Positions 1 to 64,000 of a stretch of 64,000 nt of DNA are shown in pieces (the first letter of the stretch is position 1; every line of letters starts with the position of its first letter). Both the position numbers and the translations under genes were made by a program. The stretch lies in the NCBI GenBank assembly GCA_022775005.1, contig JALFJR010000061.1:19943-83942 (forward strand), written 5' to 3'. The notes beneath the pieces were generated by a model that had not been told where the DNA came from, ran no database searches, and saw only the letters and a program-made list of their open reading frames with translations. The DNA comes from Parabacteroides sp. (lineage in GTDB: Bacteria > Bacteroidota > Bacteroidia > Bacteroidales > Tannerellaceae).

Positions 1-2590
1 AGAGGGTACGATCCATCAAGAGGTTGCCTTGCAAAATGGAGTTGGAGAGCGTGCCGATCAGCCGGATCGCCACGGACTCACCTCGGTCATTGGGGTAATA
101 GAGTGTGTCGCCCACCTGCCCCATCAGTCCCCAAGTGAGGACGGTCTCATCCACCAAGGCGGGATAGACCTCCCCCTCTTTGCGACAAAGGCGGTCGAAG
201 GTGGCTGCCCGCTCTTCCGGATAGAGCGATTGCTCGATCTGGAAAGCACTCTCACGCAAGGCATCAATCGGGAAGCCTACGGCGGTAGGCTGCGTCACAC
301 GATTCAGGTTCAAGCAGCTGGCATCATCAGCTTGGTAACGTAAGCCTTGGCAAATCAAGGTCTCGGCAGGGAGATCGCTCAACGCCAATTTGCTGCGCCC
401 CTCTGCCGTGGAGAGCTCTTGATAGAGCGGTACACGGCTTTCGCCCCACAAGGTGAACCCTCCTGTGCCTGTCTGTATCTGTTCATTATCGGCAAAGCCT
501 TTGCGATTCAAGCCGACGGCAAATACGATGAACACACCAATTGCCAATGCCAAGTAGGCCCAAAGCGCCTGTTTCCGCTGGGCATGGAGTGTGGCCCACA
601 CCAAGGTGGATTGTCGCAACGGTTGGGTGGCTCTTTGTCGGCGACGTAAGACCTCGGCATACCCCCAGCAGGCCGCCATGCCGATCCATCCGGTCCCCAA
701 GAGCATAAAGAGAGGAACCGATTGCCACCACAGGGCATTGAGTAGCGTAAGCCCTATCGTACCGATTGTCCAGATCAAGCTGAGTAGTTTCGCTTTCGTA
801 GCGGAAGGAACGGTAGGGGTATCAGCGCGTGCAGGCTCTCGTAGAGCTTTCGACAAGCTCCAGCGAAGCAGTCCCAACGTGAGCACCAGGCTGCCCAAGG
901 TTCCGCCAATGAGCGTAGAGGCTTGGGGATAGACACCAAAGCCGTCGGTTTGGGTTGCTCCTTGCCAGACATTGCCCAACAGCCACATCACCAAGGCGGT
1001 GTAGAGCAATCCTACGCCTATGCCTACAAGCGCGGAGACCGTTACTACCGGACTGGCCTCTTTCCAAAAGAGTGCTACCATCCGTTTGGGGGAGAAGCCT
1101 AAGGCCCGTAGCAGGGCAATCTCCTCCCGACGGCGATAGAGCATCTCTTTCAGCGGATTTAGCATCAAGAGCAGGGCTGACACCCAGATAAAGAAGCCCA
1201 ATGCCAAGAAGAGTCCGGCGAAATCCACACCATTACGAGCGGCAAAAAGTCCAGCCTCTCGGGGATGGATCAGTTGTAGCCCGAACTGCTCCGGCTGTAA
1301 GTGGGAGAGGTCTGCTTTTTGCAACCGTAGCTGGGTCGCTACGCCATAAGCGTTCCCCCAGCGTTCAGCTACTGCCTCATAGGCAATCAGGGCTTTGGGG
1401 GTTGCTCGGTAGTGATTCCAATAGGCTTCGTCTTCATCGGTAATCCGCTCCATATCAATGGGCAGATCGCTGTCCCAGTCAGTACAACGTTCCACGTTGG
1501 CCAAGCCGGGGAAGTTGGCACTCAACGTGCTGTCTGCTTGCCACGTGCTCAGTGGCAGGATGCGCCCAACCACCAAAGGCAGTGTGTCGGTCTCTAATTG
1601 CTTCAGCTCCTTGGCGTGGAAATAGCTGATGCGTATCGTATCGCCTACACGGGCGTTCAATCGCTTTGCGCTGTAATCGGAGAGCCAGATCTCCTCTTTT
1701 CGCAAGCGTTGTCCGTCGTATTGATCGACAGCGGTCACGAAAGAATAGGGAATGGAGCGGTCGGCTCGATCGAGGCTATTCGCCAAGTAGGAGAAGAGCC
1801 GGTTAGCCGTGCTATCTCCCGCACAGAGTGTCTCGATGACCTCCTTTTGCAGGAAGATGCGGGAGGAGGAGATCTGTATCTCGCCGTTGATGCGTTGGGT
1901 TTGCAGGCCGGAGAGGGCCGGTTGCCACGCTTTCGCTACCTCCGATTCGTTCAGCAGCCGGTTGCTCATGAGTAGGTTGATGCGTCCCTCCACCCCTAAT
2001 GTCTCAGCCAATTCCTGCCGATTGACAAACACATTGAAAGGAATCACCTGTTCGTTGCGCAGGTTGAGGTTACCTCCCTCTGCTGCGGACAGTGTGCCAC
2101 CGGGGGTAAGGCGGAGGCTCGTGGTGTAGTTTTTAGAAACAAAGAGAGAGCCGGAGGGTACCATGCCTGCAGCTGGCAAACGAAGTACCAACTCATCGGC
2201 CGGCCCTAAGTCTAACTCCTTGGTCAAGGCTGGGTTGAGCAGGGCTCTCCCTTTCGGTAGATCTGTGCGATCCACGCCCCAAAGAGTAACCGGCACCAAG
2301 CGACCGTTGTACGAGACGAATCCCTCGCTTAACAGGACTCCTCGACTGCCTGTTTGAAAGGGCTCGGCTTGGAGCAACTGCTCCGAGAGGTAACCGTTGC
2401 GAGCGAAGAGCAGGGCCTCTGTATCGCCCAACCGGTCACTTACCCGTCGCTCTAAGGTGGTACGCACCGAATCGCCTACGACTAAGCTACCTACGATCAC
2501 CGCTACCGTGATCAACGAGGCCAAAGCGATCAGCCGATAGAAGCGGGCGTAATAACGAATGTTCCGGTATGTGAGTCGCTGTTGGTTCAC
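1..2590 (-). CDS. ABC transporter permease, FtsX/MacB-like (partial, runs off left edge)
   Basis: Minus frame open from a GTG at 2590 to the window edge; N-term reads VNQQRLTYRNIRYYARFYRLIALASLITVAVIVGSLVVGDSVRTTLERRV (TM segment); GTGA overlap with the stop of the upstream ATPase ORF. Missing from the ORF track, probably because it has no stop inside the window. Confidence 0.8.
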   Translation of the reverse strand, partial: MNQQRLTYRNIRYYARFYRLIALASLITVAVIVGSLVVGDSVRTTLERRVSDRLGDTEALLFARNGYLSEQLLQAEPFQTGSRGVLLSEGFVSYNGRLVPVTLWGVDRTDLPKGRALLNPALTKELDLGPADELVLRLPAAGMVPSGSLFVSKNYTTSLRLTPGGTLSAAEGGNLNLRNEQVIPFNVFVNRQELAETLGVEGRINLLMSNRLLNESEVAKAWQPALSGLQTQRINGEIQISSSRIFLQKEVIETLCAGDSTANRLFSYLANSLDRADRSIPYSFVTAVDQYDGQRLRKEEIWLSDYSAKRLNARVGDTIRISYFHAKELKQLETDTLPLVVGRILPLSTWQADSTLSANFPGLANVERCTDWDSDLPIDMERITDEDEAYWNHYRATPKALIAYEAVAERWGNAYGVATQLRLQKADLSHLQPEQFGLQLIHPREAGLFAARNGVDFAGLFLALGFFIWVSALLLMLNPLKEMLYRRREEIALLRALGFSPKRMVALFWKEASPVVTVSALVGIGVGLLYTALVMWLLGNVWQGATQTDGFGVYPQASTLIGGTLGSLVLTLGLLRWSLSKALREPARADTPTVPSATKAKLLSLIWTIGTIGLTLLNALWWQSVPLFMLLGTGWIGMAACWGYAEVLRRRQRATQPLRQSTLVWATLHAQRKQALWAYLALAIGVFIVFAVGLNRKGFADNEQIQTGTGGFTLWGESRVPLYQELSTAEGRSKLALSDLPAETLICQGLRYQADDASCLNLNRVTQPTAVGFPIDALRESAFQIEQSLYPEERAATFDRLCRKEGEVYPALVDETVLTWGLMGQVGDTLYYPNDRGESVAIRLIGTLSNSILQGNLLMDRTL

Positions 2591-3258
2591 TGTATCACTC
2601 CTCCGATTAAGTTCAGTATGCGTTTGGCGTAGGCCGAGGTCTCATCGGAGTGTGTCACCATCAGGATGGTTGTGCCCAGTGTTTGGTTCAATTCCTTGAA
2701 GAGGGAGGCGATGTTTTGTGCGTTCTCCCGATCTAATTGTCCCGTGGGTTCATCGGCCAACAGCAAAAGTGGTTGGCGAATCAAGGCACGGCAGACCGCT
2801 ACCCGACTGGCCTCGCCCCCGGAGAGGGTGGCGGGATAGGCATTGGCCAACCGTTCGATACGGGTGAGGCGCATCAACTCCTCTGCCCGTGCCTCCGCTG
2901 CTGCCTCCACCTGTGTGGCATCCGCTAACAGGGGAAGCAGGATGTTCTCTTTCACCGTGTAGGGGGCTAATAGTCGATGATCTTGAAAGACAAAACCAAT
3001 CTGGCGGTTACGTACACTGGCCAAGTTGACTAATCCGTTTGTGATCTCTTGTCCATTCAGGAAATAGCGTCCGCTATCTGGAGGCAAGAGCGTACCTAAA
3101 ATGGAAAGCAAGGTAGTCTTGCCGGAACCGGAAGCCCCTTTAATCGCTACGAAGTCTCCCTGTTCCACATGCAGGTTTACGCCTCGCAAGACATGGTTGA
3201 GGCGGTTGTCACCATCGTGAAAGCTTTTCTGTATAGCCACTAATTCGATTAATGCCAT
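2587..3258 (-). CDS. ABC transporter ATP-binding protein (LolD/MacB type)
   Basis: Walker A GASGSGKTT, signature LSGGEASR, Walker B LLLLADEP. Confidence 0.95.
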   Translation of the reverse strand: MALIELVAIQKSFHDGDNRLNHVLRGVNLHVEQGDFVAIKGASGSGKTTLLSILGTLLPPDSGRYFLNGQEITNGLVNLASVRNRQIGFVFQDHRLLAPYTVKENILLPLLADATQVEAAAEARAEELMRLTRIERLANAYPATLSGGEASRVAVCRALIRQPLLLLADEPTGQLDRENAQNIASLFKELNQTLGTTILMVTHSDETSAYAKRILNLIGGVIQ

Positions 3259-3280
3259 CTGTTTCGTTGTTTGTGGGCAG

Positions 3281-3359
3281 TTACCTGCCGTTTTCTATTT
3301 GCTTACTTGCCGTTTCTTTATGGATAAAAGGCCGTTTAACGATCGCTTAACCGGCGTTC
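3281..3359 (-). repeat. 22-bp-phased direct repeats (core AAACGGC on minus strand)
   Basis: GCCGTTT at 3287, 3309 and 3331, and GGCGTTC at 3353, exactly 22 bp apart. Confidence 0.6.
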
Positions 3360-4507
3360 TCTTGCTCTCCGAAGCAGAGCAGAGTGCCTTTAGCCGTTAA
3401 GATCAAGAAGCGTCCCTTGATAATCGCTGGAGAACCAATGATTTGTTCACCCGCATCATACTCCCATAGTAGTTCGCCCTCTTCGGCGTCGATGATGGAG
3501 ATCAGTCCGCTCTTTGTGCAGACCAATACCTTATCGTCACAAACCAAGGGGGAGCTCTCGCCTGTATTCCCTTTCATCAAGTATTTCCAGTTGAGGCTGC
3601 CATCCAAGCGATTGAAGGCGTAAAGATAGCGATCTGCAGAGAGAATGAAAAGGGTTTTGTCAGTAATTGCCGGCACGGAGACGAACGAGGCACCGGCCTC
3701 ACTGCCCTCCTGGATCTTACGCGTATGGGTGATCTTGCCCTTATCTAAGCTGAACTCGTAGATATTACCGGCATAGTCGCCTACATAGACATAGTCGCCC
3801 ATGACCGCCGGGGAAGCTGGTACATAGGCCTCTAACTCCACGGAGTCGGTGGGTAATCCACTTTGGCAGTTGATGATGCGCAACCAAGCATCACAGCCGC
3901 CAAACAGGACATGCTTTTTCCAGAGTGCCACGGAACCATTCAGGTAGTAACCTGACTCGAAGCGATTGATCAGCTGACCGCTTTGATCGCCGATGCAATA
4001 GAGGTAATTGTCGTAACTACCTACGACGATCGCCTGTTGCCCCTCGAAGCTCACTCGGTTCGGTGAAGCGGAGATCTGCCCCTCCGTCTCGAAGTTCCAG
4101 AGGGTATCTTGCTGGGCCAACGAGATTGCGCTCAACCAACCATCCAACCGACCGATGTAGAGCACGGAGTCGTGGATCATCGGAGTAGCCTCCACCTGCG
4201 TTTTGAGGTCGTAACTGAAGGCCAAGTTTCCAGAAGCATCCACTCCTCGCACCAGGCCACGGCGGTCGCACCAATAGGTGGTACCTTGATAGACAATGGG
4301 TGAAGAGACTGTGCGCACCTCGCTCTTGAAGCGCCACAACAGGGTAGGCTTCTTGGGGAGCGTACGGGAAGTGTAGCCGCTCAGTCCGGCATCCCCTCGT
4401 GAGAGTGACCAATTCAGTCCGTTGCCGTCATCCGGTTCATCACTGTTGTCTGTGCAGCTGAAGCCTAACAGACAGAGCAGAGCGATTAATATGCCATATT
4501 TATTCAT
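3347..4507 (-). CDS. PQQ-binding-like beta-propeller lipoprotein
   Basis: Lipobox-like LLCLLGFSC; repeated G.L.W.Y/F.. blades (LLWRFKSEV, TLWNFETEG, LNWKYLMKG, LLWEYDAGE). Confidence 0.85.
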   Translation of the reverse strand: MNKYGILIALLCLLGFSCTDNSDEPDDGNGLNWSLSRGDAGLSGYTSRTLPKKPTLLWRFKSEVRTVSSPIVYQGTTYWCDRRGLVRGVDASGNLAFSYDLKTQVEATPMIHDSVLYIGRLDGWLSAISLAQQDTLWNFETEGQISASPNRVSFEGQQAIVVGSYDNYLYCIGDQSGQLINRFESGYYLNGSVALWKKHVLFGGCDAWLRIINCQSGLPTDSVELEAYVPASPAVMGDYVYVGDYAGNIYEFSLDKGKITHTRKIQEGSEAGASFVSVPAITDKTLFILSADRYLYAFNRLDGSLNWKYLMKGNTGESSPLVCDDKVLVCTKSGLISIIDAEEGELLWEYDAGEQIIGSPAIIKGRFLILTAKGTLLCFGEQENAG

Positions 4508-4519
4508 GGTCTTTTCCTC

Positions 4520-5485
4520 CTATTCGGTTAAAAAGAGCGCACCAGTCGGGCAGAGTGTGGCTAACCGCTCCGGTGCATTGGGGCGATTCTCCTCCGGGAT
4601 GACCACCTGCATGATGAATCCACGGCGCTCAAAGGTGAAACCATTGTCACTGTTATAGACACAAAGTCCACAGCGGATGCATTTGGCTGGCTCATACCAC
4701 AAGCGTCCGTTCACATGAATTTTCTCTTTGACGGGCAATGCGGAGGAGACCTCATAGCGAGGGCGTTTGATTCCGGCCTCCGTGGTGTATCGACGCAGTT
4801 TGCAATCGGTATGTCCGGGGCAGGCACAATGTAGGCAGCGGGAAGGAGCATCGATCGTCTCCTTCAGCCACTCCTTCTCTTTCGGCGTGAAACGGCCCAA
4901 CTTAGAAATAAATGACCTCTTATCTGCCGCATGGGGCGCCACCTCCGGTAGCAAGGGCAGGTCAGCTCGCTCCGCTAATGACTGGATAATTGCCCGTATC
5001 TGAACCGCTTTATCTACTGTACCTCTTCGGCAGGCCTTCTCGCAGGGGGCTTTGCAGTCCGCGCAGCCCAATTGATCGAGCGGGAAGGTGGCAGCTAAGA
5101 AACTACGGGCCTCCGCCAACCGACCGGCATCATAAAGCCAGAGCAGATGCTCTACGTCTAACCCTTTTGGGCAGACAATCGAGCAGGGTGCTTCACAATC
5201 GGCTCGGTGGTCGCTGAGCAGCAACTCTAATGAGAGTTGGCGCAACTTCAAGACCTCTTCGCTTTGGGTGTCGATCACCATTCCTTCAGTGGGTAGGGTA
5301 GAGCAGGAGGGGATCATCTGTCCGGTCTGCACATTCTTCACTACACACACCATGCAAGAGGATTTGTGCTTCGCTCCCTTGGCGTAGCACATGGAGGGCA
5401 GCTCAATGCCCGCTCGGCGAGCCACTTCGATCAAGGTCTCGCCCTCATGTACCTCAATCACTTGATTATTGATCGTTATCTGCAT
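4520..5485 (-). CDS. 2Fe-2S / 4Fe-4S protein, NuoG N-terminal/GltD Fer4_20-like
   Basis: N-term plant-type 2Fe-2S CYAKGAKHKSSCMVC; CEAPCSIVCPKG and CADCKAPCEKACRRG; CIRCGLC. Confidence 0.85.
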   Translation of the reverse strand: MQITINNQVIEVHEGETLIEVARRAGIELPSMCYAKGAKHKSSCMVCVVKNVQTGQMIPSCSTLPTEGMVIDTQSEEVLKLRQLSLELLLSDHRADCEAPCSIVCPKGLDVEHLLWLYDAGRLAEARSFLAATFPLDQLGCADCKAPCEKACRRGTVDKAVQIRAIIQSLAERADLPLLPEVAPHAADKRSFISKLGRFTPKEKEWLKETIDAPSRCLHCACPGHTDCKLRRYTTEAGIKRPRYEVSSALPVKEKIHVNGRLWYEPAKCIRCGLCVYNSDNGFTFERRGFIMQVVIPEENRPNAPERLATLCPTGALFLTE

Positions 5486-5488
5486 ACT

Positions 5489-7879
5489 TCAAGACTTTAA
5501 AGCTACTTTTCGTATTGCGTTGTAACTGCACTCGTCGATGCATAAGCCACAGAGCACACACTTCTCGACCTCGATCTGGTGACGTGCATATGGCGTATAG
5601 GGAATGGCATCCGAAGGACAGGCCTTGGCGCACTTGGTACAGCCGACACACTCCTCCGTGATTTCCAACTTGACCATCTCTTTGCAGGTGCCTGTGCGAC
5701 AGATACCCTTTACATGTTCTTCATATTCCTCCCGGAAGTATTTTAGCGTGGAGAGGACAGGGTTGGGAGCGGTCTTACCCAAACCACATAAGGCCATCTG
5801 TTTGATGCTGATTGCCAACTCCTCCAATTTGTCAATATCCTCCATGGAACCTTTGCCGGTACAAAGCCGATCGAGTATGTCCAACATACGACGAATGCCG
5901 ACCCGACAGAAGGTACACTTACCGCATGATTCTTGACAGGTGAATGAGAGGAAATAGCGGGCTACATCCACCATACAGCTACTCTCACTCAGCACTACCA
6001 TACCGCCGGAACCCATGATAGCACCCATGCGGGTCAAGGCATCGAAGTCAACTGGAGCGTCGCACAGCTCTGCGGGGATACAACCGCCGGAAGGACCACC
6101 TGTCTGCACTGCTTTCAGCTTCTCGCCACCCTCGACGCCACCACCAATATCCTCGATGATTTGGTTCAGCGTGGTACCCATCGGTACCTCGATCAATCCA
6201 CCGTGGCAGACCTTTCCGGCCAAGGCGAAGACCTTTGTGCCGGGACTCTTCTCCGTACCGATCGTGCGGTAGGCCTCCGCTCCATGACGGATGATATAGG
6301 ATATTTGGCTCAATGTCTCGACGTTGTTGATCAGGGTCGGGCAGCCAAACAGTCCTTCGACAGCCGGATAAGGCGGACGTTGCCGGGGGAATCCACGCTG
6401 TCCCTCAATGGAGGCGATCAAGGCTGTCTCTTCGCCACACACAAAGGCTCCTGCTCCCTCAAAGATCGTAATGTCGAAAGAGAAGTCGCTGCCAAACAGG
6501 TTCTCGCCGAGCAAGCCTTTCTCCCGGCACAACTCGATCGCCTTGCGGGTACGGATGACTGCTTGGGGATATTCCGCACGAATGTAAAAGATACCTTTCC
6601 GTGCGCCTACGGCATAACCGGCGATGATCATACCCTCGATGACACGCAACGGATAGGACTCCAACAGGATGCGATCCATGAACGCACCGGGGTCACCCTC
6701 ATCACCGTTGCAGATGACATATTTCTCCGCTTTGTCGGTAGCGGCTACCAAGCTCCATTTCCGTCCGGTAGGGAAACCACCACCGCCACGTCCACGTAAG
6801 CCACTTTGCAAGATGGTGTCAATCACCGCTTGACGAGGCATCGTGGTGACTGCCTTCTCCAAGGCGGCAAAACCCTCATGGGCCATATACTCGTCGATGT
6901 CTAACGGCGAGATAATGCCGTAGCCTTCCGTGGAGATGCGCTTTTGGCGGGAGAGAAAAGTGTTGATCGTTCCGGTACGCTCCTGCTCCGATTTCCAGAG
7001 GATATTGTCCCAGGTCGTATCGGTATGGAACATATCCACCTGATTCAACAGGGCATTCTTCCAGCGACGCAAGCGATTGGCCGGCTTGAAGTGATGGAGC
7101 AGGATCTCCTTGATCTCCTCCGGCTTGACATTGGGATAGCGTTCGATCGAGCCATCCGGCAGTGCCACATCAATCAAGGGCACTTGATTGCAGGCCCCTA
7201 CGCAAGAGACCGGTTTGATAGCCACCTTGATACCCAGTTCGTGGGAGGCATCGAGCACTGCTTGATAAATCGCTGCCGTGCCACTTGCTTGGCAGCAGTT
7301 CTCCATGCCTAAACGAACCTCCCCGATTGGCGGTTCCTTAGCCTCATCAGCAGCCTGCGCCTCCTGCTCTTGCGCATACTGTTGAAACTCATCCAACACC
7401 TCTTTTACTCGCCCTGGTTGTACATGTCCGAAGATTTTCTCATCAATCTGTACTACCGGAGCCAAGGCGCAACAGCCTAAACAGGCAATCTTCTCGATGG
7501 AGTATTGCTGATCGGCTGTGGTGATAGTCTCTTCATCCATATTTAACTCCCGGCGGAACGCATCATAGACATTGTTCGCCCCCTTCACATGACAAGCGGT
7601 GCCGGTACATACCTTAATAATATGTCGTCCATAGGGAATGTGCCGGAACTGGGCATAGAAGGTGGAGACACTGATCATTTGTGCCCGGTCGATTTCCGTC
7701 CGCTCATACACCCGTTGCAGGGCATCGGAGGGCAAATAGCTAAACTCCGCTTGCAGGGCCTGGAGCAGGGGAATGATCACCCGCCGACTACGGCCTACCC
7801 GATCAATGATCGCATCCACACGGGCGATCATCGCCTCCTTTGTCTGAAGTCCGTTCTGTTTACAATCTGCACAAGCCAT
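5489..7879 (-). CDS. NADH dehydrogenase/hydrogenase-type flavo-FeS subunit, NuoE + HydB/NuoF-like fusion with C-terminal 2x[4Fe-4S]
   Basis: NuoE-like CTGTACHVKGA...CLGCCALAP; second thioredoxin-like 2Fe-2S (CCQASG...CVGACNQVP); LRGRGGGGFPTGRKW; ESCGKCTFCRVG; CVGCTKCAKACP and CVLCGLCIDEC. Confidence 0.92.
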   Translation of the reverse strand: MACADCKQNGLQTKEAMIARVDAIIDRVGRSRRVIIPLLQALQAEFSYLPSDALQRVYERTEIDRAQMISVSTFYAQFRHIPYGRHIIKVCTGTACHVKGANNVYDAFRRELNMDEETITTADQQYSIEKIACLGCCALAPVVQIDEKIFGHVQPGRVKEVLDEFQQYAQEQEAQAADEAKEPPIGEVRLGMENCCQASGTAAIYQAVLDASHELGIKVAIKPVSCVGACNQVPLIDVALPDGSIERYPNVKPEEIKEILLHHFKPANRLRRWKNALLNQVDMFHTDTTWDNILWKSEQERTGTINTFLSRQKRISTEGYGIISPLDIDEYMAHEGFAALEKAVTTMPRQAVIDTILQSGLRGRGGGGFPTGRKWSLVAATDKAEKYVICNGDEGDPGAFMDRILLESYPLRVIEGMIIAGYAVGARKGIFYIRAEYPQAVIRTRKAIELCREKGLLGENLFGSDFSFDITIFEGAGAFVCGEETALIASIEGQRGFPRQRPPYPAVEGLFGCPTLINNVETLSQISYIIRHGAEAYRTIGTEKSPGTKVFALAGKVCHGGLIEVPMGTTLNQIIEDIGGGVEGGEKLKAVQTGGPSGGCIPAELCDAPVDFDALTRMGAIMGSGGMVVLSESSCMVDVARYFLSFTCQESCGKCTFCRVGIRRMLDILDRLCTGKGSMEDIDKLEELAISIKQMALCGLGKTAPNPVLSTLKYFREEYEEHVKGICRTGTCKEMVKLEITEECVGCTKCAKACPSDAIPYTPYARHQIEVEKCVLCGLCIDECSYNAIRKVALKS

Positions 7880-7880
7880 A

Positions 7881-9689
7881 TCACTTCGCTGCTACACAAT
7901 AAATACTCTCTTCTGTTCGCACCACGATCTTGCCATCTGTGAAAGCCGGGGTCGCCAACGTACGCTCTCCAGTCTCAAAGGAGTTGATCAATGTAAAGGC
8001 ATCATCCGTAGAGAAAATGAACAGTTTACCATTGTTGCTGAAGAGGTAGAGTTTGCCCTCTACGATCATCGGGGAGGAGTAGAATTCCTCGTTCAGCTCA
8101 TGTTCCTTTACCAATGCACCACTTTTAGCATCGTAAGAGGCCAAGACACCATAGCTGGTTGCCAAATAGAGATGCTTCTTGGTCGCTACCGGGCTGGAAA
8201 CCTCTGGCAGGTATTCCGTGCTTTCCCACAACACCTGTCCATCTGTGCCGTTGATGGCTACTAACTTGGCATATTCGTTCGCTCCATAGATCACGCCATC
8301 TGCGCTGGCCGGGCAGGAGCAGACCTCTCCGCCCATGCAATCCACCTGCCAGAGCTGCTCGCCGGAGGTAGGGTCGTAAGCCGTCATCTGAGGATTGCCC
8401 ATCAAGACTAACTGTGGTTTCTGATTGACATAGGCAATAATGGGGGAGCTCCAGCAAATCTTGCCCGTACGTTTCTTCACCCATCGGGTATTGCCGGTCG
8501 CTACATCCAAGGCAAAGAGTTGCGGATCTTTGTTGTTGTCATATTGCACATAGAGCGTGTTGCCATAGATCAACAGTGAGGAGACAAAACCATAATGGTT
8601 GTCGGGCACACCTAAGTTTTTCGCCCATACTCGTTTGCCCTCCATATCGGCACAGAGCAGGTCTCCCGTAGCGAAGATGGCACACACATGCTTGCCATCG
8701 GTGGCTACGGATGAGGAGGCCAAGCCGGTATCTTCGGTGACTGCTGGCGGTGTAGCTGGTGAGCCGGGAATGTTGGTTGCCTGCATACTCCAGAGCTGTT
8801 CACCGGAGGTGAGGTCATAGCAGAACAGCTCGCGGGCCTCTTTGTCTCCACCCGTGAAGAAAACCCGGTTGCCATTGATGACGGGAGAGTTATGCCCTGC
8901 ACGAGGAATCGGTTTCTTCCAAAGGATATTGCTGCCACCCGCTAAGTCCCATTGGGTGGGTATCCCTTTGGCGGAGGAGATACCGTTGGATTGGTTGCCT
9001 CGGAAGGCGTTAGAGGTGACCTTGGAGACGGCGGGTTGAGGAACTTCAGCTATGGCTGGTGTTTCAGTGGTGACCGATGTTTCTGTAACTTCTGTCGGTG
9101 TATTTCCGTTGGTCTCAGTAGCGGCTGGTTGCGGTTCAGCCATTGCCTCTGTCGTTGCTGTCTCTTCTACCGGGACTGCCTCTCCACTATCAGCTATGAG
9201 CGTCTCTTCTGTCTCCTCCTTATTCTCTGAGGATTTCAAAAGCGGGGAAGAGAGAAAGACAAACAACAGGGCAACTGCTACCAATCCCAAGGTGCCCCAG
9301 GTGAGGTAACGACGGGATTTGGATTTCAGCATCCACTCGTCAATCGGATCGATCTCCTTGTCGGGGATGTGCATCTCTCCCTTGAAATAGAAACGGAGCG
9401 AGAGGACGAAGATTAGCACCATGCCCAAGAGGATATAGACCCCGCTCTTCAGGTGATCTTCCTGGATGAAGTAGGCACGGCGTGCCAACAGATCCAGCTG
9501 GCGAATCTGCTCCTGCAACACCGGATTATCCGCATTGGTGTCGTTGAGCTCCTTCAAGGTCTCGATCACCTCGGTTTGCAACGGGGTGATGCCCCTGACT
9601 TGGAAATAGTTGGTGATCAGCATCACCGACAATGTGATGATAAACACGGCTGTCACCGCAGCGATGTTCCGATAAATATCCTTATTCAT
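7881..9689 (-). CDS. Membrane-anchored PQQ-like beta-propeller protein
   Basis: Three N-terminal TM segments, Thr/Glu/Ala-rich linker, then propeller repeats (ILWKKPIPRAGHNSPVINGNRVFFTGGD; GEQLWQVDCMGGEV). Confidence 0.85.
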   Translation of the reverse strand: MNKDIYRNIAAVTAVFIITLSVMLITNYFQVRGITPLQTEVIETLKELNDTNADNPVLQEQIRQLDLLARRAYFIQEDHLKSGVYILLGMVLIFVLSLRFYFKGEMHIPDKEIDPIDEWMLKSKSRRYLTWGTLGLVAVALLFVFLSSPLLKSSENKEETEETLIADSGEAVPVEETATTEAMAEPQPAATETNGNTPTEVTETSVTTETPAIAEVPQPAVSKVTSNAFRGNQSNGISSAKGIPTQWDLAGGSNILWKKPIPRAGHNSPVINGNRVFFTGGDKEARELFCYDLTSGEQLWSMQATNIPGSPATPPAVTEDTGLASSSVATDGKHVCAIFATGDLLCADMEGKRVWAKNLGVPDNHYGFVSSLLIYGNTLYVQYDNNKDPQLFALDVATGNTRWVKKRTGKICWSSPIIAYVNQKPQLVLMGNPQMTAYDPTSGEQLWQVDCMGGEVCSCPASADGVIYGANEYAKLVAINGTDGQVLWESTEYLPEVSSPVATKKHLYLATSYGVLASYDAKSGALVKEHELNEEFYSSPMIVEGKLYLFSNNGKLFIFSTDDAFTLINSFETGERTLATPAFTDGKIVVRTEESIYCVAAK

Positions 9690-10978
9690 GATTCAGATGG
9701 TTTATGCGATTCATTCATTTGTTTATTCTGCGGACAATAGTTGAAGCACTGTCCACAGGCCACGCAATTAGCATGGTTGATCTCATACTGTTTACGGCTA
9801 CGTTTCACCGAGAGACGGATCAACGCCAATCCAATCACTAAGCCCATTAGGGCACCAGCTATCGTACACCAGAAACGATACTCTGTTACCTTGGCCTCAT
9901 AGAGGGCGGTGATCTCTTCTACGGATCGGCCTTGCCCGTAGAAAGCCTCCAACTCCAAGGAGAGTTCCTCCTCCGGCTGCGCCTCGTGCTGGATCACCTG
10001 GTCGTAGAGACGTACATCCTTGTGTGCTCGGCTCAAGTTCGGACTGGCCATACGCATCAACAGGGCACCCGCTATGATCATGACGGGTAGCACGACGAAG
10101 TAGGCCAACAGGCGACGTACACCGGCGCTGCGGCTCTCCTTCAGCTTGTTGGCGTAAGGCGGACGGATGGCATCCACCGGGCAGGAGTTGTGACACAGCT
10201 CACAGTTAATGCAGCTCTTGCGGGTCAACTTGATCTTCCAGATGGAGACGGATGAGAAGAGGCTCAACAGCGCCCCGTAGGGACAGAGGAAGCGACAGAA
10301 GGGACGACCGGTAAAGATCGACATGACCAGCAAAAGCGCACCAAACAGGATGAGTCCCATATCGCCGCCTAACCGGAAGATGCCGATGAAGGGATCGAAC
10401 TGGCAGATGATGAACTGGCTACGGGTCACCGCATAGAGCACGGCGAAGATGAGGTAGAGCCACGGGATCACCTTCAAGGCGGCAGTGATAGCCTCAGAGA
10501 TGCGGTAGTTTTTCACGTTGACCAACTCTTGCAAAGCACCGAAGGGACAGACTCCCGCACAGAATACCCGCCCGAACAGGAAGGCAAAGAGAATGGGCAA
10601 CAGGAAAAAGAGCAGCACCGTCAGCGGCAGATGGTAGCTGTCATCCACCAACGCCAAGGCGATGTTTTGGATAGAGCCGATGCTACAGACGCAGCCCTCT
10701 CGGAAGAAACCGAAGTAGCCCACGGAGATCAGCGACACCCAGAAGATGGGGCCGCGGGTGTGTCTCTTGTAGAGCGCCCATGTGACAATGCCCATCAGCG
10801 CGACCAACAACAGCAGGTCAAGGATGACCCACAACGTCTCGTTGGGCACCGCATACTGCAGGTCGGGATATTGGTAGCCCGATTCAAAGTCGGGTTTCGG
10901 GAAGCGGTTCTGTGCTTGGGCGATCCCCCAACACCCCACCAAAGCCGCTATCGTCTTTAATTTTCTCATGCGATTCAC
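9686..10978 (-). CDS. NosR/NapH/CcoG-like membrane polyferredoxin
   Basis: FCAGVCPFGAL and FCRFLCPYGALL motifs in a multi-TM protein; CINCELCHNSCPVDA; C-term CVACGQCFNYCP. Confidence 0.88.
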   Translation of the reverse strand: MNRMRKLKTIAALVGCWGIAQAQNRFPKPDFESGYQYPDLQYAVPNETLWVILDLLLLVALMGIVTWALYKRHTRGPIFWVSLISVGYFGFFREGCVCSIGSIQNIALALVDDSYHLPLTVLLFFLLPILFAFLFGRVFCAGVCPFGALQELVNVKNYRISEAITAALKVIPWLYLIFAVLYAVTRSQFIICQFDPFIGIFRLGGDMGLILFGALLLVMSIFTGRPFCRFLCPYGALLSLFSSVSIWKIKLTRKSCINCELCHNSCPVDAIRPPYANKLKESRSAGVRRLLAYFVVLPVMIIAGALLMRMASPNLSRAHKDVRLYDQVIQHEAQPEEELSLELEAFYGQGRSVEEITALYEAKVTEYRFWCTIAGALMGLVIGLALIRLSVKRSRKQYEINHANCVACGQCFNYCPQNKQMNESHKPSES

Positions 10979-11550
10979 TCCTTTAATTTATAGGCCGTAG
11001 CGTAGGGCACTCTGGTGATAGCGCCTGACGGACAGACCGTAGATATTTTACACTCGTTGCAATTCAGGCAGAGATCCTGTTTGATCTGCAGATAGAGCGA
11101 GCCGTTGCCAAACGAGCTACAGCCCTTCACGCATTTGCCACAGCCGTTGCAGAGCTCCTCGTCGATCATGTACTCGAAGTAGGGATCCTCCACGAACTTC
11201 CGTTGGATTGCCCCCGTAGGGCACATCAGGTTCTCTGCCGCCGTGTTCAGCTCCTTGACATTGGTGCGATAGTAGCCGCCACACAGGTCACAGTAGCCAC
11301 AGACCCGGTGGGCATGAATACATTTCACGGCGGATACTGGCAGCACGCAGTGGGTCTCACAGCGGCCACATTGGGTGCAGACCGTCGGGTCGATTTGCCA
11401 AAAGAGGTCTTCCTCCTTGCCGCCCAACTTAGGTGCCAAGCCTCCGGCTACCGCCAGGATAGAGCCTCCGGCCACCACCGATCCGCACAGCTTGAAGAAC
11501 TCCCGGCGACGGATCGGACTATGCTTTGGTTGATTATGCTTTTCTTCCAT
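10975..11550 (-). CDS. Tat-type 4Fe-4S ferredoxin (multi-cluster)
   Basis: RRREFFKLCGSVVAGGSIL leader; CTQCGRCETHC, CGYCDLCGG, CNGCGKCVKGC, CLNCNECKISTVCP. Confidence 0.88.
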   Translation of the reverse strand: MEEKHNQPKHSPIRRREFFKLCGSVVAGGSILAVAGGLAPKLGGKEEDLFWQIDPTVCTQCGRCETHCVLPVSAVKCIHAHRVCGYCDLCGGYYRTNVKELNTAAENLMCPTGAIQRKFVEDPYFEYMIDEELCNGCGKCVKGCSSFGNGSLYLQIKQDLCLNCNECKISTVCPSGAITRVPYATAYKLKE

Positions 11551-11560
11551 AGCCTTATAT

Positions 11561-12640
11561 TTAGATGGTTAGTCCCTCTTTCAGCGGACAGGGGATGCCG
11601 CAGGTTGCGCAAGCGGTCTCTCCGGCCAGCTCCTTTTTATATTGGAAAAGGGAGAGCGAGGCCTTTCCAGCCACCACCAGTTTGTCTTCCCATACCCGCA
11701 CCTCGTAGGCATTGTGCCCGCCTCCCAAGGCCTTCTCGTCCAGCAAGACACTGCGGAACTGGCCCTGCTTGTCGTAGCAGCTGACACGGGGTATGCCCTT
11801 CTCGGAAGTGAGTAGCTCGCCTGTGGCGGTCGAGGTGAGATAGACCGGGTTGCAACAGCCACTGAAATGGCCCTCCGCACCGCCGCCCTTGCCAAAGGAG
11901 GCGATAAACTCCCCATCAGGCGTGTAACTCTCTACCAAATGTCGTCCAGGATTGGAGCAGTAGATCACGCCATCCAACTCTGTGATGCCAAACGAGTAGC
12001 TGGGCACAATGAAACCAGAGGGACTGTCAATGAACTTCAAGAAGCCGCCCCCTTCGGTGTAGAGATGGATATTCTTATGGGCTGCATCGGTCACGAACAC
12101 CTTGCCTTGCGCCACAGCCAAGGAGCAATAGTCAGCCTCCTCGTCACACGCCTCCCAGTCGGTCAGCAGCTCGCCTTGCAGGTTATACACCTCGATCCGA
12201 GCGGGGAAAAGCAGGTAGATGCGGTCTGCAGCTACGGTCAAGTCACGCACGGAGCTACCCACCGAGAAGTTATCCACCAAGTTGCCCGTGGGTTCATAGA
12301 TATCTATGTTGTTGGGGGTAGCCACATAGAGCCGCCCTTGATACAGGTCGAAGGCCTCGATCTCGCCAGATGCCTGGAATGCCGACACCTTCCGATAGGG
12401 AGAGACGAAAGGCTTTCCAGTCGCACGCCGTTCAGCCGCCTGTGTCCGTTCCACATCGTAGAACAGGGCATCTGGACGGGTGAACATCTTCCACAGCAGG
12501 TTGCCTGTTACCCCTAAGATGCTTCCTCCAGCCAGCACAGAGCCGCAGATGCGCAGGAAGTGCTTGCGGGAGATTTTCTTTTCCATTGCATGTTTCGATT
12601 CCATCATGTATGTTTTTTCTTTTCTTGATTCATTAGACAA
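11561..12640 (-). CDS. NHL-like beta-propeller protein with Tat-like leader and C-terminal CxxCxxxC
   Basis: SRKHFLRICGSVLAGGSIL leader; propeller-like repeats; C-term ETACATCGIPCPLKEG. True start probably at an internal Met. Confidence 0.75.
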   Translation of the reverse strand: MSNESRKEKTYMMESKHAMEKKISRKHFLRICGSVLAGGSILGVTGNLLWKMFTRPDALFYDVERTQAAERRATGKPFVSPYRKVSAFQASGEIEAFDLYQGRLYVATPNNIDIYEPTGNLVDNFSVGSSVRDLTVAADRIYLLFPARIEVYNLQGELLTDWEACDEEADYCSLAVAQGKVFVTDAAHKNIHLYTEGGGFLKFIDSPSGFIVPSYSFGITELDGVIYCSNPGRHLVESYTPDGEFIASFGKGGGAEGHFSGCCNPVYLTSTATGELLTSEKGIPRVSCYDKQGQFRSVLLDEKALGGGHNAYEVRVWEDKLVVAGKASLSLFQYKKELAGETACATCGIPCPLKEGLTI

Positions 12641-14051
12641 TTCGTAAGCATTTTACGGTGTGGGCATCGCGCAACACCAAATAGCCATCGGCGTAGGCCA
12701 TCGGTCCCCAGGCATCCACGCCCTCCATGATGCGCTGTTGTTTCAACAGCTTCATCGACTTGGCTTCAATGGCATAGACATAGAGCTCGCCATCCTCCTT
12801 GAAGACAAACAGTTTTTGGTTGATCACCAAATAGGGACCTAAGCCAAAGCGCTCCTCACCGGAGGAGGTCCAGATTGGGTTATGTAGGTCGTTGGGAGAG
12901 AAGCAGACCAATCGGCTACGCAAACCACCGCCATCTTTGGGCATGACACTGATAATCATGTTGTTGAATAGGATAGGGGTCTGTTGCTCGCTGGAGAGTC
13001 CTTTATCTGCTTTATATTGGTCAAGCAATTTCGTGCTCCAGTTAGAGCCATTGTGATCTACTTGCAACAGGGCTCCTCCCGTACCGTAGCCAGCCACCAA
13101 GAAGATCTGGTTGTTGGATAGACGCAGCGGAGAGGGGGCGATGACGGAGGGTTGCCATTGCTTGGTGTGCCAAAGCAGCGTACCTACATCGTCCTTCTCG
13201 GCTGAAATGCCACAGACACCGCCTATTCCCGCATAAACAAAGGTGCGTTTGCCCCCAAGGGTCATCGGCATCACGGAGGAGTGAGACATCTTGTAGCCTA
13301 CGCTGTTGGGCGTTTGCCAGAGCAGCTCGCCCGTCTCAAGATCGACACCGGCTAACAGGGTCTCCTCGCCGGCAGGAGCCAGAATCAACTGTCCATTCTC
13401 CACGCAGGGACATTGACCAGTGTACCAAAAGGGGACCTCTGTGCTGAATTGCTTGTGCATATCCAAACCCCATTTCATCTCACCGGTCACTGGATCACAG
13501 CACATCACATGGCCTTGTGGGCCAACGGTGACCACATAGTCCTCACCCACCACGGGAATGGTGCGGGAGAAACCGTGATTGCGCTTCATCGGCACCCGAT
13601 ACCAACGTCGCCACAGCTCTTGGCCAGTAGCCAAGGAGAAGCAGCGTAGTGCGTCCGAGCTCAAGCCCTCATCGTAGTCGAGCACATAGACACGCCCTTT
13701 GTAGATGACCGGAGCAGCATGTCCCTCACCGGTATCAAAACTCCACAGTATCGGATATGCTTCAGAAGAGGTTTGGATCGCCTCTGCAGTCTCCACGATG
13801 TTCGTGTGGGTCGCTCCGCGGAAGTTGGGCCAGGCTCCGCTCAAGTCGGCGGGTACCTCGTCACTGTATTTCATGAAATACTCCCCAATCACCACATCAT
13901 CGGCCTTGCGTGCCAAACCCTCCGGGCGGTTATCTGCTCCCGGATTCTGAAGTGTCAGCGTTCGGGGGACATACAGATGCCACCCGATGAGCACAGCCGC
14001 ATAGAAGCAGGCCGTGGCAATAGTGATACTGATTGTCTTACGCTTGTTCAT
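12633..14051 (-). CDS. PQQ-like beta-propeller protein
   Basis: N-terminal signal/TM; repeats such as GQELWRRWYRVP, GEMKWGLDMHKQ, GELLWQTPNSVG. Confidence 0.83.
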   Translation of the reverse strand: MNKRKTISITIATACFYAAVLIGWHLYVPRTLTLQNPGADNRPEGLARKADDVVIGEYFMKYSDEVPADLSGAWPNFRGATHTNIVETAEAIQTSSEAYPILWSFDTGEGHAAPVIYKGRVYVLDYDEGLSSDALRCFSLATGQELWRRWYRVPMKRNHGFSRTIPVVGEDYVVTVGPQGHVMCCDPVTGEMKWGLDMHKQFSTEVPFWYTGQCPCVENGQLILAPAGEETLLAGVDLETGELLWQTPNSVGYKMSHSSVMPMTLGGKRTFVYAGIGGVCGISAEKDDVGTLLWHTKQWQPSVIAPSPLRLSNNQIFLVAGYGTGGALLQVDHNGSNWSTKLLDQYKADKGLSSEQQTPILFNNMIISVMPKDGGGLRSRLVCFSPNDLHNPIWTSSGEERFGLGPYLVINQKLFVFKEDGELYVYAIEAKSMKLLKQQRIMEGVDAWGPMAYADGYLVLRDAHTVKCLRIV

Positions 14052-15787
14052 ATCGTTTCTGTTCGTTCATTATATTGTTTCAATTTCTTCAAGGCCTGCA
14101 ACACGAAGGTGAGGCTATAGAGCTCCTCCGAATACCAGAGGCGGGCGAAGTAGAGGCCAATCGGTTCCCGTTGCAGCCAGGTGCCGTCGGCGTAACGCTG
14201 ATAGAGCCAGTCGAATCCTCGCTCGATAGCTTGCGGATCACTATCTGGATAGGAGGCTAAAGCACTGAGTGCTTTGGCCGTCAGTGTCACCTTTGAGGGG
14301 GCTCCTTTTGCGCCACCCCAGCCGCCGTCGTTGTTCTGGGCGGTGAGCAGGTAATGAATCCCTTTCGTAGCTAATGTTGCAGCCAACGGCTCATCCGAAG
14401 CGGCCAGGTATTCCGTAGCGGTGGCGGTACCATACACAGGCGATTGCTCACGAGGCTCGTTCTGGTCGCCGAACCAGAGAGGGATCCAAGATCCATCCGA
14501 GGCTTGTGCTTTCTCCATCCAGCCTAAGAGTCGTTGAATGCTCGCTTGACAGCGGTTTTGTAGGTCGATAGGTAGGGCTGGTTTCCACGATTCAAATGCC
14601 AACAAGGCATGGGCTGATATGTCTGGGCTGCTGCGGTCGAAAGGTAGTTTACCCCAGCCCTTGCAGAAGGTCGGCATACCGCCATCCCGGTTTTGCAACG
14701 CCAACAGCCACTCGATGCCATGCACTACCTCCGGACAGGGAACGCCCTTGCGCAGCGTGGAGAGAGCTGCCAAGGCACCAGACGTATCATCGGCATCGGG
14801 CACTGCACCTGGTAGATCGCTCCATCCCCAACCGCCGGGACGTGCGCCGGTGAAGGGATGGGGATAGGTGAAGGCGTTGGCACAGAGCTGACGATCCAAC
14901 GAACGGCGGTCATCAATAGACAGGTCATCGGCCAACACCTTGATGCTAATGGAGGTGACCCAGCCCGAAAGATCGGTATCAATGGGCCAGGAGCCATCCG
15001 GCCGGACTGTATTCAGCAGGAATTGGGCTGCTTTCTGCGTCACGGGATGTGAGCGGAAACCGGCACAGCTGAGACACATGCTGACGAAAGCGGTCAGCGG
15101 GGCCGCCTCTAAGAAGCCGCCATGCACTGGTTGCAACCGCTCCAAGACTCGCAGGGAGGGGGTGATGAAGCGACGGCGCAGCGGAGAGAGTATTCCCTGC
15201 TTTCCACGTTGGAAACGCAGGATGCCCACCGCAATCAAGGCCGGAATGGCATAGCTAACTACTGGAAGCTGCAGGAAGCGGAAGAGGCGTTGCGGCAAGA
15301 CCGACAGTTCAAACGGCAGCGGGGGGATGCGCTCCCAATCGTGAATCACGCCAGCCGAGGCGCACATCACCAAGATGGGCACCGAGAAGGTGAGATCTTT
15401 GCCATAATAGGTTAATACGCCTTTGATGATGGCCTCATCGGTGACATCGCCAAAGCGTTCGCTCAGGTAGTGGCGTGTCGCTTCCGGTGCTTGACCCATG
15501 GCGAAGAGTGCGGCGTAAGTGAGGAGGGTGGCGGTCATGTTGGAAGGGCTCTCTATACTGTCTCCCCAAGAGCCATCCGCTTGCATGGTGTGCAGCAACC
15601 ATTCCGCTCCGCACTGGATAGTCTCCGTATAGCGGTTGGCATCGATTTGCCGCAGGGCAAAGATGGCGACAGCCGTGGAGATGGCACTGGAGGAGAGTTC
15701 TCCTCGCCAGAGGCCTCCCTGTGTGCGTTTGGAGAGTAAAAGGCTGGTTGCCTCGTCTATCCATGTCTCTATTGTTTGCTTGTTCAT
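14048..15787 (-). CDS. Squalene-hopene cyclase-like class II terpene cyclase
   Basis: VPDADDTSGALAAL (DxDDT motif) plus about 8 QW/prenyltransferase repeats (QADGSWGD, RPDGSWPID, QNRDGGMPTF, QASDGSWIPLWFG, QNNDGGWGG). Confidence 0.88.
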   Translation of the reverse strand: MNKQTIETWIDEATSLLLSKRTQGGLWRGELSSSAISTAVAIFALRQIDANRYTETIQCGAEWLLHTMQADGSWGDSIESPSNMTATLLTYAALFAMGQAPEATRHYLSERFGDVTDEAIIKGVLTYYGKDLTFSVPILVMCASAGVIHDWERIPPLPFELSVLPQRLFRFLQLPVVSYAIPALIAVGILRFQRGKQGILSPLRRRFITPSLRVLERLQPVHGGFLEAAPLTAFVSMCLSCAGFRSHPVTQKAAQFLLNTVRPDGSWPIDTDLSGWVTSISIKVLADDLSIDDRRSLDRQLCANAFTYPHPFTGARPGGWGWSDLPGAVPDADDTSGALAALSTLRKGVPCPEVVHGIEWLLALQNRDGGMPTFCKGWGKLPFDRSSPDISAHALLAFESWKPALPIDLQNRCQASIQRLLGWMEKAQASDGSWIPLWFGDQNEPREQSPVYGTATATEYLAASDEPLAATLATKGIHYLLTAQNNDGGWGGAKGAPSKVTLTAKALSALASYPDSDPQAIERGFDWLYQRYADGTWLQREPIGLYFARLWYSEELYSLTFVLQALKKLKQYNERTETI

Positions 15788-16656
15788 AATGATCCTAATG
15801 CTAAAAGTCCGTAAAATAGGTATTCCACGTCACTCTCCTCTTCTAACAGCGTGGGGGCGAAGCCGCCGTTGGCCAACCAATGGGCCTCCACGAAGTCAGC
15901 TGCGGGATAGCGTGGGGTGACCGCATAATTCTTCAAGGTGAATAGGGCGGTAGCCGTAGAGAGCAGATCGGGTACCGGACTGACAGCCGTGGCTGAGAAG
16001 CCTCCTGTCCGCTGCTGGCTGTCGCGTAGGTAGGTGAGGGCCGTATGCGGATGATATCCGATAAGCTGGCCAATCACCGAGAGTGCAGCGGTCGTGGCAT
16101 TGGTCGAAGCGGTAGGCCAGCCGGCTACATTGGCATAGCCTCCTTCCGGCGTCTGATAATGTGCCAATTGGGCTAATTCCAACTGTGCGGAGGATAAACG
16201 TTGGCCGCAATCCTCTTGCAGGGAAAGCCAGAGGAAGCGGGCGTAGGGCGACCATGGATCGTCTAAGGGCACTGCGGCAAACTGCTCGAAAGCAGGGGGT
16301 GTTTGTGCCTTGCGCTGTTCCCAAGCCAGACGCAGCGCACCAACTGTGCATAGTCGATGCAATAGTTGGCAACGGCGGTAGGCGGCATAATGCACCAAAT
16401 CAAAGCTGTTCGGTTGCTGTTGCGTTAAATAGGTTGCCTGCTGCTCTGCATTTAAAGGCAGTTCCAATAGGTAGGCGAGTAGCCAACCAAAGGCGGTGTA
16501 ATAGAGATCTGACTCTCCTCGACGATTCATGAAGGAGCTGTCTGCCAAGCATTGCGAGGCGGTGAAGTCCCGCATCAAGCGCAGGGCCTCTGGAGTCAGC
16601 CGCTTCTTGCCGGCGACTAATCGACGCATCAATCGGAGAGAGATCGTTTGGCTCAT
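15784..16656 (-). CDS. Prenyltransferase/squalene-oxidase repeat-containing protein (small)
   Basis: Repeats TPEGGYANVAGW..., QQRTGGFSATAV..., LANGGFAPTLLEEESDVEYLFYGLLAL. Confidence 0.8.
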   Translation of the reverse strand: MSQTISLRLMRRLVAGKKRLTPEALRLMRDFTASQCLADSSFMNRRGESDLYYTAFGWLLAYLLELPLNAEQQATYLTQQQPNSFDLVHYAAYRRCQLLHRLCTVGALRLAWEQRKAQTPPAFEQFAAVPLDDPWSPYARFLWLSLQEDCGQRLSSAQLELAQLAHYQTPEGGYANVAGWPTASTNATTAALSVIGQLIGYHPHTALTYLRDSQQRTGGFSATAVSPVPDLLSTATALFTLKNYAVTPRYPAADFVEAHWLANGGFAPTLLEEESDVEYLFYGLLALGSL

Positions 16657-16667
16657 CAGGTAAAAAA

Positions 16668-18224
16668 TTAACGAAGGATGCGCTCCGTAACCCGGAAAAG
16701 CAGCCTTTTGAGTTCGACATGTTGGATAGGGTGCAGTGCCTGTAAGGCTGCTCGATGGGCTTGGTCGGCCATCTCTCGCACAGCGGTTAGAGCTTCCTGC
16801 AAATAGGGCTGATGTGCCGGTTGGCGCAAGAAGTTCTTTAGGTCGGCGCAGCTAAACAGCGCTGTCTGGAAATTCGTGTCCGGATGGATGGCGCAGAGTT
16901 GCGCCAAGACTGCGGAGGGACGGATGGCTAACGGACTGTCGTTGTCGAAGTCGGCCAAGTCGTCCAGCAGTTGATAAGCAATGCCTAACTGAGTAGCGTA
17001 TTGATGGAAAATAGTTGCTAATGCAGGATCTTCTTTGGCGCAAAGAAGGCCTAATTGCAGGGAAACCTCAAAAGCGGGCACGGTCTTATGGGTGAAAATG
17101 GCCAAGACGAAAGAGAGATCAAAGGGCTGCGGATCTCGGCTCCAAGCTAATTCCATGCCCTGTCCTTGGCAAAGCGCGAGGTGTGCTTCAGAGGCCACTT
17201 GCAGCAGACGGGTATCTCCAGCAGTGGCTAACAGCCGATAGCCTTCACCTAATAATAGATCACCTGCATTGATCGCCATCGGTATGCCGTGGGTGGCATT
17301 CACCGTGGGTTTACCATAGCGTTCTGCGTCTTGATCTTGAATATCGTCATGGATCAACGAGGCCTTGTGAAAACATTCGATAGCGATGGCGGCCTTGCGT
17401 ACCGATTCGGGTACCTCTGTCTCGCCGGTCAGCGCTAAGTAGGTAGCGGCTAATAGATAGGGACGCCACCGTTTGCCTTCGCCGCCCATCCAATCCCGAA
17501 CAATCTGCCCCGTCTCCTCCATAGCGGGAGAGAGGTAGCGGTTGAGGATTTCTGGCGTGAACCAATGATTGAGTTGGCTACGTAGCCCGTCGTAATCCAG
17601 AAGTTGCGCTTGCTGCTCGCTCCGCAGGTGCATCAGTTCGAGCACGTAGCGCTTATCTACCTGCGTGTCTTTGCACCCGTCGTAGTTAAGGGGAATCGCC
17701 AACCCCGGTACGGCATTACGTATTAATAAAGGAAAGGCCTTCTCTAAAGAGTCGAGACAGCTCACACCAATCACCGCATCGACTACCCGGTTTTGGATCA
17801 ATCCAACGACGGAGGTGAATCCCTCTGCCACGATGCTAAGCATACCCAATTGCTCCGCCTGCTCCTCTAAGTCTGGAATAGGGCAATGGTGGCAACGGTG
17901 GCAGAGCAGGCCTAACTCATCCACCTCTGCTTGGCAGTGTTTGGAATGGCTTAGGCATTTAGGCAGCAACAGAATGCGACGTTCGTAGGGGATCGTGGCG
18001 ATCGTGGCTTTCCACACCTGGTTGTGCAGCTCCACCATCAACCATTCTTGCAGGCTTTTGTCTGCCTCCGGAACGGCTTGCAGCAGCTGTGCCACCTCTT
18101 TCCGCAGTGCCTCCAAAGAGAGAGGAGGGCATAGGGTCGCCTGTTCCACATGCTGGCGTATGCGTTCACGCCAGCTGTTGCGTTCAGCCAATGTTTGCGG
18201 TATCGTATAGTGTCGCTTCTCCAT
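16668..18224 (-). CDS. DUF116 domain - polyprenyl synthetase fusion
   Basis: N-term Cys-rich HCQAEVDELGLLCHRCHHCPIPDLEEQAEQLGM (DUF116-like); C-term FARM HDDIQDQD and SARM LLDDLADFD of trans-isoprenyl diphosphate synthases. Confidence 0.87.
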   Translation of the reverse strand: MEKRHYTIPQTLAERNSWRERIRQHVEQATLCPPLSLEALRKEVAQLLQAVPEADKSLQEWLMVELHNQVWKATIATIPYERRILLLPKCLSHSKHCQAEVDELGLLCHRCHHCPIPDLEEQAEQLGMLSIVAEGFTSVVGLIQNRVVDAVIGVSCLDSLEKAFPLLIRNAVPGLAIPLNYDGCKDTQVDKRYVLELMHLRSEQQAQLLDYDGLRSQLNHWFTPEILNRYLSPAMEETGQIVRDWMGGEGKRWRPYLLAATYLALTGETEVPESVRKAAIAIECFHKASLIHDDIQDQDAERYGKPTVNATHGIPMAINAGDLLLGEGYRLLATAGDTRLLQVASEAHLALCQGQGMELAWSRDPQPFDLSFVLAIFTHKTVPAFEVSLQLGLLCAKEDPALATIFHQYATQLGIAYQLLDDLADFDNDSPLAIRPSAVLAQLCAIHPDTNFQTALFSCADLKNFLRQPAHQPYLQEALTAVREMADQAHRAALQALHPIQHVELKRLLFRVTERILR

Positions 18225-18255
18225 AGGGATTATAACAGTCTTCTTTTTTCAATCG

Positions 18256-18328
18256 CGATATTACAAACAACAAACGAATTCGCCAAAACTTCTGTCAGCA
18301 AGACGAAAAAAGGAGCAGGAAAGGCGAA
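18256..18328 (-). promoter_or_regulatory. Candidate promoter/operator A (upstream of DUF116-prenyl synthase)
   Basis: Minus strand: -33 TTTTG, 20-bp spacer, -7 TAATATCG; upstream TTCGTCTT/TTCGCCTT direct repeats with 21-bp period; gapless match to 20305-20377. Confidence 0.6.
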
Positions 18329-18344
18329 TCGAGCGATTCGTCTG

Positions 18345-19562
18345 CTATCCATACGCCCCGAACCCGAAGAAATAGCGTTTCTTGAGGAGGCGATAAAAGG
18401 GACTCTGCTCAGGGATCGCCTCTTCTCGCATGTCATGACCGGGAAGCCGACGCATGGCTGCTAACTCTTGGCGAACAGTGGCCCGTGAGGTGCTGTCTTC
18501 CGCTTGCCAATCATCGACGAAGTGCGCCAGTTTTTCTGGATCTTCCAACAAGATGCAACCTCGGGAGGTCTTTGCGGTTAGCTGTCGCAGGCCTGCCAAA
18601 TAGCTGGATTGCGCAAAGATAGCGGTCAGGTTAGAGGCATCGGCATTGATCTGCTCCTTGGCCATTTGCAGGGGCGGACAGAACTCCACGGCTCCGGTAG
18701 GAGAGATGTGGTGGCTCATCCCGGTAGCGGCGGGACAGATGGCCTGCCCCTTGTCATCCCAATAGGTGTCGATCAAGAAAAGAGGCGCATCCTTGCGCTG
18801 CTCCACCAAGAACTGACGCAGGTCACGAATCTGCTCCTTGGTCAAAGCATTCTCCGGATGCGGCTCCGCACCGACGGGACGATAGATGTAATACCATAAA
18901 TAATGGGCACCGGCGGCAGCCATCCGCTCGATATGCCGACGATTCACCAAATCGTTGAAATTGCTGCGGCAGATGCTGGCGGCTACCCCAAAGAAAAGAC
19001 CGGCCTCTCGACAAGCGGCTACGCCATTGAGGGTATGGGCATACACCTCTTTACGGCCTCTCCGTCGGTCGCTCTCCTCCTCCAGCCCCTCTACACTGAT
19101 CAAGGGGGTGACGTTGCCCATCCGGCGCAGGCGTTCGGCCACCTCGGCAGACAGAAAATGGCCATTGGTGAACAGCTGGAAATAGGCGTCGGCATGACGC
19201 TCCAGCAGGCCGAGCAGCCCTTTATAGAGAAGTGGCTCTCCGCCTAAGATACCAAAGAAATAGGAGCCATGCTTTTTCCCCTCCCGGATAATACCATCGA
19301 TCTGCTCCAACGAAAGACTGTGTTGGCCACCGGCCGATACCCAGCAGCCGGAGCAATGCAGGTTGCATCGCTCGGTGATCGAGATCATCACAAAGGCCGG
19401 GAAGAAGGGTTCGTCTTTTGCCATGCGTCGTTCGAAGGCGGCCATGCCCCATAGGTTGCGCCAACAGAAGTTATATCCTAATTTCCAAAGCACACGGGGC
19501 GAGCATTCCCCCAGGGGGCGCAAGGCGCAGCGGAAAGTGGCGATATAGTCGTGGAGAGTCAT
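18345..19562 (-). CDS. Radical SAM protein (SPASM/twitch-like C-terminus)
   Basis: CNLHCSGCW (CxxxCxxC), GGEPLL; C-term Cys at CPAATG, FCPP, RGCILL. Confidence 0.9.
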   Translation of the reverse strand: MTLHDYIATFRCALRPLGECSPRVLWKLGYNFCWRNLWGMAAFERRMAKDEPFFPAFVMISITERCNLHCSGCWVSAGGQHSLSLEQIDGIIREGKKHGSYFFGILGGEPLLYKGLLGLLERHADAYFQLFTNGHFLSAEVAERLRRMGNVTPLISVEGLEEESDRRRGRKEVYAHTLNGVAACREAGLFFGVAASICRSNFNDLVNRRHIERMAAAGAHYLWYYIYRPVGAEPHPENALTKEQIRDLRQFLVEQRKDAPLFLIDTYWDDKGQAICPAATGMSHHISPTGAVEFCPPLQMAKEQINADASNLTAIFAQSSYLAGLRQLTAKTSRGCILLEDPEKLAHFVDDWQAEDSTSRATVRQELAAMRRLPGHDMREEAIPEQSPFYRLLKKRYFFGFGAYG

Positions 19563-20278
19563 GCTTTCGGTCGGTTTTTCAAGAGGGAAACACTGGCTCT
19601 ACGAGCGGCCAATCGCTCACGCAGGGCGGTATTGTAGAGGGTGGCCGTGTCGATGCTGATGGCCTTCTCTTCCGCTTGTTCCCCACCGTTGATGGGCGCT
19701 TGGGCATATTTGGGGAAGATAATCGCTTGGGTCGGGCAGTTGCGGGCACAGGCCGGGCAATTGTTCTTGCAGTGCTGTGGTGCCTTCACGACGACCTTTT
19801 TCCCCTCCAAGGTATAGACGCCAAACAGGCAGAAGTCATGGCATTTGCCACACTCGATGCAACGACTTTTGTCGATGGTCGGGAACCACGCATCCTGCCC
19901 CGGTTGCTTTGAGAAGCTTTCGAGCTGCGTTCGAAACGCCGCTACCCGCTCAGCCGGGATTGCACTGTCGGCTGGAAGGTCTAAAGCGGTGAGCAACGTG
20001 GACAGGTCGTTCGCCCGCATATCCAATGTATGCGGAACGGGTTGCTCAGCCCATTCAAAGAGGGCCTTGATCGCCCGGGGATGGCAAGCTACCACTGTAT
20101 GTGCGGCGATCTCTCTCAACCGATCGGATTTGTTTTCGATCCATTCGCAAAGGTCGGGCACGATCTCAACCGCTTTGCCTGCCGCTTCCAAGATAGCGGC
20201 TAATTGGGCCACCTTCTCGGGGTTGATGAAGGTGCGAGAGGCGCAAGCGCATAGCGTGATTTTCTGGGATTGCATCAT
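19559..20278 (-). CDS. 4Fe-4S ferredoxin-domain protein
   Basis: CIECGKCHDFCLFGVY and CKNNCPACARNCP. ORF track starts at 20335, but the conserved promoter block (20305-20377) implies a start at MMQSQKITL (~20278). Confidence 0.85.
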   Translation of the reverse strand: MMQSQKITLCACASRTFINPEKVAQLAAILEAAGKAVEIVPDLCEWIENKSDRLREIAAHTVVACHPRAIKALFEWAEQPVPHTLDMRANDLSTLLTALDLPADSAIPAERVAAFRTQLESFSKQPGQDAWFPTIDKSRCIECGKCHDFCLFGVYTLEGKKVVVKAPQHCKNNCPACARNCPTQAIIFPKYAQAPINGGEQAEEKAISIDTATLYNTALRERLAARRASVSLLKNRPKA

Positions 20279-20304
20279 ATCTGTATAGCCTTTTTTACGG
20301 CGTG

Positions 20305-20377
20305 CAATATTACAAACTACGGATGAAACCGCCAAAATTTTGTGTGGGAAGACGAAAAAAGAATCAGTGAAGACGAA
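20305..20377 (-). promoter_or_regulatory. Candidate promoter/operator B (upstream of ferredoxin-radical SAM unit)
   Basis: Minus strand: -33 TTTTG, 20-bp spacer, -7 TAATATTG; two TTCGTCTT repeats with 21-bp period. Confidence 0.62.
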
Positions 20378-20422
20378 AAGAAATTATCTTTACGCCTCGA
20401 AATTTTTTAGAAGTTAGCGCGT

Positions 20423-21025
20423 ATGTTATTACCCTATATGCAAGATGGACGAATCGAGGCGGGCTGTGATGAGGCTGGCAGAGGTTGCTTGGCAGGTGCC
20501 GTGTTTGCTGCCGCAGTTGTGTTACCGCCTGATTTTAAGAGCGAAGAGTTGAACGACAGCAAGCAGTTGAGCGAACGCAAACGGTATGCCCTGCGTCCGT
20601 TGATTGAGCGGGAGGCCTTGGCTTGGGCGGTGGGGGTGGTCACGCCGGAAGAGATCGACCGGATCAACATCTTGAATGCCTCTTTCTTAGCGATGCACCG
20701 AGCGGTGGATCAACTCAAGATCCGACCCGATCACCTGCTGATTGATGGCAACCGCTTCAATCCCTATCCTGCGATTCCCCATACAACGGTGGTAAAGGGG
20801 GATGGCAAATACCTGAGCATCGCTGCCGCCTCTATCTTGGCAAAGACCTATCGTGATGATTATATGAATGAATTGGCTGCTCGCTTTCCCGCCTACCACT
20901 GGCAGGAGAACAAGGGTTATCCCACCAAGGCGCATCGGGAGGCCATCCGCCAATGTGGCATTACCCCTTACCACCGCAAGACTTTCACGCTCCTCCCCCG
21001 CCAACTATCGCTGTTTGAGGAATGA
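20423..21025 (+). CDS. rnhB: Ribonuclease HII
   Basis: [35 protein letters not shown]. Confidence 0.95.
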
Positions 21026-21076
21026 ATGAATCCTCGGTGAGGACTATGGGATATTTTTCATTGGCGAAGAGGCAAA

Positions 21077-21215
21077 ATAGGGGTTCGGAGCCCTTTCGGC
21101 GATTGTCGAAGCAACTGCGAACCCCTATAAGAGCCATTTTCCAATTGGCGATGGAGCTGCCGCAAGGCGGGGAGACCTTCGTTGGCTGCCGAAAGTCTCA
21201 TCTACCCCATTTGAC
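21077..21215. other. Structured intergenic region with nested inverted repeats
   Basis: ATAGGGGTTCG (21077-21087) / CGAACCCCTAT (21118-21128); downstream GAGACCTTCG...CGAAAGTCTC (one mismatch). Confidence 0.4.
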
Positions 21216-21425
21216 CGCATTTTATTATGACGAGTTAACAATTAAGGGCAATTCCGATCTTTTTCTTTAACATGATTATACAATCACCTACTATTTTTCT
21301 TTTTCGTGCTAAAATATGTATCTAAAATGCCCTATTTGGGACTTTCGTCAGTTCTTCACTTCCCTAAGAAAAATTCGGCCTTAGTGGCGCAGCAAGCGTT
21401 TTTGGGTTTGCAAAAATAGTGATAC

Positions 21426-21458
21426 TAAAAAAGGCGGAAGCTTATAGCCGCCGCCTTT
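21426..21458 (-). terminator. Rho-independent terminator of hisS
   Basis: Minus strand AAAGGCGG...CCGCCTTTTTT. Confidence 0.75.
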
Positions 21459-21483
21459 GGTATGATTCGCTTTGAATAGAGGC

Positions 21484-22842
21484 TTATCCAAACTGGGCGA
21501 TAAGCTCCTCTAATGTGAGAAGGGTTTGCTCGCCGGTCAACATATTCTTCAAATTGATTTGCTGTGCGGCCATCTCATTTTCACCGACGATGGCAACAAA
21601 CGGAATCTGCTTGGCATCTGCGTAACTCATCTGCTTCTTCATCTTGGTTGCCTCTGGATACAACTCTGTACGGATGCCGGCTTGACGTACCTTGGCAATC
21701 AACGGCAACAGGTAGGTTTCCTCTTTGGGACCGAAGTTGACGAAGAGCAGCTGGGTGCGCTTCAAAGAGCCTTCCGGATAGAGATCCAACTGATTCAGCA
21801 CGTCGAAGATGCGATCGGCTCCGAAGGAGAAGCCTACACCCGAAACGCCAGCCATGCCGAAGACGCCGGTCAGGTTGTCGTAACGGCCACCTCCAGTGAT
21901 GCTGCCGATTTGCACGTCGAGTGCTTTCACCTCGAAGATGGCTCCCGTATAGTAGTTCAAGCCACGAGCCAAGGTGAGGTCGATCGCTAATTCCGCACGG
22001 ATAGGCGTGTGTGAGATACGCTCCAAGATGAAGGCCAACTCCTCCACACCTTTCAAACCAATCTCCGACTCAGCCAGCACCTCGCGCAGACGGGCCAACT
22101 TCTCTTCGTTGGTTCCCTCTAATAGGATGATTGGTTGCAGGCGCTCGATGGCAGCCTCCGGCAATCCCTTCTCGCGCAATTCTGCGTTGACATTGTCTAA
22201 GCCTATCTTGTCCAACTTGTCGATGGCTACGGTGATGTCGATCAGCTTATCAGCCTCGCCAATGATCTCGGCGATGCCTGACAGGATCTTGCGATTGTTC
22301 ATCTTGATGCAGACACGGATGCCAAAGCGGTGGAACACCTCGTCCATGATTTGGATCAGTTCCACCTCGTTGATCAATGAGTCAGAGCCAACCACATCGC
22401 CATCGCATTGATAGAACTCGCGGTAGCGACCCTTTTGCGGGCGATCCGCACGCCAAACGGGTTGAATCTGGTAGCGCTTGAAGGGGAAACTGATCTCGTT
22501 GCGGTGTTGCACCACGAAGCGGGCGAAGGGGACGGTCAGGTCATAACGTAAGCCTTTCTCGCAGGCTTTGGCCGCGAAGCGAAGGGGACTGCGTGCGGTC
22601 AATTCCTCGTCGGTGAACTGCGCTAAGCAATCGCCCGAGTTGAGAATCTTGAACAATAACTTGTCTCCCTCCTCGCCATACTTACCCATCAAGGTTGAGA
22701 GGTTCTCCATCGCCGGGGTCTCGATCTGCTGGAATCCATACAGATGGAAGACCTCACGGATGGTGTTGAAGATATAATTGCGTTTCGCCATCTCCTCTGG
22801 CGAAAAATCTCTGGTTCCTTTCGGAATAGAAGGTTTTTGCAT
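21484..22842 (-). CDS. hisS: Histidyl-tRNA synthetase
   Basis: [12 protein letters not shown]; class II motifs; GGGRYDNL. Confidence 0.96.
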
Positions 22843-22860
22843 CTCTGCTGTCTGTTTTGA

Positions 22861-23541
22861 TTAATCTCTGTTTCTTCCACCCAGGAAGATCATTACATAA
22901 TATAATAAGGTAGCGAGCGAACCCAATGCGGCCACAACGTAGGTATAAGCGGCAGAGCGCAGGGCATCTTCCGCTTTATCGTGTGTGAAGGCATTGGTGA
23001 TGCCGGCTTGGCTCAACCATACCAACGCACGTTGGCTGGCGTTGATCTCGACCGGCAGCGTAATGAAGCTGAACAACGTGGTCGAGGCGAACAAGATGAT
23101 ACCAAAAAGCATCAGCTGCGGAAAGGTCTGCAACATCAGCATACCGCCCAACAAGACCCATGTCATGATGTTGGAGGCGAAGCTCACCACCGGCACTAAG
23201 GCTGAACGCATACGAAGGGGAGCGTAAGCCGTCGCATGCTGCACGGCGTGGCCACACTCATGGGCAGCCACGGCGGCAGCGGCGATGCTGTTGCTGTAAT
23301 AAACCGACTCACTGAGGTTGACGGTTTGAGTGGCTGGGTTGTAGTGGTCGGTCAAATGTCCCGGTGTAGAGGTTACCCGTACATCATAGATACCGTTGTC
23401 ACGCAACATCTTCTCTGCAACATCTCTTCCCGTCATGCCATTGGGCATGGGTATTTTCGAATATTTCTCGAACTTGCTTTGCAGGCGGGAAGAAACCAAC
23501 CAACTCAGTAAGGCGAATCCTATGAAAATAATCCAATACAT
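22861..23541 (-). CDS. Zinc metallopeptidase, YugP-like
   Basis: AHECGHAVQHATAYAPLRMRS. Confidence 0.9.
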   Translation of the reverse strand: MYWIIFIGFALLSWLVSSRLQSKFEKYSKIPMPNGMTGRDVAEKMLRDNGIYDVRVTSTPGHLTDHYNPATQTVNLSESVYYSNSIAAAAVAAHECGHAVQHATAYAPLRMRSALVPVVSFASNIMTWVLLGGMLMLQTFPQLMLFGIILFASTTLFSFITLPVEINASQRALVWLSQAGITNAFTHDKAEDALRSAAYTYVVAALGSLATLLYYVMIFLGGRNRD

Positions 23542-23569
23542 ATATAAACCCCTGTTTGTCTTTTTGTTG

Positions 23570-24841
23570 TTACTCTTCTGTATATCTAATAATGGTTTGC
23601 TCGCGATCCGGTCCCACCGATACGATCTTTACGGGAACACCCAATTCCTCCTCCAAGAAAGAGAGGTAGGCATTGAACTCCTCGGGGAACTCATCCTCGC
23701 TCTTCATCTTCGTCAAATCGGTCTTCCAACCGGGCAGCTCTACATAGATTGGCTCTACCGTGTCGTCGATCTCGTAAGGGAACTCGTTCGTCTCCTCGCC
23801 GTTGATCTTGTAAGCGACACACGCCTTGATGGTGTCGAATGAATCGAGTACATCGCTCTTCATCATGATCAGCTGGCTCACTCCATTGATCATCACCGCA
23901 TATCTCAGCGCAACGAGGTCGATCCAACCGCAACGGCGCTTACGACCCGTAACGGCACCAAACTCATGACCTAACTGGCCAATCTTGTCGCCCACCTCAT
24001 CAAACAACTCTGTGGGGAATGGTCCGCTGCCGACACGTGTGCAATAGGCTTTGAAGATACCATATACCTCACCGACGTTGCGGGGAGAGATACCCAAACC
24101 GGTGCAGCAACCGGCGCAGATCGTGTTAGAAGAGGTTACGAACGGATAAGAGCCGAAATCAATATCCAGCATCGTGCCTTGCGCGCCCTCTGCCAGTACG
24201 GATTTCTCCTCTTTCAACAAACCGTTGATGAAGTGCTCGCTGTCGATCAGCTTAAACTGTTTCAAGTAGTTCAGTGCATCCATCCACTGTGCCTCCAGTT
24301 CCGTGATGTCGTATGTATAGTTCAAAGAACGCAAGATTGCTTCGTGACGGGCTTTAGCTACGGCATATTTCTCTTCAAAGTTATGCAGCAAATCACCTAC
24401 ACGCACACCGTTACGGCTCACCTTGTCTGTATAAGTCGGGCCAATGCCTTTGCCTGTCGTACCGATCTTTCCACTACCTTTCGCTGCCTCATATGCGGCA
24501 TCCAAGATGCGGTGGGTGGGCAGGATCAGGTGCGCTTTCTTAGAGATATAGAGTTGCTTGGTGATGTCGTGACCGCTGGCAGCCAAGGCCTCAGCCTCCT
24601 GCTTAAACAACAGCGGATCCAATACTACACCGTTACCGATCACATTGATTTTTCCTCCTTGGAAAATACCGGACGGGATGGAGCGTAACACATATTTCTC
24701 ACCGTTGAACTCCAGTGTATGTCCGGCGTTGGGACCTCCTTGGAAACGTGTAACCACATCGTACTTCGGAGTCAAGACATCGACAACCTTGCCTTTGCCT
24801 TCGTCGCCCCATTGCAATCCTAACAAAACATCTACTTTCAT
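23570..24841 (-). CDS. purA: Adenylosuccinate synthetase
   Basis: LLGLQWGDEGKGKVVD; GPNAGHT. Confidence 0.96.
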   Translation of the reverse strand: MKVDVLLGLQWGDEGKGKVVDVLTPKYDVVTRFQGGPNAGHTLEFNGEKYVLRSIPSGIFQGGKINVIGNGVVLDPLLFKQEAEALAASGHDITKQLYISKKAHLILPTHRILDAAYEAAKGSGKIGTTGKGIGPTYTDKVSRNGVRVGDLLHNFEEKYAVAKARHEAILRSLNYTYDITELEAQWMDALNYLKQFKLIDSEHFINGLLKEEKSVLAEGAQGTMLDIDFGSYPFVTSSNTICAGCCTGLGISPRNVGEVYGIFKAYCTRVGSGPFPTELFDEVGDKIGQLGHEFGAVTGRKRRCGWIDLVALRYAVMINGVSQLIMMKSDVLDSFDTIKACVAYKINGEETNEFPYEIDDTVEPIYVELPGWKTDLTKMKSEDEFPEEFNAYLSFLEEELGVPVKIVSVGPDREQTIIRYTEE

Positions 24842-24871
24842 CTTTTATCTGTTTATTATATTCAACTCAAT

Positions 24872-25354
24872 TTATTTGTCGCTCTTTTTATCTTTGCTTT
24901 TTTGCCGTTGCCTGCACTTCGCACATTGCCCATAAATGTAGATGCAATGGTAAGCCGGCGTGAAACGATTCTTTCGCATGACGGAGGGATCAATGGGTTG
25001 CTCCTTGCTGCTTATCTTGCGGATACTTCCGCATTGTGTGCAAACAAGATGCGTGCGGTTGGTTGATAAACAACAGAGCCCAAACTGCTGTGTGCTGCCA
25101 TTGAGTGGATGGCGAGTCACCACATCCGCATCGATTAAAATCTCCAGCGTGTTATAAATCGTTGCCCGACTGACTGTGAACTGCTTTTTTTGCAGCAGAT
25201 CAAGGATCATGTTTACATCAAAAGGACCTTTGAAAGTGCAAATCACTTCCAAAACCTTGTGCCGCTCTTCGGTGCGCTTGAGGTGTTTACGTTCAAGGTA
25301 TGTATCGAATTGCCGCAGAATCGCTATGTACTCATTCTCTTTCATCCCTGCCAA
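24872..25354 (-). CDS. Fur family transcriptional regulator
   Basis: TVSRATIYNTLEIL; CTQCGSI; C-terminal CAKC. Confidence 0.9.
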   Translation of the reverse strand: MAGMKENEYIAILRQFDTYLERKHLKRTEERHKVLEVICTFKGPFDVNMILDLLQKKQFTVSRATIYNTLEILIDADVVTRHPLNGSTQQFGLCCLSTNRTHLVCTQCGSIRKISSKEQPIDPSVMRKNRFTPAYHCIYIYGQCAKCRQRQKSKDKKSDK

Positions 25355-25405
25355 TCAGACGAACGGCAAAGTTAACGTATTTATTTTAATCGCAAAGCTT
25401 CGCGC

Positions 25406-26083
25406 TTAATTATCAAACTCGAATTTGAAATCATTATACAAATCTTTCCATAGCAATCGTTCCGGTTGGCGTTTGATGTATTGATTTACCCCTTCTAATA
25501 GGTGAGTGGCTTGTTGAGGATCTTGCCGACCATAGAAGCGCAGGGCCTGAACGGCGGCTCGTCGTTCAAATAGGCTGACATCACTGCCTATCGTTTTCAG
25601 GGCCTCCGCAATCGTCTGCTCGATCAGGGGAGCAGCCAGCGGCCAGCGGTTTTTGAACCGTTCTGCTTGCAAGAGGAAGGCTGCGGCTCGCCCATACGGC
25701 CAATCCGTGCGGGTGTAAATCGCATTGACCAACTCCTCCGCATAGGGTAAACGAGACAGCAAGTGTTTGCTCAGCAACTCGATGATCTCCGGATAGGGCG
25801 CTTCCTCGATCCAACGCAAGGCTTCCGGCATGGGAAACTCTTGCAGGGGTTGCAAAAGGGTGGCCAATATCTTGAGCTCCCGGCAATCGGCTGCCCATAG
25901 CGCATGAGCCAAAGAGGTGCTTGGCTCATGCTGTTGGGCGATCACTTTGATTTCGGGATAAGAAACCCCGAAGTTCAGTTTATAGCGTAGGCCTTTTTCT
26001 CGCATACTGCTCGCTGTCACGCCATTCATGGCCAGACGTAACTGATTGCGTATGCTGCGAATGGTCTCTTGCGTGGTCTCCAT
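25406..26083 (-). CDS. DNA alkylation repair (AlkD/HEAT-like) protein
   Basis: Overall composition and motifs (LARALWAADCRELKILATLL-like region). Confidence 0.75.
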   Translation of the reverse strand: METTQETIRSIRNQLRLAMNGVTASSMREKGLRYKLNFGVSYPEIKVIAQQHEPSTSLAHALWAADCRELKILATLLQPLQEFPMPEALRWIEEAPYPEIIELLSKHLLSRLPYAEELVNAIYTRTDWPYGRAAAFLLQAERFKNRWPLAAPLIEQTIAEALKTIGSDVSLFERRAAVQALRFYGRQDPQQATHLLEGVNQYIKRQPERLLWKDLYNDFKFEFDN

Positions 26084-26085
26084 GC

Positions 26086-28134
26086 TTAATTGTTATAAGT
26101 CGGTAGGAATGAATAGTTGCGGCTGTAACGCAACATTTGCTCGGCATATCCCTCGGAGTAATCCAACACGATGTCTGTCACCTCGCCTTTGGCGTTCTTC
26201 ACCTCCTTCATGATCGGATTGACAAAGCCTTTGTAGGGCGCCAAGTTCAACTTAGCATAGCGCTCCAGCACCTCTTTGTGCAGGGCTGGATCCACTTTCA
26301 CGCCATAGTTTTCTACCAATGCTTTGCCTGACGCATAGTCGCCTTCGCTCTTGATGCGCTGAACTTCGGCTAACAGCTTGCCAAACAACTCACGGAGCTT
26401 GTCGTAGTCGTTGACCACGATGTAATGTTTGCCCTCTTTTTCCGCAAGCTCGATCACCTTCTCTGCCTTGCCCTGCTCATACGCCCATTTGGCAATCAGC
26501 TGACGGTTGCGCATGTGAGCCTCCGTCACATCCTTGCCTAACTCAATGCGCACCAATTGGGTCATCAAGCCGTTCATGATGTATTTGTAGTAAGCCGCTT
26601 TATAGGCATCCTCGTTGGGTAGCAATCCCAGTTCGATGATCTTGGGATCTGCCATATAGTAGAGGGCGAACAGGTCGGCACGCGCCTCCTCCAACGTAGA
26701 GCTGTAAGCCTTTAAGGCATCAGGATCGGTACCGGGTAACAATTTACCGGAGCCATGTCCCAAGCACTCATGCAGATCCGTGTGCAGATTATCGCTTTGG
26801 AAACCATATTGCTTGCTCAGTTCACGCTCTGTGTCGCTCCAGATAAACTCCTCGCCAAAACCATTGCCTTGAGCAGCCTTGTCGTAGGCCTCAGTGATAT
26901 TCTCGATGGTGACAGACTTGGAACCATGATCCCGACGGATCCAATCGGCATTAGGAAGGTTGATGCCAATCGGGGTAGCCGGGTAGCAATCGCCAGCCAG
27001 CATCGCTACGGTGATGACCTTTGCGCTGACACCTTTCACCTCTTCCTTCTTGAAACGTGCATCTACCGGAGAGTGATCCTCAAACCATTGTGCTTTGTCG
27101 CTGATGATCCTCGTGCGGGTGGTAGCCTCTTTGTTGATGAAGTTCACGGTGGATTCCCAAGAGGCCTTCATGCCAAGCGGATCGCCGTAGGTCTCGATGA
27201 ATCCGTTCACAAAATCCACCTCCGAAGCGGTATCCTCTACCCAAAGGATGGAGTAGGCGTCGAATGTTTTCAAGTCTCCTGTTTGATAATAGGCGATCAG
27301 TTTCTCGATGATGGCCTTCTGTGCGTCGTTCTCCGCAAAAGGAATGGCGGCTTGCAACTCAGCCACGATGTGCTCAATGGCTTCGCTATATAATCCACCC
27401 ACTTTCCATACCTTCTCTTTGATCTCACCGTTCTCTTTCACCAAACGACTGTTCAAACCGTAGGAGATGGGGGCGATCGTGTCTTGTCCCTGTTTCATCT
27501 GGGCGTAGAAATCTTCTACTTCCTTTTGGTTGATACCACCGCCATAATAGTTATTGGAAGAGGCTAAGATCAAATCATCATCACCACTTTGCACGCTTCG
27601 CTTGGGCATAACGGAAGGATCGAACATCACACGAGCCAACTTGGCCAGCAGTTGATCTACGTTCTCACCCTGCTGCAGGGGTAATTTGCTGGCATCTACT
27701 TGATGCAGGCAGTTCATGAAGAACTCGGCAGAGAATTCCGGTTGGAATTTATCCAACGCATAGTGATGGTGAATGCCACTGGAGAACCATACTCGTTTCA
27801 GATAGGTCTCCAATGCCTTAAATTCAGGGTTCTCTCGATCCCCCTTGTAATCGGTGTAAATGACCTCTAATGTGCGGCGAATCGCTAAGTTGTAGCGTCC
27901 GTTTTGATCGAAAAGAATATCTCGACCCATCAAGGCAGCCTCAGAGAGGTGATATAATAACTGTTTTTGTCTTAACGAGAGTGATTCGAATCCGGGTACT
28001 TGGTAACGCAAGATCTCCAGATCGGCGAATTTATCTACCATATAATTAAATTCTTTAGAGGACCCCTTGTCGGCTTGCCCTGTGCAGGCAGTCATAGCCA
28101 CGGCGGTCATGAGTGATAACATTATTTTCTTCAT
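26086..28134 (-). CDS. Dipeptidyl peptidase III, M49 family
   Basis: HECLGHGSGK (HExxGH) and EEARADL zinc motif; lipoprotein-like N-term MTACTG. Confidence 0.92.
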   Translation of the reverse strand: MKKIMLSLMTAVAMTACTGQADKGSSKEFNYMVDKFADLEILRYQVPGFESLSLRQKQLLYHLSEAALMGRDILFDQNGRYNLAIRRTLEVIYTDYKGDRENPEFKALETYLKRVWFSSGIHHHYALDKFQPEFSAEFFMNCLHQVDASKLPLQQGENVDQLLAKLARVMFDPSVMPKRSVQSGDDDLILASSNNYYGGGINQKEVEDFYAQMKQGQDTIAPISYGLNSRLVKENGEIKEKVWKVGGLYSEAIEHIVAELQAAIPFAENDAQKAIIEKLIAYYQTGDLKTFDAYSILWVEDTASEVDFVNGFIETYGDPLGMKASWESTVNFINKEATTRTRIISDKAQWFEDHSPVDARFKKEEVKGVSAKVITVAMLAGDCYPATPIGINLPNADWIRRDHGSKSVTIENITEAYDKAAQGNGFGEEFIWSDTERELSKQYGFQSDNLHTDLHECLGHGSGKLLPGTDPDALKAYSSTLEEARADLFALYYMADPKIIELGLLPNEDAYKAAYYKYIMNGLMTQLVRIELGKDVTEAHMRNRQLIAKWAYEQGKAEKVIELAEKEGKHYIVVNDYDKLRELFGKLLAEVQRIKSEGDYASGKALVENYGVKVDPALHKEVLERYAKLNLAPYKGFVNPIMKEVKNAKGEVTDIVLDYSEGYAEQMLRYSRNYSFLPTYNN

Positions 28135-28263
28135 ATATTCATTGCTTTTGTCTCCCGATTCAGGTTGTCTGTCCGACTGGCGCGAAGATACGTATTATGG
28201 AGCCAATATCAAAGGTTTGCGTTTTTTTCTCTATTTTTGCCTTCGTATTAAACAAAGAAAGAA

Positions 28264-29331
28264 ATGGAGATCGCAGCATTAGTTTCTGGAGGAGTGGATA
28301 GCTCCGTGGTGGTACATTTATTAAAGGAGGCAGGCTATGAGCCAACTATCTTTTACATCCGCATCGGGATGGAGGATAAGGATGGCTATATTGATTGTCC
28401 GGCGGAGGAAGATATTGAGATTACCTCGTATATCGCCCGCAAATATGGTTGTCGGTTTGAGATCGTTTCCCTGCACGAGGAGTATTGGGATCGGGTGGTT
28501 AGCTATACGATTGATTCGGTGAAACGGGGATTGACACCCAATCCGGATATGATGTGCAATAAGTTCATTAAGTTTGGTTGCTTCGAGGAGAAGTGGGGCA
28601 AGGACTTTGACAAGATTGCTACGGGTCATTATGCGACTACGACAGAGATAGATGGCAAGGTGTGGCTTTCGACCGCTAAAGATCCGGTGAAAGATCAAAC
28701 CGATTTCTTGGGGCAGATTACCCGCTTGCAGATTCAGAAGCTGATGTTCCCGATTGGTCATTTGATGAAGAGTGAGGTGCGAACCATAGCGGAGGCTCAG
28801 AAGTTGCCCAGTGCCAAGCGGAAAGATAGCCAAGGCATCTGTTTCTTGGGCAAAATCAACTACAATGAGTTTATCGAGCGTTATTTAGGAAAGCGCACCG
28901 GTAAGATTGTGGAATTGGAGACCGGGAAAGTTGTAGGCAAGCACAATGGCTATTGGTTTCACACGATTGGTCAGCGTAAGGGCTTGGGCTTGAGTGGTGG
29001 CCCTTGGTTTGTGATCAAGAAAGACATCAAACGCAATATCATCTATGTGTCTAATGGCTATGACCCGGAGACGCAATATGGAAAAGTAATCAATATGCAA
29101 GGATTTGATTTCATCACGGAGGATCCTTGGGGAGAGTTCACTGACGAAAAGGAGATTACTTTCAAGATTCGTCACACACCGGAGTTTACAAAGGGGCGAC
29201 TTCGTCGCATTGGCGATTTGTATCGGATAGAATCAGATGAGAAAATCCAGGGTATTGCTCCCGGGCAGTATGGCGTTGTGTATGATCAAGATCATCACCT
29301 CTGTTATGGCAGTGGAATGATCATTGAATAA
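28264..29331 (+). CDS. mnmA: tRNA-specific 2-thiouridylase
   Basis: [30 protein letters not shown]. Confidence 0.94.
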
Positions 29332-29343
29332 TTATGAATTTTG

Positions 29344-29420
29344 AATTATGAGTTTTGAATTTTGAATTAAGCGTTGGATAGCCATTATCGTCTATCATTC
29401 AAAATTCAAAACTCATAATT
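29344..29420. repeat. 24-bp perfect inverted repeat (bidirectional terminator or repeat element)
   Basis: AATTATGAGTTTTGAATTTTGAAT (29344-29367) vs ATTCAAAATTCAAAACTCATAATT (29397-29420). Confidence 0.8.
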
Positions 29421-29425
29421 ATTTG

Positions 29426-30367
29426 TTAGATTTTGTAGAGGGAGCTGATAGACTCACCGCTGCATACGCGACGGATCGCCTCAGCAAACATGTCGGCGAT
29501 AGACAGCACCTTTACCTTTGCGCATTTCTTTGCGTAAGGAATAGAATCCGTAAAGATCATCTCGGTCAAAGCGGATTGATCAACACGAGTAGAAGCCGGA
29601 TCAGACATCACCGCATGGCTGGCAATTGCACGAACTGATTTCGCACCATTCTCCATCATCAAGTTGGCCGCTTTCGTGATCGTGCCTGCGGTATCTACCA
29701 TATCATCTACCAAAAGAACATCCAATCCCTTCACGTCACCAATGATGCGCATCTCTGCGACTTCATTCGCACGCAAGCGAGATTTGTGGCAAATAACCAT
29801 CGGTACACCTAAATATTTAGAATAGCTGCTCGCACGCTTCGTACCACCTACGTCAGGTGTAGCGATACAAAGATTATCAATAGGCAGAGCGTTCTTAATG
29901 TGCTCCAAGAATACCGTTGAGGCATACAAGTGATCCACCGGCACGTTGAAAAATCCTTGAATCTGGTCAGCGTGCAGATCCATTGTGATCAAGCGATTGA
30001 TACCTGCGGTACTCAACATATCGGCGATCAATTTTGCACCGATAGAGACACGCGGTTTGTCTTTTCTATCTTGACGTGCCCAACCGAAATAGGGAATAAC
30101 TGCGATGATCGAATGTGCGGATGCACGTTTAGCGGCGTCAATCATCAACAACAACTCCATCAGATTGTCAGAGTTGGGGAAGGTAGATTGCACCAAGAAT
30201 ACATCTTTGCCACGAATGGATTCCTCGTAAGAAACGGAGAACTCACCATCAGCGAAGTGCTGGATATTCATTTGTCCCAGAGGACAACCTAAACTTTTGC
30301 AAATTTTCTCTGCAAGGTAACGGGAGTTGGTTCCCGAGAACACCAAGAATGGAGTTTGTGCGCTCAT
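29426..30367 (-). CDS. prs: Ribose-phosphate pyrophosphokinase
   Basis: FSGTNSRYLAEKI; PYFGWARQDRKDKPR; VLLVDDMVDTAGT. Confidence 0.96.
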   Translation of the reverse strand: MSAQTPFLVFSGTNSRYLAEKICKSLGCPLGQMNIQHFADGEFSVSYEESIRGKDVFLVQSTFPNSDNLMELLLMIDAAKRASAHSIIAVIPYFGWARQDRKDKPRVSIGAKLIADMLSTAGINRLITMDLHADQIQGFFNVPVDHLYASTVFLEHIKNALPIDNLCIATPDVGGTKRASSYSKYLGVPMVICHKSRLRANEVAEMRIIGDVKGLDVLLVDDMVDTAGTITKAANLMMENGAKSVRAIASHAVMSDPASTRVDQSALTEMIFTDSIPYAKKCAKVKVLSIADMFAEAIRRVCSGESISSLYKI

Positions 30368-30442
30368 TTTTGTAATTTATAAATGAATAGATTTGAATCG
30401 TGCCGCAAAATTACAAAACTTATTTACATTCCCTTGCTTATT

Positions 30443-30484
30443 AGAAAAGAAAAAAGCCCCGAACCGCACGGTCGGGGGCTTTTC
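30443..30484 (-). terminator. Rho-independent terminator/attenuator upstream of prs
   Basis: Minus strand AAAGCCCCCGACCGTGCGGTTCGGGGCTTTTTTCTTTT. Confidence 0.75.
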
Positions 30485-30530
30485 TATAGGCTGTGAAGTT
30501 AGTCCTTATTGAGGAACATCTCCATCAGCG

Positions 30531-30561
30531 TAAAGATAGAGTGGATTAATTTTTCTGCAAA
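30531..30561 (-). promoter_or_regulatory. Candidate Bacteroides-type promoter of the prs leader
   Basis: Minus strand TTTG - 19 bp - TATCTTTA. Confidence 0.45.
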
Positions 30562-30684
30562 CAAACAACAGAATGAGGAGACGAGCAAATTAAAGGTTTT
30601 AAGGGGCACTGTTGAGGGTATAAATTGTTATTTAGGGGCGAAATTTACTATTCAGGGGCGAAAATTCCGATGGAATGATTATTT

Positions 30685-31569
30685 TTGCAACCGATTAATG
30701 CGTCAAAAGGAGATTTATCAATGGGCATGTGGGATAAAAATATACCATCTTATATCTACGATAAGCAGCATATCGTGCAACTTATTTTGTGGACAGCCTT
30801 TTTTGCGTTGGTCTTTATCAATATCTATAAGCCCTTCAGCTCCTCTTCTTGGTATGATATTTCGGAGTTTAAGTTCTTTGTCTTCTCCAGCTTAATCATC
30901 CTGACGGGTGTCTTGGTGGTGGTGTTGAGTCGTATCATCATGTTCCACTGGGGGAAACGACACGCCATCTCTGTGGGAAACTATTCGATTTGGATCCTGT
31001 TAGAGATCTTCTTCATGTCGTTGTTCTATACGATTTATACATTGGTGCTTAATCCGGAAAGGGAATACATGGATGTGTTTGAGACCTCTACCATCAATAC
31101 CAGTTTGGTGTTGCTGCTGCCCTATTCAGTGTTGCATTTTTACTTTTCCTATAAAGATAAAGAGCGGCGATTGTTGCTGTTGGAAGAGCATCAAGAGGAG
31201 GTCATAGCTCGGCAAAGCGTTTTTTCATTCTATGATGAGAAACAAGAGCTTCGCCTGTCAGTGAAGCGAAGCGAATTGCTCTATTTGGAGTCGGCGGATA
31301 ATTATGTCTGCATCTGGTATCTGAGCAAAGGGCAATTGACCAAATTCCTCCTGCGCAACTCCTTGAAGGCGATGGAAGAACACTTCGCGGACACGAATGT
31401 GCTGCGTTGTCATCGCTCCTATATGGTCAATTTTGAGCAAGTGAAAGTGATTCGTCGGGAGAAGGAGGGGATTTTCCTTGAGTTAGGGATCGAGCGGGTG
31501 CCCGATATCCCCATCTCAAAGACTTATAGCGAGAAGGTTATGCGGTGGTTCCAGACCTATTCCGCATAA
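30685..31569 (+). CDS. LytTR DNA-binding domain membrane regulator
   Basis: N-terminal TM segments; C-term LYLESADNYVCIWYLSKGQLTKFLLRNSLKAMEE...VLRCHRSYMVN. Likely start at MGMWDKN (30721). Confidence 0.9.
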   Translation: MQPINASKGDLSMGMWDKNIPSYIYDKQHIVQLILWTAFFALVFINIYKPFSSSSWYDISEFKFFVFSSLIILTGVLVVVLSRIIMFHWGKRHAISVGNYSIWILLEIFFMSLFYTIYTLVLNPEREYMDVFETSTINTSLVLLLPYSVLHFYFSYKDKERRLLLLEEHQEEVIARQSVFSFYDEKQELRLSVKRSELLYLESADNYVCIWYLSKGQLTKFLLRNSLKAMEEHFADTNVLRCHRSYMVNFEQVKVIRREKEGIFLELGIERVPDIPISKTYSEKVMRWFQTYSA

Positions 31570-31585
31570 CCTTCGGTGGTTGCTT

Positions 31586-33760
31586 TTATTCCACTAATTG
31601 ATAATCGAGCTGTTTGCGATCCAAATTTGCCTGTGCCACCTTGATGGAGATCGGGTCGCCTAAGCGATATTGTCGTTTCTTCCGGCGGCCAATCAAGCAA
31701 TAGTTCTTCTCATCAAACTCGTAATAGTCATCATCCAAATCTCGGATGGGCACCAAGCCCTCGCATTTATTCTCATTGAGCTCCACATAAAGTCCCCATT
31801 CGGTGACTCCTGAGATCACGCCGTCGAAGACCTGACCCAACTTGTCTTGCATGAACTCAACCTGTTTATATTTGATGGAAGATCGCTCCGCGTTGGCTGC
31901 CACCTGCTCCATGCTGGAGCAATGATCGCACATCGCCTCATATTTCTTCTGCGTCACCGTGCGCCCTCCAGCTAAATAATGCTCCAACAATCGATGCACC
32001 ATCATGTCGGGGTAGCGACGGATAGGCGAGGTGAAATGCGTATAATAGTCGAAGGCCAATCCATAATGGCCGATGTTCTCCGTGGAGTAACGGGCTTTTT
32101 GCATGGATCGGATCGCAACGGTCTCGATCAAGTTCTCTTCCGGACGGCCTTGCACCTTGTCTAACAAACTATTGATGCCTTTCGATACCTCGACCTTGCT
32201 ACCGCTGGTCTTGACCTTGTAACCGAAGCGCCGGATGAACTGGGCGAAATTCTCCATCTTGTCTGGATCGGGCAACTCATGGATACGATAGACGAAGGTC
32301 TTGGGCTTTTTCCCCTTGGGAGGACAGCCTACAAACTCTGCCACGGTCCGGTTGGCCAAGAGCATGAACTCCTCGACCAGCTTGTTCGCCTCCTTGGCCA
32401 CCTTGAAATAGACGCTGAGCGGCTTGCCCTGCTCATCAATCTCAAACTTCACCTCATACCGGTCGAAATTGATCGCTCCCTGCTTGAAGCGACGCTCGCG
32501 CAGTTGTTGCGCTAACCCGTTTAACGCCAGCAATTCCTCTTTATAGTCACCCTCGCCCGTCTCGATCACCTGTTGCGCCTCCTCGTAGGTAAAACGGCGA
32601 TCGCTTTTGATGACTGTGCGGGCAATGTGCGATCTCACCACCTCGGCATGGCTGTTCAACTCGAAAATGGCCGAGAAACAGAGCTTCTCCTCGTTCGGCC
32701 GCAAGGAGCAAAGCTGATTGCACAGCCGCTCGGGGAGCATCGGGATGGTGCGATCCACCAAATAGACGGAGGTGGCTCGATTGAAAGCCTCGCGATCGAT
32801 CAGGCTCTCGGGCTTGACATAATGCGTCACGTCAGCAATGTGTACGCCCACTTCCCAATGGCCATTCTCTAACCGACGGGCCGACAGTGCGTCGTCGAAA
32901 TCCTTTGCGTCTTTCGGGTCGATGGTGAAGGTGGTGATGCCTCTGAAATCCTCTCGCTTGGCGATCTCTTCCGCCGTGATTTGATCGGAGATTTTATCGG
33001 CAGCTCTCTCCACCGCCTGCGGATACTTATAGGGGAGGCCAAACTCCGCCAAGATGGCGTGCATTTCCGCGTCGTTCTGTCCGGCAGAGCCCAAGATGTC
33101 CAGCACTTCGCCCATCGGGTTTTTCGCCTCTTTCGGCCACTCCACGATGCGCACCACGGCTTTGTCGCCATTCTTGCCCCCTTTCAGCTTGTCTTTGGGA
33201 ATGAAAATATCGTTTGCCAAGGTCTTATTCTCGGTGACTAAGAACGCGAAGCCTTTCATCACCTGCAGTTTGCCTACGAAAAGGCGCTCTTTGCTCTCCA
33301 GCACCTCGACCACCTCGCCCTCAGGCTCCGCTCCCTTGCGCTTGGCGAAGAGTTGCACCCGCACTTTGTCGCCATCCATCGCATGGCCGGAGTTGCGCTC
33401 GGCGATGAAGATCGGTGAGCCGCCATCTTCGGGGGTGAAAGAGTTTTTGCCGTTGCTGCGGCGCGAGAAGGTGCCGACCGCGATCGTGCCCAATCCATTC
33501 AGGCGATAACGCCCGCGATCCACCTCGCTGATGACATCCTCTGCCGCCAGATCATAGAGAATATCCACCACTTGCAGCTTCTGCACCTCATTGGTGGCGC
33601 CAATGACTTTGCTGATTTGCTTGTAATTGAAAGGTTCTTTCGGGGCGGCCTGGAAAACAGTCAGGATAGCCTCTATCATCTCTCCTTTTTTGAGGCGTCT
33701 GCCCTCTCTTGTTTTCTTTTTGCTTTTGCTTTCCTCTTTGGTTGACTTATGCTTTGCCAT
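31586..33760 (-). CDS. rnr: Ribonuclease R
   Basis: RNB domain FTIDPKDAKDFDDALS; HYGLAFDYYTHFTSPIRRYPD; S1 domain. Confidence 0.95.
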   Translation of the reverse strand: MAKHKSTKEESKSKKKTREGRRLKKGEMIEAILTVFQAAPKEPFNYKQISKVIGATNEVQKLQVVDILYDLAAEDVISEVDRGRYRLNGLGTIAVGTFSRRSNGKNSFTPEDGGSPIFIAERNSGHAMDGDKVRVQLFAKRKGAEPEGEVVEVLESKERLFVGKLQVMKGFAFLVTENKTLANDIFIPKDKLKGGKNGDKAVVRIVEWPKEAKNPMGEVLDILGSAGQNDAEMHAILAEFGLPYKYPQAVERAADKISDQITAEEIAKREDFRGITTFTIDPKDAKDFDDALSARRLENGHWEVGVHIADVTHYVKPESLIDREAFNRATSVYLVDRTIPMLPERLCNQLCSLRPNEEKLCFSAIFELNSHAEVVRSHIARTVIKSDRRFTYEEAQQVIETGEGDYKEELLALNGLAQQLRERRFKQGAINFDRYEVKFEIDEQGKPLSVYFKVAKEANKLVEEFMLLANRTVAEFVGCPPKGKKPKTFVYRIHELPDPDKMENFAQFIRRFGYKVKTSGSKVEVSKGINSLLDKVQGRPEENLIETVAIRSMQKARYSTENIGHYGLAFDYYTHFTSPIRRYPDMMVHRLLEHYLAGGRTVTQKKYEAMCDHCSSMEQVAANAERSSIKYKQVEFMQDKLGQVFDGVISGVTEWGLYVELNENKCEGLVPIRDLDDDYYEFDEKNYCLIGRRKKRQYRLGDPISIKVAQANLDRKQLDYQLVE

Positions 33761-33868
33761 AATTTAATACGTATTAATGAAAGGCTTTCTGCCCTCTCAA
33801 CAGACAAAGGTAGATATTTGTTTGATACGGTCGTATGAAAAAAAAGTTTTTGGTGGGAAACGACTGCA

Positions 33869-33932
33869 TCGACAGGACTTCTTGGGGATTTGGAGTGCCG
33901 TCTGCAAGCTCGACAGGACTTCTTGGGGATTT
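33869..33932. repeat. 23-bp direct repeat, two copies, 41-bp period
   Basis: TCGACAGGACTTCTTGGGGATTT at 33869-33891 and 33910-33932. Confidence 0.85.
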
Positions 33933-34000
33933 TCTCTGCGTCAAGAGAAGAAGTTGGAAAGGAATGCTTATCTTTGCTCCTCAAAAAAATAGAAGGACAG

Positions 34001-35128
34001 ATGAGCGTAGAAATAAGAGAAGTTACCACCAAGAAGGATTTGAGAAAATTCGTAAAGTTCAATATCGACCTGTATGCGGGTAACCCCTATCATGTACCCG
34101 GGCTAATCGACGAGGAGATGATGACGTTGGATCCAAAAAAGAATCCGGCGTTCGAGGTCTGCGATTCGGTTTACTATTTAGCCTATAAAGATGGAAAAGT
34201 GGCGGGACGCATCGCCGGCATCGTCAATCGTCCGAGCAATGAGATCTGGCAGCAACAGCGGGCACGCTTTGGCTTCGTGGATTTTATCGACGACGATGAG
34301 GTGGCGGATGCCCTGTTTGGTGCGGTTGAGCAATGGGCCCGGTCGAAAGGGCTGAAAGAGCTGGTCGGCCCGATGGGTTTCACCGATATGGATCATGAGG
34401 GTATGCTGATCGAGGGTTTCGATCAATTGGGAACGATGGCGACGATCTATAACTACCCTTATTACCCGAAGCAGATGGAGCGCATGGGTTATGTCAAGGA
34501 TAAGGATTGGCATGAGTTTAAGATCTATGTTCCGGATGGCGTGCCCGAGAAGCATTTGCGCATCGGCGAGATCGTGAAGAAGAAATATGGCTTGAAGGTG
34601 ATGAAATTTAAGTCGGCGAAGGAGATCATGCCCTATGCGCGTCCCCTTTTCCATACCTTGAACGAGGCTTACGCCCCCTTATATGGCTTCGCTCCGCTGA
34701 CCGAGAAGCAAATTGATTACTACATAAACATGTACATCCCGATGTTGCGCTTCGACTTGGTGACCATCATCGTGCGCGAGGCGGATAACGCCGTGATCGG
34801 CTTTGGCATCTCTTTGCCCAGCTTGTCGAAGGCGATGCAGAAAGCGAACGGTCGGTTGCTGCCTTTTGGATGGCTCCATCTCTTGAAAGCCTTGAAGAGC
34901 AAGCCGAAAATCGTGGATCTTTATTTGACCGGTGTCTTGCCTGAGTATCAGAACAAGGGTGTCAATGCCCTGTTGTTTAACGACCTGATCCCGGTTTATC
35001 GCAGCGTGGGCGCGGTGTATGCCGAGAGCAATCCGGAGTTGGAGACCAACAATGCGGTACAGGCGCAGTGGGATTATTTCAAGCGCGAGCATCATAAGAC
35101 CAGAAGAGCATTCATCAAAACATTATAA
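34001..35128 (+). CDS. GNAT-like N-acetyltransferase family protein
   Basis: [25 protein letters not shown]...; [19 protein letters not shown]-track start at 33890 would run through the direct repeat, so ATG 34001 preferred. Confidence 0.75.
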
Positions 35129-35133
35129 TAGAT

Positions 35134-36999
35134 ATGGAAGAGCAACACACACCGATACTCCCATCGGCTGATTACAACGATGAAGATATCAAGACATTAG
35201 ATTGGATGGAGCATATCCGTCGGCGTCCGGGTATGTACATTGGAAAGCTGGGCGACGGCAGTTATGCGGATGATGGAATCTATGTGTTGCTGAAAGAGGT
35301 GCTGGACAACTCCATTGATGAGTACATGATGGGGTTTGGCAAGACCATCGAGGTGACGATTGAGGAGGGAACCGTGGCCGTGCGCGACTATGGTCGTGGC
35401 GTTCCCTTGGGCAAGGTGGTCGATGTCTCCAGCAAGATGAATACCGGCGCCAAGTATGATAGCAAAGCCTTTAAGAAATCGGTGGGCTTGAATGGTGTCG
35501 GCATCAAGGCGGTGAATGCGTTGAGCAGCTACTTCCTGATCACCAGCTATCGGGATGGCGAGTGCAAGCGGGTGGAATACAGCAAGGCGGTGATCACCGA
35601 GGAGGCGGAGATTCAGCCCTCTGAGGAGGCGAACGGCACGTCGGTTTATTTCATCCCCGACAAGGAGATCTTCAAGAATTATGCCTATAAAGAGGAGTAT
35701 GTGGAGGCGTTGCTCAAGAATTATGTATTCCTCAATTCCGGCTTGACTATCTTATATAATGGTCGAAAGTTTTATTCTCGGAATGGCTTGGTTGATTTGC
35801 TGAACGAGAATATGACGACCGACCCCTTGTACCCGATCATTCATCTCAAGGGCGACGACATTGAGGTGGTCATCACGCATAGCAACCAATATGGCGAGGA
35901 GTATTATTCCTTCGTGAATGGCCAGCATACGACGCAAGGAGGTACGCATTTGTCGGCCTTTAAGGAGTCTGTCGGGCGAGTGATCAAGGAGTATTACAAT
36001 AAAAACTTCGAGTATTCGGATATTCGTGCCGGCATCGTGGCGGCGATCAGCATCAAGGTGGAGGAGCCGGTGTTTGAGAGCCAGACGAAGACGAAGTTAG
36101 GCTCGAAAGATATGGGACCCGATGGCCCGACCGTGGCGAAGTTCATTGGCGACTTCATCAAGAATGATCTGGACAATTACCTGCATAAACACTTGGAGAT
36201 TGCTGACGCACTACTGAAGAAGATTTTAGAGTCGGAGAAGGAACGTAAGGCGATTGCCGGCGTGACGAAGTTGGCGCGTGAGCGTGCCAAGAAGGCCAAT
36301 CTGCATAACCGGAAGTTGCGCGATTGCCGCATCCATCTCAACGATGCCAAGGGAGATATGTTGGAGGAGAGCAGCATCTTCATCACGGAGGGAGATTCGG
36401 CCAGTGGCTCCATCACGAAGAGCCGTAACCCCAATTTCCAGGCTGTATTCAGTTTGCGCGGTAAGCCGTTGAATAGTTATGGATTAACCAAGAAGATCGT
36501 GTATGAGAACGAGGAGTTCAATCTGCTGCAAGCCGCGTTGAATATTGAGGATGGGTTGGATGGTTTGCGGTATAATAAAGTGATTATCGCGACGGATGCC
36601 GATGTGGATGGTATGCATATCCGCCTGCTGTTGATCACCTTCTTCTTGCAGTTCTTCCCCGACCTGATCAAGCGGAATCATGTCTATATCCTGCAGACGC
36701 CCCTTTTCCGTGTGCGCAACCGGCAGCAGACGTGGTATTGCTATTCCGAGGAGGAGCGTCTGGCGGCGATTGAGGCGGCGGGAAAGAATCCGGAAATCAC
36801 CCGCTTCAAAGGTTTGGGCGAGATCTCGCCGGATGAGTTCAAGCATTTCATCGGGAAGGATATGCGTTTGGATCCGGTCACCATGAAGAAAGAGGATTTA
36901 GTGAAGGATATGCTGGAGTTTTATATGGGTAAGAACACCATGGAACGGCAGAATTTTATTATCGAAAACTTAGTGGTAGAAGAAGATGTGGTCAGCTGA
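35134..36999 (+). CDS. parE: DNA topoisomerase IV subunit B (type IIA topoisomerase ATPase)
   Basis: [38 protein letters not shown]. Confidence 0.92.
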
Positions 37000-37459
37000 A
37001 CAAAGACGGATCGCCCTCTTCCCCGGCACCTTTGATCCCTTTACGTTGGGGCATCAATCGTTGGTGGAGCGGGTTTTGACCTGTGCGGATGCGGTGGTCA
37101 TTGCGATCGGAATCAATGAGAAGAAGCAAACCTATTATACGTTGGAGCAACGGGTGTCGGCTATTCAACGTCTTTATGCCGATGAACCGAGGGTCAAGGT
37201 GATTACCTACTCCGGCTTGACCGTGGATGTAGCGCAACAGGAGGGAGCCAGCTTCATCTTGCGCGGTGTGCGTTCGGTGATTGATTTTGAGTATGAGAAG
37301 TCGATTGCCGATGTCAATCGACAGTTGACAGGCATAGAGACCCTGCTGCTCTTTACAGAGCCGGCGTATGCCCATATTAGTTCCAGTGTGGTACGTGAAT
37401 TGCTTCATTTCGGGAGAGATGTCTCCGCGTTTGTCCCGAAAGAGACACAGTTGTATTGA
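36986..37459 (+). CDS. coaD: Phosphopantetheine adenylyltransferase
   Basis: [21 protein letters not shown]. Confidence 0.95.
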
Positions 37460-37477
37460 TATAGTAAAAGAAAAGTA

Positions 37478-39067
37478 ATGAGAAAGATTGTTTTGAGTTG
37501 TTTGATTAGTTGGAGCGTAGTGATTTGTTCGATGGCGCAACAAGCCAGTGTGGATGCGCGCAAGTTGCAATTGGCCCTGTTTGCCATTTCTAATTTATAT
37601 GTCGATTCCACCAGCGAGACGAAACTGGTAGAAGATGCGATTGTGGGGATGCTGGAAAAGTTGGATCCGCACTCTACCTATATGGATCCGGAGGAAACCA
37701 AGGAAATGACCGAGCCGTTGCAAGGCAATTTTGATGGCATTGGCATTCAATTTAATATGCTGACCGATACGGTGTATGTGATTCAGGTCATTCCGGGAGG
37801 CCCTTCTGAGAAAGTGGGTCTGATGGCAGGCGATCGTATCGTTGAGGTGGATGACACGTTGATTGCTGGTGTGAAGATGAAAACCACGGAGGTGATGAAA
37901 CGGCTGCGCGGCCCTAAAGGCACGGAGGTGCGTGTGAAGGTGAAGCGAGGAGAGAATCCCGACTTGATGGAGTTTCGCATTATCCGAGGAAAGATCCCCA
38001 TGTATAGCTTGGATGCGGCTTATATGGCGGATAAACATACGGGTTATATTAAGCTGAACCGTTTTGCGGCCTCTTCGGCAAATGAGTTTCGGGAAGCCTT
38101 GGAGAAATTACGCAAGGAGGGGATGAAGCAATTGATCCTGGATTTGCAAGGAAATGGCGGTGGTTATCTCAATATTGCGATCGAGTTAGCCGATGAGTTC
38201 TTGGAGAAACAGCGTTTGATTGTCTATACAAAAGGCAGTAAACAACCTCGTGAGGAGGCTCACTCTACAGCGCGCGGGCAGTTCCAAGAGGGACGATTGG
38301 TCATCTTGGTGGATGAGTCGTCTGCTTCTGCCAGTGAGATTGTCACCGGAGCCGTGCAGGATTGGGATAGAGGTGTCGTGATCGGTCGTCGCACGTTTGG
38401 CAAGGGATTGGTGCAGAAACCGATTCCGCTGCCGGATGGTTCCATGATTCGTTTGACGGTTTCTCGCTATTACACGCCGACGGGCCGTTGCATCCAGAAG
38501 CCTTATGAGCAGGGCAATTTGGATGCCTATCACCATGACCTGATCGATCGGTATAATCGTGGGGAGTTGATGACGGCAGACAGCATTCATTTCCCCGACT
38601 CTATGAAGTATCAGACCTTGGTCACCGAGCGAACGGTGTATGGCGGCGGTGGCATCATGCCGGATGTGTTTATTCCTGTTGATACGACCCGTTATACGGA
38701 TTATCACCGGAAGTTAGTAGCTTCGGGTATGGTGAATCGGTTGGCTATGAATTATATTGATCGTCATCGTGCGGAGCTGAAAATGGCCTATCCAACCTTT
38801 GCTGCTTATAAACAGGCCTTTGTTGTGGACGAGGCGCTTTTGCAAGAGCTGATTCAGCTGGGGGAGCAGGAGCAAATCAAGTTTGACGAGTCGGAGTATG
38901 CGCGTTCAAAGGCACTGATTGCTTTGCAGGTGAAGGCATTGATCGCTCGTGATCTGTTTGATATGGCACAATATTTCCAGATTATCAACGAGGATAATCC
39001 CAGCTATCTGAAAGCCTTGGAGATTATCAATTCCAAAGAGCAATATAATCGGTTGCTGAAGCGATAG
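37478..39067 (+). CDS. S41 family C-terminal processing peptidase
   Basis: Signal peptide, PDZ, LVDESSASASEIVTGAVQDWDRGVVIGRRTFGKG. Confidence 0.95.
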   Translation: MRKIVLSCLISWSVVICSMAQQASVDARKLQLALFAISNLYVDSTSETKLVEDAIVGMLEKLDPHSTYMDPEETKEMTEPLQGNFDGIGIQFNMLTDTVYVIQVIPGGPSEKVGLMAGDRIVEVDDTLIAGVKMKTTEVMKRLRGPKGTEVRVKVKRGENPDLMEFRIIRGKIPMYSLDAAYMADKHTGYIKLNRFAASSANEFREALEKLRKEGMKQLILDLQGNGGGYLNIAIELADEFLEKQRLIVYTKGSKQPREEAHSTARGQFQEGRLVILVDESSASASEIVTGAVQDWDRGVVIGRRTFGKGLVQKPIPLPDGSMIRLTVSRYYTPTGRCIQKPYEQGNLDAYHHDLIDRYNRGELMTADSIHFPDSMKYQTLVTERTVYGGGGIMPDVFIPVDTTRYTDYHRKLVASGMVNRLAMNYIDRHRAELKMAYPTFAAYKQAFVVDEALLQELIQLGEQEQIKFDESEYARSKALIALQVKALIARDLFDMAQYFQIINEDNPSYLKALEIINSKEQYNRLLKR

Positions 39068-39116
39068 GGAATACAGGTTTATGTAGGTTAAATCTTTAAT
39101 TAATAAGTATAGTGCT

Positions 39117-39650
39117 ATGTATTGGACGTTGTTTCTTACGTTCATGAAGATTGGTATGTTTACGATCGGAGGTGGTTATGCGATGCTGCCCTTGATCCAG
39201 CGTGAGGTGGTTGACCGGGGTTGGATGAGCAAGGAGGAGTTCGTTGATATTTTTGCTGTGGCGCAATCCTTACCCGGTATCTTTGCGGTGAACATATCTA
39301 TCTTTGTGGGTTATCGCCTCAAAAAGAAGTTGGGCGGTTGTATTTGTGCGTTGGGGACGATTTTGCCCTCTTTCATGATCATTCTGCTGATTGCGTTGTG
39401 TTTTACGCAGGTGAAAGACAATGTCTGGGTAGAGAAGGCTTTCAAGGGATTGCGGCCTGCGGTAGTGGCCTTGATCGCTGTGCCCTGTTTGACGACCGCT
39501 CGTTCGATCAAGCTTTCTTACAAGCAACTGATCATTCCGGTGGGTGCGGCTTTATTGATTTGGTTAGGCGGTGTGTCTCCGGCTTGGATCATTTTAGCGG
39601 CGATTGTGGGTGGATTATTTTATGGATTGAATAAGCAAAAAGAGGTATGA
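39117..39650 (+). CDS. Chromate transporter
   Basis: FMKIGMFTIGGGYAMLPLIQREVV; AVAQSLPGIFAVNIS. Confidence 0.9.
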   Translation: MYWTLFLTFMKIGMFTIGGGYAMLPLIQREVVDRGWMSKEEFVDIFAVAQSLPGIFAVNISIFVGYRLKKKLGGCICALGTILPSFMIILLIALCFTQVKDNVWVEKAFKGLRPAVVALIAVPCLTTARSIKLSYKQLIIPVGAALLIWLGGVSPAWIILAAIVGGLFYGLNKQKEV

Positions 39651-40195
39651 TTTGGTTTGAATTGTGTCTGGTCTATCTGAAGATTGGTATTTTAGGATTT
39701 GGTGGAGGCTACGCCATGCTTTCGTTGATTCAGGTGGATGTGGTGGATCGTTATGGTTGGATCTCCTTGCAGGAGTTCACGGATATTGTGGCAATTTCGC
39801 AGATGACTCCCGGCCCGATTGGTATCAATAGTGCGACTTACATTGGTTATACAGCGATTCATAATGCGGGTTATTCTATGCCGATCAGTGTCTTAGGTTC
39901 CTGCCTGACCACTTTTTCGGTTTGCTTGCCCTCTTTTTTGTTGGTGCTATTGATTTCGTATGCCTTTGCGAAATTCCGTCATAATAAGTATGTAGAGTCA
40001 GCCTTTTTAGGATTGCGCCCCGCTACAGTAGGCTTGATCGCTGCAGCTGCCTTGTTGCTCATGAACGAGGAGAATTTTATTGACTACAAAAGTTATTTGA
40101 TCTTTGCGGTTGCCTTTGGCTTGACTTGGAAATTCAAGATTCATCCGATCTTGATGATTGTTTTGGCCGGTATGGCTGGCTTGATGCTCTATTAA
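39647..40195 (+). CDS. Chromate transporter
   Basis: YLKIGILGFGGGYAMLSLIQVDVV; ISQMTPGPIGINSATYIGY. Confidence 0.9.
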   Translation: MIWFELCLVYLKIGILGFGGGYAMLSLIQVDVVDRYGWISLQEFTDIVAISQMTPGPIGINSATYIGYTAIHNAGYSMPISVLGSCLTTFSVCLPSFLLVLLISYAFAKFRHNKYVESAFLGLRPATVGLIAAAALLLMNEENFIDYKSYLIFAVAFGLTWKFKIHPILMIVLAGMAGLMLY

Positions 40196-40330
40196 CTGAG
40201 GGTATAAAAACAGGAATGCGGGCTCAGTCTCCCGACTATCCCGCATTCAATTACCAAAACCTTAACTATGAAAATTTTTCTGAGTGCAAATATATAGCTT
40301 GTTTTTGAATTGAGCAAATAAAAAAGCAAA

Positions 40331-40359
40331 AAAGCGCGCATTCGCTGCGTGCTTTTTTT
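40331..40359. terminator. Terminator between convergent genes
   Basis: AAAGCGCGCA-TTCGC-TGCGTGCTTTTTTT (one G.U). Confidence 0.7.
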
Positions 40360-40420
40360 GAATTGAGTCAGTTGTTGAAAAGATTTAAGGTTGGATGTGA
40401 TTATATGTGTTCATCTTAAC

Positions 40421-42754
40421 TTAATTGTTCATCGAATATGGCTTGTCTGAGCCGCAGAACTGCCTGTTTTTGTTGGGTTTAGCAGTCATCTCAAAGCTCA
40501 GAACGCCACCTTGCATAATTTCCTCTTGGGTGATGTAACCTTTGGTGTGAATTTTTCCGTTCAAGCGCACGGATTTCACATATCTATTCTTGTCGCTCAC
40601 TTTTTCCGCCCGGATCTCAAAATCTTTTCCATTCTCTAAGGAGATTTTGAGGTAAGGCAGATAGGGAGCTCCCAATACATATTGATCTGTGCCCGGACAA
40701 ACCGGATAAAAACCCATCGCTGAGAAAATATACCAAGCCGACATCTGACCGCAATCGTCGTTGCCGCACAAGCCATCAATATTGTTGCGATACATTTTGT
40801 TCATAATCTCTCGCTGCCAGTATTGCGTTTTCCAAGGCTGAGAGGTCCACGCATAGAGGAACGGAATGTGATGGCTCGGCTCGTTACCTTGCACATAGCC
40901 GCCTAACAGCCCCTCCTTTGTCACATCTTCTGTCTCGGCGAAGAATGCGTCTGGAAGATGCATGGTGAAGAGTGAATCCAATTTGGCAATAAACGAGGCT
41001 TCCCCACCCATCATTTGCATCAGTCCGTTGACATCTTGCGGAACATAGAAGGAGTAATTAAGCGCATTGCCCTCGATAAAGCCTTCTCCATGGGTACTTA
41101 ACAAACTAAACGGAGTCTTGAACGCACCCTTATTGTTCCGGGGGCGTGCATATCCAATAGCCGGATCAAACACGTGGGTATAATTGGCTGCCCGTTGCTT
41201 GTAGCGGTTGGCTACCTTCTCATTTCCGCAGCGAAGGGCGGTTTGATAGATCGTCCAATCGTCATAGGCATATTCCAAGGTCAATGAGCCGGCACTTCCA
41301 CTTCGCTCCAAGGGCACATAACCCTTCTCCATGTACTCTTTTGTCCCTTCATAATAAGGTATCGTCGAGCTGCTGATCATCGCCTGCAAGGCTTTTTCCT
41401 TGTCGATGGGAAGCCCTTTGGCAATTGCGTCCGCCAAGACGGAAACCGAATGATACCCGATCATGCACCAGTTCTCATTGGCCATGTGGCTCCAGATGGG
41501 TAGGGCGTGGTGCACGCTTTGTGCGCAATGTTGCAACATGCTTTGTGCGATGTCGGTATTGACTTGGCGATTGATGAGGTTGAACAGCGGATGCAACGCC
41601 CGATAGGTGTCCCACACCGAGAAGACAGTGTAGTTGGTAAACCCGTCGGCCTGATGGATGTTGTGATCCAAGCCTCTGTACTGACCATCCACATCCATAT
41701 AGACGCAGGGGTTGATCATGGTGTGGTAGAGCGAAGTGTAAAGCATCGCTAACTGATCGTCACTTCCTTTTGCGTCGATCGCGGAAAGCGCTTGCTCCCA
41801 GCGTTTGGCTGCTTGGGCCGCCAATTGATCGAAAGAGAAGGAGGCGGCCTCGGCCTGCAAGTTCTTCAAGGCACCGGCAGTGCTTACACCTGACAAAGCT
41901 ACCTTCACCTCTAACTCGCTGCCCGCTTTTGGGTCGAAATCGAAATAGGTTACTAACTTTCGTCCGCCCATGTCGGGAAAGTTATGGGTCATATCGAATT
42001 TTCCATAGCCCCCTTTGTAATCCACTTTCCCTTTCTCCACACAACCATATTGCTGAATGGGTTTGGAGAAACTGATGGCAAAGTAGGTGTAATTGACTCT
42101 TGCCCAGCCGTTCGTAATGCGGTAACCGGTCAATAGTGTGTCGTTCTCCACACGAAGTTGTGTCCACAACACCTTCCCATCATAATTATAGATGCCATGA
42201 ATCAAATCAAGAATGAGGTGCTGTTTGTCACTTTGCTTAGGATAGGTATATTTATGTACACCTACACGTTGCGTAGTGGTCAATTGGGCCTTGATGCCGT
42301 AATCGGCCAAGGTCACCTCGTAATAGCCCGGTTTCGCTGTCTCTGTTTCGTGTGCGTAGCGAGAGCGATAACCCCCGTCGGGATTGTCGGCTGTTCCGGG
42401 GTTTAATTGCAAGGTGCCGACTGTCGGCATAATCAGCAGATCTCCTAAATCAGAGTGGCCCGTACCGCTAAAATGGGTGTGACTAAATCCGACAATACTG
42501 CTATCTTTATATTGGTAGCCGGCACAGTAGGCATAGACACCGGGTTGGTATTTTCCATCTATATTGTGGGGAATCGTATCGGTGTCCGGACTCAATTGGA
42601 TGAGGCCGAAAGGTTGACAGGCACCGGGGAACGTATGCCCCATGCCATTTGTCCCGATGATCGGATTGACCCGGTCAATGGTTGATTGTGCGGCCAAATG
42701 AAGTGCCGCGCAGAACCATAAGAGAACGCCACCAATGATTTTTGTTGAGTGCAT
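40421..42754 (-). CDS. GH92 family glycosyl hydrolase (alpha-mannosidase)
   Basis: NPIIGTNGMGHTFPGACQPFGLIQLSPDTD; GNDDCGQMSAWYIFSAMGFYPVCPG. Confidence 0.95.
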   Translation of the reverse strand: MHSTKIIGGVLLWFCAALHLAAQSTIDRVNPIIGTNGMGHTFPGACQPFGLIQLSPDTDTIPHNIDGKYQPGVYAYCAGYQYKDSSIVGFSHTHFSGTGHSDLGDLLIMPTVGTLQLNPGTADNPDGGYRSRYAHETETAKPGYYEVTLADYGIKAQLTTTQRVGVHKYTYPKQSDKQHLILDLIHGIYNYDGKVLWTQLRVENDTLLTGYRITNGWARVNYTYFAISFSKPIQQYGCVEKGKVDYKGGYGKFDMTHNFPDMGGRKLVTYFDFDPKAGSELEVKVALSGVSTAGALKNLQAEAASFSFDQLAAQAAKRWEQALSAIDAKGSDDQLAMLYTSLYHTMINPCVYMDVDGQYRGLDHNIHQADGFTNYTVFSVWDTYRALHPLFNLINRQVNTDIAQSMLQHCAQSVHHALPIWSHMANENWCMIGYHSVSVLADAIAKGLPIDKEKALQAMISSSTIPYYEGTKEYMEKGYVPLERSGSAGSLTLEYAYDDWTIYQTALRCGNEKVANRYKQRAANYTHVFDPAIGYARPRNNKGAFKTPFSLLSTHGEGFIEGNALNYSFYVPQDVNGLMQMMGGEASFIAKLDSLFTMHLPDAFFAETEDVTKEGLLGGYVQGNEPSHHIPFLYAWTSQPWKTQYWQREIMNKMYRNNIDGLCGNDDCGQMSAWYIFSAMGFYPVCPGTDQYVLGAPYLPYLKISLENGKDFEIRAEKVSDKNRYVKSVRLNGKIHTKGYITQEEIMQGGVLSFEMTAKPNKNRQFCGSDKPYSMNN

Positions 42755-42882
42755 TGTTATTATTTCTTTTTTGCGGTTGCAAAATTAGATTATTCAGCAG
42801 GCTTTTTGAGTGCCTTATTTAGCATAAAAGGTGCCTTTATTTACCACAGTCAATATAGTGTACTCTTTTGTTGAATTGAAAA

Positions 42883-45800
42883 TCACGCTGTTGATGAGTC
42901 TGTTGCCGCTTTAAGGCGGTAATCACTTGGGGTAAGGTTGAATTTGCGGGCAAATTCTCGATAGAAATAGGATTTGCTGCTTACTCCCACTTCGAAGATG
43001 ATTTCTTGCACGCTCATATTGGTGTTTACTAACAGCTGTGCAGCGTAATTAAAGCGATAGGCTTTGATGAAATCGCTCGGCGTTGTACCAGTAATCCGCT
43101 TGAATCGGCGCGAGAACATGCGACTGCTCATGTGCAGTTCGTTGGCAATCCAATCCGGCCCGAATCCTTCCTCCTTGATGTGTTGCTTCACCAAGTCATT
43201 GACCGATTCGATGAAGGCCTTGTCTTCTTGGTGCAACAATTGACCCTCATTGACTTGGTATGCACTTTCTGGAGAGTAGAAGTAGTCCTTCATCTCTTGC
43301 TGGTTTTGCATGAGGCGATCAACCACCGAATGCAACACTTCGGGTGAGAACGGTTTTGTCAGATAGGCATTGGCCCCTCGTTGCAATCCTTCCGCCTGTT
43401 CTTTCTCTGAAATTTTAGCGGAGACAATAATCAATGGAATATGTTTGGTGAATCGATCCTCCTTCAACTGATCGATTAGTTCTAAGCCATTGATGCCGGG
43501 CATCATCAGGTCGGTGATGATCAGGTTGGGCGTTTGCTTGTGGATCAGCTCCAGCGCCTCTTCTCCAGTGAAGGCTTGCGCCACCTGATATGCGTCTGAA
43601 AGAGCCTGGGTCATTAGCCAGACGATGTCTTTGTGATCATCCACCACTAAGATCAGCGGTTTGGAGGGATCATGCTTGGCTGGATGATGTCCCTTGGGCA
43701 CGGCCATCTCATGGCGTTCCAATGACGCTGGATTCGGATCTGTTGTGGATGGGAGAAATTTCGACGTTTCTTGGGTAACGGTTAACATCGGCAGGCGGAC
43801 GATGAACTCCGCATACGCCCCCTCCTCACTTCGTACTTCAATCTGCCCACTCAGAGTCTGCACCAAACTGTGGCAGATGAACAGCCCCAACCCATGTCGG
43901 GCGGTTCCCGATTGCTGCTCACCCTCTAAAGAGCCAATGATGCTGTATCGATTGAACAGGTTTTTTCGATCGGTTTGTCGTATGCCTTGCCCCGTATTAT
44001 AGACGCTTAACCATAGGTGTTCGTCTCGTATTTCCACCTTAACTTGCACTTTTCCTCCACGATGGCTGTATTTGAAAGCATTAGAGAGGAGATTCGTGAC
44101 GATTTTCTTGAAATAGAGAGGATCAGTTGGCCATAGCAATGCTTCCGGTTGGTTGAGTGTAAATTGGACCTGCTGTTGTTCGGCCAACGATTGGAACCAT
44201 TGGTATTGCTTCTGTAGGAGCTGAGAGATGGAAACGGGTTGGATTTGCGCCTGGCTAAACCCTTCGTCTTCCGCCTTGCGGAAATCCAAGATCTCTTGGA
44301 TCAGCTCGTTCAACTCTGCCACATTGTCTCGAAGCACTGCGCTGTATTTCTGCAACTCTGGATGCTGTTGCTCGTTGGCATAACGGTGGATATAGTTGTC
44401 CACTCCATTGATCAATGTTAGTGGGGAGCAAAGTTCATGCGTGATGTGCGTGAAGAAGTTCAGCTTCGCTTTGTAGAGCTTCTCCTTTTGCTCCTCACGC
44501 AGTTGATGCGCCAAGGCAATCTGCTTCTGGCGATACCGTCGCCTGATTAAGAAAAAGCAAAGGCCAATGAGCAACAGGCTGATCACCACATAACCGATGA
44601 TGGCTAACGTGCTTCGATAGAAGGGCGGTAGCGCATGGATTGGGAGGGTCAGCTCCTGGATGCTCGCCTCGCTGACGTCTGTCCGATAACGCACGTGTAG
44701 CAGGTAGTGGCCCGATGGCAGGTTGCTTAACTCAATCTTGTTGTTGCGTTGCAGGTCATACCAAAAATTGTCAAATCCCTCTAATTGAAAGGAGAAGGCA
44801 CCTTCCTCCCGGTGGATGTAGTCGGGAACGGCCATGGTCAGCGTCAGCATTTGCACATCGCTGGGCACAGTAATCCCTCGTTGGCTTAGCTCCTTGTTTA
44901 AAGGAATCACTTGATTGTCCATACGCACCTCGAAGAGCGCCAATTGAGTCGGTTTGTCGGGAGCTTTTTCGGTTTGCGGATTGACCCACATTAAGCCGTT
45001 TACCCCTCCAAAGAAGAGCCTGCCGCTGTAGGGGCATTCCCAATAGGCATCGTCGCTAAATTCCTCCATGGTCAAAGCCGGTATTTGATAGGTGGAGATC
45101 AGTTGATTGACCGGATTGTATTTGGCCAATCCTTTGTTCGTGCTCAACCAAACAGGACCGTTCGACTCCTGCAAGATGCCATGAATCATAGTACTGATCT
45201 CACGGCGATTGTGCTCCACGGGATAAATCTGAAGCTGTTTTCCCTGATAGCTTGCTTTCAAAAGTCCTGAGCTACTCCCGATGAGCAGGGTGTTGTCTGT
45301 GGCAAGTTTAACAGAAAGAATATCGCCAATGGCCAAATGCTCGCTGTTGATCTCTTGCAAGAAGGTATATTTCCCGCTGTTTAGGTTGTAGCTGATGAGT
45401 CCATAGCCTCTTCGACTGCCCAACAGGAAGATGGAGTCGTTCATCTGCACCATGTCTTGTATCTCGTTGCAGGGGTTGGCGTCTTTGTGGAAAGAGACCG
45501 TCTGCAGGGAGGTGATCTCCGGTTGGCCGTCTGCGATGCGCAAGGTGACTTCATAGAGGCCGTTGGTTGTGGAGGAGAGCCACAGTGTACTGTCGTTTAA
45601 CTCGATGATACGGTGGATGTTAGCGATTGAAATACTCCCTTTCGGTTGCTTGGGCTGATAGATCCGTTGCGTTTTACGTGCGAAGTAGCAAAAACCCGGC
45701 TCCTCTGTGCCAATCCAGATATAAGGATGGAAACGACTCTCTTTAAAGCAATAGACCCGGTCGTGCGTCAGGCCATCAGCCGTAGTGAATTGAGTGACTG

Positions 45801-46941
45801 CGGAGGCTGGGATGGGCTGGTCTGCATAACGCTCATAGTGCTCGATACGCACAATACCATCTCCTTTTGTGCCAAACCATAAGGATCCCTCCCTGTCCGT
45901 CAGTAACGACCGGATGGGATTATGCAAGGGAATGGGCAAGTTGCTCTGTAGGATGCTGCCAAAGCGGGCAGGCTTGTCGTAGATCATCTGGATGCCTTGG
46001 CCATCCGTGCCAATCCAATAAATTTCCTGTTGTTGATCGACCATGCTCCAGAATATGCCTAACCCGGCATCCATCGGTTCTGCCGGTTGTTGGATATCCA
46101 CGATCTTGCCCCAGCGAAAAGCCACATAAACTGAGGACTGGAAGGTCGAGATGCGTACGATATCTCCATATTTATCCCATAGGCCCCTGAGATCGGCCAG
46201 CCAGGTTTTCTCTTTTCCGTCGAGGGAGCTGCGGTAGAGTTGCTCCTCTCCATCCACGATAAAAAGCGTGGAATCCTCACGGAAAGCGATACGCAATCCC
46301 TGCTCATGGAAAGGAAATCTCTCTATCTTTAGTGTGCACCCTGTCTCATCAGATTGAGGAGTTAACCGCATGATGCCTCCAGAGGTTAAAAGCAGGTTGA
46401 AACTGCCATCTTCGTTGTCATACAGGGCTGCGATCTGTTGTGGCGAGACCCCGTAGAGCGGCAAATCTTTGAGCTGTCTGTTTGTGGGATCATAACAGGT
46501 GATCTGGTCTTCCCGGCAGATAGCCAGCATTGCGCCTTGGCGATTGGTCGCCATGAGCGTGCAGTCGATATATCCGGGGAATGCCGCCGTTACCCGTCGT
46601 TCCTTCAAAGAGAATTTATTGAAACCCAGCGAGGTTGAAATCCATAGATAGCCAGGCTCTGCATCTGCAATACGTAGGATGATGTTGCTGCACAGAGAAT
46701 TCTTGTAGTTTAATTCGAAGCGATAAACATAGATGTCTTTCCCGTTATAGAGGTTCAAGCCATCGTAGGTGCCAATCCATAAGTAGCCTTGCAGATCCTG
46801 GTGCATGCAGATCACGGCGTTGTTGGAAAGCTCGCTTAGGTCTAATTTATGCAACGAGGGCGCGCCCTTCACCGAAGTGAAAGTTCCAAGGATGCCGCTG
46901 TAAAGCGTGAGAAGAAATAAGATGAACACCGTTCGTTTCAT
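42883..46941 (-). CDS. Hybrid two-component system sensor/regulator (HTCS)
   Basis: Two-component propeller repeats, Y_Y_Y, TM, HisKA FFTHITHELCSPLT, HATPase, REC LILVVDDHKDI, AraC C-term. Confidence 0.95.
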   Translation of the reverse strand: MKRTVFILFLLTLYSGILGTFTSVKGAPSLHKLDLSELSNNAVICMHQDLQGYLWIGTYDGLNLYNGKDIYVYRFELNYKNSLCSNIILRIADAEPGYLWISTSLGFNKFSLKERRVTAAFPGYIDCTLMATNRQGAMLAICREDQITCYDPTNRQLKDLPLYGVSPQQIAALYDNEDGSFNLLLTSGGIMRLTPQSDETGCTLKIERFPFHEQGLRIAFREDSTLFIVDGEEQLYRSSLDGKEKTWLADLRGLWDKYGDIVRISTFQSSVYVAFRWGKIVDIQQPAEPMDAGLGIFWSMVDQQQEIYWIGTDGQGIQMIYDKPARFGSILQSNLPIPLHNPIRSLLTDREGSLWFGTKGDGIVRIEHYERYADQPIPASAVTQFTTADGLTHDRVYCFKESRFHPYIWIGTEEPGFCYFARKTQRIYQPKQPKGSISIANIHRIIELNDSTLWLSSTTNGLYEVTLRIADGQPEITSLQTVSFHKDANPCNEIQDMVQMNDSIFLLGSRRGYGLISYNLNSGKYTFLQEINSEHLAIGDILSVKLATDNTLLIGSSSGLLKASYQGKQLQIYPVEHNRREISTMIHGILQESNGPVWLSTNKGLAKYNPVNQLISTYQIPALTMEEFSDDAYWECPYSGRLFFGGVNGLMWVNPQTEKAPDKPTQLALFEVRMDNQVIPLNKELSQRGITVPSDVQMLTLTMAVPDYIHREEGAFSFQLEGFDNFWYDLQRNNKIELSNLPSGHYLLHVRYRTDVSEASIQELTLPIHALPPFYRSTLAIIGYVVISLLLIGLCFFLIRRRYRQKQIALAHQLREEQKEKLYKAKLNFFTHITHELCSPLTLINGVDNYIHRYANEQQHPELQKYSAVLRDNVAELNELIQEILDFRKAEDEGFSQAQIQPVSISQLLQKQYQWFQSLAEQQQVQFTLNQPEALLWPTDPLYFKKIVTNLLSNAFKYSHRGGKVQVKVEIRDEHLWLSVYNTGQGIRQTDRKNLFNRYSIIGSLEGEQQSGTARHGLGLFICHSLVQTLSGQIEVRSEEGAYAEFIVRLPMLTVTQETSKFLPSTTDPNPASLERHEMAVPKGHHPAKHDPSKPLILVVDDHKDIVWLMTQALSDAYQVAQAFTGEEALELIHKQTPNLIITDLMMPGINGLELIDQLKEDRFTKHIPLIIVSAKISEKEQAEGLQRGANAYLTKPFSPEVLHSVVDRLMQNQQEMKDYFYSPESAYQVNEGQLLHQEDKAFIESVNDLVKQHIKEEGFGPDWIANELHMSSRMFSRRFKRITGTTPSDFIKAYRFNYAAQLLVNTNMSVQEIIFEVGVSSKSYFYREFARKFNLTPSDYRLKAATDSSTA

Positions 46942-47213
46942 GTGCTTTTCAGTATAAAGACTCTTTAATGAGGTCTCGCAGGCACAAAAGTACGAAAAAA
47001 ACAGGCTGAGTTGTCATTTTCCCTTTTGAATTATCGTTTTTTTGAAGCCACTTTCCGCCTAAATCGAAGTTGAGCGTGCTGTTGAGCATGGTTGGCTCAT
47101 CGAGTCGGTTTAAATGAGCTATTGAGCGGGCTCATGGAGGGTTTTGAGCCGGTTTATTTTGTGCCGTTGGGATGGCATGATGATATAAGTTTTCAGGCCT
47201 CGTAGGGAAAAGT

Positions 47214-47402
47214 GTTAACTCGTAACTGCGAAATTTTTTGCTTTTACATCTCTTCTTTTTCTTTATTGTATAAAGATTATATTAAATATATAATATAATA
47301 ATATTATTATATATACTAATTAATATATAATATAGGTATAACCTATCTATATGCTTCAACTCGCAAGCGGAGAGGCGAAAATTCATGGGGTTACGGGTTA
47401 AC
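47214..47402. mobile_element. Possible MITE-like element
   Basis: GTTAACTCGTAAC (47214-47226) and inverted GTTACGGGTTAAC (47390-47402), 12/13 match, flanking an AT-rich segment. Confidence 0.3.
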
Positions 47403-47419
47403 AGTTAACGCCCTCTTCT

Positions 47420-47683
47420 TTACTGGTTGTACATATCCTTGTTGTAGAAGTCAAGAATGCGAATAGCCATGTTGTAGGCTTGTTGTGCGGGACTCTCCGG
47501 ATTGAGGGCAATGGCCTCCAAGTAGTCGTTGAGGGCCAACCGGGTCTCTCCCATTTTGTAATAGGCCTTTCCTCGTAAATACCAAGCCTCGTCATCAGTG
47601 GGGTGTGCAGCCAGATGTTCATTAAGAAAATGGATCGCCTCCTCGCTTTTTCCCGCTTGAATCCATTGTTTAATTTGCTCCAT
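47420..47683 (-). CDS. Small TPR-repeat protein
   Basis: AAHPTDDEAWYLRGKAYYKMGETRLALNDYLEAIALNPES. Confidence 0.85.
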   Translation of the reverse strand: MEQIKQWIQAGKSEEAIHFLNEHLAAHPTDDEAWYLRGKAYYKMGETRLALNDYLEAIALNPESPAQQAYNMAIRILDFYNKDMYNQ

Positions 47684-47856
47684 CTCTCATCTTTCAGGTT
47701 CGTTTTCGACCGGCGAAGATACGAACAGAATCTGAGAATCAAGCGCTCATCGGGGTTTATCTGCATGAAAAACGTGTTTTTTTCAATACCTCTTCGTCGT
47801 GGGTGTGAATTATTTGTGTATGTTTGCAGCCAATTTCAAAAAAGCGATGATTGATT

Positions 47857-50205
47857 ATGCAAAAGAATCTGGTAATAGTGGAGTCTCCGGCGAAAGCCAA
47901 AACTATTGAGAAATTTCTTGGGGCAGACTATAAGGTAATGTCGAGCTATGGACACATTCGAGATCTGAAAGCCAAGGAGTTTAGTATAGATATTGAACAT
48001 AATTATGCGCCAGAATATACCATACCTGCTGACAAGAAGAAACTGGTCAGTGAGTTGAAGGCAGAAGCGAAGAATGCGGAAATGGTCTGGTTGGCATCCG
48101 ATGAAGACCGTGAGGGAGAAGCTATTTCCTGGCATTTGTCGGAGGTGCTAAATTTAGATCCTAAGTATACCAAGCGCATTGTATTCCACGAGATTACTAA
48201 GAATGCTATCTTGCATGCGATTGAGACACCCCGTTCCATTGATATCAATTTGGTGAATGCGCAGCAGGCGCGTCGAGTGTTAGATCGCATCGTGGGTTTT
48301 GAGCTCTCGCCCGTGCTGTGGCGTAGGGTGAAGCCCTCTCTTTCCGCGGGCCGTGTGCAGTCTGTCGCTGTGCGCTTGATTGTGGAGCGAGAGCGTGAGA
48401 TCAACCATTTCGTGTCGGAACCCGCTTATCGAGTAGTCGCTAATTTCATCTTGCCGGATGGGAAAACCCTGTTGAAGGCAGAGCTGACTCACCGCTTGAA
48501 AACGTTGGAGGAGGCACGTGCTTTCCTGAAGAACTGCCAAAACGCCACGTTCACGATTGATGACATTTCTAAAAAACCGGTCAAGAAGTCGCCTGCGCCT
48601 CCTTTTACCACCTCTACGTTGCAACAGGAGGCTGCACGCAAATTGGGTTTCTCTGTCTCGCAGACGATGATGATCGCACAGCGGCTGTATGAGTCTGGAT
48701 TCATCACCTATATGCGTACCGACTCTGTCAATTTGAGCGACTTGGCGTTAGGAACTGCCAAGGAGACCATTTTAGGCACTTTTGGAGAGCGTTACTATCA
48801 GTTCCGCCGTTATCATACCAAGAGCAAAGGAGCGCAAGAGGCGCATGAGGCGATTCGTCCTACCTATATCAGTCATGAAGAGATTGAGGGTACTGCACAA
48901 GAGAAGCGTCTCTATGAGTTGATTCGTAAACGGGCCATCGCTTGTCAGATGGCAGATGCTGAGTTGGAGCGCACTACTATCTCTATCAGTGTCAGTGGAT
49001 CGACTGAGAAATTTGTGGCAACAGGTGAAGTAATTGTCTTCGATGGCTTCTTGCAGGTATATCGAGAGAGCTTTGACGACGAGAATGAGAAGGAATCAGA
49101 GAATGGCCTTCTGCCGCCTGTCTGTCTGAAGGATCAATTGAGTTATAAGGAAATTACGGCAACAGAGCGTTTTACACAACGCCCCCCACGCTATACCGAG
49201 GCCAGCTTAGTCCGTCGGTTGGAAGAGTTGGGTATTGGCCGTCCTTCTACGTATGCCCCTACGATTCAAACCATTCAGAACAGAGGCTATGTGGAGAAGG
49301 GAGATCGAGAGGGTGTACAGCGTAGTTATCAGGTACTTACTTTGAATAAGCGAGCGCTCAAAGAGACGGTTAAGGAAGAGACTGCCGGTGCTGATCGGGG
49401 CAAATTGATGCCGACCGATATCGGCTTGGTCGTAAACGATTTCTTGATGACCTATTTCCCTGATGTGATGGATTATAATTTCACGGCCAGTGTGGAGAAG
49501 GAGTTTGATGCCATTGCTGAAGGTGAGATGGATTGGACAAACGCAATCGACAAATTCTATAAGGTGTTCCACCCGATCGTGGAGACTACAGCCACTACTC
49601 GCACGGAGCATCGCTTAGGAGAGCGTCTTTTAGGTGTGGATCCGGCTACTGGCGATCCAGTATATGTGAAGATTGGCCGCTTTGGTCCGATGGCGCAGAT
49701 TGGCGATGCGCATGAGTTGGAGGGGAAAGGTCAGAAACCACGCTTTGCGACCTTGCGTAAAGGGCAATCCATTGAGACGATCACCTTGGAGGAGGCTTTG
49801 AAGCTGTTTGAGCTGCCTCGTACGTTGGGTGATTGGGAGGATAAGACGGTAGTGGCTGCCATCGGTCGTTTTGGCCCATTTATCCGTTGGAATTCCAAGT
49901 TCGTCTCCATCCCGAAAGAGTTGGATCCAATGACCATTACGCTGGAGGAGGCAGTTGACTTGATCAAGGCGAAACAAGCGAAAGATGAAAAGAATTTCAT
50001 CAAGGCTTTTGAGGAGGAGCCGGATATGCAGATTCTGAATGGTCGTTTCGGCCCTTATATCTCCTACAAGAAGAAGAACTACCGTATCCCGAAAACAGCG
50101 GAACAGCCAGCTGAGCTGACCTTGGCCGATTGCAAGAAGTTGATCGAGGAGTCGGAAAACAAGCCGGCCGCAGCCAAGAAACGTGCGGTGCGTAAAAAAG
50201 CTTGA
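47857..50205 (+). CDS. topA: DNA topoisomerase I
   Basis: NLVIVESPAKAKTIEKFLG; FITYMRTDS; C-terminal repeats. Confidence 0.95.
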   Translation: MQKNLVIVESPAKAKTIEKFLGADYKVMSSYGHIRDLKAKEFSIDIEHNYAPEYTIPADKKKLVSELKAEAKNAEMVWLASDEDREGEAISWHLSEVLNLDPKYTKRIVFHEITKNAILHAIETPRSIDINLVNAQQARRVLDRIVGFELSPVLWRRVKPSLSAGRVQSVAVRLIVEREREINHFVSEPAYRVVANFILPDGKTLLKAELTHRLKTLEEARAFLKNCQNATFTIDDISKKPVKKSPAPPFTTSTLQQEAARKLGFSVSQTMMIAQRLYESGFITYMRTDSVNLSDLALGTAKETILGTFGERYYQFRRYHTKSKGAQEAHEAIRPTYISHEEIEGTAQEKRLYELIRKRAIACQMADAELERTTISISVSGSTEKFVATGEVIVFDGFLQVYRESFDDENEKESENGLLPPVCLKDQLSYKEITATERFTQRPPRYTEASLVRRLEELGIGRPSTYAPTIQTIQNRGYVEKGDREGVQRSYQVLTLNKRALKETVKEETAGADRGKLMPTDIGLVVNDFLMTYFPDVMDYNFTASVEKEFDAIAEGEMDWTNAIDKFYKVFHPIVETTATTRTEHRLGERLLGVDPATGDPVYVKIGRFGPMAQIGDAHELEGKGQKPRFATLRKGQSIETITLEEALKLFELPRTLGDWEDKTVVAAIGRFGPFIRWNSKFVSIPKELDPMTITLEEAVDLIKAKQAKDEKNFIKAFEEEPDMQILNGRFGPYISYKKKNYRIPKTAEQPAELTLADCKKLIEESENKPAAAKKRAVRKKA

Positions 50206-50384
50206 TTCGACTCGGGTCAGGACAAATTGTCAGTCATTCTGTCGTTGTTTGACCGATGATGGCTGTAAAAATGGCGGAATTGTCCTGTTGATGCCGTTTG
50301 GCACGTTATTCGTAAGAGAATAAGTGTGAGCCGGAAGGCTCATAGATAATACAAGTATATTATTAACGATTAAATACTAATAAA

Positions 50385-50654
50385 ATGAACATTAGACCAT
50401 TGGCAGACAGAGTGCTTATCAAGCCGGCTGCTGCAGAGGAGAAGACATTAGGCGGAATCATCATTCCCGATTCAGCTAAAGAGAAACCATTGAAGGGCGA
50501 GGTTGTAGCTGTAGGTAACGGAACGAAAGACGATGAGATGGTTCTGAAGAATGGCGATACGGTTTTGTATGGCAAATATGCAGGCACAGAGATCGAGTTG
50601 GATGGCGAGAAATATTTGATTATGCGCCAGTCTGACGTTTTAGCAATTATCTAA
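50385..50654 (+). CDS. groS: Co-chaperonin GroES
   Basis: [28 protein letters not shown]. Confidence 0.97.
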
Positions 50655-50665
50655 TTCATTTTTAA

Positions 50666-52327
<1,662 letters not shown>

Positions 52328-52361
52328 TGCTTCGCATTCCCGTTGATTATTAAAATAGAAG

Positions 52362-52394
52362 CGGTCGTCCATGCAGTTGGGCGACCGTTTTTTT
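52362..52394 (+). terminator. groESL terminator
   Basis: CGGTCGTCC-ATGCAGTT-GGGCGACCGTTTTTTT (one G.U). Confidence 0.75.
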
Positions 52395-52457
52395 GTCCCC
52401 TTATTGGGATGGTTTGAAAAAAGTGCTACCTTTGCGCTGATCAGAAACAGTGAGTAC

Positions 52458-53015
52458 ATGCAATCCTCCTTTACAGAAGAAGAAGAGATAGTAGCAGCGC
52501 TTCGGGATCCGGGGCAGCGACGTGAGGCTTTTGCGCGGGTTGTCGATGAATATGGAGAAAAACTCTATTGGCAAATCCGAAAGATGGTGTTGGCGCACGA
52601 TGATGCCAATGACCTGCTTCAAAATACCTTTATGAAGGCGTGGACGAATGTGGATTATTTCAGAGGGGAAGCAAAACTTTCTACGTGGCTATATAAGATT
52701 GCCGTCAATGAATGTTTGAGTTTTTTGACTAAACAGCGGAGCCAACAGCAGATCTCTTTGGATGATGCGGATCAGTTCTTGGCAGATCGGCTGGAAAGTG
52801 ATCCCTATTTCGATGGGGATGCGGTGCAGCTCAAGTTGCAGAAGGCTATCCTCACCTTGCCTGAGAAGCAGCGGTTGGTGTTCAATATGAAATATTTTGA
52901 CGATATGAAGTATGAGGAGATTTCAGAGATTGTAGGTACTTCTGTTGGAGCGTTAAAAGCCTCCTATCATCATGCGGTGAAAAAAATCGAGGAGTTTTTA
53001 ACAAAAGAGGATTAA
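52458..53015 (+). CDS. ECF-type RNA polymerase sigma factor
   Basis: DDANDLLQNTFMKAWTNVDYFRGEAKLSTWLYKIAVNECLSFL; start placed after the groESL terminator. Confidence 0.9.
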   Translation: MQSSFTEEEEIVAALRDPGQRREAFARVVDEYGEKLYWQIRKMVLAHDDANDLLQNTFMKAWTNVDYFRGEAKLSTWLYKIAVNECLSFLTKQRSQQQISLDDADQFLADRLESDPYFDGDAVQLKLQKAILTLPEKQRLVFNMKYFDDMKYEEISEIVGTSVGALKASYHHAVKKIEEFLTKED

Positions 53016-53060
53016 ACCTTTGTTGGTGTTAGCTGTCTAAAACCTAAATCAAGACTGGAG

Positions 53061-53468
53061 ATGGAGAAGAACATAAAAGAAAACAGGTTGGATCGTCTGA
53101 AAGGTAAGCAACCTTTCCGTGTACCCGATGGGTATATGGAAGGACTGACGAACCGGATCATGGAGGGGCTACCAGAATCCCCCATAGTAGAGGCGGGGTC
53201 GATCTCATTCGTGGAACGAATACGTCCATGGTTATATCTGGCGGCTGTCTTTGCGGGCATGGGTTTGTTCTTTAAAGCAATCATTGGTATTGAAAGTGCA
53301 CATGAAGAATCGGCAACCGACTCGTTACTGGTCCGTTCCGAGATTTCGTCGGCCTCTTTAGAGGCAATCGATTCGGATGCTGCACAGGAAGAGGCTGATT
53401 ATTTGGAGTATATTGAAGACCGTTATGCAGATCTACTCTTACGGGAGTCATTAACAGAGTCTGAGTAG
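53061..53468 (+). CDS. Hypothetical single-TM protein (possible anti-sigma, by position)
   Basis: One TM (WLYLAAVFAGMGLFFKAII), directly downstream of the sigma gene. Confidence 0.55.
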   Translation: MEKNIKENRLDRLKGKQPFRVPDGYMEGLTNRIMEGLPESPIVEAGSISFVERIRPWLYLAAVFAGMGLFFKAIIGIESAHEESATDSLLVRSEISSASLEAIDSDAAQEEADYLEYIEDRYADLLLRESLTESE

Positions 53469-53512
53469 GGTTAAAGAATGTTGTGACATGATTTTTTTAG
53501 GAGAATATTTGC

Positions 53513-53995
53513 ATGAGAAAAATAGGAATAATTATCTTTGCAACGTTTTCGATCTTGATTCATTTTCAGGCAGCGGCACAAGGTGGGCAAGAGCAAATAA
53601 GAAAACAAGAACATTTTGATAAAGGAGCGTTCGAGGCAAGGCGTAATGCTTTTATTACGGCTAAGTTGGAGTTGACTCCCGAAGAAGCAGCTCAATTTAT
53701 TCCACTCTATGTGGAGATGCAGCAGAAGCTATTTGAGGTGGGTCGAGAGTCCCGGAAAATTAATCGCAAAATTCATCATAAGGAGAGTAGCAAGCAGGGA
53801 CAAACTACCGATGCTGAATATACGCAAGCTATTTATAGTAGCTTGGATGCCTATATAAAAGAGGCAGAATTAAAGAAAGCTTACTATGAACGTTTCAAAG
53901 AGGTACTCTCTCCTAAGAAGCTTTATCTGTTGGATGATGCAGAGTCAAAGTTCATGAGAAGTTTTTGGCGGAGAGGCGAAAGGAATAAAGACTAA
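53513..53995 (+). CDS. Hypothetical exported protein (Spy/CpxP-like helical)
   Basis: Signal peptide; LTPEEAAQFIPLYVEMQQKLFEV and PKKLYLLDDAESKFM. Confidence 0.55.
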   Translation: MRKIGIIIFATFSILIHFQAAAQGGQEQIRKQEHFDKGAFEARRNAFITAKLELTPEEAAQFIPLYVEMQQKLFEVGRESRKINRKIHHKESSKQGQTTDAEYTQAIYSSLDAYIKEAELKKAYYERFKEVLSPKKLYLLDDAESKFMRSFWRRGERNKD

Positions 53996-54131
53996 TTGAT
54001 ATATATATATAAAGGTTAAGACATTATCATTATTTGTGTTTTTTGTTTAGATTTAGTTTTGGCGTTTAAGTTAAGGGAGGGGTGGCGACGTGATGTCGGT
54101 TCCCCTTTTTTGTGCCCTTTTGAGAGGAGTT

Positions 54132-54917
54132 TCATAATCCCTTGGCTTTTGCCTCATTCCACAATCGATCCATTTCTTCCAGCGACATTTCTTTTAAGGA
54201 ACGTCCTTTTTGGATGGTGGCCTGTTCCAAGTAATTGAAGCGACGGATAAATTTTTGGTTGGTTCGCTCTAAGGCATTGTCGGGATTGATCTTGTAGAGA
54301 CGGGCGGCATTGATCAAGCTAAAGAATAGATCGCCAAACTCTGCTTCCATCCGGTCTGCATCCATCCGATCAATTTCCGCTTTCAATTCGTTGAACTCTT
54401 CTTGCACCTTGTCCCATACTTGTGTGCGTTCTTCCCAGTCGAACCCGACGTTGCGGGCTTTGTCTTGTATGCGATGTGCCTTGACGATGGAAGGCAAAGA
54501 GGAGGGTACACCTTCCAACACGGTTTTGTTGCCGCCTTTCTCTTTCAGCTTGAGCTGCTCCCAGTTTTGCTCCACTTTCTGTGTCGTGTCGGCTTCTACG
54601 GTGCCAAATACATGCGGATGGCGATAGATCAGCTTCTCGCAGAGGCTATCGCAAACCGACTTGATATCGAAAGCACCTTTCTCCTCACCGATCTTGGCAT
54701 AAAAGACAATGTGCAGCAGCACGTCTCCCAATTCTTTCTTGATGTTTTCGTTGTCAGCGTTCATCAAGGCCTCACAAAGTTCGTAGGTCTCTTCGATGGT
54801 GTTGGTACGGAGACTCTCGTTGGTTTGCTTCCGATCCCATGGGCATTTTATGCGGAGCTCATCCATAATGTCGAGCAGACGGCCGAATGCCTCCATTTTC
54901 TCTTCTTTTGTTGCCAT
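54132..54917 (-). CDS. mazG: Nucleoside triphosphate pyrophosphohydrolase
   Basis: CPWDRKQTNESLRTNTIEETYELCEAL; start moved to MATKEEKME because the ORF-track N-term lies in a hairpin. Confidence 0.93.
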   Translation of the reverse strand: MATKEEKMEAFGRLLDIMDELRIKCPWDRKQTNESLRTNTIEETYELCEALMNADNENIKKELGDVLLHIVFYAKIGEEKGAFDIKSVCDSLCEKLIYRHPHVFGTVEADTTQKVEQNWEQLKLKEKGGNKTVLEGVPSSLPSIVKAHRIQDKARNVGFDWEERTQVWDKVQEEFNELKAEIDRMDADRMEAEFGDLFFSLINAARLYKINPDNALERTNQKFIRRFNYLEQATIQKGRSLKEMSLEEMDRLWNEAKAKGL

Positions 54918-54942
54918 AATTAGATTGTCTATGTTATTCATG

Positions 54943-54973
54943 AAGGAAGGGTGCCGTTGGGACACCCTTCCTT
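54943..54973. terminator. 11-bp perfect stem hairpin between dsbD and mazG
   Basis: AAGGAAGGGTG-CCGTTGGGA-CACCCTTCCTT. Confidence 0.7.
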
Positions 54974-54985
54974 TGCTTTTTTGCT

Positions 54986-57052
54986 TTATTTATTCTTAAA
55001 TCGGTTCAAACCGTTACGAAGGAACTGCATGTATTGTGCGACATCCTCGTTGAACGCATAAGAGGGGCCTAACGGTTGACCCTCATGATCCAGCAGGATA
55101 TAGAAGGGTTGTGCGTTCGCTCCGAACTTGCTACGTTGCAGATAGCTCCATTTATCACCAATCGTTTTCAACTTGCGGGTTTTACCATTCTCTTGGATCT
55201 CGATCGGCTCAGCCAGTTTGGTCTTGTCATCGACGATCAGTGTAATCAGCACATAGTCGTTCTCCAACGTCTGCTTAACGGTTGGATCAGTCCAGACAGA
55301 GGCCTCCATCTTACGGCAATTGACACAACCGAATCCGGAGAAGTCGATCATCACAGGCTTGTTTACCTTCTTTGCATAGGCCATACCTGCCTCATAATCA
55401 TCGAAAGCAGCATGCACCTCATTCTTATACAGGTTGAAATCTTGGGTATAGAGAGGTGGTGCGAAAGCGCTGATGGCTTTCAAAGGTGCTCCCCAAAGTC
55501 CCGGAATCATATAGATGGCGAAAGCAAAAGAGATCATCGACAGGAACAACCGAGGCACGGAAACATATTTCAGCTCACTGTCGTGGCTGAACTTGATCTT
55601 GCCTAACAGATAGCAACCCAACAGGGCGAAGATCACGATCCAAAGCACGATAAATACCTCACGATCCAACAGGCGCCAACCGTAAGCCAAATCGACTACA
55701 GAGAGGAATTTCAACGCCAAGGCCAACTCCAAGAAGCCCAAAACTACCTTCACGGAGTTCAACCAACCGCCAGACTTCGGCATACTTTGCAGCATGTTGG
55801 GGAAGATGGCGAAAAGACTGAAGGGTATGGAGAGTGCCAATGCAAAGCCAAACATACCGATTGCCGGACCTACGGCTGTGCCCATAGAAGCTGCTTGCAC
55901 TAACAGGGTACCGATGATCGGGCCGGTGCAGGAGAAAGAGACCAGTACCAACGTGAAGGACATAAAGAAAATACTCAATACACCTGTAGTGGAGTCAGCC
56001 TTGCTATCTAATTTGCTGGTCCAAGAGGCCGGTAAGACTAACTCGAAGGCTCCGAGGAAGGATACGGCAAACAGCACCAACAGCAAGAAGAAGATGATGT
56101 TGAAGATTGCGTTTGTAGAGAGGTCGTTCAAGGCACTCGCTCCGAAGATACCGGTAATCAACAGACCCATCACCAAGTATATCACAATGATCGAAAGTCC
56201 GTAAGTCACAGCGTCCCGGATCGCTTTCTTCCGATCTTTCGTGCGCTTCAGGAAGAAGCTGACGGTCATCGGGATCATCGGCCATACACACGGAGTCAGC
56301 AAAGCAATCAAGCCTCCTGCAAAACCGGCAAAGAAGATGAACAACCAGGAGGTATCGGTGGAGGTAAGTGTAGTATCACCAAACGCTTTCAGTTCAGCGA
56401 CCACTGGCTTCCACAGATCCGGTGCCTCTGTCAGCTGGCCGGGTGTTACTTGTGGTGCGGAAACTCCTGGTTGAACAGCAGGGGTACCCGTTGTTGTTGC
56501 GGGTGTGGAGACAGGCTCTTCGTCGGCTGCCGGAGTTTCTCCTGCTGTCGTTTCCTCAGCGGGAGCTTCAGTTGTAGCTGTCCCGCTCAAATGCACATCC
56601 TTCTTGTCAAAAGCAAAGTCAATCTGATCGGGCGGAAGACAGGTCTCGTCGTTACAAGCCATAAATTCTACCGCGCCCTCTGCCTTAAACTTAGTGGCAT
56701 CGGTCACCTTTATTTTTTGTGTGAAGGTTACACTACCCGCATACCAACGCAAGTCCATCTGGAATTGCTCGTCGAAGACCGTTGTCGGTGTAACTGAAGA
56801 GGTAGGTTGTCCTACCAGTTCTGCCCCTTTCAAGGTCTCGAACGTGAAAGAGGTAGAGATGGGGCCTCCTTCTGGTAGGTTCATGTCATAGAGGTGCCAG
56901 CCTTTGTCGGCTGTGGCCGTGAACAGAATCTCTTTTTCTACGGCACCCTCTTTGTCGTCTAACTTAATTTTCCATTTCACAGGCGTTAGAATCTGAGCCT
57001 GTGTCACTAAGGCCATAAGAGCCAGTAAGCAGATGTAGGTAAGTCGTTTCAT
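54986..57052 (-). CDS. dsbD: Thiol:disulfide interchange protein DsbD-like
   Basis: DsbD N-domain, multi-TM LLTPCVWPMIPMTVSFF, C-term thioredoxin CVNC. Confidence 0.92.
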   Translation of the reverse strand: MKRLTYICLLALMALVTQAQILTPVKWKIKLDDKEGAVEKEILFTATADKGWHLYDMNLPEGGPISTSFTFETLKGAELVGQPTSSVTPTTVFDEQFQMDLRWYAGSVTFTQKIKVTDATKFKAEGAVEFMACNDETCLPPDQIDFAFDKKDVHLSGTATTEAPAEETTAGETPAADEEPVSTPATTTGTPAVQPGVSAPQVTPGQLTEAPDLWKPVVAELKAFGDTTLTSTDTSWLFIFFAGFAGGLIALLTPCVWPMIPMTVSFFLKRTKDRKKAIRDAVTYGLSIIVIYLVMGLLITGIFGASALNDLSTNAIFNIIFFLLLVLFAVSFLGAFELVLPASWTSKLDSKADSTTGVLSIFFMSFTLVLVSFSCTGPIIGTLLVQAASMGTAVGPAIGMFGFALALSIPFSLFAIFPNMLQSMPKSGGWLNSVKVVLGFLELALALKFLSVVDLAYGWRLLDREVFIVLWIVIFALLGCYLLGKIKFSHDSELKYVSVPRLFLSMISFAFAIYMIPGLWGAPLKAISAFAPPLYTQDFNLYKNEVHAAFDDYEAGMAYAKKVNKPVMIDFSGFGCVNCRKMEASVWTDPTVKQTLENDYVLITLIVDDKTKLAEPIEIQENGKTRKLKTIGDKWSYLQRSKFGANAQPFYILLDHEGQPLGPSYAFNEDVAQYMQFLRNGLNRFKNK

Positions 57053-57055
57053 GAT

Positions 57056-57991
57056 TTACTTTTTATTATCTGAGGTTGATTTGGTTGTCGCGAGAAATAC
57101 ATCGGGGATGCGTGTCTCGAAACGCATCTCTTCCCCGGTGCGAGGATGAATGAAGTTGAGTCGTCGAGCGTGCAAGAGCAATCGACGGGCCGGATTGGTC
57201 TCAGCTCCATATTTGGTGTCGCCCGCTATGGGATGGCCGATGGATTGCATCTGCACACGAATCTGGTTCTTACGTCCAGTCTCCAATTCCAGCTCCAGGA
57301 GGGCATAATTGGCGTTGCATTGCAGCACCTTATAGCGGGTGATCGCCTCTTTGCCATCTCCCTCCGTAGTGACATAGACCTGCATCTTGCGGTTTTCCGT
57401 CAGATTGGAGACAATGAGGTCGGTATCCTTCTCCGGTCGTCCCTCCACTACGGCCACATAGGTGCGCATGGTGATGGCACTGTTCCAGTTCGATTGTAAC
57501 TGTTCTTTGATGGCCGGACTCTTGGCGAACATCATTAAGCCAGAGGTGTCGCGATCCAACCGATGGAGAATGTAGATACGGTTACGAGGATCGCTCTTTT
57601 TCACATATTCATTGAGCAGGTGGTAGGCAGTGCGTTCCTTGACCCGTTCCGTGGAGATGGAGAGCAATCCCTCTTTCTTATTGACCACAATCAGGTCATC
57701 ATCTTCCCAAACAATGCGGAGCAGGGGATTGTTAAACTCCACCTTGCCTCTGCCATAATTGACACCCACTACATCCCCCGGTTTCAACTCCGTGTCGAAT
57801 TGGCGAGTGACCCGTTTGTTGACCGAAATCTGTCCATGGCCCAACATCGCCTTGACGGAGGAACGGCTTTGTTCCTTTAAGGTTTCCAAAAGGAAAGGCA
57901 AAAGTGTGCCATTTTCTTTGACAGTCAATTGCCGCTCTTTTCCTGACGGACGGCCTTTGTAGGCGCTATGCTGTTGTGTACGTTTTCTCAT
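57056..57991 (-). CDS. RluA family pseudouridine synthase
   Basis: S4-like N-term; HRLDRDTSGLMMFAKS. Confidence 0.93.
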   Translation of the reverse strand: MRKRTQQHSAYKGRPSGKERQLTVKENGTLLPFLLETLKEQSRSSVKAMLGHGQISVNKRVTRQFDTELKPGDVVGVNYGRGKVEFNNPLLRIVWEDDDLIVVNKKEGLLSISTERVKERTAYHLLNEYVKKSDPRNRIYILHRLDRDTSGLMMFAKSPAIKEQLQSNWNSAITMRTYVAVVEGRPEKDTDLIVSNLTENRKMQVYVTTEGDGKEAITRYKVLQCNANYALLELELETGRKNQIRVQMQSIGHPIAGDTKYGAETNPARRLLLHARRLNFIHPRTGEEMRFETRIPDVFLATTKSTSDNKK

Positions 57992-58187
57992 TCTATTTAC
58001 TTATTTATATATATATATATAGTACGCGAATATACAGGCATTTACCCGAAACTGCAAGGATTACGGCTGTTTGCCTGTCAAAAGGTAAGGGACAACCCAC
58101 TTTTTCAGGTGTTTGCCCGATTAGTTCGTTGATTTTTTATATTTTCGCGAGTTAAGAATATAAGCAAGAATAATATACAGAAATAAT

Positions 58188-60809
58188 ATGGAAATTGCGA
58201 GTAAATACAATCCCGCTGAAGTGGAGGGGAAGTGGTATCAGTATTGGTTAGATAATGGTTTGTTCAAGTCTAAACCGGATGGCCGTGAGCCTTATACGAT
58301 CGTCATTCCTCCCCCCAATGTGACGGGTGTATTGCACATGGGGCACATGCTGAACAATACGATTCAGGATATCTTGGTGCGCCGTGCCCGTATGATGGGA
58401 AAGAACGCTTGTTGGGTGCCGGGTACGGATCATGCTTCTATTGCGACGGAGGCCAAGGTAGTGAACCGGTTGGCGCAACAGGGCATCAAGAAGTCTGACC
58501 TGACTCGTGAAGAGTTCTTGAAGCACGCTTGGGAGTGGAAAGAGGAGCACGGTGGCATTATCCTCAAGCAGTTACGTAAGTTGGGTGCCTCTTGCGATTG
58601 GGATCGTACCGCCTTTACGATGGATGAGAAGCGCTCAGAGAGCGTGATCAAGGTCTTTGTCGATCTCTATAACAAAGGCTTGATCTATAGGGGTGTGCGT
58701 ATGGTCAACTGGGATCCCAAGGCGTTGACTGCCCTTTCGGATGAGGAGGTAATTTATAAGGAGGAGCATAGCAAACTCTACTACCTGCGTTATCAGATCG
58801 TGGGTGAAGAGGGATATGCGATTGTGGCGACGACCCGTCCGGAGACGATCATGGGTGATACGGCCATGTGTATCAATCCCAATGACCCGAAGAACCAGCA
58901 CTTGAAAGGCAAACGGGTGATCGTACCGTTGGTAGGACGAGAGATTCCGGTCATCGAGGATGACTATGTGGATATCGAGTTCGGTACGGGTTGTTTGAAG
59001 GTGACTCCGGCACACGATGTGAACGACTATATGTTGGGCGAGAAATACAACTTGCCTTCTATTGATATTTTCAACGATAATGGTACTCTCAGCGAGGCCG
59101 CAGGTTTATATGTGGGTATGGATCGTTTCGATGTGCGTAAGCAGATCGAGGAGGATTTGCGTGCGGCAGGTCTCTTGGAGAAGGTCGAGGCCTACGATAA
59201 CAAAGTAGGTTTCTCTGAGCGTACGAATGTGCCTATCGAGCCGAAGCTCTCTATGCAGTGGTTCTTGAAAATGGAGCATCTGGCTGCCATTGCCTTGCCA
59301 CCGGTGATGAACGATGAGATCAAGTTCTATCCGCCGAAGTTCAAGAATACCTATCGTTATTGGATGGAGAACATCAAGGATTGGTGTATCAGCCGTCAGC
59401 TGTGGTGGGGTCATCGCATACCGGCCTATTTCTTGCCGGAGGGTGGCTATGTAGTAGCCGAGACACCTGAGAAGGCATTGGAGATGGCGAAGGAGAAGAG
59501 CGGCAATGCCGCCTTGACGATGGCTGATTTGCGTCAGGATGAGGATGTATTGGATACCTGGTTCTCCTCTTGGCTTTGGCCGATCTCTCTCTTCGACGGC
59601 ATCAATAATCCGGGCAATGAGGAGATCAACTACTACTATCCTACGAGTGACTTGGTAACGGGCCCGGATATTATCTTCTTCTGGGTCGCACGTATGATCA
59701 TGGCTGGTTATGAGTATCAAGGCAAGATGCCGTTCGAGCATGTCTATTTCACCGGTATCGTGCGTGATAAATTGGGCCGTAAAATGTCGAAGTCGTTGGG
59801 TAACTCGCCCGATCCGTTGGAGTTGATCGCCAAGTATGGTGCCGATGGTGTACGTATGGGCTTGATGTTGGCCGCTCCTGCGGGTAATGATATTCCGTTC
59901 GACGATGCGTTGTGTGAGCAGGGTCGAAACTTTAATAATAAGATCTGGAATGCCTTCCGTTTGGTGAAGAGCTGGACGGTGGATGAGCAGTTGGCACAGC
60001 CGGAGGCTTCAGCGATTGCTGTGAAGTGGTTCCAGCAGCAGTTGGATAAGACTCTGGTTGAGGTGGACGACCTCTTCTCGAAATATCGCTTGAGCGAGGC
60101 CCTGATGGATGTCTATAAACTCTTCTGGGATGAGTTCTCTTCTTGGTATTTGGAGATGGTGAAACCAGGTTATCAACAGCCGATTGACAAGGCTACCTAT
60201 GAGGCGACTTTAGGCTTCTTCGATGCGCTGTTGCGTATGTTGCATCCCTTTATGCCGTTCATTACCGAGGAGTTGTGGCAAGCGTTGGCACCTCGTGAGG
60301 CCGGTGAGAGCCTGATGGTTGCGTTGATGCCGAAGGCAGGTGCTGTGGACGAGGCCTTCTTGCAGGCATTCGAGGCTGTGAAAGAGATCGTGGGAGGTGT
60401 ACGTACTATCCGTTTGCAGAAGAACATCCCCAACAAGGATGCGTTAGACTTGCAAGTGTTAGGTGCGCATAACGAGGCTTTCAATGCGGTGATTGTCAAG
60501 ATGTGTAACTTGTCGGCTATTCAGTCAGTGGCAGAGAAAGCTGCGGGTGCAGTCTCTTTCCTGGTCGGTACGACCGAGTATGCGGTGCCCTTAGGCAATC
60601 GGATCAACGTAGAGGAGGAGCTGGCGAAGTTGCGTGACGAGTTGAAATATCAGCAAGGCTTCTTGGCTTCTGTCATGAAGAAGTTGGGCAACGAGAACTT
60701 TGTCAGCAAGGCACCGGCGAAGGTCATTGAGATGGAACGTAAGAAGCAAGCTGATGCGGAGTCGAAGATCAGGTCGATCGAGGAGAGCATCGCTGCTTTG
60801 ACGAAATAG
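58188..60809 (+). CDS. valS: Valyl-tRNA synthetase
   Basis: [28 protein letters not shown]. Confidence 0.97.
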
Positions 60810-60836
60810 TAATCATATCACTTAAATCAACAGACG

Positions 60837-61679
60837 ATGAAACAGACACGTAGGACATTTTTCAAGCAGGGGCTGATGGGAGCGTTGCTGCTGAGTGGCG
60901 TGACCTCCCTCAAGGCAGATCCGGTGAAGCCTAAATCAGCCAAGGCCGTGAACCCATTCAAGTTGGGCATGGCGGGCTACACCTTTGTCAACTTCGATTT
61001 GGAGACAACCTTGAAGACCTTGGAGCGTTTGGATATCCATTATCTCTGTATCAAGGATTTTCATTTGCCGCTCAATAGTACCGATGAGCAGATCAAGGCC
61101 TTCCATGCGCAATGTGCTGCTCATAAGGTAACTGGCTATGCCGTGGGACCGATCTATATGAAAAGCGAGGCGGAGATCGACCGGGCTTTCGAATACGCAA
61201 AGCGGGTCGGGGTGAAGCTGATTGTCGGTGTACCCAATTACGACCTCTTGCCTTATGTGGATAAGAAGGTGAAGGAGTATGACTTCCATTATGCCATTCA
61301 CCTGCATGGCCCTGACATCAAGACCTATCCGGATGCGACCGACGTGTGGGAGCATACCAAAGATTTGGATCCACGTATCGGTATGTGTCTTGATGTAGGT
61401 CATGACCTGCGCAACGGATGCGATCCGGTGGCTGACTTGAAAAAGTACCATACCCGCGTGTTTGATATGCATATTAAGGATGTTACGGACTCCTCCAAGG
61501 CTGGTGTGGGCATTGAGATCGGCCGGGGTAAGATCGACTTCCCTGCGTTGATCAAGATGATGCGTGAGGTGAATTACACCGGTATGTGCAGCTTGGAGTT
61601 TGAGAAGGACATGAAAGATCCTTTCTTGGGCATTGCGGAGTCTATTGGTTATTTCAAGGCGGTAAGCGACCAACAATAA
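60837..61679 (+). CDS. Sugar phosphate isomerase/epimerase (Tat-like signal)
   Basis: RRTFFKQGLMGALLLSG; xylose isomerase-like TIM barrel motifs. Confidence 0.85.
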   Translation: MKQTRRTFFKQGLMGALLLSGVTSLKADPVKPKSAKAVNPFKLGMAGYTFVNFDLETTLKTLERLDIHYLCIKDFHLPLNSTDEQIKAFHAQCAAHKVTGYAVGPIYMKSEAEIDRAFEYAKRVGVKLIVGVPNYDLLPYVDKKVKEYDFHYAIHLHGPDIKTYPDATDVWEHTKDLDPRIGMCLDVGHDLRNGCDPVADLKKYHTRVFDMHIKDVTDSSKAGVGIEIGRGKIDFPALIKMMREVNYTGMCSLEFEKDMKDPFLGIAESIGYFKAVSDQQ

Positions 61680-61682
61680 CAG

Positions 61683-62723
61683 ATGATGAAGCATCTTTTC
61701 GGGTTAATTGGATGGATATGGCTGCTGACAGCTTGTAGCTCAATCAACTACCTGAGCATCGACACCTTTAATCCGGCGGAGGTAACATTTCCTTCGTCGG
61801 CAAAAAAGGTGTTGATCGTCAATCATGCCGTGCCTCAACCGGCGGATTGGGGATATAACTACACCGTGGCGGGTAAGGTCAAGGCAACACAGGGAGCGAA
61901 AGCCGACAGCGCTTTGGTCGATTTTTGTCAGTCGTTGGGTGAGGCGATGGTGGCGGAGGAGTACTTTCAGGATGTTATGCTCTATCACGAACTGACACGT
62001 ACGGATCAACATCCCGAGTATGACCTAAAGATGCCAGCTCAGCAGGTGGATAGTCTGTGTGAGATTGCTGGAGCAGACCTGCTTTTGTCGCTCGATCGGC
62101 TACTGTTTGAGTCGAATCGGGAAGAAACCGATTTGGGCGGAGGTTTCACGATAGGAAATATCAAGGTGCGGATGGCGGGTGTGATCCGAGCGTACCTACC
62201 TGGACGGGCAGCCCCATTGGCTACGATTCAACTGGTGGATAGTGTGGCTTGGGAGCAGAGTGCGGAACTCGCCCCGATCCTTAGTGAGCTGTTACCCTCT
62301 CCCGAGGAGGCCTTACGTGCAGCAGGACGTTATTTAGGGGCTAAGGTGAGAGTCAATTTCGTGCCTCATTGGCAACGAGAGACCCGTTGGTACTTTTCCG
62401 CTTCAGGTGCATTGTGGAAAGAGGCCTCTGCCTATGCCGCAAACGAACGTTGGGAGAAGGCCGAGGAACGCTGGAGTCGTCTCTTCCAATCTTCGAAGAG
62501 CTGGAAGAGCCGGGCGCAAGCTGCAAGCAATATGGCTTTATGTGCGGAGCTGAAGGGCGATTTGCGGAAAGCCCATGAATGGGCCTCTACGTCTTATGAA
62601 CTATTCCGGCAGAAGGCAGGGGAAGAGGATCAGCAAGCACAGTTGTTGGAACTCTATGTCAAGGCATTGACAGTGCGCATCCGTTCCGATCAAAAATTGG
62701 ATGTGCAAATTGGCAGGGAATAA
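61683..62723 (+). CDS. DUF6340-like lipoprotein
   Basis: LLTACSSINYLSIDTFNPAEVTFPSSAKKVLIVNHA. Confidence 0.7.
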   Translation: MMKHLFGLIGWIWLLTACSSINYLSIDTFNPAEVTFPSSAKKVLIVNHAVPQPADWGYNYTVAGKVKATQGAKADSALVDFCQSLGEAMVAEEYFQDVMLYHELTRTDQHPEYDLKMPAQQVDSLCEIAGADLLLSLDRLLFESNREETDLGGGFTIGNIKVRMAGVIRAYLPGRAAPLATIQLVDSVAWEQSAELAPILSELLPSPEEALRAAGRYLGAKVRVNFVPHWQRETRWYFSASGALWKEASAYAANERWEKAEERWSRLFQSSKSWKSRAQAASNMALCAELKGDLRKAHEWASTSYELFRQKAGEEDQQAQLLELYVKALTVRIRSDQKLDVQIGRE

Positions 62724-62788
62724 CGGAAATGTTTCCATAATAATATGTATTTTTGGGGAACAATTCGAAAGAAAGGAGACAGGTGAAA

Positions 62789-63250
62789 ATGAATGCGAAC
62801 ATAACAAAGGTACAGCCGCTTATTGAGAAAGCGTTCGTGGAAGCGATCGACAAGCTGACTAAAGAGGAGTCGGCCAGCTTAGTGAGCGATTTCTATGTGC
62901 AAGTAGATGCTGAGACAGGCGAGTTGCAGATTTATGACGATGAGGAGCAGCTGATTAACAAGGTGGTTATCTTCGACTGGGTCAACTCTCCTGAGGAGGA
63001 GAATGCCTTTAATAAGAAAGTGGCTGCGGCGATTAAAGCTGTCTTGACCATTCTCTCTACAAAGAACGCATTTGACTCCGCACGGTTGGTGAAACCCTTC
63101 TCCATCAGCCTTACAGATGAGGACTTTGTCGTAATCGAGGAGTTGCTTTTTATCGACGATGACATGTTGCTGCTCGACGATCCTTTGTTGAAAGACTTAG
63201 ATGCAGATTTGGATAATTTTTTGGCTAAATTGCTTGCGGATGTCGAATAG
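62789..63250 (+). CDS. Hypothetical acidic protein
   Basis: ORF with plausible start MNANITKVQP; acidic C-terminus. Confidence 0.55.
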   Translation: MNANITKVQPLIEKAFVEAIDKLTKEESASLVSDFYVQVDAETGELQIYDDEEQLINKVVIFDWVNSPEEENAFNKKVAAAIKAVLTILSTKNAFDSARLVKPFSISLTDEDFVVIEELLFIDDDMLLLDDPLLKDLDADLDNFLAKLLADVE

Positions 63251-63289
63251 ACTCGCTATCTTTGCAGCCGAATTCAAGAAACAAAGAAT

Positions 63290-63362
<73 letters not shown>

Positions 63363-63721
63363 CTTCAAAGAAGCAACTGTCTCCAAAGGATGGTTGCTTT
63401 TTTTATTGTCCATGTCCATCAAACGATCTCATGACGCCATTGAGCCAATAGAGTCGCGCTTTCGTGGGTGTGTGGATCGATGTTCATCCTGGAGACGCGC
63501 CAATGGCACGTCTCTACGGTCGATAGTAATGTTAGGCCCTTGTCATTAGTAATGATCAACGCTGAAGATTACTAATGTATCACCTTCCTCCTTATGCGCA
63601 CGAACATTATATAATATAACGTGAGTTCGACGAATTATAATTGATTGAAAAGTTGGTGATTAGCGAGAATTGTTGTAACTTTATAGTGTTCCATTACAAA
63701 GCATTACAAGCAACAATCGCT

Positions 63722-64000
63722 ATGATCACCGAAGACAAAATTACGGAATTGTTTTGTATGGCAGATGATTTTTGCCGGTTTTTTGACGCCATGATGGCGA
63801 AATATACGTTGAGATCAGCTAAGAAGCGGCGTTACCACCGCAACTCAACCCTTTGCAAGGCAGAAGTCATGCTCATCATGATACTGTTCCATGACTCAGG
63901 CTACCGCTGCCTGAAACATTTCCCAGGTGACGTGGATGCCAGGAAACCTTTGGAATACGAGAAATTCATCGGGCTCATCTATGGCAAATTGATTGCGGAC
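63722..64000 (+). mobile_element. IS982-family transposase (5' part, runs off right edge)
   Basis: MITEDKITELFCMADDFCRFFD...KAEVMLIMILFHDSGYRCLKHF resembles IS982 transposase N-termini. Confidence 0.75.

Follow-up and report, generated by a model that had tools for sequence, protein, structure and literature searches.

LytTR regulators bind direct repeats of 9–11 nt that are separated by 11–13 nt, and for YpdB one monomer is assigned to each box (PMC4847170). Both the position of such an operator and its helical phasing with respect to the promoter are important (PMC2838878), and in Bacteroides the predicted LytTR operators are placed 11 bp ahead of a -33/-7 promoter (PMC6193735). For LytTR proteins of Bacteroidales, the only operator sequences that we found in the literature are two LRS-like predictions from Bacteroides (PMC6193735).

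Here we analysed a stretch of 64,000 nucleotides (the window) on contig 28 of a Parabacteroides genome (G000). The window carries, at 2587–20278, a terpene-plus-redox gene cluster with a DUF116-polyprenyl synthetase fusion; among named organisms, those with the nearest relatives of this cluster are Parabacteroides. The cluster is patchily distributed, the DUF116-prenyl synthase being present in 29 of 125 genomes of the family, and a literature search on such clusters yielded nothing relevant. Our analysis makes it likely that two promoters of this cluster are under LytTR operators, with predicted activation by a candidate LytTR protein encoded on contig C19, and that the second promoter arose by duplication. 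Anatomy, conservation, linkage to LytTR genes and duplication emerge from sequence comparison and are described in turn.

Two copies of a predicted promoter-operator unit

The longest direct repeat of the region pairs 18255–18328 with 20304–20377, without gaps, at a constant offset of 2049 and with 54 of 74 positions identical (Table 1). The first-pass annotation had already recognised most of this repeat (52 of 71 identical over 18258–18328), the minus-strand arrangement TTTTG-N20-TAATAT(T/C)G in both copies, and repeats exactly 21 bp apart; all three observations were borne out, the repeat being slightly longer than described. On the minus strand, either copy has TTCGyCTT-N13-TTCGTCTT, followed after 11 bp by TTTTG and after a further 20 bp by TAATAT(T/C)G. 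The AAGACGAA box is exact at 20349, 20370 and 18300 and has one mismatch at 18321 (AAGGCGAA). The box geometry in the window is TTTTCGTCTT-N11-TTTTCGTCTT, and relatives prefer a spacing of 20–21. A short leader follows from the -7 element to the ATG, located at 20278 for the ferredoxin gene and at 18224 for the DUF116-prenyl synthase gene. The genes at 3347–7879, which lie on the same strand, probably continue the operon.

Table 1. Window positions of the predicted regulatory elements and of the genes of the cluster.
Feature	Position	Strand	Basis
Putative ancestral promoter-operator unit upstream of ferredoxin gene	20304..20377	-	Repeat alignment, conservation in relatives
Predicted distal operator box TTTTCGTCTT, ferredoxin-operon promoter	20370..20379	-	Exact match, conserved in family
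Predicted proximal operator box TTTTCGTCTT, ferredoxin-operon promoter, 21 bp from distal	20349..20358	-	Exact match; model R1 20.2 bits
-33-like element TTTTG, ferredoxin-operon promoter	20333..20337	-	Sequence
-7-like element TAATATTG, ferredoxin-operon promoter	20305..20312	-	Sequence; identical position and sequence in relative L068
Promoter-operator unit, ~75 bp, very probably duplicated, between radical SAM and DUF116-prenyl synthase genes	18255..18328	-	Repeat alignment; three closest species only
Predicted distal operator box GATTCGCCTT, internal promoter	18321..18330	-	Sequence, matrix
Predicted proximal operator box TTTTCGTCTT, internal promoter	18300..18309	-	Exact match, model R1
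-33-like element TTTTG, internal promoter	18284..18288	-	Sequence
-7-like element TAATATCG, internal promoter	18256..18263	-	Sequence
4Fe-4S ferredoxin-type protein, first gene of operon	19559..20278	-	Pfam
Radical SAM protein, 4-bp overlap with ferredoxin gene	18345..19562	-	Pfam PF04055
DUF116-polyprenyl synthetase fusion, first gene past internal promoter	16668..18224	-	Pfam
Two prenyltransferase/squalene-hopene-cyclase-like proteins	14048..16656	-	Pfam
PQQ-type propeller, NHL-like, NapG-like and NapH-like Fe-S proteins, second PQQ-type propeller	7881..14051	-	Pfam/NCBIfam
NuoE/F-like fusion, Fe-S protein, third PQQ-type propeller	3347..7879	-	Domain search

Primary-sigma promoters of Bacteroidetes have a -33 element TTTG and a -7 element TAnnTTTG, with about 20 bp in between. 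Measured against this pattern, both copies have the right -33 element and spacing; their -7 elements are TAATATTG and TAATATCG, and most relatives have NAnnTTTG. No conservation of the -33 element was seen in the family alignment of sites. The repeats lie immediately upstream of -33, with 11 bp between the end of the proximal box and TTTTG, as for LytTR operators, and both putative operators fit LytTR operator geometry.

The ferredoxin operator overlaps the likely divergent promoter of rnhB (window 20349–20423; plus-strand TATCTTTA near 20387, ATG at 20423), so that binding of a regulator could affect rnhB.

Conservation upstream of orthologous ferredoxin genes

In most of 26 clusters, paired boxes 20–21 bp apart are present ahead of the ferredoxin ortholog, and the conservation in orthologous clusters on which the earlier reading had been made to depend was thus found. 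When scored with the footprint pattern TTTTCGyyTT-N10/11-TTTTCsyyTT, 22 of the 26 upstream sequences reached at least 17 of 20 (19 without the window and two close sisters), a count that is partly circular since the consensus was drawn from the same 26 sequences. Dinucleotide shuffles reached such scores rarely or never (at most 1.3%). The footprint displayed a sharp preference for a spacing of 20–21, and at most sites in relatives a Bacteroidetes -7 element occurs 44–48 bp from the proximal box. Four of the 26 clusters (L083, L084, L090, L091) have no recognisable site before the ferredoxin gene.

Motif searches and the probable class of the regulator

A genome-wide search with the bare pattern suggested earlier, AAGACGAA-N13-AAGACGAA with up to three mismatches, was uninformative, as it returned 88 matches versus 108 for the reversed control. 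The pattern TTCGTYTT-N20..50-TAnnTTTG occurred seven times in the genome, four times with the same spacing, and on this result we built a matrix from 20 orthologous ferredoxin promoters, including that of the window itself. Within the 64-kb window, the two sites scored 37.0 and 27.7 and the next best 12.8. Applied at one threshold to 30 loci chosen by homology to a LytTR response regulator and to 27 rnhB loci as controls, the matrix detected sites at 21 of the former and at none of the latter; among 18 other loci of the window genome it detected none. Sites at LytTR loci have almost exclusively a spacing of 20–21, and several of these loci carry two, the first preceding the kinase gene and the second just past the regulator gene. 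In an order-wide LytTR search the exact box occurred in a few relatives only and is not universal; it is mostly missing from the more remote LytTR loci of the order, among them two with 70% identity to C19.

A second model, R1, was derived from 42 sites of other genomes, excluding G000 and its two close sisters, G040 and G064. Within the window, R1 placed the two promoters first and second. In the whole window genome, its best five matches (E-values 0.002 to 0.08) were first the ferredoxin promoter; second a site that precedes an unlinked gene for a PQQ-type propeller and has its -7 element at 46 bp; third the promoter beside the LytTR pair on contig C79; fourth the internal promoter at 18.3 kb; and fifth a site upstream of the C19 LytTR kinase gene. 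The same box sites are thus found at promoters of LytTR genes, including that of the C19 kinase. About five sites rank clearly genome-wide; as single matches they are modest, and the argument therefore rests on the identity of the top matches. Based on the ranks in the whole genome and on the enrichment at LytTR loci, the element is best read as a predicted LytTR operator, which we consider very likely.

Two other readings of the boxes were weighed. Direct repeats placed upstream of -33 and two turns apart are a classical feature of AraC-type activators, whose sites comprise 17-bp half-sites 21 bp apart with an AraC-type gene associated. Such regulators are common in Bacteroidales, and the boxes might be bound by an activator of the AraC type or of the hybrid two-component type that likewise employs direct repeats spaced by 21 bp. 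However, none of the inspected sites showed an AraC gene, while across many genomes the boxes are concentrated at LytTR genes, and LytTR genes adjoin the cluster in relatives, making this assignment very unlikely. Even less probable, to a degree that we hardly expect it, is a role as phased UP-like elements by which the boxes would increase basal promoter strength with no specific regulator involved. The boxes are T-rich and placed where UP elements lie, and phased T-tracts bend DNA, but across the 42 sites the core TTCG is conserved (T, T and C invariant, G over 90%) and is not pure A/T; the small number of clear-ranking sites in the genome and their enrichment at LytTR loci likewise argue against this reading.

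Two further loci with the same type of site were noted. The unlinked PQQ-type propeller gene (L195:1501-2930, contig C102 of G000) has 57–60% relatives in or near the cluster in G065, G075, G076 and G077. A site also precedes an aquaporin-family gene beside an ArsR-type regulator (L062:8343-9717), 4 kb from the C19 LytTR pair.

The candidate LytTR protein

The window genome encodes at least three LytTR proteins, among them C19 and C79, in which PF04397 is combined with a receiver domain. In G052, G017 and G003, genes for LytTR regulators lie directly beside the cluster; in G004, G076, G077 and G029, they are found about 24 kb from the DUF116 gene. All of these cluster-linked regulators group with C19 (support 100/98) and are separate from C79 and C64. 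A C19-type regulator occurs in 21 of 29 cluster genomes compared to 29 of 96 others (p=7e-5, phylogeny not accounted for). G040, which is near-identical in the cluster and has both operators, contains C19 and lacks a C79-type regulator. Taken together, the grouping in the tree, the situation in G040 and the co-occurrence point to the LytTR protein at C19:21620-22372 as the best candidate, and we lean slightly towards it as the likeliest regulator. A PDB search with this protein matched mainly receiver domains and was of no help on base contacts.

C79 was first taken as the regulator and was demoted because G040 has none. That it is nevertheless the cognate protein of the LytTR site, or that several LytTR proteins with overlapping specificity act there, would agree with the box between the kinase gene and a secreted-protein gene at the C79 locus and with the occurrence of that secreted protein beside the cluster in G052 and G121. 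Since both operators persist in the near-identical sister without a C79-type regulator, and the cluster-linked regulators are all nearer to C19, we regard this as rather unlikely. The C19-type regulator, our preferred candidate, was not found in 8 of the 29 cluster genomes, several of them incomplete drafts, nor was it detected in G064 (84% complete), which has both operators. The failure to find it in these 8 genomes and its presence in 29 genomes without the cluster indicate that it is not dedicated to the cluster.

A 129-aa secreted-type protein without Pfam match is encoded beside a LytTR kinase-regulator pair (L061:8866-9255), and in G052 and G121 relatives of it are encoded directly ahead of the ferredoxin gene.

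Probable origin of the internal promoter

In more distant relatives, the genes for ferredoxin, radical SAM protein and DUF116-prenyl synthase share a single promoter as one operon, and the gap between the latter two genes is mostly 2–70 bp and devoid of a promoter; in the exception, L091, it consists of 549 bp of unrelated sequence. The corresponding gap in G000, G040 and G064 measures 123–143 bp and contains the second copy. Copies were compared in pairs within the window and among G040, G064 and G052. Outside the boxes and the -7 element, the two window copies are identical at 28 of 45 positions, a value reached in none of 20,000 permutations, and the same was observed in G064, whereas the orthologous promoters of G064 and G052 share only 17 of 45. 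This similarity beyond boxes and -7, compared to that between orthologs, indicates that the second copy is a recent duplicate of the first. The copy at 18.3 kb is thus very probably a promoter-operator duplication of about 75 bp that is restricted to the three closest species. The first-pass annotation had proposed one regulator for two units: a shared regulator is supported by the conserved boxes, the enrichment at LytTR loci and the genome-wide search; the two promoters very probably do not represent two ancestral regulated units.

The distal box of the internal copy is imperfect (GATTCGCCTT) and more distant relatives lack this copy, which might suggest a decaying relic of the duplication with no present function. 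We consider a relic improbable, as the operator scores in G000 and G064 are far above the prediction for neutral decay (P 0.0005–0.02) and -33, -7 and spacing are intact. The scores rather indicate that the internal copy is probably used, and it is apparently kept by selection. Comparable internal sites are present in G076 and G077 before a PQQ-type propeller gene.

Proposed mechanism and comparison with known systems

From these data we infer how the regulator might bind and activate, which protein it is and why the promoter was duplicated. Each copy would represent a Bacteroidetes promoter preceded by a LytTR operator, in which two direct TTTTCGyyTT boxes, two helical turns apart, each accept one regulator molecule, and about 11 bp lie between the proximal box and -33. 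The phosphorylated LytTR regulator, most likely C19, would occupy the two boxes on a single helix face and recruit RNA polymerase. Activation is the usual outcome for an operator in such a position. The first promoter would switch on the ferredoxin and radical SAM genes, and the second the DUF116-prenyl synthase gene plus the remainder of the cluster. The first promoter is presumably ancestral and may once have served the whole cluster as one operon, until about 75 bp of it were copied into the radical SAM–DUF116 gap in an ancestor of the three closest species. The second promoter could thereby strengthen transcription of the long downstream portion without changing its control.

For LytTR signalling in relatives of Parabacteroides, the analysis provides a specific operator sequence, together with a candidate regulator and a candidate regulon of few members, and it ties an unexplained terpene/redox cluster to predicted LytTR control. 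The promoter duplication, by which one operon was apparently split into two units with the operator kept, offers a clean small case of internal-promoter gain. More tentatively, a LytTR two-component system and the adjacent small secreted protein might govern an uncharacterised terpene-plus-periplasmic-redox pathway family-wide; lineages may then tune it by placing further copies of the promoter-operator cassette at internal operon positions, here before the DUF116-prenyl synthase gene and in G076 and G077 before a PQQ-type propeller gene. We regard this generalisation as possible rather than probable.

Overall, the system is of a known kind, while its operator sequence and its target are new. 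With the LytTR operators and autoregulated LytTR loci of HdrRM/BrsRM and the LRS-like operons of Bacteroides (PMC6193735), it shares two direct repeats about 21–22 bp apart centre to centre, their position about 11 bp upstream of -33/-7, and sites at the regulator's own locus. It differs in the box, TTTTCGyyTT here and TCCGG(T/C)ATTCA there, in having a kinase plus response regulator instead of a membrane-protein LRS, and in its target, a terpene/redox cluster. Similar to the YpdB/yhjX operator of E. coli (PMC4847170), a response regulator with a LytTR domain would be paired with tandem repeats (GGCATTTCAT for YpdB) of the 11–13 nt spacer class, one monomer per box; sequence, promoter type, phylum and target are different. 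The VirR boxes of Clostridium perfringens (PMC2838878) are likewise imperfect direct repeats that share one helix face and immediately precede the promoter, and for which spacing and phasing are critical, but they differ in box sequence, in the Gram-positive promoter and in their targets.
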